In this document: piece by piece, positions 1-29,863 of the stretch
Layout of the letters: each line of letters opens with the position of its first letter
How positions within the stretch are numbered: position 1 is the stretch's first letter
Source of the DNA: a virus
Reading direction: 5' to 3' (one strand)
Virus record (IMG/VR): IMGVR_UViG_3300046520_000319
Location: 1 to 29,863 of that record
DNA: 29,863 nt
Program-made: the position numbers and the translations under genes
Notes under the pieces: model-generated
The model's input: only the letters and a program-made list of their open reading frames with translations
What the model was told of the DNA's origin: nothing
Database searches by the model: none

Positions 1-864
1 ATGGGCATGGAAAATTCCGCGAGTTTTCGTTGGGACTGGAAATTTATCGTCGGTTCCCTCTTGGCTGTTTGTGGGCTCGCGATCCCTGTGTATCTCTGGC
101 AGGTGGATCTGAGCGCACATTCGCTATCCCTCAAGCTCGTGTCTTCGTCTGCCCTCCAGCCCGCTTCAAGTACGCAATTCCAGGATCTTCAGATCACCCT
201 AAATGGAGCGAAGATTACATCCGCGTACATTTCATCGTTTGAGATGATCAATAACGGATCGAAGCCAATTTTGGGCGCGGATTTTGAGTCTCCAGTTGAA
301 ATTCTAGGAGAAGGCAAGGTTCATTTGATAAGCGCTCAAGTCACGGGAACCAACCCGAAAGAAATCCCTATTAAGCTTTCAGTTCAATCTAATCGTATCG
401 TCATCGCCCCATTCCTATCCAATCCCAATGATGTCATTTCATTCTCCGTAATCACTAGTGACGAGCCGCCGATTTTTAAGGTAAAGGCCCGTATAGCTGG
501 CGTGAAAGAGCTCGCTTTAGAAGATTCTTCCCTTAAAAAACCGCGCGTCACTAAATTGATTTTTTACACCCTATTGGCGTTGACAGGACTTATGCTTTAT
601 CTCCGATTTGCCCACTCAGCCATCTTGTTTCGGGATGTCACAGTTGGCCGGTCTACAAGTGCACTGATCTGTTTGATAGGCGGTATCGGGGCAGTTGAAT
701 TCTCTTCCCAACTGTTAATTGAACTAAGTGCCTACTACAACGTTTCGATCGATTCGAAAATGAACATTCCTGTGTTGGCAGTAGCGTTCTTCGTTTTGTG
801 GATCCCTTATGTGAAATGGTGGAGACGTGAACGTATTCGCCAAGCTCAAAGACGCGCTCGATAG
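1..864 (+). CDS. Multi-pass membrane protein, unknown function
   Basis: I do not recognise this 287-residue protein. A hydrophobic segment lies near residues 15-33, then a roughly 145-residue soluble-looking stretch rich in Ser, Ile and Val (probably beta-rich). Three further hydrophobic segments follow near residues 185-210, 218-240 and 258-275, and the C-terminus is very basic (Arg/Gln). The likely topology is one N-terminal anchor, a periplasmic domain, then three membrane helices. The first codon coincides with the window edge and a second Met is codon 3, so the true start may lie upstream. Base composition is clearly more AT-rich than the phage genes to the right, which suggests transfer. 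The stop lies about 10 bases before the tRNA-Gly fragment, so it is probably the last cargo gene of an element on the left, not part of the P2-like prophage. Confidence 0.7.
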   Translation: MGMENSASFRWDWKFIVGSLLAVCGLAIPVYLWQVDLSAHSLSLKLVSSSALQPASSTQFQDLQITLNGAKITSAYISSFEMINNGSKPILGADFESPVEILGEGKVHLISAQVTGTNPKEIPIKLSVQSNRIVIAPFLSNPNDVISFSVITSDEPPIFKVKARIAGVKELALEDSSLKKPRVTKLIFYTLLALTGLMLYLRFAHSAILFRDVTVGRSTSALICLIGGIGAVEFSSQLLIELSAYYNVSIDSKMNIPVLAVAFFVLWIPYVKWWRRERIRQAQRRAR

Positions 865-874
865 CATCGCCGCT

Positions 875-921
875 AGCCTCCCAAGCTGATAACGAGGGGT
901 CGATTCCCTACACCCGCTCCA
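875..921 (+). other. tRNA-Gly(CCC) 3' fragment, probable attachment site
   Basis: The stretch reads as a tRNA 3' half. It has an anticodon arm with loop CTCCCAA (anticodon CCC), a variable region, a T-arm (stem gaggg/cccta around a loop containing TCGATT), the acceptor strand CACCCGC, then T and CCA. The matching 5' acceptor strand GCGGGTG and D-arm are absent upstream, so it is not a gene. The T-loop has G where T54 is nearly universal, and one T-stem pair is broken, so the copy is slightly degenerate. This is the form left at the far end of an element that integrated into a tRNA gene. Its 3' end points to the P2-like prophage, so the element that made it should lie to the left, and the prophage may have reused it as attB. 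Confidence 0.7.
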
Positions 922-1534
922 CTAATTCCAAGGGTTCCAGACGTGTCTGTTTGAGCCTTAGCGGATTTGGTGACAGTTCCGCTGACAGTTTGCGTGTAAG
1001 CGAGCTGCTGCAGGAGCAAGAACCTGCCGCCACCCTCCCTCTATAGCCAATCCCGTTTTTATGTTGACCCACGGGAGACCGGTATTTTTGGTAAGTTTGC
1101 CCTCCCCCCTTCTGAAAGCTACGAATAACAAGGCATGTAGACGATTTGATTAGGTAAGTTTTGAGTAATATCTAGCAATAACATTACCTTTTACCAAGGT
1201 CAGATACCGAAAATAAAATATCTATATAAATCATACAGTTATAGAAAAATTACTCCCCTCCTTACTCAGAAAAGCCAGTGCAAAGTAAGTGCTTAAAACC
1301 GCATCGCGTGCGGGCTGCAGCTGATTTCTCACCGTCGCATACTTAAATTACTTGTTTCCCGGGGGTCACCTGAAAACCGGCTCTCGGAATAGCGCCCCAG
1401 GGCGCTTTGAAAAGTGGGGGTGCGTGCAGGGATCTGTAGGGGTTTCTCAGCCCCGGTTCGCTCAGGAGAGGCCCGCCGGGCGCTGCGGAAGGTGGGTTGC
1501 AGGTGTGCAGAAATTGACACCGATTTAGCCCGCA
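922..1534. other. Non-coding att-to-cos interval
   Basis: No convincing gene is visible. Just right of the tRNA fragment, TGACAGTT occurs twice 12 bases apart (971 and 983), and GGTAAGTTT occurs twice (1090-1098 and 1153-1161) in a markedly AT-rich stretch of about 1130-1290. Short spaced direct repeats in AT-rich DNA beside att are what integrase arm sites and IHF sites look like, but this is inference. At 1391-1406 there is a 7-bp inverted repeat (AGCGCCC, CA, GGGCGCT). Composition then turns GC-rich toward cos. Confidence 0.45.
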
Positions 1535-1560
1535 GGCGTGGCGGGGGGACGACGGCGCGC
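1535..1560 (+). other. cos: Cos-like packaging site
   Basis: GGCGTGGCGGGG at 1535-1546 differs at one position from the first 12 bases of the P2 cohesive end (GGCGAGGCGGGG). It continues into an extremely GC-rich stretch to about 1630 without a plausible gene. P2-like terminases (genes P and M here) cut such a site to leave 19-base cohesive ends. Its place between the att-like sequence and the accessory genes matches the attP-cos-ctx order of phiCTX. The exact nick positions cannot be read from sequence alone. Confidence 0.6.
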
Positions 1561-1703
1561 GCCAGGTGCAGAACCCCCTGCCGCCGCCGGATCGCCCCAA
1601 AACGGTGCGCGCCCCGCCCGCCGGCCTCGTCCCTACATCTCTGGCCACCACAGCCGAGCCACGTCAGCCGCCGCAGGCAACAACGTACCGTGATATGAAA
1701 TAT

Positions 1704-1730
1704 TGTCCGGGGACACTTGATCCCCGGACA
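1704..1730. promoter_or_regulatory. 10-bp perfect inverted repeat, operator or hairpin
   Basis: TGTCCGGGGA at 1704-1713 and TCCCCGGACA at 1721-1730 are perfect inverted arms around a 7-base spacer. There is no T-run behind it, so it is not a terminator. AT-rich sequence just upstream (1692-1703) could hold a promoter -10 region, so an operator for the operon that starts with the C4-like RNA is possible. A second stem (GTCGCTG 1753-1759, CAGCGAC 1766-1772) follows. The function is not shown. Confidence 0.45.
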
Positions 1731-1806
1731 TTGAGAAGCGTACAGTTCGCCCGTCGCTGCAAATTCAGCGACCGGGCTTGGTAACCCGACATGCAAAAGG
1801 CGCAAC

Positions 1807-1840
1807 AGCGCCCATCTTCACAATTGCAGGCGCTTTTTTT
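1807..1840 (+). terminator. Possible Rho-independent terminator upstream of C4 RNA
   Basis: AGCGCC (1807-1812) can pair with GGCGCT (1829-1834), followed by a run of seven T. The loop is long (16 bases), and an alternative short stem GGCGC/GCGCC (1799-1812) competes with it. It would terminate or attenuate a transcript entering from the cos side before the C4-like RNA. Confidence 0.4.
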
Positions 1841-1861
1841 GTGCCCGCAGTTCCGTGTTAT

Positions 1862-1936
1862 GGCGGCTGTGCGTGGGAGGTCTTCGGGCCTGCCGGGTTC
1901 CTTTTGCCCCGGTTTACCAACCTACGTACAGCTGCC
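1862..1936 (+). ncRNA. c4: C4-type antisense RNA
   Basis: The sequence folds into a branched structure typical of phage C4 RNA. The closing stem pairs GGCGGCTGT (1862-1870) with ACAGCTGCC (1928-1936), with one mismatch. A second stem pairs CGTGGG (1872-1877) with CCTACG (1921-1926). Hairpin AGGTC-TTCG-GGCCT (1878-1891) has a UUCG tetraloop, and hairpin CCGGG/CCCGG lies at 1893-1912. Two segments are exactly complementary to the leader just downstream: TTACCAA (1914-1920) to TTGGTAA (1947-1953), and AGCTGCCAC (1930-1938) to GTGGCAGCT (1959-1967). In P1/P7, C4 uses two such short segments to block the leader ORF icd and so silence antirepressor ant. Here too, small ORFs and an antirepressor-like gene follow. 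The resemblance to the C4 family is from memory; no covariance search was run. Confidence 0.7.
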
Positions 1937-1986
1937 ACCCATTCGCTTGGTAACGAACGTGGCAGCTCCAGTCAGCAAAAGGAGCT
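1930..1986 (+). promoter_or_regulatory. C4 target leader with ribosome site
   Basis: AGCTGCCAC (1930-1938) and GTGGCAGCT (1959-1967) can form a hairpin, with inner TTCG/CGAA (1942-1945 with 1954-1957). The upstream arm is also the 3' strand of the C4 closing stem, so the two structures exclude each other. AGCTCC at 1964-1969 is complementary to GGAGCT at 1981-1986, which contains the Shine-Dalgarno (AAAGGAG) of the gene starting at 1992. The leader could therefore switch between open and closed ribosome-site forms. Confidence 0.55.
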
Positions 1987-1991
1987 TCACA

Positions 1992-2150
1992 ATGACCGCC
2001 CTCATTCCGTCCAAAATCCGCGCACTTGCCCATCGCCGCATGGCTCTCGCCGCGTTGCACGCCAACTCCTCCCTCGCTACCCGCCTCAAGCGCTACAACC
2101 ATCACATGCACCAGGTACGCGTTCTTGAAACGCACGGCGGTGCCGTATGA
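1992..2150 (+). CDS. 52-aa leader ORF, Icd-like position
   Basis: This is a small basic protein (52 residues, many Ala, His, Arg and Lys) that I do not recognise by family. The start is chosen because a strong AAAGGAG lies 7 bases upstream, which excludes the longer in-frame openings. The stop overlaps the next start (ATGA), so translation is likely coupled to the 68-aa gene. It is the first reading frame after the C4-type RNA, and its ribosome site is inside the predicted antisense target. That is the position of icd in the P1/P7 immI operon, where translation of icd is needed for ant expression. The analogy is positional, not based on protein similarity. Confidence 0.65.
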   Translation: MTALIPSKIRALAHRRMALAALHANSSLATRLKRYNHHMHQVRVLETHGGAV

Positions 2151-2353
2151 GAAAGCCCTACTGCCTCTCTGACGACGATCTGTTTGATTTGGAACGGGTG
2201 CGGGATTCGCTTGCCCTGGTGCATGCGCTCGCTCAGCAGGCCGACCACCCGGGCCTGTACACGCCACAGATGCTGGCCGGCTTCTTGGACCGGATCTGCG
2301 TCGACCTGGACGGTGTCATTCGCTCCGCCAACAACAACCAGCGCCGGATTTGA
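2147..2353 (+). CDS. 68-aa hypothetical protein
   Basis: An acidic, helical-looking protein with many Leu and Asp; no family is recognised. The start overlaps the stop of the preceding 52-aa gene by four bases (ATGA). The pattern of charged and hydrophobic residues looks like a real small globular protein. It sits second in the operon C4 RNA, leader ORF, this gene, BRO gene. A 23-bp palindrome separates it from the BRO gene, so the latter may also have its own control. A role in the antirepressor circuit is inferred only from position. Confidence 0.6.
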   Translation: MRKPYCLSDDDLFDLERVRDSLALVHALAQQADHPGLYTPQMLAGFLDRICVDLDGVIRSANNNQRRI

Positions 2354-2362
2354 ATCGTTAAA

Positions 2363-2385
2363 GGGTATCGGTAGTACCGATACCC
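2363..2385. promoter_or_regulatory. Perfect 23-bp palindrome, operator-like
   Basis: GGGTATCGGTA (2363-2373), a central G (2374) and TACCGATACCC (2375-2385) form a perfect 11-bp inverted repeat with a one-base centre. No T-run follows, and a one-base loop cannot form a normal hairpin, so a dimeric DNA-binding protein site is more likely than a terminator. It lies 43 bases before the BRO-family gene. A related 23-bp GGGTA...TACCC sequence lies inside that gene at 2596-2618. Confidence 0.6.
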
Positions 2386-2428
2386 CTTGGCCCACTCTTT
2401 GACGGCTTGAAGCCGGCAACCATGCATA

Positions 2429-3307
2429 GTGAGAAAAGCAATGTCGATGCCATCAGTATTTGAGTTCGAGACCCTACCCGTTCGCGTTGATACCGACGAA
2501 AAAGGCGAGACTTGGTTCGTCGCTTCTGACGTGTGCCGAGTCTTGGATATTCAGAAACCGGAAAACGCATATGTACGGTTGGATGATGACGAAAGGGGTA
2601 CCCGTACTATGGGTACCCTTGGTGGCCCCCAACAGGTGGTGATGATCAACGAAGCGGGCTTATATAGCCTGGTGCTGACGAGCAGAAAGCCCGAAGCGAA
2701 ACGATTCAAACGCTGGGTCACTCATGACGTCCTCCCATCGTTGCGTAAAACCGGCAGCTATTCCCTCGGCGAGAAGCTCACGGTCAATCAGCAGATCAGC
2801 ATGTCGAAGCATCGTCTTGGGCTGGTGAAGGAGTTGATGCGCACCCGTAATCGAACTGTGCGTGATCTGCTCGGTATCGAGATCACTAAGCTGTCCACTG
2901 CAATGGGTTTGCCGGTACCGAATCTCGAAACCATCGGCAGCGTCGAGCCTCCCCAGACAGACCTTGTTGCCGACTTCTGGGCCGCGCTCCTGCAGCTGGA
3001 CTCCAAGGGCATTGCGTACAACCACTCCAAGGACTCGCAACTGGTCGCATTGAACATGCCGCACCTGGTTGAACTGTTCGCCTCAAATAGCATTCAGGCC
3101 ATCATCAGCACCGAAGTAACGAATGCTCTGAAGCGCTGCACAGAGCCCCAATTTGTGGGAATGAAGGCGGTTGACAGCACCATTCGCAGAACCACAACGA
3201 AGTGCTGGGTTTTCAAAAAGCCGGCCCAATACCAGCTCAGTGACGAAACCAGGCCTTACCGTCTAGGTAAGCCAGCGGTAAGGGCGATAGCTTCGCTTCC
3301 TTTATAA
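2429..3307 (+). CDS. BRO-family antirepressor-like DNA-binding protein
   Basis: The N-terminal ~110 residues are a BRO-N (Bro/Ant family) domain: an F-x-F-x-x-x-P-V-R-V opening, W-F-V-A-S-D-V-C at about residues 31-38, D-D-D-E-R-G near 52-57, G-G-P-Q and I-N-E-A-G-L-Y-S-L, ending with K-R-F-K-R-W-V-T-x-x-V-L-P-S-L-R-K-T-G. These domains bind DNA and are common in phage antirepressors. The C-terminal ~175 residues are mostly helical and I do not assign them. The start is uncertain: GTG at 2429 or ATG at 2441 or 2447; none has a strong ribosome site. It is the probable output of the C4-controlled operon and may relieve the prophage repressor, which remains an inference. Confidence 0.8.
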   Translation: MRKAMSMPSVFEFETLPVRVDTDEKGETWFVASDVCRVLDIQKPENAYVRLDDDERGTRTMGTLGGPQQVVMINEAGLYSLVLTSRKPEAKRFKRWVTHDVLPSLRKTGSYSLGEKLTVNQQISMSKHRLGLVKELMRTRNRTVRDLLGIEITKLSTAMGLPVPNLETIGSVEPPQTDLVADFWAALLQLDSKGIAYNHSKDSQLVALNMPHLVELFASNSIQAIISTEVTNALKRCTEPQFVGMKAVDSTIRRTTTKCWVFKKPAQYQLSDETRPYRLGKPAVRAIASLPL

Positions 3308-3321
3308 GTGGGACACCGAAA

Positions 3322-3564
3322 ATGAGTGAGACACAAAGCAACAGCGATTCAATAACCCTGACCATTGCCACCGCTGCGGGTGTTTCTGAGAGCGAGTTTT
3401 TAACCGAGGCTGAAACGTCTGCGCTCGCTCACTTCGTGAAACGCGTCGGCTGGTTCGAGTTCAACAGCCACTCGGTAAACGAAGCTGAGGCTCACCTGGT
3501 AAAGCAGGCCGTCGATAAGCTGCAGAACGTCCTTTCACGCTCCGGCTTCGATCCGCTCTCATAG
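3322..3564 (+). CDS. 80-aa acidic hypothetical protein
   Basis: A small acidic protein with a Ser/Thr-rich N-terminus, then two amphipathic helices (from about residue 23 on). It has no cysteine pairs or membrane segment, and no family is recognised with confidence. It begins 15 bases after the BRO gene and is followed directly by a strong terminator, so it is the last gene of the C4-BRO operon. The Shine-Dalgarno is poor (GGGAC at about -12), and coupling to BRO translation is possible. Confidence 0.6.
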   Translation: MSETQSNSDSITLTIATAAGVSESEFLTEAETSALAHFVKRVGWFEFNSHSVNEAEAHLVKQAVDKLQNVLSRSGFDPLS

Positions 3565-3583
3565 GCTCGGCATAAAGTTCATG

Positions 3584-3615
3584 AGGCTCCCACCGGAAGG
3601 ATGGGAGCCTTTTTT
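3584..3615 (+). terminator. Rho-independent terminator of the BRO operon
   Basis: AGGCTCCCA (3584-3592) and TGGGAGCCT (3602-3610) form a perfect 9-bp stem with a 9-base loop, followed by a T-run. It closes the plus-strand accessory operon and overlaps the end of the convergent minus-strand gene. Confidence 0.85.
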
Positions 3616-3886
3616 ATTGGGCGGAATCTGCATCGTCTATCTGCGCCGGTAAGCGTCCGCGCTCTTCAGTCATTATCTGCTGCAGCAGATGTAGCGCCGT
3701 GAGGTTGCCGCCTAGATTGTCCCTCCACGACTGGTGGGTGACCTTGTACAGGTCATCGATCTTTGCGATGACGCGGCGGTAACGCTCTACCTCGAGCACC
3801 AATCGTCGACATTCGGGATGGGCCACCCAAATGTGGCGCAGCTCGGCCTGCGTCAAAGGCTTGAATGGGGGAAGATCGCGAGCCAT
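3614..3886 (-). CDS. 90-aa SOS-controlled accessory protein
   Basis: I do not recognise the protein family. The sequence has a Pro-rich N-terminus (L-P-P-F-K-P-L-T) and a helical middle with His and Trp residues (around 17-24). A long amphipathic helix near 27-50 and an acidic tail (D-D-A-D-S) follow. It stands alone on the minus strand, convergent with the BRO operon. A near-perfect LexA box ends 14 bases before the start codon. In P2-like coliphage 186, the LexA-controlled gene tum also lies at the cos end and encodes an antirepressor that triggers induction. This gene could play that part, but the similarity is of location and control only. Confidence 0.65.
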   Translation of the reverse strand: MARDLPPFKPLTQAELRHIWVAHPECRRLVLEVERYRRVIAKIDDLYKVTHQSWRDNLGGNLTALHLLQQIMTEERGRLPAQIDDADSAQ

Positions 3887-3899
3887 GGGATTACCGAAC

Positions 3900-3919
3900 T
3901 ACTGTATGAACGAACAGTA
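3900..3919. promoter_or_regulatory. LexA (SOS) box
   Basis: TACTGTATGAACGAACAGTA keeps the full CTG-N10-CAG core with symmetric TACTGT/ACAGTA ends, very close to the enterobacterial and Pseudomonas LexA consensus. It lies just upstream of the minus-strand 90-aa gene. TACAGT in its left part, read on the minus strand, could be the -10 element, with TGTGCA 17 bases before as a weak -35, so LexA would block polymerase directly. Confidence 0.85.
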
Positions 3920-4346
3920 TTTTTGCACATAGGTGTTGGTTCTGATAGCGCCGCTCAGCGTTTGGCCCACGTAAGGCTCGGCTTAGCGTCTCCTGAGCGC
4001 AGACTGGAAAAGCTTGGCTAACCGTGTCGGTAATCTACGGTAAGCAACAATTACCATCAAACATAGATCTTCTTTCGGAGTCGGCCAGCGCTTGGCCGAA
4101 AAGGAAAACTGTTTGCCGTTGAACAGGTTACCGAAACAGCCGGACATTGAAGCTCCGAATTCACAAAGCGATCATGCATATATTGCAACCGTATTGAGTT
4201 GACATTAGCGTCAACCGTGTTCAAATGTGTGCTTGCAGAAGCTTGTATTTTGTTGCAGGCGCTGAAAGGCATTTTCGTGTGAGGTTCGCTCCGCAAAATC
4301 TCACGCACGCCTGAAGACACATAGCGGTTACGAATAGTTGGTATGT
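3920..4346 (+). promoter_or_regulatory. Gene-free stretch with a candidate promoter
   Basis: No convincing gene is visible here. A good -35 (TTGACA, 4199-4204) is followed after 16 bases by TCAAAT (4221-4226), a four-of-six -10. The -35 lies within a dyad GTTGAC/GTCAAC (4198-4203 and 4210-4215) that could be an operator. This would drive the plus-strand gene starting near 4347 through a leader of about 110 bases. The region is more AT-rich than the structural genes. Confidence 0.4.
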
Positions 4347-5006
4347 ATGCCTAGGCTCATCGTTAAAGACAACGAAGTGATTCAGCTTTTCTCTCACCTG
4401 ATGGTGCGTGAGGAGAACGCTCGTCTTTACGATTCGTTGGTCGGTGCTGAAAATTGCACAGATATCAGCGCGGACGCGCAGTGTGTGATGACACCTGGTT
4501 ATCGACTGCTTCGTGTAGACCACCGTACTCGTCCATCCAGTGATCGCTTCGAGATTGCGCTGGTCAATGATGTCCTGAAATCGATTGCTTACTATAACCA
4601 AGTGGTGATTACGGGAATCGTTGATCTGCACTGCCGGCCAGCGACCCAGAATTTGGTGTGGCGCTCGACTGATTCGCGTCATTCGCTGGTCCTGAGAGAT
4701 GTGGCTCAGAAGGTTTTCTTCAACTACATCCTCAATCGCTATGATGTGATTTTGTCGGACAATCACCAGACTGGCGAAGGTAAATTCTTCTGGCAACGCC
4801 AAATGTCCACTGCATTGGCGCTGGGCCTGCACGTCTACTACTACCAGATGCTGAACGCATCGCTGGTTGAAATCCCAGATCAAGACGCTCTCGATGGTTT
4901 GGCAGATCAGCTTTGGTCGGAAGACGACGATCAGCAATATCATCTGGCGTTGATCTCGAAAGTCATCCTACCAGTGGGTATTTCGTTCAGCGTGGTGGAA
5001 GAGTAA
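4347..5006 (+). CDS. 219-aa accessory protein, unknown function
   Basis: I do not recognise a family. The protein is acidic and soluble, with no signal peptide or membrane segment. Its middle has a motif-like run of aromatic and polar residues (G-E-G-K-F-F-W-Q-R-Q, then H-V-Y-Y-Y-Q). The pattern of short strands and helices would fit an alpha/beta fold, but no catalytic signature is clear. The start could be ATG 4347 or TTG 4338; neither has a good ribosome site. The gene is single, with its own candidate promoter and a strong terminator behind it, and is more AT-rich than the phage core. That is the usual form of a lysogenic-conversion ('moron') gene. In phiCTX the same slot holds the cytotoxin gene. 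Confidence 0.6.
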   Translation: MPRLIVKDNEVIQLFSHLMVREENARLYDSLVGAENCTDISADAQCVMTPGYRLLRVDHRTRPSSDRFEIALVNDVLKSIAYYNQVVITGIVDLHCRPATQNLVWRSTDSRHSLVLRDVAQKVFFNYILNRYDVILSDNHQTGEGKFFWQRQMSTALALGLHVYYYQMLNASLVEIPDQDALDGLADQLWSEDDDQQYHLALISKVILPVGISFSVVEE

Positions 5007-5035
5007 AAGGGCCTGACTCGCTTCAGGAGGCCAAG

Positions 5036-5061
5036 AAAAGCCCGCACTCTTGCGGGCTTTT
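5036..5061. terminator. Bidirectional Rho-independent terminator
   Basis: AAAAGCCCGCA (5036-5046) and TGCGGGCTTTT (5051-5061) form a perfect 11-bp stem with a 4-base loop, flanked by A-rich and T-rich runs on both sides. It ends the plus-strand 219-aa gene and, read on the minus strand, the terminase-portal-methylase operon. Confidence 0.92.
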
Positions 5062-5074
5062 TGCTTTCCGATGA

Positions 5075-5836
5075 TCACCAGTTGAAATAAACCAGCTCGT
5101 TTACTTCAATCCCACCACTGCCACCTACGGTATGCCGGAACGGCACCTCCTTCAGACGCAACCCGGCAAACACTTCGCGAATTTTCGGATGGTCACCCAC
5201 CGATATCACCATCTTCCCCCGGATCGATCGCGCCAGATCCGCCATGGCTTCGAACTGTTCAAAACCAAAATCCCCCGCGTCGTATCCAGCGGTCTCCCAG
5301 TACGGCGGATCCAGATAAAACAGCGTGTGGTTCCGATCGTACCGGCGAATGCACTCCTTCCAATCCAGATGCTCAACAGTGGTTCGTGCCAGGCGCAGAT
5401 GGGCGTCGCTGAGCTTCTCTTCGATGCGTAGCAAATTGAGTCTCGGCGCCGAAGTGGTCGCGATCCCGAAAGACCGACCTTTTGCCTTGCCGCCGAAACA
5501 CAGGTTCTGCAGATAGAAAAAGCGCGCTGCGCGCTGGATATCGGTCAGCGTGCGTGGCGCCTGCTCTTTTGCCCATGCGAACATCGTGCGGCTCACCAAT
5601 GCCCATTTGAACTGGCGCACGAACTCTTCGAGGTGATTGGCAACGATCCGATAGAGGTTCACCACCTCGCCGTCGAAGTCGTTGATCACCTCCACGCGGC
5701 TGGGCTCCTTCATAAAAAACAAGGCCGCGCCGCCGCAGAACGGCTCAACGTAGCAATCATGATCTGGAAACTCCGGCAGAATGTGTTTCGCCATGCGGCG
5801 TTTGCCGCCCATCCAAGGGAAAATCGGTGCAGACAT
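5075..5836 (-). CDS. dam: D12-class adenine-specific DNA methyltransferase
   Basis: This enzyme transfers a methyl group from S-adenosylmethionine to N6 of adenine. The order is that of Dam-type (alpha) enzymes: an N-terminal P-W-M-G-G-K-R-R motif (residues 7-14), the AdoMet-binding E-P-F-C-G-G at 31-36, N-D-F-D at 52-55, and catalytic D-P-P-Y at 176-179. The length of 253 is normal. The best-known target is GATC, but specificity cannot be read from sequence. It follows portal Q on the same strand and is probably expressed late from the P promoter. A likely role is protecting phage DNA from restriction or marking it during packaging. The start has an AAGGA site upstream. Confidence 0.92.
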   Translation of the reverse strand: MSAPIFPWMGGKRRMAKHILPEFPDHDCYVEPFCGGAALFFMKEPSRVEVINDFDGEVVNLYRIVANHLEEFVRQFKWALVSRTMFAWAKEQAPRTLTDIQRAARFFYLQNLCFGGKAKGRSFGIATTSAPRLNLLRIEEKLSDAHLRLARTTVEHLDWKECIRRYDRNHTLFYLDPPYWETAGYDAGDFGFEQFEAMADLARSIRGKMVISVGDHPKIREVFAGLRLKEVPFRHTVGGSGGIEVNELVYFNW

Positions 5837-5898
5837 CGGTGATCCTTACTTCGGATTGATAATGGACGGCAGCTCAAACGAACAGCCGCCCGGGCTGA

Positions 5899-6954
5899 TC
5901 ATTTGTCGGAAACGGGTTCCAGCGACCTCCAGCGGATAACCTCTTCGCCCAACCATTCATTAACCTGCTGCAGACGCGCCTGGATGGGTTCGAGCTCGTT
6001 CATCGCCCAGATCTGTGCGGCCTCTTTGATCGAGCCGAAACCGCCGGCGTTTTGCGGCACGATCCCCATCAGTTGTGGGGGAATGCGCAACGCCGCGAGC
6101 ATGTCGTCGCGGCTGATGTTTTTGATTGAGCCGAATTCATCCTTCGCCGCCACCTCGCTGACGGGGATCAACTGAATGCCGTCCTTCTTGCCGCCTGGTG
6201 CGTACATGAACAAGTTTCGGAAATTGCCCGGCCCTTTGGCGGATTTGAGTGCGGCACGCAAAGCGCCTACGTCGGTCTCGTTCTGCGCGGTGTCAGTCAT
6301 GTACATGATGAAACCGGCATGACTGCCGTTGTTGTAGTACTTGCGGCGGAACAAGGTAGCGGACTCGTTAAGCAGCGCGCTTTGCAGGGCAGGCAACCAC
6401 TCGGGGAGACCGTAGATCTCCTGGTTAATGTCCGCCTCACGCTGGTGGTAAACCGTCCCGCGCTTGAATTCATGCTCATCGCGCCACCCGCGCACCTGGT
6501 AATAGGTTTCGAGATCCTCGCCGCGTCGCATGTATTTGCCCAAGGCGGGCTGCAGGCCGAGCGTGCCGCGCAGCATGTTCTCGCGCTTTTCGAGGTAGCC
6601 ATTGCCGCACCAAAGGAAGTCCAGGGCGAACTGCTCGAAAGTTTGCCGCGACAGCAGTTTATGGGGGATGAAGGTGCGGGCGAGCATGTTGCGCTTGAAA
6701 TTCAAACCCGACTGAAGGAACACGCTGGCCCGGGAGGACTTGGCCAGCCCATCGAGCGACATCGGCGGCTCATACCAGCGACCGTTCAGCCAGCATTCCA
6801 GGTAGTCCAGGATCCCCCGCTCATCGAGCACCGGCGTAGGGTCTCCGAAGGTGAAGGCCTCCATCTTGCCGCCCGTTGCCGGCAGCAGCTGTCCCTCGGC
6901 CGCAGTTGGGGCTGAAGTGGACAATTGCGTGGTTTCGCTGCCGCTGTTGCTCAT
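5899..6954 (-). CDS. Q: Phage portal protein (P2 gpQ, PBSX family)
   Basis: The portal forms the dodecameric ring at the capsid vertex through which terminase pumps DNA and to which the tail connector attaches. The 351 residues match P2 gpQ (344). Family-typical runs include D-F-L-W-C-G-N-G-Y-L-E near residue 112, D-I-N-Q-E-I-Y-G-L-P-E-W near 176, and R-D-D-M-L-A-A-L-R-I-P-P-Q-L-M-G-I near 283. I chose ATG at 6954, which shares one base with the terminase stop (TGATG), over the adjacent upstream TTG at 6957. The 35-residue Ser/Thr-rich N-terminus is probably disordered. Gene P is upstream and the methylase downstream in the same operon. Confidence 0.95.
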   Translation of the reverse strand: MSNSGSETTQLSTSAPTAAEGQLLPATGGKMEAFTFGDPTPVLDERGILDYLECWLNGRWYEPPMSLDGLAKSSRASVFLQSGLNFKRNMLARTFIPHKLLSRQTFEQFALDFLWCGNGYLEKRENMLRGTLGLQPALGKYMRRGEDLETYYQVRGWRDEHEFKRGTVYHQREADINQEIYGLPEWLPALQSALLNESATLFRRKYYNNGSHAGFIMYMTDTAQNETDVGALRAALKSAKGPGNFRNLFMYAPGGKKDGIQLIPVSEVAAKDEFGSIKNISRDDMLAALRIPPQLMGIVPQNAGGFGSIKEAAQIWAMNELEPIQARLQQVNEWLGEEVIRWRSLEPVSDK

Positions 6955-8714
6955 CAATAAATCTCCAAGAAGCCGGTATTCGTTGAGGTTTGGCCCTCAA
7001 GCGGTTCGTTCTGCAATGCGTGGAAAAGAGCCCATGCGAGATCCGCGTGCCCGGTCTCGTCGGTTCGACCTGCCGTGTAGGTGAATTGCCGGCCGCTCGC
7101 CGTGATGGTCTTGCGGATCGCCATCAGCGACTGGGCCATGTCGATCCAGCCGGCGTCGAACTCCAAGCGCCCTTTGTGAATCACGTCGTAGGCCTTGAGC
7201 ACTAGGCGCGTCTTGACCTCGGGGGAATAGCTGAAGGTCGTCACGTTGGGGAAAAACTGGCGCACCAGTTGGGCCACGCCAGAGCCCATGCCGGTGATGT
7301 CGATGCCGATGTATGTCACCCAGTAACGCATGGTGACCAAGCGGATCGCCTCGGCTTGGGCGGCGAAGTCCATACCACGGAACTGGTGGCGCTCAAGCAC
7401 GCGAAACTTCCCACCGGGAACGGTTGGCGGAGCCACGACCACCAGTCCGGAGCTATCACCGGTTTCCGCCGGATCGTAGCCAATCCACACCTGCCGATCG
7501 GCGAACGGTCGCGCGGCGAAGGGTTTGTAGTCTTCGGACCATTCGACCCAGCTGTCGACCATGCAAGGCTGCAGAACGTTGAGCGGGAAGATGCTCGCCC
7601 CGTCGTCGACGAACTGGCACATCAACAGGTTGGCAAAGGCGTCCGCGTTGTACTCGAGGCGAAGCTCTTCAAGGTCAAAAAGGTCGCAGCCGCGCTGCTC
7701 GGCATCCAGGATGGTGACGATCTGGCGCCAGATTCTGTCCTCACAGAGTCGGCCCTGCTGCAGCGCGTCATGCGACACGTCGAGTTTCAGCCGCTGGGCG
7801 ACCGGTTTGCCCTTGTTGAAGCGTTCACCGGTCCAGAACGTGTAGGCCTCATGCGCCATGCTCGATGGCGTGGAAAAGTAGGTGCGCCGATATTGCTTCT
7901 GCATCGCCATGCCGCTGGCGACCTTGTTCAGTTCGTTGAATTTGAACGTCCAGAAGAACTCGTCGAAATAGAAATTACCGTGGTAACCCTGAGCGGTTCG
8001 GGCGTTGGTACCGAGGAAATGCAGTTCAGCGCCGTTCGCCAGAATGATCGGGTCGCCGGTGAGCTCGACACCGCAAACCTCGCGAGCGAACCCTTGGATG
8101 TAGGCCTTGAAGATGTGCGCCTGGTTCTTCGACGCAGACAAGAAAATCTGGTTTCGCCCGGTGACCAAGGCGTCAATGAACGCCTCGCGAGCGAAGTAGT
8201 AGGTGGCACCGATCTGCCGGCTTTTGAGGATCGCCCTGGTGCGTTGATTGCTCGCCCGGTACCAGTCCAGTTGATAGCCAAAGCAGCCGTCTTTGAATGC
8301 CTCAGTGAGCAGCTCGATCTGGTCTTCGCTGAATTCGTTGCGAGCCGCTTTTTTCTTCGGGCCGTCGTTGCGTTTGGCCAGATTCGGGTTGAGGTCGGTG
8401 TCGGTGCCACCAGACTTGTAACGCTCGATCCGCGCCTGCCGTTCCAGTTGACGATGCAGCAGGTCGATTTCCTTGAAGTCGCCGCCTGTCTTGCCGTCCT
8501 TGAGGATCAGTTGCACCAGTCGCGCTTCCAGCGCACCGCCGATGCGCTCCACGTTATCGGCCCGATCCCACTCGTCCCGCGTTTTCCACGCATGAACGGT
8601 CTTTTCCTTCTCATCCAGCATTTCTGCGATCGCGCAAATCCGCAGGCCGGTCCAGTAGAGGAACTTGGCCTGACGGCGGTTATCGCGGATGGGAGTGGCT
8701 GCGGCTGTAGTCAT
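6954..8714 (-). CDS. P: Terminase large subunit (P2 gpP)
   Basis: ATPase and nuclease that cuts at cos and packages DNA into procapsids. Taking ATG 8714 gives 586 residues (P2 gpP 590). An N-terminal helix-turn-helix-like region lies at about 10-50. The Walker A-like K-S-R-Q-I-G-A-T is at 164-171 and the Walker B F-Y-F-D-E at 248-252. The RNase H-like nuclease part contains acidic G-Y-D-P-A-E-T-G near 412-419 and G-I-D-I-T-G-M-G near 470-477. An 88-codon in-frame extension upstream reaches past the divergent O gene start and through the promoter region, so I reject it. The ribosome site is weak. It partners with gene M and is transcribed with Q and dam. Confidence 0.95.
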   Translation of the reverse strand: MTTAAATPIRDNRRQAKFLYWTGLRICAIAEMLDEKEKTVHAWKTRDEWDRADNVERIGGALEARLVQLILKDGKTGGDFKEIDLLHRQLERQARIERYKSGGTDTDLNPNLAKRNDGPKKKAARNEFSEDQIELLTEAFKDGCFGYQLDWYRASNQRTRAILKSRQIGATYYFAREAFIDALVTGRNQIFLSASKNQAHIFKAYIQGFAREVCGVELTGDPIILANGAELHFLGTNARTAQGYHGNFYFDEFFWTFKFNELNKVASGMAMQKQYRRTYFSTPSSMAHEAYTFWTGERFNKGKPVAQRLKLDVSHDALQQGRLCEDRIWRQIVTILDAEQRGCDLFDLEELRLEYNADAFANLLMCQFVDDGASIFPLNVLQPCMVDSWVEWSEDYKPFAARPFADRQVWIGYDPAETGDSSGLVVVAPPTVPGGKFRVLERHQFRGMDFAAQAEAIRLVTMRYWVTYIGIDITGMGSGVAQLVRQFFPNVTTFSYSPEVKTRLVLKAYDVIHKGRLEFDAGWIDMAQSLMAIRKTITASGRQFTYTAGRTDETGHADLAWALFHALQNEPLEGQTSTNTGFLEIY

Positions 8715-8762
8715 GGCGGCGATGCTGACGCCTCGCGCGCGTGAAGGCGTAGCGATGTGCCA

Positions 8763-8781
8763 TGTAGCGCGTGAGCCTACA
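8763..8781. promoter_or_regulatory. Late-promoter dyad between P and O
   Basis: TGTAG (8763-8767) and CTACA (8777-8781) frame a 19-bp dyad (TGTA-N11-TACA) in the 157-base divergent gap between P and O. P2 late promoters have Ogr/Delta sites of form TGT-N12-ACA near -55; this one has one more base. Its centre is 58 bases before the P start, nearly the same as a matching dyad before V (57), and 100 bases before O. An Ogr-family gene is present at 28825. Confidence 0.5.
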
Positions 8782-8871
8782 ACTGGCGTCGATTGCCCGT
8801 GATCGCGCGACTGCCGAGGATGTACCTCAACGTAACTGCACCCAGCAGCACAGCTTTGAGGGATTCCCGAC

Positions 8872-9702
8872 ATGAAGAAATTTCGCAGCAACTGGTTCCG
8901 TGTCGCCGTTGAGGGCGCTACCTCGGACAAGCGCACCATCAAACGCAGCTGGCTGGAACAGGCTGCCAAAAACTTCAACCCGACTACCTACGGCGCTCGG
9001 ATCTGGCTGGAGCATTTTCGCAGCTTGCTGCCAGACGGCCCGTTCAAAGCCTACGGTGACGTTACGGCAGTGAAGGCTGAAGAGGTCGAAATCAATGGCC
9101 AGACCAAACTCGCCCTTTTTGCCCAAATCGAACCGACCACGGATCTGATCGCCCTGAACAAGGCGAAACAGAAGATTTACACGTCCATCGAAATCGACGA
9201 CAACTTCTCCGACACCGGCGAAGCCTACATCGTCGGTCTCGCTGTAACGGACTCCCCGGCCAGTCTCGGCACCGACGTGCTCGCGTTCTCAGCTCAAAAA
9301 CCTGAATCCAGCCCATTCAAAGATCGCCACTACTCCGCGACCTCGATGTTCACCGAGGCGGTGGAAACCGAACTTACTTTCGAAGAAATCGAAGACAAGC
9401 CCGGTTTAGGCGCCCAACTGTTCAGCAAGGTGCAAGCGTTGCTCTCCGGCAAACAGGCCAAAGACGACGGCGAGTTCGCCCAAATCAGCCAGGCCGTCGA
9501 AGCCGTCGCCGAGCACGTCAAAGACCTGCCAGACCAACTGGCGGCCGAGAAAAAATTCTCCGCAGATCTGAAGACCAGCGTGGACAAGCTCAGCACTAAC
9601 CTCAGCGAACTGATCACGCGTCTGGGCGATACCCAGGACCACAGCCAAACCAAACGCCCTTCCGCGACCGGCGGCGACGGCGCTGTGCTGACCGCTTTCT
9701 GA
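8872..9702 (+). CDS. O: Capsid scaffold and maturation protease (P2 gpO)
   Basis: gpO is both internal scaffold and self-cleaving serine protease that trims gpN, gpQ and itself during capsid assembly. The catalytic triad known for P2 (Asp19, His48, Ser107) aligns with D19, H48 and S105 here (within D-K, E-H-F and Y-T-S-I). A charged coiled-coil scaffold part follows at about residues 185-255, rich in Lys, Glu and Gln. The length of 276 compares with 284 in P2. The start has GAGGGA upstream. It heads the O-to-S late operon, divergent from P. Confidence 0.94.
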   Translation: MKKFRSNWFRVAVEGATSDKRTIKRSWLEQAAKNFNPTTYGARIWLEHFRSLLPDGPFKAYGDVTAVKAEEVEINGQTKLALFAQIEPTTDLIALNKAKQKIYTSIEIDDNFSDTGEAYIVGLAVTDSPASLGTDVLAFSAQKPESSPFKDRHYSATSMFTEAVETELTFEEIEDKPGLGAQLFSKVQALLSGKQAKDDGEFAQISQAVEAVAEHVKDLPDQLAAEKKFSADLKTSVDKLSTNLSELITRLGDTQDHSQTKRPSATGGDGAVLTAF

Positions 9703-9735
9703 TCATCGGCCCTTACAAGCTCCCAGGAGAACACC

Positions 9736-10740
9736 ATGCGTAACGAAACACGTCTTGCCTTCAACGGCTTCACCAAACAGGTCGCGGCGATCAACTCCGT
9801 CGGATCCGTGGCGGAAAAATTCACCGTCACCCCGTCGGTGCAGCAGAAGCTGGAAACGGCCATTCAGGAATCCAGCGCTTTCCTGAAAAAGATCAACGTG
9901 CTGGGCGTCGACGAGAAAGATGGTGAAGCCATCGTTTTGGGCGTCGGCTCGACGATCGCCGGCCGGACTGACACCAGCCAGGCCGCCCGCAATCCTCGCG
10001 GCGTCAGCTCGCTCAAAAACGATACTTACAGCTGCAAGAAGACCGACTTCGATACCGCGATTCCGTACGCGTTGCTCGATGCCTGGGCCAAATTCCCAGA
10101 CTTCCAGGCTCGCCTGTCCGGCGCGATCGTCGAGCGCCAAGCCCTCGATCGCATCATGATCGGCTTCAACGGCACCAGTGCGGCAGTGACGACTGATCGC
10201 GCGACCAACCAACTGCTGCAGGACGTGAACGTTGGCTGGCTGGAGAAGTACCGCACCAAAGCGCCTGAACGCGTGCTCAGCAGCGGCAAGGTTGATGGCA
10301 AGGTCACCATCGGCCCGACCGGCGACTACAAGACTCTCGACGGTCTGGTGTACGACGCCATCCAGCTGCTGGATCCATGGCACCGCAAGCGTCCGGATCT
10401 GGTAGTCCTGGTCGACCGCAACCTGTTGCACGCGAAGTTCCTGGCAAACATCGAAGGCGCTGCAGACAACGAAAATGAGCTGGCAGCTGCACGGATCCTC
10501 GCTAACGGCACGCTGGGTGGCCTGCCGATCGAAGATGCTCCTTTCTTCATCGACGGCGGCATCATGATCACCACGCTGAAAAACCTGTCGATCTACTTCC
10601 AGATCAGCAGCCGTCGCCGCATGACCCGGGACGAGCCGGAGCGCGATCGCATCGCCGACTACCAGTCGTCGAACGAGGATTATGTGATCGAGGACTTCGG
10701 TCTCGGTGCCCTGGTCGAAAACATCGAAGAGGCCGCCTGA
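9736..10740 (+). CDS. N: Major capsid protein (P2 gpN)
   Basis: The main shell protein of the icosahedral head, processed by gpO. The 334 residues compare with 357 in P2. Recognisable family features include R-N-E-T-R at the start, F-L-K-K-I-N-V near residue 50 and G-W-L-E-K-Y-R near 168. S-S-R-R-R-M-T-R-D-E-P-E-R-D-R-I near 292 and an acidic C-terminus complete the set. AGGAG lies 7-11 bases before the ATG. It lies 33 bases after O and 2 bases before M. Confidence 0.95.
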   Translation: MRNETRLAFNGFTKQVAAINSVGSVAEKFTVTPSVQQKLETAIQESSAFLKKINVLGVDEKDGEAIVLGVGSTIAGRTDTSQAARNPRGVSSLKNDTYSCKKTDFDTAIPYALLDAWAKFPDFQARLSGAIVERQALDRIMIGFNGTSAAVTTDRATNQLLQDVNVGWLEKYRTKAPERVLSSGKVDGKVTIGPTGDYKTLDGLVYDAIQLLDPWHRKRPDLVVLVDRNLLHAKFLANIEGAADNENELAAARILANGTLGGLPIEDAPFFIDGGIMITTLKNLSIYFQISSRRRMTRDEPERDRIADYQSSNEDYVIEDFGLGALVENIEEAA

Positions 10741-10742
10741 CT

Positions 10743-11447
10743 ATGGCCCTCTCGCTCGCCCAACGTCACCGGCTGAAAGCGCTTGCCTCGCAAGAGGCGG
10801 CCGCTGCGTCGCCCGCTGTTTCGATGGCGGGCGGGACAGCCTATGAAATGCAGCTGGCCCAGCTGCTCCAGCACCGTCTGCGCCTCAAGCAAATCCAGTC
10901 GAACGAAGGCAAAGCCGCGTTGAAGTTGCAGCTTCTGCCGGAGTATGTGCCGTACGTCGACGGCGTGCTTGCTGCGGGCAACGGCGCTCAGGACGAAGTA
11001 CTCACCACCATCATGATCTGGCGCATCGACGCTGGTGATTACACAGGTGCGCTCGATATTGCGGCGTATGTGTTGCAGCACAACCTGCTGATGCCCGATC
11101 GCTTTGAACGGACTACCGGCTGCCTGGTGGCTGAAGAAATCGCCGAAGGCGCGCTGATCTCTCAGAAAGCTAGCGGCGGCTTCGACCTAGCTGTTTTGCA
11201 CCGCACCATGGAGCTGACAGCGGAGCAGGACATGCCAGACGAAGTCCGCGCGAAACTGTACCTGGCTACGGGACGAGCCACGGTGGCAGGGCTCACCGCC
11301 GATAACCCGGGCCAACCCGGCAAGGTAATGGCCGGTATCGAACTGCTGAAACGCGCCATCGAGCTCAACGGCAGTTGCGGCGGCAAAAAGGATTTGGAAG
11401 GTGCTGAGCGCCTCCTGAAAAAAATTGCTTCCCCAACCGGGAGCTGA
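10743..11447 (+). CDS. M: Terminase small subunit (P2 gpM)
   Basis: The small subunit that recognises cos and works with gpP in cutting. The 234 residues (P2 gpM 247) include the family features A-Y-E-M-Q-L-A-Q-L near residue 34 and L-K-L-Q-L-L-P-E-Y near 58. V-L-T-T-I-M-I-W-R-I-D-A-G-D-Y near 86 and a Lys-rich end (R-L-L-K-K-I) also fit. The start follows the N stop by two bases, so translation is probably coupled. A 98-base GC-rich gap follows before L. Confidence 0.93.
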   Translation: MALSLAQRHRLKALASQEAAAASPAVSMAGGTAYEMQLAQLLQHRLRLKQIQSNEGKAALKLQLLPEYVPYVDGVLAAGNGAQDEVLTTIMIWRIDAGDYTGALDIAAYVLQHNLLMPDRFERTTGCLVAEEIAEGALISQKASGGFDLAVLHRTMELTAEQDMPDEVRAKLYLATGRATVAGLTADNPGQPGKVMAGIELLKRAIELNGSCGGKKDLEGAERLLKKIASPTGS

Positions 11448-11545
11448 CAGAGCGTACCCCGCAACCCCGGCGGCCCGGGGCTGAACAGCAGGTTTCTCCT
11501 TTCCTTGCTGTAACGCCCCGGCCACCGCCGACTTAGGGCTGAACC

Positions 11546-12010
11546 ATGAGCGGATTTATTGCCACCGGCCACACCGACGAGCCATTCGTCATTACCAATG
11601 ATGGATTCTGGCCTGACATCGATGTCGTCCATTTACGCGAATCCATCCGTCTGGATGGCAGCATCACTGACGCGCGGATTGAAGTCGTCACCGTCAACGC
11701 GTTGATTCAGGTGAATGGCGAACTGGCCAAGGTGAAGGCAAATCATCTGGCCAACGGACACACCAACATCGCTGCGGTGCCAGCTTTCGAAGTCAATGGA
11801 GAAAGCCACTTCGTCCACCTGTACCGCCGCTCCATTTATTGCAGCGTCGGCGCTGAACTGGCTGAGCGCTATCGCAGCTACGACACCAGTGTCGAAGGCA
11901 ACAAGAACGCCGACGAACTGACGCCTTCTGTCGATGAGTTCCGCCGTGACGCCCGCTTCGCCATCCGCGACCTGCTGGGCGTCGGCCATTCAACAGTGGA
12001 GCTCATCTGA
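11546..12010 (+). CDS. L: Head completion/stabilisation protein (P2 gpL)
   Basis: This protein joins filled heads and stabilises the portal vertex for tail attachment. The 154 residues (P2 169) include I-N-D-G-F-W-P-D-I-D-like and R-E-S-I-R-L-D-G motifs (residues 16-36), F-V-H-L-Y-R-R-S-I-Y-C near 91, and E-L-A-E-R-Y-R-S-Y-D near 106. D-E-F-R-R-D-A-R-F-A-I-R-D-L-L-G near 132 is typical of the family. The stop shares a base with the X start (TGATG). Confidence 0.93.
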   Translation: MSGFIATGHTDEPFVITNDGFWPDIDVVHLRESIRLDGSITDARIEVVTVNALIQVNGELAKVKANHLANGHTNIAAVPAFEVNGESHFVHLYRRSIYCSVGAELAERYRSYDTSVEGNKNADELTPSVDEFRRDARFAIRDLLGVGHSTVELI

Positions 12011-12222
12011 TGGCGACCTCCGTGTATGCCGCTCAGGGCGACACCGTCGACGCCATTTGCTGGCGAATCTACGGCCGCACCGCCGGCATCACGGAGGCGG
12101 TGCTCGGGGCAAACCCTGGACTTTCGGATCTCGGCACGATCATTCCTCACGGCACCTTGGTGTCGCTACCGGATATCGCGCCCCAAGCCCCGGAACTGCA
12201 AATGGTGAACCTATGGGACTGA
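12010..12222 (+). CDS. X: Tail protein X (LysM-like)
   Basis: A 70-residue tail protein that carries a LysM-like fold (Y-A-A-Q-G-D-T-V-D-A-I-C-W, then N-P-G-L-S-D-L-G-T-I-I-P-x-G-T) and is needed for tail assembly in P2. P2 gpX has 67 residues. Its start overlaps the L stop by one base. It is always next to L in P2-like phages, which supports the call. Confidence 0.92.
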   Translation: MATSVYAAQGDTVDAICWRIYGRTAGITEAVLGANPGLSDLGTIIPHGTLVSLPDIAPQAPELQMVNLWD

Positions 12223-12284
12223 GCCACCGAAACACCCAAACAGACATACCACCACCTTCAACCTTGGACAGCGGAATCACGCGC

Positions 12285-12599
12285 ATGCCTGACAAACCGG
12301 ATACATGGGCCTGGTTAGCTGCCTGGCTCGAACTGAACTGGCCAGCCATCTACTCAGGCGGACTCGCCTGCGTGATCGCTGCGCTGCGAATCATCTATGG
12401 CGGTGGTACCTGGCGCCGAGTTCTGCTCGAAGCGCCGCTGTGCGGCACGCTCGCGCTTTCCGCAAGCCACGGGCTGTTTCTGCTGGGCATCCCTGCGACA
12501 ACAGGCCCGTTCTTCGGAGGCGTGATCGGGTTGCTTGGCGTTGAGGGAACTCGCGCACTCGCCAAGCAGTTTTTTAATCGCAAGGTGGATCAGCTATGA
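12285..12599 (+). CDS. Phage holin (lambda S-like)
   Basis: The holin forms holes in the inner membrane at the lysis time, letting the muramidase through. From ATG 12285 it has 104 residues, like lambda S (105/107), and opens M-P-D-K-P-D, close to lambda S M-P-E-K-H-D. Three hydrophobic segments are visible (about residues 20-38, 50-68 and 72-90), and the C-terminus is basic. An earlier in-frame ATG (12213) overlaps X by 10 bases and would add 24 polar residues; I prefer the shorter form, though its ribosome site is weak. It begins the lysis cassette. Confidence 0.85.
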   Translation: MPDKPDTWAWLAAWLELNWPAIYSGGLACVIAALRIIYGGGTWRRVLLEAPLCGTLALSASHGLFLLGIPATTGPFFGGVIGLLGVEGTRALAKQFFNRKVDQL

Positions 12600-13435
12600 G
12601 TACTTTGCGCCACGGCGATCGCGGGCAAGCGGTTCGCACACTGCAGCAGCGCCTCAACTTACACGGCGCTGGTTTGAATACGGACGGCGACTTCGGTGAT
12701 GCCACGGAGTTGGCGGTGCGTAATTACCAGCGAAAAGTTGGCTTGGTAATTGATGGTATCGCAGGCTCGAAAACCGCTCAGGCATTGACAGGTGCGGATT
12801 GTTCGAACCTGCTGCAACATGCCCTGTTGTTGAGCGCCGCCGCACGTCTGGGCGTTGAGCTCGCCGCGATCATGGCCGTCAACGAAGTTGAGAGCCAGGG
12901 CAGCGGTTTCCTGGACAACGGCAAGCCGAAGATTCTTTTCGAACGCCACATCATGTATCGCCAGCTGGGCACACCACGCCTGCCTGGTGATGACGCAGCC
13001 GAGTTGCGGGCCCACGCCGATCAATTGGCTGGTGAACAGCCCAACCTGGTCAATCCAAAGTCCGGTGGCTATGCAGGCGGTACGGCTGAGCATCAGCGTC
13101 TGGCCAACGCTCGACTGATCGATGACGTTTGCGCGTTGGAATCAGCCAGCTGGGGAGCCTTTCAGGTGATGGGATATCACGCTGAACGTCTCGGCTACGC
13201 GAGCGTGACGGACTTCGCCGATCGAATGGGCCGTGACGAAAACGAGCAATTCGAAGCGTTCGTGCGCTTTATCGAAGCGGATCCCGCTCTGCTTAAGTCG
13301 CTAAAGGGTAAAAAATGGGCGGCGTTCGCCAAGGCCTATAACGGCCCCAACTTCGCCCGCAACCTGTACGACATCAAGCTGGAGCGCGCCTACCAGCGTC
13401 ATGCCGAAAGCTGTTTTATGGCGGAGGCGTCATGA
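12596..13435 (+). CDS. Endolysin, N-acetylmuramidase with peptidoglycan-binding domain
   Basis: It cleaves the glycan backbone of peptidoglycan. Residues 1-65 are a PG_binding_1 domain (H-G-D-R-G-Q-A-V-R-T-L-Q-Q-R-L, then D-G-D-F-G-D-A-T). Residues about 75-275 are an N-acetylmuramidase (DUF3380) domain, with the probable catalytic Glu in V-N-E-V-E-S-Q-G-S-G-F and a conserved I-L-F-E-R-H-I-M-Y-R. There is no signal peptide, so it depends on the holin. It overlaps the holin by ATGA. This two-domain form is typical of Pseudomonas phages and pyocin clusters and differs from P2 gpK. Confidence 0.93.
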   Translation: MSTLRHGDRGQAVRTLQQRLNLHGAGLNTDGDFGDATELAVRNYQRKVGLVIDGIAGSKTAQALTGADCSNLLQHALLLSAAARLGVELAAIMAVNEVESQGSGFLDNGKPKILFERHIMYRQLGTPRLPGDDAAELRAHADQLAGEQPNLVNPKSGGYAGGTAEHQRLANARLIDDVCALESASWGAFQVMGYHAERLGYASVTDFADRMGRDENEQFEAFVRFIEADPALLKSLKGKKWAAFAKAYNGPNFARNLYDIKLERAYQRHAESCFMAEAS

Positions 13436-13638
13436 TTGATCAAGAGCAAATCCGTAAATTCAGCCCTGCCGACGGTGATATCTATGTGGTGCCGGACGAA
13501 ACACCGGTAGACCTATGTAAAGCGCTAGCAGAGGCAATCGGTGTCGCAGTGCCAGGGATTAAAGCCGTTGTGTTTCGGGGCGATCTGCACCGGCTCACTG
13601 TGGAAGAGATGAACGCCGCAGGCTGGTACCGCGCATGA
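13432..13638 (+). CDS. 68-aa hypothetical protein in lysis cassette
   Basis: This small acidic protein lies between endolysin and Rz and overlaps both by four bases (ATGA), so it is certainly part of the coupled lysis unit. No signal peptide, membrane helix or known motif is visible. It may modulate lysis or act in tail assembly; I cannot assign a function. Confidence 0.75.
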   Translation: MIDQEQIRKFSPADGDIYVVPDETPVDLCKALAEAIGVAVPGIKAVVFRGDLHRLTVEEMNAAGWYRA

Positions 13639-14117
13639 TCACCTTGCGCCAGGCGCTCTACGGAGTTGCCTTGCTCGCCTCGATCGCGCTTCTCATCTGG
13701 GGCCAGTCTCAGCGGATCGAGGTCGCCGATATAAAGGCGGAGCTGGCCGATCAAGCGGCCTCAACCGCCCGTGATCGAGCGACGCGCAGCGAGGAGACGG
13801 CCGCTCAACTCCAGTCGTCCCTGCAGGAAGAACGTGCCGCTCAGGCCATGTTGCGTGGTGTGCAAGACCAACTGCGCCAAGGGCTGACCGCCCGTCAACG
13901 AACGATCGAGGACTTGAAACGTGAAAATGCCGAACTTCGCCTGTGGGCTGACCAGCATCTGCCTGACGCTGCTCGCCGGATGCGCGAGCGCCCCGCCATC
14001 ACCGGAGCCGCAGCTTATCGCGACTGGCTGTCCGGCCGTGGTGCCATGCACCCTGTCGGCAACCAAACCGGACAAGAACGGAGCCCTGCTCAACGACCAG
14101 GAGGTGATCGAGAATGA
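13635..14117 (+). CDS. lysB: Rz-like inner-membrane spanin
   Basis: The i-spanin spans the periplasm with its Rz1 partner and fuses inner and outer membranes in the last lysis step. A single N-terminal membrane helix (about residues 7-23) is followed by a long Glu/Gln/Arg-rich coiled coil (about 25-115) and a short tail. The length of 160 is normal. The start overlaps the previous stop (ATGA). The Rz1-like gene begins inside it in the +1 frame. Confidence 0.88.
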   Translation: MITLRQALYGVALLASIALLIWGQSQRIEVADIKAELADQAASTARDRATRSEETAAQLQSSLQEERAAQAMLRGVQDQLRQGLTARQRTIEDLKRENAELRLWADQHLPDAARRMRERPAITGAAAYRDWLSGRGAMHPVGNQTGQERSPAQRPGGDRE

Positions 14118-14187
14118 ATGGGCCCAATGTGCTGCCCAAGTAGACATGGTCTACCAACATCAGAAGGCAGAGGCGGATAAACCATGA
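13921..14187 (+). CDS. lysC: Rz1-like outer-membrane lipoprotein spanin
   Basis: The o-spanin partner of the Rz-like protein. A lipoprotein signal ends in the lipobox L-L-A-G-C (about residues 17-21), with the next residues A-S-A-P-P-S-P-E-P giving the Pro-rich stretch usual for Rz1. The mature part is short (about 68 residues). It starts inside Rz in the +1 frame and runs 70 bases past its end, an embedded/overlapping arrangement. The start is GTG 13921 or ATG 13927. The end overlaps the R start by ATGA. Confidence 0.88.
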   Translation: MKMPNFACGLTSICLTLLAGCASAPPSPEPQLIATGCPAVVPCTLSATKPDKNGALLNDQEVIENEWAQCAAQVDMVYQHQKAEADKP

Positions 14188-14666
14188 ACAAGCCAGAATC
14201 GCTACGCGCTCACCTGCTCGCATCGGTACCAGAATTAAAGAAGAACCCCGATCGCCTTATGGTGTTCATCGACAACGGCACCATGCGCAGTACCGCTGCC
14301 TTCGGCCTGTCATTCGAATACAGCTACACGCTGAATTTGATCTTCACGGATTACGCTGGCCACCCAGACGCAATTGCGATTCCTTTGTTCGCCTGGATCC
14401 TGGTCAACCAGCGAGAGCTTATGGAGAACGTCGAACGAAGCAAAACAGCTGTCGCCTTCGAAGCTGATGTCCTGGACAACAGCAAGGTCGACCTGTCGAT
14501 CAAGTTGCCGCTCACCGAGCGGGTCATCGTCAAGCGCCAAAGCGACGACAAACTGGTCGTCAGCCATCCGCCAGAGCCTGTGGTCGACGACGATCCTTTC
14601 ACCATGCCGGGGCTTGAGTTATGGACCGCCGATGGTGAGTTCATCACACGCTGGGAGGCGCCATGA
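14184..14666 (+). CDS. R: Tail completion protein (P2 gpR)
   Basis: It acts with gpS in finishing the tail so that it can join the head. The length of 160 compares with 155 in P2. The opening K-P-E-S-L-R-A-H-L-L-A-S-V-P-E-L-K-x-N-P-D and the middle S-F-E-Y-S-Y-T-L-N-L-I-F-T-D-Y-A-G are family hallmarks, as is the C-terminal L-E-L-W-T-A-D-G. It overlaps Rz1 and S by four bases on each side. Confidence 0.93.
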   Translation: MNKPESLRAHLLASVPELKKNPDRLMVFIDNGTMRSTAAFGLSFEYSYTLNLIFTDYAGHPDAIAIPLFAWILVNQRELMENVERSKTAVAFEADVLDNSKVDLSIKLPLTERVIVKRQSDDKLVVSHPPEPVVDDDPFTMPGLELWTADGEFITRWEAP

Positions 14667-15115
14667 GCAACGAGTTACAGGCCTTAGAAACTTGGGCCGC
14701 AGCATTGATCGCTAAGCTCAACGAGGGCGAACGCCGCAAACTACTCGGCACTGTCGCCCGGGATCTGCGCCGTAGCCAGTCGAAACGCATCACGACCCAG
14801 TGCAATCCCAACGGCTCGGAGTTCGCGCCACGCAAGCCGAAAGATCTGCGGGGAAAGAAGGGCCGTATCAAGGGCAAGATGTTCGGCAAATTGAAGACGG
14901 CCCGCTACCTCCGCACCGAAAGCACAGCAAACGGTATGTCGGTCGGATTCGTTGGACGGGTGAGTCGCATTGCCAGGGTTCACCAGTACGGCCTCAATGA
15001 CAGACCAGAACGTGGCCAAGCGGACGTGCAGTACGAAAAACGCCAGTTACTGGGATTCAGCGGCGGCGAGCTGGAAAACATCCGGAACCTGCTCATCGAC
15101 CACCTCGCTAGCTGA
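14663..15115 (+). CDS. S: Tail completion protein (P2 gpS)
   Basis: Tail completion partner of gpR, also called virion morphogenesis protein. Its 150 residues match P2 gpS in length. A basic middle with R-R-S-Q-S-K-R-I (near 36) and N-P-N-G-S-E-F-A-P-R-K (48-58) is followed by R-V-H-Q-Y-G-L near 107, which is typical. It ends the O-to-S unit; a 74-base gap with a dyad precedes V. Confidence 0.93.
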   Translation: MSNELQALETWAAALIAKLNEGERRKLLGTVARDLRRSQSKRITTQCNPNGSEFAPRKPKDLRGKKGRIKGKMFGKLKTARYLRTESTANGMSVGFVGRVSRIARVHQYGLNDRPERGQADVQYEKRQLLGFSGGELENIRNLLIDHLAS

Positions 15116-15123
15116 CTCCCTCC

Positions 15124-15142
15124 TGTACAAACCCGCCCTACA
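15124..15142. promoter_or_regulatory. Late-promoter dyad before V
   Basis: TGTA (15124-15127) and TACA (15139-15142) frame a 19-bp dyad with the same TGTA-N11-TACA form as that in the P/O gap; both end in CCTACA. P2 has its V promoter at this gene border, activated by Ogr at TGT-N12-ACA. The centre is 57 bases before the chosen V start, leaving little leader if the -55 rule holds, so the exact geometry is uncertain. Confidence 0.5.
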
Positions 15143-15189
15143 GCCCACCGTCGATGCAGCTCGCACGCGCGACCTGCAACATCGGCGGC

Positions 15190-15735
15190 ATGGACTCTCT
15201 TACTGAACTGACCCGACGCCTCGAAAACCTGATTCGTGCCGGCACTATCGCCGAGCTCGATCCGGGCAAACCGCGTTGCCGTGTGAAAACCGGCGGCCTG
15301 CTGACTGACTGGCTGCCGTTCTTCGCCCTGCGCGCCGGCGAGGACAGCGACTGGGACCCGCCCAGCGAGGACGAGCAGTGCCTGGTGCTTTCGCCATCAG
15401 GCAACCCGGCTCACGGCTTTGTCATTTTCGGTCTGTACAGCGATCGCTTCCCGGCTCCGGACAACGTGCCAACTCGCCGCCGGCGCAAGTATCGCGACGG
15501 GGCGATTGTCGACTATGACACCTCTAGCCACACGCTGACCGCCACGCTGCCCGGGGGCGGCAAAGCCAATCTCATCGCACCAGGTGGCGTACATGTCACC
15601 GGTGATGTCGTGATTGATGGCCTAGTGACCGTGACCAAGGACGTCGTCGCCGGCGCCCAGAAGATCAGCCTGGTTAAACACCGCACATCTGGCGTTCAGG
15701 CAGGTAACGGCACCTCGCAGGGGCCTGTCCCATGA
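15190..15735 (+). CDS. V: Baseplate assembly/spike protein (P2 gpV)
   Basis: gpV is the membrane-piercing tail spike at the baseplate tip. From ATG 15190 the protein has 181 residues. It opens with L-T-R-R-L-E-N-L-I-R-A-G-T-I-A-E, then the OB-fold (C-R-V-K-T-G-G-L-L-T-D-W-L) and a beta-helix-like C-terminus with repeating V-T-G-D-V-V-I-D-G-type turns. ATG 15154 would add 12 residues that do not resemble the family start and would lie only 12 bases after the dyad, so I chose 15190. It is shorter than P2 gpV (211). It overlaps W by ATGA. Confidence 0.93.
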   Translation: MDSLTELTRRLENLIRAGTIAELDPGKPRCRVKTGGLLTDWLPFFALRAGEDSDWDPPSEDEQCLVLSPSGNPAHGFVIFGLYSDRFPAPDNVPTRRRRKYRDGAIVDYDTSSHTLTATLPGGGKANLIAPGGVHVTGDVVIDGLVTVTKDVVAGAQKISLVKHRTSGVQAGNGTSQGPVP

Positions 15736-16085
15736 TCGGCATGAACAGCAAGACCGGCCGCAGCGTCGTTGGAAACGATCACCTGGTGCAATCGATCGCG
15801 GACATTCTGACCACCCCCATCGGCACGCGCGTTATGCGGCGTGAATACGGCAGCCAGCTTGCCGACCTGATTGATTGGCCGCTAAACAACTCAACTCGCC
15901 TGCAGGCTTATGCGGCGACCACCATCGCGCTCATGCGCTGGGAGCCGCGGATCCGCTTGAGCCGTGTCCAGCTCACGCTCGGCGATATCGCTGGCCAAGC
16001 GATTCTTGATATCGAAGGCAGCCTGGTGGACACCAATGAGTCATTGAGCCTCCGCGTTCCGCTGAGCTTGGGAGCAACAGCATGA
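15732..16085 (+). CDS. W: Baseplate wedge protein (P2 gpW, gp25-like)
   Basis: A gp25-like baseplate wedge that helps trigger sheath assembly and resembles lysozyme-like baseplate proteins. The 117 residues (P2 115) contain I-L-T-T-P-x-G-T-R-V-M-R-R-E-Y-G-S (about residues 27-43), which is diagnostic of the W/gp25 family. It overlaps V and J by four bases each. Confidence 0.95.
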   Translation: MIGMNSKTGRSVVGNDHLVQSIADILTTPIGTRVMRREYGSQLADLIDWPLNNSTRLQAYAATTIALMRWEPRIRLSRVQLTLGDIAGQAILDIEGSLVDTNESLSLRVPLSLGATA

Positions 16086-16996
16086 AAACTTTCACTCCCA
16101 TCGACCTGGCCCAGCTTCCGGATCCGGACGTCGTCGAGCAGATCGATTACGAGCAAATTCTCGCCGATCGCAAGGCCTACGCGGTCACCCTCTGGCCGGT
16201 AGAACAGCAAGCAGAAGTCGCCGCCACATTGGCCTTAGAGTCGGAACCTCTGACCAAGCTCCTGCAGGAGAACGCCTATCGCGAAATGCTGCTGCGTCAA
16301 CGCGTGAACGAAGCATCGCTGGCCAACATGCTGGCCAAAGCCAAGGGTAAAGACCTGGAGCAGCTCGCTGCCAATGTCAACGTTGAACGCTTGGTGGTAA
16401 CCCCGGCGAACAGCGCGGCCCTTCCGCCGATCGTCGCGGTGATGGAGTCGGATGACTCGCTACGCGAACGGGCACAGATGGCATGGGAAGGCCTCTCCAC
16501 AGCGGGCCCGCGTAACAGCTACATCCTGCACGCTCGCAGCGCAGACGGCCGCGTCGCCGATGCGACGGCGGAGAGCCCATCGCCGGCGGTGGTCGTCGTC
16601 ACCGTCCAGGGCTTGACCGGAGACGGCAGCGTCGACCAAACGTTGCTGAATATCGTCAGGCAATATCTCAGCGACGATGATCGTCGGCCGGTCGCCGATC
16701 GGCTGACCGTGCAGTCGGCAACTGTACTGCCCTATCAGGTCGACGCCGTTCTCTATCTCGCCACGACGGGGCCAGAAGCTGAACCCATACGTGAAGCGGC
16801 GCAGGCTCGCCTCGTCACGTTCATCAGCCAGCGCCGACGCCTCGGCGTGGAGGTCTCCGAGTCAGCCATCCACGCCGCGCTGCATGTCGAGGGAGTGCGC
16901 AAGGTGGTGCTTCACAACTGGACGGACATCATCCCGAGCGAAGCTGAGGCAGCGTATTGCACCGGCTATGCCGTGGTCGTTGGTGCGCTGTCATGA
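16082..16996 (+). CDS. J: Baseplate wedge protein (P2 gpJ)
   Basis: A J-family wedge protein (gp6-like) on the baseplate rim. The length of 304 nearly equals P2 (302). Features are the opening I-D-L-A-Q-L-P-D-P-D-V-V-E-Q-I-D-Y-E (about 7-24), L-L-R-Q-R-V-N-E-A near residue 71, and N-S-Y-I-L-H-A-R-S-A-D near 146. I-S-Q-R-R-R-L-G-V-E-V-S-E-S-A-I near 251 is typical too. It is coupled to W and I by ATGA overlaps. Confidence 0.95.
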   Translation: MKTFTPIDLAQLPDPDVVEQIDYEQILADRKAYAVTLWPVEQQAEVAATLALESEPLTKLLQENAYREMLLRQRVNEASLANMLAKAKGKDLEQLAANVNVERLVVTPANSAALPPIVAVMESDDSLRERAQMAWEGLSTAGPRNSYILHARSADGRVADATAESPSPAVVVVTVQGLTGDGSVDQTLLNIVRQYLSDDDRRPVADRLTVQSATVLPYQVDAVLYLATTGPEAEPIREAAQARLVTFISQRRRLGVEVSESAIHAALHVEGVRKVVLHNWTDIIPSEAEAAYCTGYAVVVGALS

Positions 16997-17607
16997 CCAG
17001 CCTGCTGCCGCCGAACGCCCAACAGGTTGAACATCTGGCGGCCGAGGCGCTCGCCCAGATCGAGCGCGTGCCGGTTCCGATCAGGGATTTGATGAATCCT
17101 GATCGCTGCCCGGTTCAATTGCTCCCCTACCTCGCATGGGCATTCTCGGTCGATCGCTGGGATAGCACCTGGTCGGAGACCACCAAACGACAGGTCATCA
17201 AAGGCTCGTATTTCATCCACTCCCGTAAAGGAACGATCGGAGCTCTCAGACGTGTAGTTGAACCTCTGGGTTACTTGATCGAGATCGTAGAGTGGTTCAA
17301 GACCATACCTGAAGGCGCGCCGGGCACCTTTGCTCTCAAGGTCGGTGTTCTCGACACCGGCATCACCGAGGAAATGTATCAGGAACTAGAGCGCCTGATA
17401 GACGACGCCAAGCCCGTCACGCGACACCTGACCGGGCTGGCGATCAGCCTCGAAACCCAAGGCGATTTGAATATCGCCTTGTCCCTCTATGAGGGCGAAG
17501 AAGTCGACGTTTACCCACCCGTCATGCGTGACATCGAGGTCACCGGCAGCTTTGGCGTGGCTGGTCGCGAACACACCATAGACACCTTGGACGTTTATTA
17601 TGATTGA
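16993..17607 (+). CDS. I: Tail protein I (P2 gpI)
   Basis: A baseplate protein to which the fibres attach. The start ATG 16993 overlaps the J stop and is followed by a family-typical opening (L-L-P-P-N-A). Then come D-P-D-R-C-P-like (N-P-D-R-C-P-V-Q-L-L-P-Y-L-A-W-A-F-S-V-D, about 34-53) and R-K-G-T-I-G-A-L-R-R near 78. The length of 204 is somewhat longer than P2 gpI (176). It overlaps H by 8 bases. Confidence 0.94.
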   Translation: MTSLLPPNAQQVEHLAAEALAQIERVPVPIRDLMNPDRCPVQLLPYLAWAFSVDRWDSTWSETTKRQVIKGSYFIHSRKGTIGALRRVVEPLGYLIEIVEWFKTIPEGAPGTFALKVGVLDTGITEEMYQELERLIDDAKPVTRHLTGLAISLETQGDLNIALSLYEGEEVDVYPPVMRDIEVTGSFGVAGREHTIDTLDVYYD

Positions 17608-19588
17608 TGCTAACTCGCAGTTTTTCGCGATCCTCACGAATGTGGGCAGGGCCAAACAGGCGAATGCCGACGCGCTCGGCATTTCCTGGAAGATCACGGA
17701 AATGGGCGTGGGTGATGCCAACCCGAACGGGCTGGCAGATCCGCCGAATCCCGTCCCATCAGCCACTCAAACCCGACTGTTAAACGAATGGCGGCGCAAG
17801 CCTCTGAATCAACTTCGCGTTGATCCGGTCAATGCTGCTGTGATCATCGCCGAACAGATTATTCCGGCCGATGAAGGCGGTAAGTGGATCCGCGAAATCG
17901 GCCTGTACGACGCGGACGGTGATCTGGTGGCCGTGGCCAACTGCGCACCGAGCTTTAAGCCATTGCTGTCGCAAGGTTCGGGTCGCACGCAAGTGGTGCG
18001 GATGAATTTCATTGTGTCCAGCACCGGCAACATCACGTTGAAAATTGACCCGGCCGTGGTATTGGCCACGCGGGAATACGTCGACTCGCGGATTATGGAA
18101 GAGCTGGGCAAGCTCGACATTAAGCAGTCCGTGCGCGCAGCCACCACGGTCAACATCAATCTGATCGGCCTGCAGACGATTGATGGTGTCGCGCTGGAAG
18201 TGGGCGATCGGGTGTTGGTGAAAAACCAATACGTAGTCAAAAACAACGGTCCCTACGTGGTGGCGGTTGGTTATTGGACTCGCGCCAAAGATGCGGACAA
18301 CAACGTCGAGGTGACGCCCAATCTGACGGTGGCGGTCGAGGAAGGCACTACGCAGGCTGACAGCATTTGGCAGTTGGTGACGGATGGCGCGATTGTGGTG
18401 GGCACCACGGCGCTGACGTTCAAGGACATCACCGATGGGCTGGCTCGCTTGTTTTCGCCGAACTTCGCAGGCAATCCGACGGGCCCGACCGCGCCACTGT
18501 TTGACAACAGCAAGTCGCTGGCTACGACAGAGTTTGTCGCGCGGGCTTCCGGCAATTATCGCGGTTTCACCAGTCTGACGGCGGCAGCCTCACTGACGAC
18601 AGCGTCGGCCGGCTCGCTGGTCACCGTCATTGGTTCATTTACGATCACTTTGCCGCTGGCCAGTGCCATGACATATGGCGGTGCAATCCACTTTCTTAAC
18701 ATTGGTGGTGGCGTCGTTAACGTGGAGTGTGCCGGCGCGGATTCGTACAACGTCGGCAGCGGCGCCCATCCCGTCAGTATTGCTTTGCAGCCTGGCGGCT
18801 CGCTGACGGTGGTGACCAGTCCTACACAGGCCGCTTGGTGGGCTTTTGGTTCAGCCCAGCTGCAATACGCCAAAGTGTTTGGTAATACGGCGCCGCAGTT
18901 CGATAACAGCAAGTTGTTAGCAACGACCGAGTTTGTCCAAGGTGCGTTAGGCAACTGCAAGGGATTGGTAGTGGTTTCTGCTAACACCGTGCTGACTCCC
19001 GCGCAGGTCGGCAGCTATGTGACGTCGAACGTCGGTACAGGGTCGGTCAATGTCGGCTTGCCGTTGCTTAGCTCGGTGGCTGCTGGGTCAATGTTCGTCA
19101 TTACGCATTCGTCGACGGCCATGGCGTCTTTTGCCGTGGCGATTTCTGGCACTGATTCCCTCGTTTTTGACGGGCTGGCGGGAACTGCGGCGCCTTATCC
19201 GATGGCTGTAGGCGAGGTTTTGACTGTCGTTTCTACGGGCGCCGCGTGGAAAGTTTCGGGTGGTAACGGCGCGCGAATCCTTAAAAACGGCGGAGCGTTC
19301 GCGGCACAGCTAGCCGGTGCCGGTTCTCAGCTTTTGCCAAGCGGGCTCATTCGTAAGTGGGGAACGGTCGTGACATCGGCGTCGGGAGCGGTCACGGTAA
19401 CGATGCCGAGTGCATTCCCTACGGCGTGCGTCCGGGCGTCAGCGACCATGAGTGATGTCGTAAACCCCAGCATTGTTGCGGCAGAAATAGTGTCTGCGAG
19501 CCAAATAAAAGTATCCGGGTTTTCGGGGCAATCTGTTCCGCTTCCCCGTGTGGCGACTATCGCGAGCTGGGAAGCCATCGGCTACTGA
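17600..19588 (+). CDS. H: Tail fibre protein (P2 gpH-like)
   Basis: The fibre binds the host surface. Residues 1-155 are a P2-type fibre N-terminal domain (DUF3751) that attaches to the baseplate, including G-G-K-W-I-R-E-I-G-L-Y-D near 94. A variable shaft with two tandem modules follows, each opening with T-A-P-x-F-D-N-S-K-x-L-A-T-T-E-F-V (at residues 297 and 430, period 133). The C-terminal ~95 residues have the form of a gp53-like fibre tip (G-L-I-R-K-W-G-T-V, ending W-E-A-I-G-Y). The length of 662 is close to P2 gpH (669). Host range should depend on the last ~250 residues. Confidence 0.93.
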   Translation: MIDANSQFFAILTNVGRAKQANADALGISWKITEMGVGDANPNGLADPPNPVPSATQTRLLNEWRRKPLNQLRVDPVNAAVIIAEQIIPADEGGKWIREIGLYDADGDLVAVANCAPSFKPLLSQGSGRTQVVRMNFIVSSTGNITLKIDPAVVLATREYVDSRIMEELGKLDIKQSVRAATTVNINLIGLQTIDGVALEVGDRVLVKNQYVVKNNGPYVVAVGYWTRAKDADNNVEVTPNLTVAVEEGTTQADSIWQLVTDGAIVVGTTALTFKDITDGLARLFSPNFAGNPTGPTAPLFDNSKSLATTEFVARASGNYRGFTSLTAAASLTTASAGSLVTVIGSFTITLPLASAMTYGGAIHFLNIGGGVVNVECAGADSYNVGSGAHPVSIALQPGGSLTVVTSPTQAAWWAFGSAQLQYAKVFGNTAPQFDNSKLLATTEFVQGALGNCKGLVVVSANTVLTPAQVGSYVTSNVGTGSVNVGLPLLSSVAAGSMFVITHSSTAMASFAVAISGTDSLVFDGLAGTAAPYPMAVGEVLTVVSTGAAWKVSGGNGARILKNGGAFAAQLAGAGSQLLPSGLIRKWGTVVTSASGAVTVTMPSAFPTACVRASATMSDVVNPSIVAAEIVSASQIKVSGFSGQSVPLPRVATIASWEAIGY

Positions 19589-19598
19589 GGAGAAACAC

Positions 19599-20201
19599 AT
19601 GTTCTATTCCGCACAGCTAAGCGGTTTTTACAACGTCGAGGATCATGGGCCGCGCAAAATTTCAATCGTGGATCCGGCATGGATCAGGCCTACGGTCAAT
19701 ATCGTGCTGCAGCCCGGCGAATCGGCTTGGGATGGTGAGACGCAGGTAGAGAATACGGATGATGAGCCGCTGACGCTGCACAATGTCCCTGATGCCAACG
19801 CCGTCCCGGACATGCTGACGGTCGACAACCCGGCCTGTTTGATTCCGATCGACGCGGTTGAGATTACCAAGGCGCAGCGCGACGAGCTGCTAGCGGGAGA
19901 GTCCACCGGACTGGTTATTTCATCCGACAAGTATGGTTATCCGGTGCTGGTCGATCCGCCGGCACCGGATGCGGCAGCGCTTGAGGCAATCGAGCGTGCC
20001 TGGCGCGACGCGCAATTGGCATCGACGGATCCGCTGGTGTCCCGCCATCGAGATGAGGTCGAGGAAGGTAGTTCAACCACGCTCGCTGCTGAGCAATATA
20101 CCGAGCTGCAAGCGTACCGCCGGCAGTTGCGCGACTGGCCGCAAGGCATTGGATTTCCGGTAGGTGACCATCGCCCCATTTCGCCTTCTTGGATGTCGTG
20201 A
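19599..20201 (+). CDS. Tail fibre assembly chaperone
   Basis: It follows H closely, with GAGGAG ahead of ATG 19599. The 200-residue product has a beta-rich N-terminal part (opening F-Y-S-A-Q-L-S-G-F-Y) and an unstructured middle. The C-terminal ~65 residues fit the phage tail assembly chaperone family (PF16778). They run from W-R-D-A-Q-L through T-D-P-L-V-S-R-H-R-D-E and Y-R-R-Q-L-R-D-W-P-Q to P-x-S-P-S-W. This takes the position of P2 gene G. It probably helps the upstream fibre trimerise. A terminator follows. Confidence 0.88.
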   Translation: MFYSAQLSGFYNVEDHGPRKISIVDPAWIRPTVNIVLQPGESAWDGETQVENTDDEPLTLHNVPDANAVPDMLTVDNPACLIPIDAVEITKAQRDELLAGESTGLVISSDKYGYPVLVDPPAPDAAALEAIERAWRDAQLASTDPLVSRHRDEVEEGSSTTLAAEQYTELQAYRRQLRDWPQGIGFPVGDHRPISPSWMS

Positions 20202-20214
20202 AGTTCCCGATCTA

Positions 20215-20240
20215 ACGCCCGATCCGGGCGTGTTTTTTTT
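20215..20240 (+). terminator. Rho-independent terminator after fibre genes
   Basis: ACGCCCG (20215-20221) and CGGGCGT (20225-20231) form a 7-bp stem with a 3-base loop, followed by G and a run of nine T. It ends the V-to-chaperone transcript, separating it from FI-to-D. Confidence 0.88.
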
Positions 20241-20340
20241 TAAGCGCCGGTAGGACAGCCCCCCAAACCACACCGCGCGCGTGCGGTAAACGCGCGCGCG
20301 TCACCCTGCGCTTCATTGTCACCAACGCGCAGGTTCTCCC
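20241..20340 (+). promoter_or_regulatory. FI late promoter region with CG-alternating tract
   Basis: This is the place of the P2 F promoter. A weak TGT/ACA-like match (TTTA 20239-20242, GACA 20254-20257, the same 19-bp span) is centred 93 bases before FI, comparable to the 100 bases for O. At 20273-20282 and 20291-20300 lie alternating CG tracts (CGCGCGCGTG and CGCGCGCGCG) which can pair or form left-handed DNA. The start of FI has only a weak AGG behind it. Confidence 0.35.
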
Positions 20341-21513
20341 ATGGCCACTGATTACCACCACGGCGTCCGAGTTGTAGAAATCAACGAAGGCACCCGCCCC
20401 ATCCGCACCGTAGCAACCGCCGTCGTAGGCATGGTCTGCACCGCCGAAGATGCTGATCCGGTCGCGTTTCCGCTCAACCGTCCAGTACTGCTAACCGACG
20501 TGCTTACCGCCAGCGGTAAGGCGGGTGTTAAAGGCACGCTTGCGAAAAGTCTGGATGCCATCGCTGATCAAGCGAGCCCGGTTACCGTCGTCGTGCGTGT
20601 TGCTGAAGGAAAGGACGCGGCGGAGACCACTACCAATGTTATTGGTGGTGTAACCGCCGCTGGTCAGTACACGGGTATGAAAGCTCTGCTAGCCGCTGAA
20701 GCGCAGCTGGGAGTGCGGCCGCGCATTCTCGGTGTGCCTGGCCTCGACTCGTTGCCGGTGGCAACTGAACTGGTGCTCACCGCACAAAAGCTGCGTGGCT
20801 TCGCGTATGCCAGCGCTTGGGATTGCAACACCGTATCTGAGGTTATTGCCTATCGAGAAAACTTCGGCGCCCGAGAGCTGATGACCATTTGGCCAGATTT
20901 TGTGAACTGGGACACCGCCATGAATGCCGATGCGCCGGCATCGGCGATCGCCCGCGCACTGGGTCTGCGCGCCAAGCTTGATGAGCAGGTGGGCTGGCAC
21001 AAAACATTGTCCAACGTGGCGGTAAATGGCGTGTCCGGACTGAGCCGCGATATTTACTGGGATCTGCAGAATCCGGCCACCGATGCAGGCCTGCTGAACG
21101 CGGCGGACGTCACCACGCTGATTCGTCGCGACGGTTTTCGCTTCTGGGGCTCGCGCACCTGCAGCGACGACCCATTGTTCGCCTTCGAAAACTACACCCG
21201 CACCGCCCAGGTGTTGGCCGACACCATGGCAGAAGGGCAATTCTGGGCGATCGACAAGCCGATGCATCCGAGCCTGGTGCGCGACATTGTTGAGGGTATC
21301 AACGCCAAATTCCGCGAGCTGGTACGCCTTGGCTACCTGATCGGTGGAGAGTGCTGGTACGACGAAGCCGCCAACGACAAGGACACCCTTAAGGCCGGCA
21401 AGCTGTACCTCGATTACGACTACACGCCAGTGCCGCCACTAGAGAACTTGGGGCTTCGCCAGCGCATCACCGACCGTTACCTGGTCGACTTCGCCAGCCG
21501 CGTAAACGCCTGA
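20341..21513 (+). CDS. FI: Contractile tail sheath protein (P2 gpFI)
   Basis: It forms the outer sheath that contracts to drive the tube into the cell. The length of 390 is near P2 FI (396). It opens with [17 protein letters not shown]. The family middle includes [17 protein letters not shown] and [20 protein letters not shown] (near 260-280). The C-terminal [13 protein letters not shown] is also typical. It leads the FI-to-D operon. Confidence 0.96.
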
Positions 21514-21559
21514 CCATCCATCCGCGCGGCGAGGGCCGCGCCTTTAGGAGAGCGCCCAT

Positions 21560-22075
21560 ATGGCTCTGCCCAAAAAGCTTAAGAACATGAATTTGTACAA
21601 CGACGGCGTTAGCTATGTCGGTGAGTGCAAGAGTGTCACCTTGCCCAAGCTCGCCCGTAAGCTCGAGGCCTTCCGAGGTGGCGGCATGGATGGCGCGGTC
21701 AAGGTCGACCTGGGTCATGGCGACGACGGTATTCAGCTCGAATGGACCCTCGGTGGCTGGGATTTGACGGCGCTGCGTCAATACGGCGCCGTATCGGCCA
21801 GTGGCGTGATGCTGCGCTGGGCGGGTTCGATCCAGCGAGACGACACCGCCGAAGTTTCGGCTGTCGAGGTGGTTGTGCGCGGCCGGCATGAAGAGATCGA
21901 CATGGGCGACTCGGAAAGCGGAGAAGACACCGAGCACAAGTTCACCACCACCTGTAGCTATTACAAGCTGACCATCGATGGCAATGAAGAGATCGAGATC
22001 GATTTGCTCAACTTCATTTTCAAGGTCAACGGCAAAGACATGCTGGCAGAACACCGCAAGGCGATCGGCCTGTAA
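21560..22075 (+). CDS. FII: Tail tube protein (P2 gpFII)
   Basis: Subunit of the inner tube inside the sheath. The 171 residues match P2 FII (172). Hallmarks are the opening L-P-K-K-L-K-N-M-N-L-Y-N-D-G and L-P-K-L-A-R-K-L-E-A-F-R-G-G-G-M-D-G (about 29-46). The C-terminal I-D-L-L-N-F-I-F-K-V-N-G-K-D-M-L-A-E-H-R fits as well. AGGAG lies upstream of the ATG. Confidence 0.96.
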   Translation: MALPKKLKNMNLYNDGVSYVGECKSVTLPKLARKLEAFRGGGMDGAVKVDLGHGDDGIQLEWTLGGWDLTALRQYGAVSASGVMLRWAGSIQRDDTAEVSAVEVVVRGRHEEIDMGDSESGEDTEHKFTTTCSYYKLTIDGNEEIEIDLLNFIFKVNGKDMLAEHRKAIGL

Positions 22076-22128
22076 TTCCTGCACTCCCCGCCGGTTCCGC
22101 CGGCTCCTATCCATTGAAGGAATTCAAC

Positions 22129-22473
22129 ATGAGCACCAACCAAAAGAACGACGCTGCAGAAGCACCAGTTGTGAAGAGCCCAAACCGCCCAGTCATCACC
22201 CTGGACACGCCGATCATCCGAGGCTCAACCGAAATCACCGAGGTGACACTTCGCAAACCCGTCTCCGGTGAGCTGCGCGGCGTTTCACTGACCGATCTGC
22301 TGCAGATGGACGTGCTCGCGTTGCGCAAGGTGCTGCCGCGAATCACCACACCGACCCTGACTGATCACGATATCGGTTTGATGGATCCGGCCGACCTGGT
22401 GCAGATGGCTACCGAGGTCGCAGGTTTTTTGCTGCCGAAGTCGGCGAAGGTGGATGCATCCCTCGTTGTGTAG
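22129..22473 (+). CDS. E: Tail assembly chaperone gpE
   Basis: The 114-residue protein (P2 E 91) binds the tape measure during tail assembly. The start ATG 22129 has AAGGA 9 bases before and is preferred to an upstream TTG. The sequence has an S/N/P-rich disordered opening, then I-T-L-D-T-P-I-I-R-G and a helical C-terminal half (L-L-Q-M-D-V-L-A-L-R-K-V-L-P-R-I). It carries a T-TTT-TTG slip site near the end, which yields the longer E+E' form. Confidence 0.92.
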   Translation: MSTNQKNDAAEAPVVKSPNRPVITLDTPIIRGSTEITEVTLRKPVSGELRGVSLTDLLQMDVLALRKVLPRITTPTLTDHDIGLMDPADLVQMATEVAGFLLPKSAKVDASLVV

Positions 22474-22601
22474 ATGACGCCATGGCGGACATCGCCGTGA
22501 TTTTTCACTGGGGGCCAGTGGAGATGGATCCGCTCCCCCTGACCGAACTGATGGAATGGCGCGAGCGCGCTCGCAAGCGAAGTGGGGCGAAAGATGACTG
22601 A
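22129..22601 (+). CDS. E': gpE+E' fusion by -1 ribosomal frameshift
   Basis: TTTTTTG at 22425-22431 lies in the zero-frame phase X-XXY-YYZ (codons TTT TTG), the same heptamer used in P2 gene E. A -1 slip re-reads base 22431 and continues through 56 more codons to the stop at 22599-22601, giving 157 residues. The added part (A-M-A-D-I-A-V-I-F-H-W-G-P, then L-T-E-L-M-E-W-R-E-R-A) is the recognisable P2-like E' domain. It has no good start of its own and overlaps the T start. The ratio of E to E+E' is known in such phages to matter for tail assembly. Confidence 0.88.
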
Positions 22602-25542
22602 CAAGCTGCGGCTGGAATTTATGCTGTCGGCGATCGACAAGGTCACCGCGCCCCTTAAGCAAATCAGTGCTGGGAGTACTGCGACATCTCGCGCCCTGAA
22701 GGCGGCGCGGGATCAGTTGAAGGAGCTCAACGCCCAGCAGTCCAATATTTCCAGCTACACCCGCCAGCGCGAAGCCGTTCGCCAGTCCTCTGAGGAGCTG
22801 GCAAAGGCGCAGGACAAGTTGCGCGGCCTGCGTGAGCAACTGCAGAAGATGGACGCTCCCACAGCAGCCTTTCAGAAAGCGTTCGTTAATGCCTCCGCCT
22901 CGGTGGAAAAACTGACCAACAAACACACAGCGCAGCGATCGGAGCTGCAGCGCCTCATACCTCTCATGAAATCAACCGGTGCGGACACCCGCAACCTCGG
23001 TACCACCGAGCGCCGCTTGAAAACCGAGATCGAGGCGGCGAACAAATCCATCCAGACTCAGCGAGAGCGTCTCGCCGCCCTTGCCAAGCAGCAGGAACGG
23101 GTTTCAAAAGCACAGCGCAATTATTCCAAGGGAAGAGAGCTTGCTGGTAACGCAGCCGTCGCCGGCGCAAGTGCCGGTGCAGTGGGAGCGGCGACAGGCA
23201 TGCCAATCCTCGGGATGATCAAGAACTACTCGCGCTTCGAGGACGCGATGGCAGGCGTTGCGAAGCAAGTAGCCGGCGCCCGTGACGATAACGGTCAACT
23301 CACCCAGACGTATTACGACATGGGGGACGCGATCAAAAAGATGTCCGAAACAATCCCGATGGCGACTACAGACATCGCCGCGCTGGTAGAAGGCGGCGCC
23401 CGGATGGGCATTCAGGGTAAAGATGACTTGCTGGAATTTGCGCGCGTCGCGGCGACTGCTGCAACTGCGTTTGAGTTACCGGCAGATCAGGTTGGTGAGA
23501 GCCTGGCGCGCATTGCCAACCTCTATAAATTGCCAATCAAAAACGTTAGCCAGCTCGGGGATGCCATCAACTATCTTGACGACAACGCAATGTCGAAAGG
23601 CGGCGATATCATCGACGTCATGCAGCGCACAGCAGGCATCACCGCGTCTGTAGGTATGTCGTTTAAGGACGCCGCTGCGCTGGGCTCTACATTCCTGACA
23701 CTCGGGGCGTCATCAGAAATCGCTGCCACCGCTACTAACGCAATGATTCGAGAATTGGCTATTGCTACTCAGCAACCAAAGCGATTTGTTACAGGCCTGA
23801 AATCGATCGGGTTAGAGGCCAAAGCGGTTCAGGACGGCATGAGCAAGGATGCCACGGGCACCATTCAGAAAGTGCTGGAGGCAGTGAACAAGCTGCCGAA
23901 GAATCAGCAGCTCGGTGTGATGACCCAGCTCTTTGGCAAAGAATATGGCGATGACGCCGCGAAACTTGCGTCGAACATCGAGGAGTATCGCCGGCAGCTC
24001 GACCTGGTTAACGGCGCGGATAACGCACCGAAGCGCGATGGCTCGATGCAGCGCGAAGGAGACATCCGCGCGGATCAGTTGTCAGCCCGATGGGAGATGT
24101 CCCAGAACCGTATGTTCAACCTGAGCAGCGCACTCGGCGCCACTCTGCGACCAGCTCTAATCCAACTCGTCACCGGTTTTAACGGTGTCCTCGAACGAGT
24201 TAATGCCTGGGCGACGGCGAACCCGGGGTTGGTGTTGGGCATTTTGAAAGTTGCCGCCGGCATTGCGGCACTATCGATCGGCTTCAGCACTGTTGCGCTA
24301 GCGCTGGCCACAACCCTCGGCCCCTTCCTCGCCGTTCGTTATGGGCTGTCCCTCATAGGGATCCGACTGCCATCTTTGATCGGCCTGCTCTTCAATTTAG
24401 GTTCCAAAGTACTGCCCTTCGTAGGCCAGGCATTTATGTGGCTGGGAAGACTGTTCCTGGCCAATCCGATCGGTCTGGCTATTACTGCGATTGCTGCTGC
24501 GGCGTACCTGATCTATGCCAACTGGGACAAGGTGAAGGCTTACTTCGTCAGCGCTTGGGCAGAGATAAAACTCGGCTTCAGCGGCGGCATCGGCGACATC
24601 CTGCGCACGATAGTCAACTTCAGCCCCATTGGGCTGTTCTACCAAGCGTTCTCGGCCGTGATGAATTACATGGGAGTCGAGCTTCCGAGCAGGTTCACCG
24701 AATTCGGAGGAATGATCATTTCAGGGCTCGTCAATGGCATCACTGGGGCGATGGATTCGGTTAAAACCGCGATCTCGGATGCTGGCAGCAGCACCGTGGA
24801 TTGGTTCAAGGAGAAGCTCGGTATTCACAGTCCCTCCCGTGTGTTTGCCGAGCTGGGCGGTTTCACGATGGCGGGCTTGGCACAGGGTGTAAATGAAGGC
24901 CAGAGCGGACCAATGGAAGCCGTCAAAGCCGTAGGCGAGCTAATGACCCAAGCGGGCACTGTAACCATCGGTGCCATTACCAACGCTGGAGCAATGCTAA
25001 ACCCAATCTCTGCCGTGCCTGGTGTCGCCGCAGCAGCGCTTTCACCTGCGGCTGCCTTGCCTGGTGTCGCTGCAGCAGCGCTATCACCTGCGACTGCCGT
25101 GCCTGGTGTTGCCGCAGCAGCGCTATCACCTGCGGCTGCTGTGCCTGGTGTGGCTGCAGCAGCGCTGACACCTGCCGCTGCCGTGCGTGGAGCAGCTGCT
25201 GCTGCACTCAAGCCCGCCGGTTCCGTCGCAGGAACGAGTGCTGAAAGTAGCGGCCTGCTCGAATCAATTGTGGGAATAGGCAAAAAACTGGCTCAAGCAG
25301 GTGCGATGGCTGTCGGCATCGGCGGTGCTCAGCAAGCGATCGCCATCGATAATCGCCCACCGATCGCTCCCGCTGCAGCCCCTGCAGCGGTGCAGATGGC
25401 TCCCCAACAAATCGTTATCAACATTCACCCAGCAGCGGGGATGGACGCAGCAGCAATCGCTCGCGCCGTGTCTGCCGAACTGGACAAACGCCAATATGCA
25501 AAACAAGCCAAGGGGCGCAGTGCCCTCTTTGACCAGGAGTAA
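22594..25542 (+). CDS. T: Tail tape measure protein (P2 gpT)
   Basis: It sets tail length and is ejected with the DNA. ATG 22594 lies inside the E' reading frame. The 982 residues are longer than P2 gpT (815), implying a longer tail. The layout is: coiled coil at about 10-190; a tape-measure core (PhageMin_Tail-like, starting near Y-S-R-F-E-D-A-M-A-G-V, about 205-430); several hydrophobic segments at about 545-650; then L-G-I-H-S-P-S-R-V-F near 743. After this comes an unusual Ala/Pro repeat tract (about 795-878), then a Pro/Ala-rich and charged end. GGGGCGAAAG precedes the start. Confidence 0.95.
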   Translation: MTDKLRLEFMLSAIDKVTAPLKQISAGSTATSRALKAARDQLKELNAQQSNISSYTRQREAVRQSSEELAKAQDKLRGLREQLQKMDAPTAAFQKAFVNASASVEKLTNKHTAQRSELQRLIPLMKSTGADTRNLGTTERRLKTEIEAANKSIQTQRERLAALAKQQERVSKAQRNYSKGRELAGNAAVAGASAGAVGAATGMPILGMIKNYSRFEDAMAGVAKQVAGARDDNGQLTQTYYDMGDAIKKMSETIPMATTDIAALVEGGARMGIQGKDDLLEFARVAATAATAFELPADQVGESLARIANLYKLPIKNVSQLGDAINYLDDNAMSKGGDIIDVMQRTAGITASVGMSFKDAAALGSTFLTLGASSEIAATATNAMIRELAIATQQPKRFVTGLKSIGLEAKAVQDGMSKDATGTIQKVLEAVNKLPKNQQLGVMTQLFGKEYGDDAAKLASNIEEYRRQLDLVNGADNAPKRDGSMQREGDIRADQLSARWEMSQNRMFNLSSALGATLRPALIQLVTGFNGVLERVNAWATANPGLVLGILKVAAGIAALSIGFSTVALALATTLGPFLAVRYGLSLIGIRLPSLIGLLFNLGSKVLPFVGQAFMWLGRLFLANPIGLAITAIAAAAYLIYANWDKVKAYFVSAWAEIKLGFSGGIGDILRTIVNFSPIGLFYQAFSAVMNYMGVELPSRFTEFGGMIISGLVNGITGAMDSVKTAISDAGSSTVDWFKEKLGIHSPSRVFAELGGFTMAGLAQGVNEGQSGPMEAVKAVGELMTQAGTVTIGAITNAGAMLNPISAVPGVAAAALSPAAALPGVAAAALSPATAVPGVAAAALSPAAAVPGVAAAALTPAAAVRGAAAAALKPAGSVAGTSAESSGLLESIVGIGKKLAQAGAMAVGIGGAQQAIAIDNRPPIAPAAAPAAVQMAPQQIVINIHPAAGMDAAAIARAVSAELDKRQYAKQAKGRSALFDQE
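24976..25227 (+). repeat. 42-bp tandem repeat within gene T
   Basis: Units of 42 bases (14 codons) repeat in tandem, coding P-G-V-A-A-A-A-L-S-P-A-A-A-V with small changes. Clear units start at 25018, 25060, 25102, 25144 and 25186 (the last diverged to R-G-A-A-A-A-A-L-K-P-A-G-S-V). A degenerate sixth copy lies at 24976-25017. Codons at third positions differ between copies, so the expansion is not brand new. Confidence 0.9.
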
Positions 25543-25548
25543 ACGGTA

Positions 25549-25989
25549 ATGATGATGGCTCTCGGCATGTTCATCTTCAGTTTGGAAACCTTGGCATATC
25601 AGGAGCTGCAGCGGCAGACGGAGTGGCGTCACGGCTCGACGTCACGTATCGGCACCAATCCATCTCGCCAGTTTTTGGGGCGTGGTGAAGACTCAATCAA
25701 CATGCCAGGCATTCTTTTGCCGGCACTCGCCGGCACGCCGCTGAGTCTCGACACGCTCCGCGCAATGGCCGATACCGGCAAGGCATGGCCGTTGATCGAA
25801 GGCACCGGCAGGATCTTGGGCATCTGGGTCATCGACAACATTACCGAGAACAAAACTTTGTTCTTCCCGGATGGCGCAGCACGACGCATCGAATTCACCA
25901 TCGCGCTCAAACGGATCGATGACGGCCGGGTTGATCTACTCGGCGCCGGCGTGAGCACAGCCGGCAATATCTTGAGGAAAATCCTGTGA
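25549..25989 (+). CDS. U: Tail terminator protein (P2 gpU)
   Basis: It ends tail tube growth at the head-proximal end. It opens with M-M-M-A-L-G-M-F-I-F, as P2 gpU opens M-M-M-V-L-G, followed by Y-Q-E-L-Q-R-Q-T-E-W-R-H (about residues 19-30). The 146 residues compare with 159 in P2. The first of three possible ATGs (25549, 25552, 25555) is used. It is 6 bases after T and overlaps D by GTGA. Confidence 0.93.
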   Translation: MMMALGMFIFSLETLAYQELQRQTEWRHGSTSRIGTNPSRQFLGRGEDSINMPGILLPALAGTPLSLDTLRAMADTGKAWPLIEGTGRILGIWVIDNITENKTLFFPDGAARRIEFTIALKRIDDGRVDLLGAGVSTAGNILRKIL

Positions 25990-27275
25990 TCGACCAAGCA
26001 CTCAGCCGGGTCGACGGCTATCTGAACGACGCGCAGGCCTCCATCCGCGAAGCGAGGGCCTACCCTCGTCCGATCTGTCGACTGGAGGTCGACGGACGCG
26101 ACATCACAGCGGCGATCGAGAAGCGCCTAATGAGCATCGAGCTCACCGACAACCGCGGACTCACAGCAGACCAGCTCGACGTCACCCTGTCGGATCATGA
26201 CGGTCGCCTGGCAATCCCACCGAAGGGTGCGACCCTACGGCTATGGCTTGGCTGGAGCGACACCGGGCTGGTCGATAAAGGCACCTACACGGTCGACGAA
26301 ACCGAGCACAGCGGCGCGCCAGATCAGTTGAACATCCGGGCTCGCAGCGTAGATCTGAATGCAGGACTGAAAGCCAAACGGGAGCGAAGCTGGCACGACG
26401 AGACGATCGAGACGGTGGTGCAAGCCATTGCAGGTGCCTATGGTCTTGGCCCTTTGGTCAGCGCCGCGCTCAGTGCCATCCAGGTTGTCCACCTTGATCA
26501 GGCCAATGAGTCAGACGCGAACCTGCTTTCGCGCTTAGGACAAGAGCACGATGCGATCGCAACGGTGAAAGCGGGCAAACTGCTGTTCATGCCGATCGGC
26601 AATGGCACTAGTGCCAGCGGCCTGTCACTGCCACATATCACCCTGACCCGCCGCGACGGTGATCAGCATCGATTCCTGCAGGCGAACCGAGACAGCTACA
26701 CGGGTGTGCGGGCGTTCTATTACGACGTCAACAGCGCGGAGAAAAAAGAGGCTCTCTCCGGAGGCGGCGACAACATCAAGGATCTGCGTCACTCCTACAC
26801 GGATCAGAAAAGCGCTCTGGTGGCTGCCCGCGCTGAGTGGAACAACCTGCAACGTGGAAGCGCGACGCTCAGTTATTCGCTGGCACGCGGCCGGCCGGAA
26901 CTGACACCAGAGCTGACTTATTCGCTAATCGGCATCAAGCAGGAAATCGCAGACGTGATCTGGTTGGGCGGTAACGTGAAACACAGCTTCACTTCGGATT
27001 CGTTCACCACGAGTCTTGAACTCGAGTCGATGCTGCCAGACGGTGACGAGGTAGCCGAACTGGCGGACGATAGCGGCGACTACACAGGAATTTCGGCTTG
27101 GTATCGAGACGGGAAAAGTGGTCAGCAGCAGAAGTTGAGCGAGGGTGATCAGAGCAAACCTAAGCGGTTGACCCACCTTTATGAGAGCAAGGCTTCAGCA
27201 CAGCGGGCGGCGGATAGGGAGTACAAGCGGCTGCAGGCCAAGAATGGGGCAGATGCCCCAGGCACCCCGACATGA
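25986..27275 (+). CDS. D: Baseplate hub / late control protein (P2 gpD)
   Basis: Baseplate hub related to T4 gp27. The start is GTG 25986, overlapping the U stop (GTGA). Features include Y-P-R-P-I-C-R-L-E-V-D-G-R-D-I-T near 27-42, L-S-D-H-D-G-R-L near 86, L-R-L-W-L-G-W near 103, and A-N-E-S-D-A-N-L-L-S-R-L-G near 173. The C-terminus is an acid-then-basic tail of about 70 residues (ending A-P-G-T-P-T). At 429 it is longer than P2 gpD (387). It ends the late operon; no clear terminator follows before the convergent minus-strand genes. Confidence 0.94.
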   Translation: MIDQALSRVDGYLNDAQASIREARAYPRPICRLEVDGRDITAAIEKRLMSIELTDNRGLTADQLDVTLSDHDGRLAIPPKGATLRLWLGWSDTGLVDKGTYTVDETEHSGAPDQLNIRARSVDLNAGLKAKRERSWHDETIETVVQAIAGAYGLGPLVSAALSAIQVVHLDQANESDANLLSRLGQEHDAIATVKAGKLLFMPIGNGTSASGLSLPHITLTRRDGDQHRFLQANRDSYTGVRAFYYDVNSAEKKEALSGGGDNIKDLRHSYTDQKSALVAARAEWNNLQRGSATLSYSLARGRPELTPELTYSLIGIKQEIADVIWLGGNVKHSFTSDSFTTSLELESMLPDGDEVAELADDSGDYTGISAWYRDGKSGQQQKLSEGDQSKPKRLTHLYESKASAQRAADREYKRLQAKNGADAPGTPT

Positions 27276-27305
27276 TGAGCCGGGGTGAGGTGAATGGGTC
27301 GGAAG

Positions 27306-27479
27306 TCAATCCGCCTGGGCCATCATCTCCGCAATACGAAGGATATGGCTTTGATCGGCCTGCGACATTTTCCGATACATGCTCAACAGAATGCATTCCA
27401 ACTGCGTCAGCTGAGAGGCGGCAGATTCCCCGTCCCGAACGTCCTGTTCAAGTTGCTCCAAAACGCCTCGATCCAACAT
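27306..27479 (-). CDS. 57-aa hypothetical protein, early region
   Basis: A short minus-strand gene with a good ribosome site (TAGGAG, 8 bases from ATG 27477-27479). The 57-residue helical product is rich in Leu, Gln, Met and Glu (opening M-L-D-R-G-V-L-E-Q-L, ending I-A-E-M-M-A-Q-A-D). No family is recognised. It lies downstream of the repressor on the same strand and may be made from the lysogenic transcript, as repressor-linked small genes often are. A dyad (AAAGCCGC 27494-27501 and GCGGCTTT 27519-27526) lies between the two genes and could attenuate. Confidence 0.6.
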   Translation of the reverse strand: MLDRGVLEQLEQDVRDGESAASQLTQLECILLSMYRKMSQADQSHILRIAEMMAQAD

Positions 27480-27604
27480 GCTCACTACTCCTAAAAGCCG
27501 CAGAGGATCGTCTAAATCGCGGCTTTCCGAAGCCCCAAATGAGCACTCTTTCGTTCGGCTGTGCTGCCTCGTCCTACGCGAGGTCAGTCCAGTGGGAGGT
27601 TACC

Positions 27605-27970
27605 CTACGACTTTTTTGCAGCCGCTTCGGCCAAGCCTGTAGCGACTCGGTGAACCACGATCTGATCGCCTGGACTCAGCGAACGAAAGCAGTTCAGAAC
27701 CTCATTTTCGACAGTGGTTTGTGTTCCAGCCACTGTGTCTCGCCGGCCGAAAAGAACATACATCACGTCCACGCCAATCTTCGAAATTGCCAACAGGTAA
27801 GCCGTGTCCGGTCTCTGTCGGTCGTTCTCGTAATTGCCTTGGGAGTTCCGTTTCACACCGCCTATATCTGCGAAATCGTTTTGATTGATTCCAAGCCGGT
27901 CGCGCTCTTCCCGGAGCCGCTCGCCCAAAGTTTTTTCCAAGGATTCTCCGGTTACACAAATTTTTGGCAT
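27605..27970 (-). CDS. CI-like helix-turn-helix repressor
   Basis: The prophage immunity repressor. With ATG 27970 it has 121 residues. An HTH (XRE-type) is visible from about residue 12 to 60: L-G-E-R-L-R-E-E-R-D-R-L-G-I-N-Q-N-D-F-A-D-I-G-G-V then R-N-S-Q-G-N-Y-E-N-D-R-Q-R-P-D. G-V-D-V-M-Y-V-L-F-G follows at about 71-80. There is no LexA-like S24 autopeptidase part; the C-terminal ~40 residues are helical, perhaps for dimerisation, so it should be removed by an antirepressor rather than by RecA-driven cleavage. It faces the Cro/Cox-like gene across a 64-base gap. A 67-codon upstream extension is rejected because it would cover the operator and that gene. Confidence 0.88.
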   Translation of the reverse strand: MPKICVTGESLEKTLGERLREERDRLGINQNDFADIGGVKRNSQGNYENDRQRPDTAYLLAISKIGVDVMYVLFGRRDTVAGTQTTVENEVLNCFRSLSPGDQIVVHRVATGLAEAAAKKS

Positions 27971-27977
27971 GCACCGC

Positions 27978-28005
27978 TTTACACAGCCAATTTCTTGGGC
28001 ATAAT
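27978..28005 (+). promoter_or_regulatory. Early rightward promoter
   Basis: TTTACA (27978-27983) and CATAAT (28000-28005), each five of six to consensus, are separated by 16 bases. This is the likely early lytic promoter for the Cro/Cox-like gene, next to the repressor start. Just downstream the direct repeat TGAACAC occurs at 28026 and 28036, exactly 10 bases apart (one helix turn), and may be an operator. Confidence 0.6.
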
Positions 28006-28034
28006 GATGGCACACACAACACGATTGAACACAC

Positions 28035-28244
28035 ATGAACACTATGCCCGTCCTCCTTACAGCCGAGCAAGCCCGCGCAGAACTTGACCGCAACGGGATA
28101 ACGATTGCCCATTTTTGCCGCGAACACGGCTTGAACAAAAATTTGGTCAGCGATTTGTTGAACGGTCGCAAGAAGGGCGTGCGAGGCGAGGCCCGACGTG
28201 CAGCTGTGCTTCTAAAAATTAAAGACGGTGTGATTCCAAATTAA
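28035..28244 (+). CDS. Cro/Cox-like DNA-binding protein
   Basis: A 69-residue basic protein with a helix-turn-helix visible at about 24-50 (I-A-H-F-C-R-E-H-G-L-N-K-N-L-V-S-D-L-L-N then G-R-K-K-G). In P2-like phages the gene divergent from the repressor switches off lysogenic transcription and may also act as excisionase. The start is ATG 28035 or ATG 28044; neither has a strong ribosome site. The stop shares one base with the next ATG (TAATG). Confidence 0.83.
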   Translation: MNTMPVLLTAEQARAELDRNGITIAHFCREHGLNKNLVSDLLNGRKKGVRGEARRAAVLLKIKDGVIPN

Positions 28245-28273
28245 TGGCATTAGGCCAGGCGAGAAACCAGAAG

Positions 28274-28747
28274 ATGAAACGCACCGTTCTAGAAACCCGC
28301 AGGCAGGTCGTAAGCGCAGTGATTTGCGCGTATCCAGGCGGTCGTGATTGCGCCGCCCCGCGCTTGGGTATGTCGGTGAAAAAGTTCGACAACCATGCCT
28401 ATGAGAACGCGGGCAGCCGACCTCTTACTGACGAGCAGATCCGCCTGTTGGAGTCACAGACTGGAACCACTCACCTTCCTGACTTCGTCTGCAACCTGTA
28501 CGGCGGTGTGTTCGTTCCGGTTGCCGAAGCCGAGCAATTGGACAACCTGGATCTGTATGCCCGCTCGATCAATACAGCGGTAAAGCGTGGCCTCGTCGAC
28601 GCGATCATTTCCAAAGCACTTCAGGACGGCGTCATCGAGGACGACGAAGTGCAGGCCATTCTTGCGGCGCACCGTGCGCACGTAGCAGCCAGACACGAAG
28701 AGATCACTGCCGTGATCGTTCTGCATCGGGAAAACCCGGGCAACTAG
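28274..28747 (+). CDS. Phage regulatory CII-family protein
   Basis: The 157-residue product (opening M-K-R-T-V-L-E-T-R-R-Q-V-V) fits the phage CII-like regulator family found in Pseudomonas P2-like phages. C-A-A-P-R-L-G-M-S-V-K-K-F-D-N-H-A-Y-E-N (about 23-42) is the conserved part, followed by R-P-L-T-D-E-Q-I-R-L-L-E. It is probably a DNA-binding regulator of early or lysogenic transcription. ATG 28244, which overlaps the preceding stop, would give 10 more residues and cannot be excluded. Confidence 0.8.
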   Translation: MKRTVLETRRQVVSAVICAYPGGRDCAAPRLGMSVKKFDNHAYENAGSRPLTDEQIRLLESQTGTTHLPDFVCNLYGGVFVPVAEAEQLDNLDLYARSINTAVKRGLVDAIISKALQDGVIEDDEVQAILAAHRAHVAARHEEITAVIVLHRENPGN

Positions 28748-28824
28748 GAATCGAAATAGGCGCTGGAAGCGTCGCCATTTTTCGGCATTAGCCGAGGGCC
28801 GCGATTAGCGGCGGGGAGAAAAAA

Positions 28825-29106
28825 GTGAGCACTTATAAGCTGGTATGTCCGCACTGCCGGGAGCGAATGCGCATCCGAACCAGTGAGGGCACGCATATCT
28901 TTTTGCGTATTGCCTACCTGCAATGCATCAACGAGGCCTGCGGTTGGTCGGTCAGGGCTCAGTTTGAAATGACTCACGAAATGAGCCCATCAGGTATGCC
29001 GAACCCGGCTGTTTGTTTGCCAGTGGCCCCCGTCGCTATTCGCCGGCAGGCAATGAAAAAGGAAGGCGAGCAGCAAATGGATCTACTTGGACTGGAGACA
29101 GCCTGA
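28825..29106 (+). CDS. ogr: Ogr/Delta-family zinc-finger late activator
   Basis: A 93-residue homologue of P2 Ogr, which turns on late genes by contacting RNA polymerase alpha. The start is GTG 28825 with GGGGAG 10 bases upstream. The zinc ligands are C8-P-H-C11 and C34-I-N-E-A-C39, the family's C-x2-C...C-x4-C pattern. In P2 ogr lies after D near att; here it is among early genes right of the switch, so its own control differs. Its likely targets are the dyads before P/O, V and FI. Confidence 0.9.
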   Translation: MSTYKLVCPHCRERMRIRTSEGTHIFLRIAYLQCINEACGWSVRAQFEMTHEMSPSGMPNPAVCLPVAPVAIRRQAMKKEGEQQMDLLGLETA

Positions 29107-29462
29107 TGAACACACTAATCAGCAAGCAGAATCCCGAGCGCGAATATCGCGCCGCCATGCAAGACACCGCGCTTTGCTACATGCAGCGCCACCAGGCAGA
29201 GCACCTTGGCAACGATCAACAGCTCTTTACCCGAACGATCGCCCACCTGCAGACAACTCTGGAGGTACCCAACTTTCTTGCCGAGAACCTGACGGGCTTG
29301 GCATATGGACAACTGCGCGCCGGTGCGGGTCAGCGACGCCTTGATCTGAAAAACAGCAGTGAATCGGTTGCAGTCTTTGCCGATCCAGCCAGCGGTAAGT
29401 GTTACGCCATCCCCGTCGCGCTGATCTTCCAGTATCTGGTCGAGGCTCGGAGCGTCGACTGA
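29106..29462 (+). CDS. 118-aa hypothetical protein
   Basis: Starts on the last base of the Ogr stop (TGATG), so it is coupled to it. The sequence has a helical first half (R-E-Y-R-A-A-M-Q-D-T near residues 12-21, then Q-R-H-Q-A-E-H-L) and a beta-like end with V-A-V-F-A-D-P-A-S-G-K-C-Y-A-I-P near 93. No domain is recognised. Its context is the early replication region of the phage. Confidence 0.7.
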   Translation: MNTLISKQNPEREYRAAMQDTALCYMQRHQAEHLGNDQQLFTRTIAHLQTTLEVPNFLAENLTGLAYGQLRAGAGQRRLDLKNSSESVAVFADPASGKCYAIPVALIFQYLVEARSVD

Positions 29463-29546
29463 AACCCCTCAACAACTGATCGAATCGCTCCACCGTTTGC
29501 GTGTGGGTTTGGGTGAATTGCGCCCGAAATCAGGAAAAAAACAGCC

Positions 29547-29780
29547 ATGAGCACAGCACTATCCATACAGATGAGCCTGAGCGAAAGCCTCGCCGAAGCC
29601 TTGCTAAAGGAGCTCCGTGAGCGCCTGCGGATGGGTATTCAGGAGCACTGGTACGCGGATCAGTTTCGCTGCGTTCCTGATGGTCTGCGCACCAGCGCCA
29701 TTCTCTCGGCCTACCCCGCACTGGAGGCTCAAAAGACAACTCTCGGCGCCCTCCGGGTCGCTATCAGAAAGCAGGCATGA
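29547..29780 (+). CDS. 77-aa hypothetical protein
   Basis: A small helical protein with S-L-S-E-S-L-A-E-A-L-L-K-E-L-R-E-R-L near its start; no family is recognised. AGGA lies about 11 bases upstream. The 84-base gap before it is open in one frame up to a TGA overlapping its start (29548-29550), but that frame lacks an ATG or GTG with a ribosome site at a sensible place. The gene overlaps the next by ATGA. Confidence 0.6.
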   Translation: MSTALSIQMSLSESLAEALLKELRERLRMGIQEHWYADQFRCVPDGLRTSAILSAYPALEAQKTTLGALRVAIRKQA

Positions 29781-29863
29781 CGATGGAAGAGAAAATCCGG
29801 GCCGACGTATTGACCCGACTTGAGTTCGATTACGGCCTGAAACACCGGGTCGGCACCGATTTC
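29777..29863 (+). CDS. Probable phage primase/toprim protein, 5' end only
   Basis: Only 29 codons are in the window, starting at ATG 29777, which overlaps the preceding stop. The opening (I-R-A-D-V-L-T-R-L-E-F-D-Y-G-L-K, then V-G-T-D-F) resembles the start of large primase/helicase proteins in Pseudomonas P2-like phages, where a zinc-finger and toprim part follow. The diagnostic domains lie outside the window, so this is inference from the beginning and position. Confidence 0.55.
   Translation, partial: MTMEEKIRADVLTRLEFDYGLKHRVGTDF

Follow-up and report, generated by a model that had tools for sequence, protein, structure and literature searches.

A probable P1 immI-type C4 RNA switch ahead of a Bro-N antirepressor gene in a P2-like Pseudomonas prophage, and its relatives in Pseudomonas genomes

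The window, i.e., the whole stretch of DNA analyzed here, is a virus record of 29,863 nt (IMGVR_UViG_3300046520_000319, positions 1-29,863) in which a P2 capsid, small terminase, and portal were identified, in agreement with a sequence-only reading that had assigned it to the P2-type phages. The same reading had described, at 1862-3307, a C4 antisense RNA, a leader ORF, and an antirepressor gene arranged like the immI system of phages P1 and P7; our analysis partly confirmed this observation and supported the interpretation. At the gathering threshold, the window contains three Rfam matches, which lie next to one another: c4-a1b1 (1740-1792), isrK (1753-1840), and C4 (1856-1942). A 52-aa ORF and a Bro-N gene do follow the C4 RNA as described, and the module begins about 100 nt earlier than in that reading, with the a1 and b1 sites lying within an isrK-like terminated RNA. 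The features from the C4 RNA onward, together with the distant repressor gene, are as follows.

1856-1942, plus strand: C4 antisense RNA (Rfam RF01695, 86.2 bits against a cut-off of 45, E 6.4e-16, full length, 1-87 of 87)
1895-1907, plus strand: b' segment of C4, loop of P3, GGGTTCCTTTTGC, from complementarity
1914-1920, plus strand: a' segment of C4, TTACCAA, from complementarity
1947-1953, plus strand: a2 target, TTGGTAA, exact complement of a'
1975-1987, plus strand: b2 target, GCAAAAGGAGCTT, complement of b', including the ORF1 Shine-Dalgarno AAAGGAG
1992-2150, plus strand: ORF1 (52 aa), at the place of icd, from the ORF list and conserved in relatives
2147-2353, plus strand: ORF2, 68 aa, its start overlapping the ORF1 stop (ATGA), with a weak XAC0095-like match below the cut-off
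2441-3307, plus strand: antirepressor with an N-terminal Bro-N domain (Pfam Bro-N 2e-24; PHROG anti-repressor Ant 3.3e-48)
3322-3564, plus strand: DUF7706 small protein (Pfam PF24806)
27605-27970, minus strand: candidate for the main phage repressor (HTH_3), from a domain match

The DUF7706 gene probably belongs to the same operon as the antirepressor. The HTH_3 repressor gene adjoins a CII-like gene (28244-28744) and is the likely object of the antirepressor; judging from its family, the Bro-N protein would antagonize this repressor. Residues ∼112-264 of the antirepressor, its C-terminal part, match a phage primase PHROG (phrog_1139), the primase of a related phage (G005; L165, 3964-6774) ends in a similar-looking segment, and several relatives match over the C-terminal part only. 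An inverted repeat, GGGTATCGGTAGTACCGATACCC, lies between ORF2 and ant (∼2360-2386) and a similar repeat, GGGTACCC...GGGTACCC, within ant (∼2596-2625). Beside the portal gene there is a gene for a D12-class adenine DNA methyltransferase (5075-5836, minus strand). The sequence-only reading had put the first ORF in the place of icd, which holds for its position; homology to Icd was not detected in ORF1, which matches no Pfam or PHROG family and reaches 28% in a forced alignment. This bears on the possibility of an RNA toxin-antitoxin-like unit, in which ORF1 and ORF2 would be growth inhibitors like P1 Icd, C4 the RNA antitoxin, and the antirepressor secondary. P1 Icd is described as blocking cell division (PMC11897509) and many C4 modules carry a small ORF only; given that ORF1 has neither detectable Icd homology nor a toxin family match, we regard such a unit as unlikely.

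The scan with the Rfam C4 covariance model, which had been suggested as a check on the reading, scored far above the cut-off. The branched RNA with a UUCG hairpin noted there is real, the hairpin being P2 of C4 in the Rfam alignment, and the fold has a computed energy of -46.9 kcal/mol. RNAs of the C4 family are processed to ∼77 nt, with RNase P acting at the 5' end. By analogy with P1, the mature form would span ∼1862-1939; the GG at 1862-1863 agrees in position with the 5' end of P1 C4. Two contacts had been proposed between this RNA and the leader of ORF1. The first, TTACCAA with TTGGTAA, is the true a' contact. The second, between AGCTGCCAC (1930-1938) and GTGGCAGCT (1959-1967), is exactly complementary as claimed and loses its role as the b' contact, for the segment 1930-1938 forms the 3' side of P1, the stem that closes C4; the pairing may be an extra contact. 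The real b' contact, absent from that reading, is 1895-1907 with 1975-1987, at the Shine-Dalgarno of ORF1, which also lies within a leader hairpin (AGCTCC 1964-1969 with GGAGCT 1980-1985). The window has the marks of RF01695, in that a' can pair with a2 and b' with b2, and the b2 site covers the Shine-Dalgarno of the ORF that follows. With shuffled targets for the window, pairings arose by chance at rates of 0.9% (a2, at least 7 nt), 0.24% (b2, at least 9 nt), 3.7% (a1, at least 7 nt), and 1.7% (b1, at least 8 nt), and a2 and b2 together in 0 of 5000 trials. From the sequence, the identity of the C4 RNA and its pairings appear virtually certain.

Compensatory change was sought across 134 modules (four Pseudomonas genomes contributed 119 and virus records 12, and the window, P1, and Gifsy-1 one each), and the a' and b' segments covary with both target sets, a1/b1 and a2/b2. 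The summed a2 and b2 pairing of a C4 RNA with its own target averaged 14.35 nt against 9.26 nt after permutation (sd 0.12, maximum 9.68 in 2000 permutations), a null that overstates independence because the modules are related. An a2 pairing of at least 7 nt is present in 90% of modules with their own C4 and 7% with a foreign one, and the corresponding a1 values are 95 and 10%; for b2 the own and foreign values are 69 and 7%, and for b1 59 and 13%. There are 38 distinct a' strings, several positions showing each of the four Watson-Crick types, and the combinations of a' and b' are all different within each genome (18/18, 38/38, 41/41, and 18/18). The start codon usually lies 8-9 nt past b2. 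The further complementarity involving the P1 strand is weak as a class, averaging 5.60 nt with own against 5.11 nt with foreign C4 and reaching at least 7 nt in 26% against 14%. While 84 of the 134 modules attain 7 + 7 nt between C4 and its own target, only 62 of 17822 foreign pairs do so, six of them within one genome. With foreign pairs so few and mostly between genomes, clear cross-immunity between chromosomal and prophage C4 RNAs was not found, and no general claim of it is made.

The order a1b1, C4, a2b2 (over the Shine-Dalgarno), small ORF, and antirepressor bears out the proposed likeness to P1/P7 immI (c4-icd-ant1/2), which shares the C4 family and the b2 site at the Shine-Dalgarno. 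In the P1 record a1, b1, C4, a2, b2, icd, and ant are annotated, the a1b1 sites as putative only, and the same Rfam models match in the same order, with isrK below the cut-off. P1 icd and ant1 overlap by ATGA, as do ORF1 and ORF2 of the window. P1 differs in being a plasmid prophage, in lacking the extra ORF before ant, and in its ANT/KilAC antirepressor, which is not homologous to the Bro-N protein over its full length; in the window neither an icd homologue nor an ant1/2 homologue with an ANT/KilAC domain was found. By its sequence, then, the locus is of the known C4/immI kind, differing in its antirepressor and its leader ORF. A second immunity circuit beside the main repressor, as the sequence-only reading put it, fits the P1-like order in a P2-type phage with an HTH repressor of its own. 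The closest deposited phage DNA is that of Pseudomonas phage phiAH14b (KU708005, 3844-4215; 77% over 19% of the query), where it is annotated merely as a hypothetical protein.

Upstream of the C4 RNA, the window carries a promoter region and a leader with the following elements.

1704-1730, no strand assigned: near-perfect inverted repeat, TGTCCGGGGAC-ACTTG-ATCCCCGGACA, a candidate operator (inferred) over the presumed -35
1717-1746, plus strand: candidate sigma-70 promoter read from the sequence, -35 TTGATC (1717-1722), 18-nt spacer, -10 TACAGT (1741-1746)
1753-1840, plus strand: IsrK-like leader RNA (Rfam isrK RF01394) with a1, b1, and an intrinsic terminator at its end
1778-1784, plus strand: a1, TTGGTAA, in a hairpin loop, complement of C4 a'
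1793-1800, plus strand: b1, GCAAAAGG, complement of C4 b'
1799-1812, plus strand: antiterminator hairpin, GGCGC (1799-1803)-AACA-GCGCC (1808-1812), computed pairing
1807-1840, plus strand: intrinsic terminator, AGCGCC (1807-1812) with GGCGCT (1829-1834), and a T-run, computed pairing

The candidate promoter is weak by consensus, falling below the scan threshold, and its location agrees with the promoters of P1 and relatives. The repeat over it is conserved in several relatives of the window type, and P1 has a C1 operator in the equivalent place. No further copy was found in the window (up to 2 mismatches in a half-site), including near the repressor, and for that reason it is only a candidate operator. 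The c4-a1b1 model (RF03163) passed its cut-off with 59.9 against 46.7 bits, and isrK passed by a narrow margin (53.8 against 50 bits).

The last two G of b1 are the first two G of the antiterminator strand GGCGC, and since GCGCC pairs either with this strand or in the terminator, the two hairpins are mutually exclusive, forming a putative three-strand attenuator. When b1 was masked as a mimic of bound C4, the computed pairing of the terminator arms rose from 0.58 to 0.998 in the window and from 0.41-0.74 to 0.99 in four relatives; this strong effect contrasts with a negligible one in P1 (0.78 to 0.79) and none in Gifsy-1 (0.999). Over 63 modules, masking raised terminator pairing by more than 0.1 in 27 and lowered it in six. 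Of 54 modules that have a terminator stem, 42 share the second strand in this way, whereas shuffling of the strand-1 region gave 9.6 (sd 2.7, maximum 18), a statistic weakened by the kinship of the modules; P1 is among them, with different letters (TGCGG/CCGCA). A T-run occurs in only 70 of the 134 modules. As a general rule for all C4 modules the attenuator was rejected, since the energy calculation does not bear it out in Gifsy-1 or P1. For modules of the window type, these computed folds make attenuation under C4 control a serious possibility, its chances falling a little short of even.

In the favored reading, transcription from a single promoter would read through the IsrK-like leader into C4, ORF1, ORF2, and the Bro-N antirepressor gene, and the C4 RNA would be cut out of the operon transcript. 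Its a' and b' segments would then pair with a2 and b2 and mask the Shine-Dalgarno of ORF1, so that ORF1 would stay untranslated and ant unexpressed, as for icd-ant in P1; with ant silent, the main HTH repressor would remain active. C4 would also pair with a1 and b1 of the leader and, because b1 is part of the antiterminator, should favor the terminator and turn the operon off. The terminated leader, being a copy of the target, could titrate C4, as the Gifsy-1 mutants described below suggest; for this decoy role we see even chances. By comparison with P1 and Gifsy-1, C4 very probably represses ORF1 and ant, and it is highly probable overall that a P1-immI-type C4 switch keeps the antirepressor of this P2-like Pseudomonas prophage silent.

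The Gifsy-1 prophage offers data on a comparable locus. At 34131-34316 (minus strand) of Gifsy-1 (L026), the isrK and C4 models match in the order seen in the window, a1, b1, a2, and b2 are present, and b2 lies at the Shine-Dalgarno of anrP. By Rfam, the "orf45"/STnc1160 of this locus is a C4 RNA and IsrK, an IsrK-type terminated RNA as in the window, is its a1b1 leader; the published IsrK mutants therefore already test this architecture. Counting the first base of the isrK match as +1, 11 of 11 checked positions carry the base expected from PMC4825925, and the 45-codon ORF is exact. The C4 RNA spans +103 to +186, which places the start of orf45 inside C4 and makes STnc1160 the C4 RNA. The mutant pairs G28A/C162U and G31A/C159U of Hershko-Shalev et al., 2016 (PMC4825925) join a1 to a', and G114/C175 belongs to the stem that closes C4. 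In that study, STnc1160/orf45' is a processed RNA of ∼80 nt, IsrK in trans raised translation of anrP 139-fold and transcription 8-fold, a' mutants were strongly derepressed, and derepression by IsrK in trans required a1 (PMC4825925). The double mutants restored silence only in part (224 and 327 against 4 units; PMC4825925), as would be expected if a2 stays mismatched. In our re-reading, the mutant data are consistent with repression by C4. Co-expression of orf45 RNA strengthened IsrK toxicity and growth arrest (PMC4825925), which is at odds with simple titration. Gifsy-1 differs from the window in that AnrP is of the ORF6N type, b2 directly precedes the antirepressor gene with no intervening ORF, and the antiterminator effect is absent.

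Hershko-Shalev et al. took orf45 as an ORF, compared the locus with P4 CI RNA, and interpreted it as a cis switch (PMC4825925). Leader and C4 region would act together as a single riboswitch-like mRNA leader with two alternative folds, which expose or hide the start of a small ORF located within the C4 region. IsrK supplied in trans would shift the fold, and a free C4 antisense RNA would be unnecessary. Native gels and structure probing accompany that interpretation (PMC4825925), and a1 and a' are able to pair in cis. Against it stand the Rfam assignment of orf45 to C4, the existence of the processed RNA, the incomplete silence of the double mutants, and above all the a2/b2 sites at the true start of the downstream gene (the anrP Shine-Dalgarno in Gifsy-1), which covary with C4 over the 134 modules; we consider a pure cis switch very unlikely. 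The C4 terms searched for are absent from the text of the 2016 paper (PMC4825925), and a literature search, with subscription journals outside its coverage, found no paper linking IsrK and C4 mechanistically. P4 CI RNA with seqA/seqC, as described in PMC4825925, is likewise a processed leader RNA that pairs up- and downstream and is linked to termination, of an RNA family different from C4.

C4 RNAs were found in 27 of 31 sampled Pseudomonas genomes, with up to 42 copies in that scan; outside Pseudomonas, within the same class, five of 113 genomes had 1-3 copies under stricter filters. The four Pseudomonas genomes of the covariation set (G001-G004) gave 19-43 C4 matches each, from which 18-41 modules were read. 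By an automatic rule, an ORF starts within 30 nt of b2 in 116 of the 134 modules, and several of the remaining 18 have a start codon on reading by eye. The largest downstream class (63) is of the DUF6124 type, as judged from its representatives, followed by an unnamed family (22) and the window type (15), with DUF3077 and Bro-N also present. As the downstream genes mostly encode DUF6124, DUF3077, and unnamed small proteins, most modules do not precede phage antirepressor genes. A literature search on DUF6124 and DUF3077 (most subscription journals outside coverage) returned nothing beyond a single mention of DUF3077. One module (G002:C99:49290-49376, L061) precedes a protein matching QslA (LasR antiactivator family, Pfam PF18226), a neighbor which suggests C4 control outside phage functions. 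Different C4 cassettes occur between shared flanks (G003:C38:139712 and G004:C71:237675; G004:C9 and G003:C34). The "Group 1" sRNAs of A. baumannii (PMC5320573) are similar in that many C4-type RNAs with variable a' occur in one genome; they are described there as stand-alone sRNAs with unidentified targets, whereas nearly all modules read in Pseudomonas have their own a1 and a2, mostly b1 and b2, and a downstream ORF.

That most Pseudomonas modules precede unrelated small genes, and that the site lies in the left, cargo-like end of the phage, would suit a decayed or cargo copy, whose RNA module is intact by descent while ORF1, ORF2, and ant no longer regulate the phage's own repressor. With an intact and conserved Bro-N gene, relatives 77-88% identical that carry the module, exact pairings throughout, and a repressor in the window, we judge decay to be quite unlikely.

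Tentatively, the Pseudomonas repertoire of up to ∼40 modules per genome may consist of mutually orthogonal, self-contained C4 switches, each an IsrK-type decoy/attenuator, an antisense RNA, and a target, controlling a small protein (DUF6124, DUF3077, and others) or a Bro-N antirepressor. Specificity cassettes would be exchangeable at fixed sites, the a1b1 sites would serve attenuation and C4 titration, and the whole would amount to an RNA-coded heteroimmunity or addiction system in which the pair known from P1 and P7 would grow to dozens of codes. What is likely to be new is the repertoire with its many codes and the proposed attenuation under antisense control, and no prior report of either was found in the literature covered (most subscription journals outside coverage). 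In essence, three separately described things are joined here, namely the C4/a1b1 sites of P1/P7, the IsrK/STnc1160 RNAs of Gifsy-1, and dispersed C4-like RNAs, and the a1b1 sites gain a testable role in attenuation and titration. The dozens of private antisense codes in one genome, each set by ∼7 + 9 nucleotides, are a natural set in which to study RNA specificity and cross-immunity between prophages.

What the first reader, a model, noticed from the sequence alone, without database searches (positions are those of the whole stretch)
3614..3919. Isolated SOS gene with a near-perfect LexA box near cos
TACTGTATGAACGAACAGTA lies directly before a lone 90-aa minus-strand gene of unknown family. 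In coliphage 186 the LexA-controlled antirepressor tum lies at the same relative place. The repressor here has no self-cleavage domain, so SOS induction would need such an intermediary. The protein may be a new antirepressor type.
Basis: partly seen in the sequence, partly recalled or inferred. Interest (0 to 1): 0.7.

Follow-up and report, generated by a model that had tools for sequence, protein, structure and literature searches.

The report
SOS-switched cargo gene of mobile elements
A small phage gene with a DNA-damage (LexA) switch belongs to an undescribed protein family that Pseudomonas and Burkholderia phages and plasmids carry, nearly always behind such a switch, so it is probably a shared DNA-damage helper and not the phage's private induction trigger.

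Summary
TACTGT-N8-ACAGTA at 3900-3919 is the only such site in the window (0 of 100 shuffles). It lies 13 bases before a 90-aa minus-strand ORF (3614-3886) under purifying selection (dN/dS 0.11-0.13 against the nearest relatives). The protein shows no similarity to Tum, a DinI-family protein on the other strand of phage 186. Instead it founds a family not named in Pfam or NCBIfam: 90 plasmid records (86 Pseudomonas), 15 viral contigs, and, as a domain of a longer form, Burkholderia phages. A LexA box lies before 26 of 27 short-form relatives (the 27th follows imuA, which has its own box) and 40 of 41 long-form relatives; other ORFs in the short-form loci have an 8/8 core in 1 of 1534 cases. 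Relatives sit on conjugative plasmids without phage genes, in records with S24-type repressors, and beside SRAP, AlkB, ImuA or a UmuD-like gene. Best reading: a mobile, LexA-repressed damage-tolerance accessory protein. A second role as antirepressor in this phage is not excluded.

The parts
3614..3886 (-). SOS-controlled gene, 90 aa; short helical protein of an unnamed family
   Evidence: ORF; relatives in plasmids and phages; dN/dS 0.11-0.13 against the five nearest relatives; model with helices 13-22, 24-58, 62-78, mean pLDDT 73.6, pTM 0.42
3900..3919 (-). LexA box, TACTGT-N8-ACAGTA, 13 bases before the start codon
   Evidence: box in the same place before 26 of 27 short-form relatives
3919..3927 (-). 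likely extended -10 promoter element (TGC-AAAAAT) abutting and sharing one base with the LexA box; LexA would cover the start of transcription
   Evidence: conserved TG at -8/-7 and A at -4, -2 and -1 before the box in 26 aligned members; inference, no mapped start
3583..3611 (+). hairpin followed by T run: terminator of the convergent + strand unit, just beyond the end of the SOS gene
   Evidence: (z -3.9); on the minus strand it folds but lacks a T run after it
2429..3307 (+). Bro-N (Ant-like) protein, the other antirepressor candidate nearby; no LexA box
   Evidence: Pfam PF02498 2.1e-24, PHROG anti-repressor Ant
3322..3564 (+). 80-aa protein with DUF7706, convergent neighbour
   Evidence: Pfam PF24806 7.8e-16
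27605..28036 (-). presumed lysogeny repressor (CI), HTH only, no S24 peptidase domain; start codon not settled
   Evidence: PF01381 2.2e-6, no S24; PHROG transcriptional regulators
28244..28747 (+). CII-like regulator (186 CII family), context
   Evidence: PF06892, phrog_101, NF041471

Best explanation
The gene is LexA-repressed accessory cargo: one member of an unnamed family of short helical proteins that phages and plasmids of Pseudomonas and Burkholderiaceae carry, mostly as a self-contained unit (promoter, LexA box, one ORF). When DNA damage makes RecA trigger LexA self-cleavage, the protein is made from the resident element whatever that element's own repressor does. Most likely it acts as a small adaptor on the damage-tolerance machinery (SRAP/HMCES, UmuD/ImuA-type translesion synthesis, or RecA filaments), helping the element's DNA or the damaged host survive or mutate. 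Shown by sequence: the box, the coding gene, the family, the conserved box. Inferred: LexA binding, induction, and the damage-tolerance role. My own shares: LexA control 0.95; general SOS accessory gene and not a phage-specific antirepressor 0.8; action on damage tolerance 0.45.
For: LexA box before 26 of 27 short-form members, the window included (18 with 8/8 and 8 with 7/8 core bases; 26 distinct box sequences), against 1 (8/8) and 20 (7/8) of 1534 other ORFs in the same loci. The 27th (Caballeronia) lies directly after imuA, whose promoter has an 8/8 box. Long form in Burkholderia phages: box before 40 of 41; the exception has only 24 bases of upstream sequence. Homology of the long form to the family: hhalign probability 96.5, E 7e-10; hmmsearch E 4e-13 to 2e-14. 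Neighbours: SRAP is divergent across the box in 36 of 43 long-form loci (one a 54-base remnant; 3 of the other 7 end at a contig edge); SRAP plus AlkB; imuA with SRAP and umuDC nearby; a UmuD-like gene as the second gene across the box. Carriers without phage genes. Purifying selection. A paper links SRAP by gene neighbourhood to translesion polymerases (PMC3765255; abstract and passages).
Against: No expression or LexA-binding data exist for this gene. In most Pseudomonas carriers looked at no DNA-repair gene adjoins it, so the damage-tolerance role rests mainly on the beta-proteobacterial loci and one Pseudomonas locus. SRAP occurs in 15 of 38 carrier records, and translesion polymerase (IMS) in 3 of 30. 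SRAP is itself SOS-associated, so sharing a divergent promoter with it may be convenience. The fold model is of modest confidence (pTM 0.42) and has no structural match.
Confidence: 0.5

Rival explanations
1. It is a LexA-controlled antirepressor of the Tum / GfoA-GftA functional class: made after DNA damage, it binds the short HTH repressor encoded at 27605-28036 and releases the early promoters, so the prophage is induced although its repressor cannot cleave itself.
For: Short repressor without S24 domain. Size is like GfoA/GftA: the paper says Tum, 146 aa, is nearly twice their size (PMC3121763, passages and Discussion). The longer related phage records G001, G003, G004 and also Mana carry the same type of repressor. 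No other perfect LexA box in the window.
Against: No detectable similarity to Tum, to the annotated N15 anti-repressor or to any frame of the Fels-1 left operon. Relatives on conjugative plasmids without phage genes. Viral records G008 and G010 with family members also encode S24-domain proteins in open frames of 238 and 231 aa, the size of self-cleaving repressors. The repressor type is present in 6 of 38 carrier records. A Bro-N/Ant protein sits nearby as another antirepressor candidate.
Confidence: 0.17
2. It is a direct modulator of the SOS switch itself, working like GIL01 gp7, DdrR, DinI or PsiB: it binds LexA, a LexA-like repressor or RecA filaments and tunes how long the SOS response lasts, to the element's benefit.
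For: Small SOS-linked proteins of this kind exist: gp7 binds LexA (PMC4551915, abstract); DdrR is divergent from umuDAb and binds UmuDAb (PMC11332147, passages). In L034 a family member lies across a LexA box from ORFs that include a UmuD-like gene. Present on elements of several types, as a modulator of a host system would be.
Against: No DinI domain. gp7 and DdrR sequences were not compared. Nothing in the sequence points to RecA or LexA in particular.
Confidence: 0.18
3. It is an SOS-induced growth or division inhibitor (SulA-, Fil- or toxin-like) by which resident elements stall the damaged host.
For: Short, LexA-boxed, on many unrelated elements, as for SOS-controlled inhibitors.
Against: No known toxin fold or family. 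Co-location with repair genes is not typical of toxins. No linked antitoxin recognised.
Confidence: 0.12
4. The LexA box is a chance or relic site and the ORF is not SOS-controlled.
For: The inner 8 bases of this copy are not AT-rich, and the bare 8-base core is not rare.
Against: Conservation of the box at the same distance in relatives whose boxes all differ in sequence, against a background of 1 of 1534.
Confidence: 0.03

Closest known systems
Tum of coliphage 186 (LexA-controlled antirepressor)
   Same: LexA-boxed gene outside the early operon, at the right end of a P2-like genome; short repressor without cleavage domain here
   Different: Tum has a DinI-like C-terminal domain, is 146 aa and reads toward the right end on the + strand; no sequence similarity; this family also sits on plasmids without phage genes
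GfoA/GftA/FsoA small antirepressors of Salmonella prophages
   Same: Small protein; for GfoA/GftA, LexA-controlled operon and non-cleavable small repressor (PMC3121763)
   Different: No family match in the Fels-1 left operon that should hold fsoA (FsoA not annotated there, GfoA/GftA not fetched); this gene is a single-gene unit
GIL01 gp7 and Acinetobacter DdrR (small partners of LexA / UmuDAb)
   Same: Small SOS-linked proteins; DdrR is divergent from a UmuD-type gene, as the L034 relative is from ORFs that include one
   Different: No sequence comparison done; those act as corepressors according to the papers
SRAP (YedK/HMCES), ImuA-ImuB-DnaE2, UmuDC SOS neighbourhoods
   Same: Family members share divergent LexA-boxed promoters with SRAP or follow imuA
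   Different: The family is none of these proteins; the passages of PMC3765255 that I read do not mention it
P. aeruginosa PA0922 (LexA regulon gene divergent from dinB)
   Same: Unnamed hypothetical LexA-regulated gene (PMC8944484 passage); induced 3.7-fold by peroxide (PMC1250226 passage)
   Different: Only a lead: I had no PA0922 sequence and could not test homology

Membership tests
LexA (SOS) regulon gene | LexA box overlapping the promoter region just before the gene | tested here: met
   3900-3919; conserved in relatives
LexA (SOS) regulon gene | LexA binding and induction by DNA damage | not testable with these tools
   needs gel shift and transcript assay
Tum / DinI family | DinI-like domain (PF06183) | tested here: not met
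   Tum matches at 1.8e-17, P0001 has no such match; model has no strands
Tum of 186 | Sequence similarity to Tum | tested here: not met
   No BLASTP alignment, no profile match, no significant hit in any frame of 186 20000-30624
Tum of 186 | Place and orientation at the right end of a P2-like genome | tested here: not met
   Near the right end by gene order, but on the opposite strand from tum relative to the shared backbone
LexA-controlled antirepressor (functional class) | Partner repressor without self-cleavage domain in the same element | tested here: inconclusive
   Met in the window and in G001, G003, G004 and Mana; not general: S24-domain frames of repressor size in G008, G010 and W11, conjugative plasmids without phage genes
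LexA-controlled antirepressor (functional class) | Binds and inactivates the repressor | not testable with these tools
   needs binding and induction assays
N15 AntC-type antirepressor | Sequence similarity to the annotated N15 anti-repressor (gene 30, 264 aa) | tested here: not met
   hhalign probability 0.4; no significant hit in N15 24000-42000. That gene 30 is AntC is recalled
GfoA/GftA small antirepressors | Sequence similarity | tested here: inconclusive
   No significant hit in Fels-1 1-12000, which should hold fsoA, unannotated; GfoA and GftA themselves not fetched
gp7 / DdrR / PsiB type SOS modulators | Sequence similarity or binding to LexA, UmuD or RecA | not tested
   sequences not fetched; binding needs experiments

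The most novel reading that the evidence does not exclude
A previously undescribed family of LexA-repressed adaptor proteins that phages and conjugative plasmids share, used to plug the element into, or to steer, the host's damage-tolerance pathway (SRAP, UmuD/ImuA, RecA). It would be the same effector kept under the same switch across unrelated element types in two proteobacterial classes.
Probability: 0.4. Interest if true: 0.65.

Novelty: new variant of a known kind. Interest (0 to 1): 0.5.

Why it matters
SOS genes of mobile elements help decide what happens to a damaged or antibiotic-treated cell that carries them. Here one small protein family, unnamed in Pfam and NCBIfam, keeps a LexA switch across P2-like phages, other phages and plasmids of Pseudomonas and Burkholderia, many of the plasmid carriers being P. 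aeruginosa from human samples. If it acts on translesion synthesis, SRAP or RecA, it would link plasmid and prophage carriage to survival and mutation under DNA-damaging drugs. It would also give a simple handle, one gene and one reporter, to test this in laboratory strains.

Tried and rejected
Tum homology: rejected by BLASTP, profile comparison and an all-frame profile search.

Weak library hits: BrxC (E 0.005, below its cut-off) and YtxJ for P0001 and near relatives are below the curated cut-offs and absent in the more distant member L007; treated as noise. phrog_17852 (213 aa, unknown function) matches the first ~42 residues of four more distant short-form members (E 8e-5 to 0.01) and weakly the long form of Magia (E 0.065), but not P0001; noted, not explained.

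Genome-contig scan: three actinobacterial hits over residues 8-35 look like chance matches inside an unrelated protein and were dropped. The scan was thereby spent, so Pseudomonas chromosomes could not be searched. PA0922 stays an untested lead.

Structure: modest model, Foldseek best E 8.6 (PDB) and 2.5 (viral); no inference drawn. PDB by sequence: nothing convincing. One viral scan with a plasmid-borne member (L019) found no relative.

cos: recalled P2 and 186 cos cores not found (best 5 mismatches of 19, none at a sensible place).

Rows dropped before counts. short form: L029 (same plasmid as L008), L017 (same protein as L009), L001 (the window). long form: L042, L055, L071, L076, L081 (duplicates, near-duplicates or contig edge).

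Literature: eight searches listed no paper that I recognised as describing the family. Apart from the passages, abstracts and the one section cited, I saw listings only.

Full report
1. The observation. The window holds TACTGTATGAACGAACAGTA at 3900-3919. It is the only TACTGT-N8-ACAGTA in 29,863 bases; none of 100 dinucleotide shuffles has one, and no second site appears with two mismatches. The shorter core CTGT-N8-ACAG is not rare by itself, and the inner 8 bases are not AT-rich, so the arms and the conservation described below carry the case. The box ends 13 bases before the ATG of a 90-aa minus-strand ORF, 3614-3886. The ORF is a real gene: pairwise dN/dS is 0.11-0.13 against the five nearest relatives compared (L002, L003, L024, L025, L026) and 0.14-0.36 for five more distant ones; three of 13 pairs gave no dS. 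It is a one-gene unit. The neighbours 3322-3564 and 4338-5006 lie on the + strand, and a strong hairpin at 3583-3611 with a T run ends the convergent + strand unit.

2. The element. The window is a 29,863-base virus record, probably a fragment. Portal and terminase (5899-8978, minus), scaffold, head closure, tape measure and tail proteins are P2-like, with Pseudomonas phages Sirocco and Dobby among the best portal matches (72% identical). The control region at the right is a minus-strand HTH protein (27605-28036; HTH_3, no S24 domain), a small HTH protein (28035-28244) and a CII-like protein (28244-28747). A Bro-N/Ant-type protein (2429-3307) is a close neighbour.

3. Relatives. P0001 has no match in Pfam, NCBIfam, PHROGs or PADLOC above noise and none in the phage collection. 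It does match 90 plasmid records at E<=1: 86 Pseudomonas, 2 Paraburkholderia, 1 Caballeronia, 1 Sulfitobacter; the Sulfitobacter matches listed have E 0.9 and 8 and are probably chance. An alignment of 14 members (A1) finds 15 viral contigs. A plasmid-borne member finds Burkholderia phages Magia, Mana and KS9 (6 records, 3 phages; KS9 itself only at E 0.3), in which the family's N-terminal part aligns to the C-terminal half of a ~150-aa protein (hhalign probability 96.5, E 7e-10 for Mana; hmmsearch E 4e-13 to 2e-14 for all three). That longer protein finds 43 viral loci, Mana and KS9 themselves among them.

4. The box is conserved. I measured the best CTGT/ACAG core within 120 bases upstream. 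In 27 short-form members, the window included, 18 have 8/8 and 8 have 7/8, at about -25 to -32 from the start (one partial frame at -67). All 26 boxes differ in sequence. The 27th, on a Caballeronia plasmid, starts 21 bases after imuA, and imuA has an 8/8 box at -24. In 41 long-form members, 40 have 8/8; the other has 24 bases of upstream sequence. Background: other ORFs of at least 60 aa in the short-form loci, 60 bases upstream, give 1 of 1534 with 8/8 and 20 of 1534 with 7/8 (these ORFs are mechanical and not all genes). Column counts around the box show a conserved TG at -8/-7 and A at -4, -2 and -1, which reads as an extended -10 element running into the box (inference).

5. Where it sits. 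In the seven P2-like contigs nearest the window (L002, L003, L024-L028) the portal, and in six of them Dam, is 95-99% identical to the window's, while the SOS gene is 71-86% identical; Bro-N and DUF7706 where present are 56-87%. So this end of the genome is a fast-changing cargo zone. In L033 and L035 the gene lies beside an integrase-like ORF (by reading the ORFs, not by a family search). Conjugative plasmid pHPA0875-3 (P. aeruginosa) and plasmid pPP1-3 (P. syringae, relaxase and type IV secretion genes) have no annotated phage structural genes (PLSDB gene tables are incomplete). In Burkholderia phages an SRAP gene lies divergently across the box in 36 of 43 loci (one is a 54-base remnant; L048, L055 and L081 end at the contig edge; L063, L064, L074 and L077 have none found). 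Paraburkholderia PGU19 has SRAP divergent and AlkB just downstream. Pseudomonas-type viral contig L034 has a UmuD-like gene across the box, behind a small ORF. Over whole carrier records SRAP is found in 15 of 38 and IMS polymerases in 3 of 30, so the repair link is strong in Burkholderiaceae and thin in Pseudomonas.

6. The Tum idea. In 186 the p95 promoter with its LexA site drives tum (29082-29522) on the + strand toward the right end, and Tum carries a DinI domain. The window gene points the other way on the same backbone. There is no BLASTP or profile similarity to Tum, and no significant hit in any frame of 186 20000-30624, N15 24000-42000 or Fels-1 1-12000. The predicted fold is a helix, a 35-residue helix and a third helix, with no strands (mean pLDDT 73.6, pTM 0.42) and no structural match. 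The functional class 'LexA-controlled antirepressor' is wider than Tum: Salmonella Gifsy prophages use small ones with non-cleavable repressors (PMC3121763, passages and Discussion). So I tested the class by its partner. I gave the search 38 carrier records out of all loci held. This phage's repressor type occurs in 6 of 38 (G001 97%, G003 94%, G004 48%, Mana 41%, and two weaker matches). S24-domain proteins occur in 5 of 38, three of which (G008, G010, W11) have open frames of 231-238 aa, repressor size. Several of the 38 are fragments, so absences count for less. A dedicated antirepressor would be expected to track one repressor family; this family tracks LexA boxes instead. Against my reading: the longer phage records closest to the window do all share the repressor type, which shared ancestry also explains.

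7. Mechanism, with steps marked. Shown by sequence: box, gene, family, conservation of the box. Follows from established knowledge: LexA represses at such boxes and is lost after DNA damage. Inferred: the protein accumulates in damaged cells from resident plasmids and prophages. Inferred, my best bet at 0.45: it is an adaptor in damage tolerance, from the SRAP, ImuA, UmuD-like and AlkB neighbours. PMC3765255 (abstract, passages) argues from gene neighbourhoods that SRAP works with translesion polymerases and suggests phage SRAP as a damage sensor. Alternatives are a LexA/RecA modulator (as gp7 or DdrR), an antirepressor and a growth inhibitor.

8. Novelty. SOS-controlled accessory genes on mobile elements are a known kind. 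The protein family is unnamed in the curated libraries searched, and the spread of one LexA-boxed family over phages and plasmids is the new part. PA0922 of P. aeruginosa, a LexA-regulon gene divergent from dinB (PMC8944484 passage; PMC1250226 passage), may be its chromosomal relative, but I had no sequence to test this. I rate it a new variant of a known kind, interest 0.5.

Noticed in passing
window 2429-3307 (+): Bro-N / Ant-type protein near the SOS gene, without a LexA box of its own; a second candidate antirepressor in this phage.
   Followed up: partly
L027 6330-7589: The SOS-family frame runs without a stop into an integrase-like sequence, as if recombination at the element's end had fused the two.
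   Followed up: no
L034 9318-9959 (-): UmuD-like gene (phrog_811) and a small ORF across the LexA box from the family member; no IMS polymerase in that record.
   Followed up: partly
L014 4001-4300: P. antarctica plasmid copy is broken by an in-frame stop after 40 residues but keeps an 8/8 LexA box.
   Followed up: no
L010, L019, L034, L035 family members, residues about 5-46: The first ~42 residues match the start of phrog_17852 (213 aa, unknown function; E 8e-5 to 0.01): the N-terminal half may be a domain also used in larger phage proteins.
   Followed up: no
L064 4986-6008 (-): Where SRAP is missing, another long ORF (340 aa, looks like the DUF72 family from memory) stands divergently across the LexA box from the long-form gene.
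   Followed up: no
L088 16285-18039: Conjugative plasmid pHPA0875-3 carries SRAP next to two anti-CRISPR genes, about 8 kb from the family member.
   Followed up: no
window about 870-1780: Stretch without a convincing gene at the left of the fragment, with an 11-pair inverted repeat at 1704-1730.
   Followed up: no
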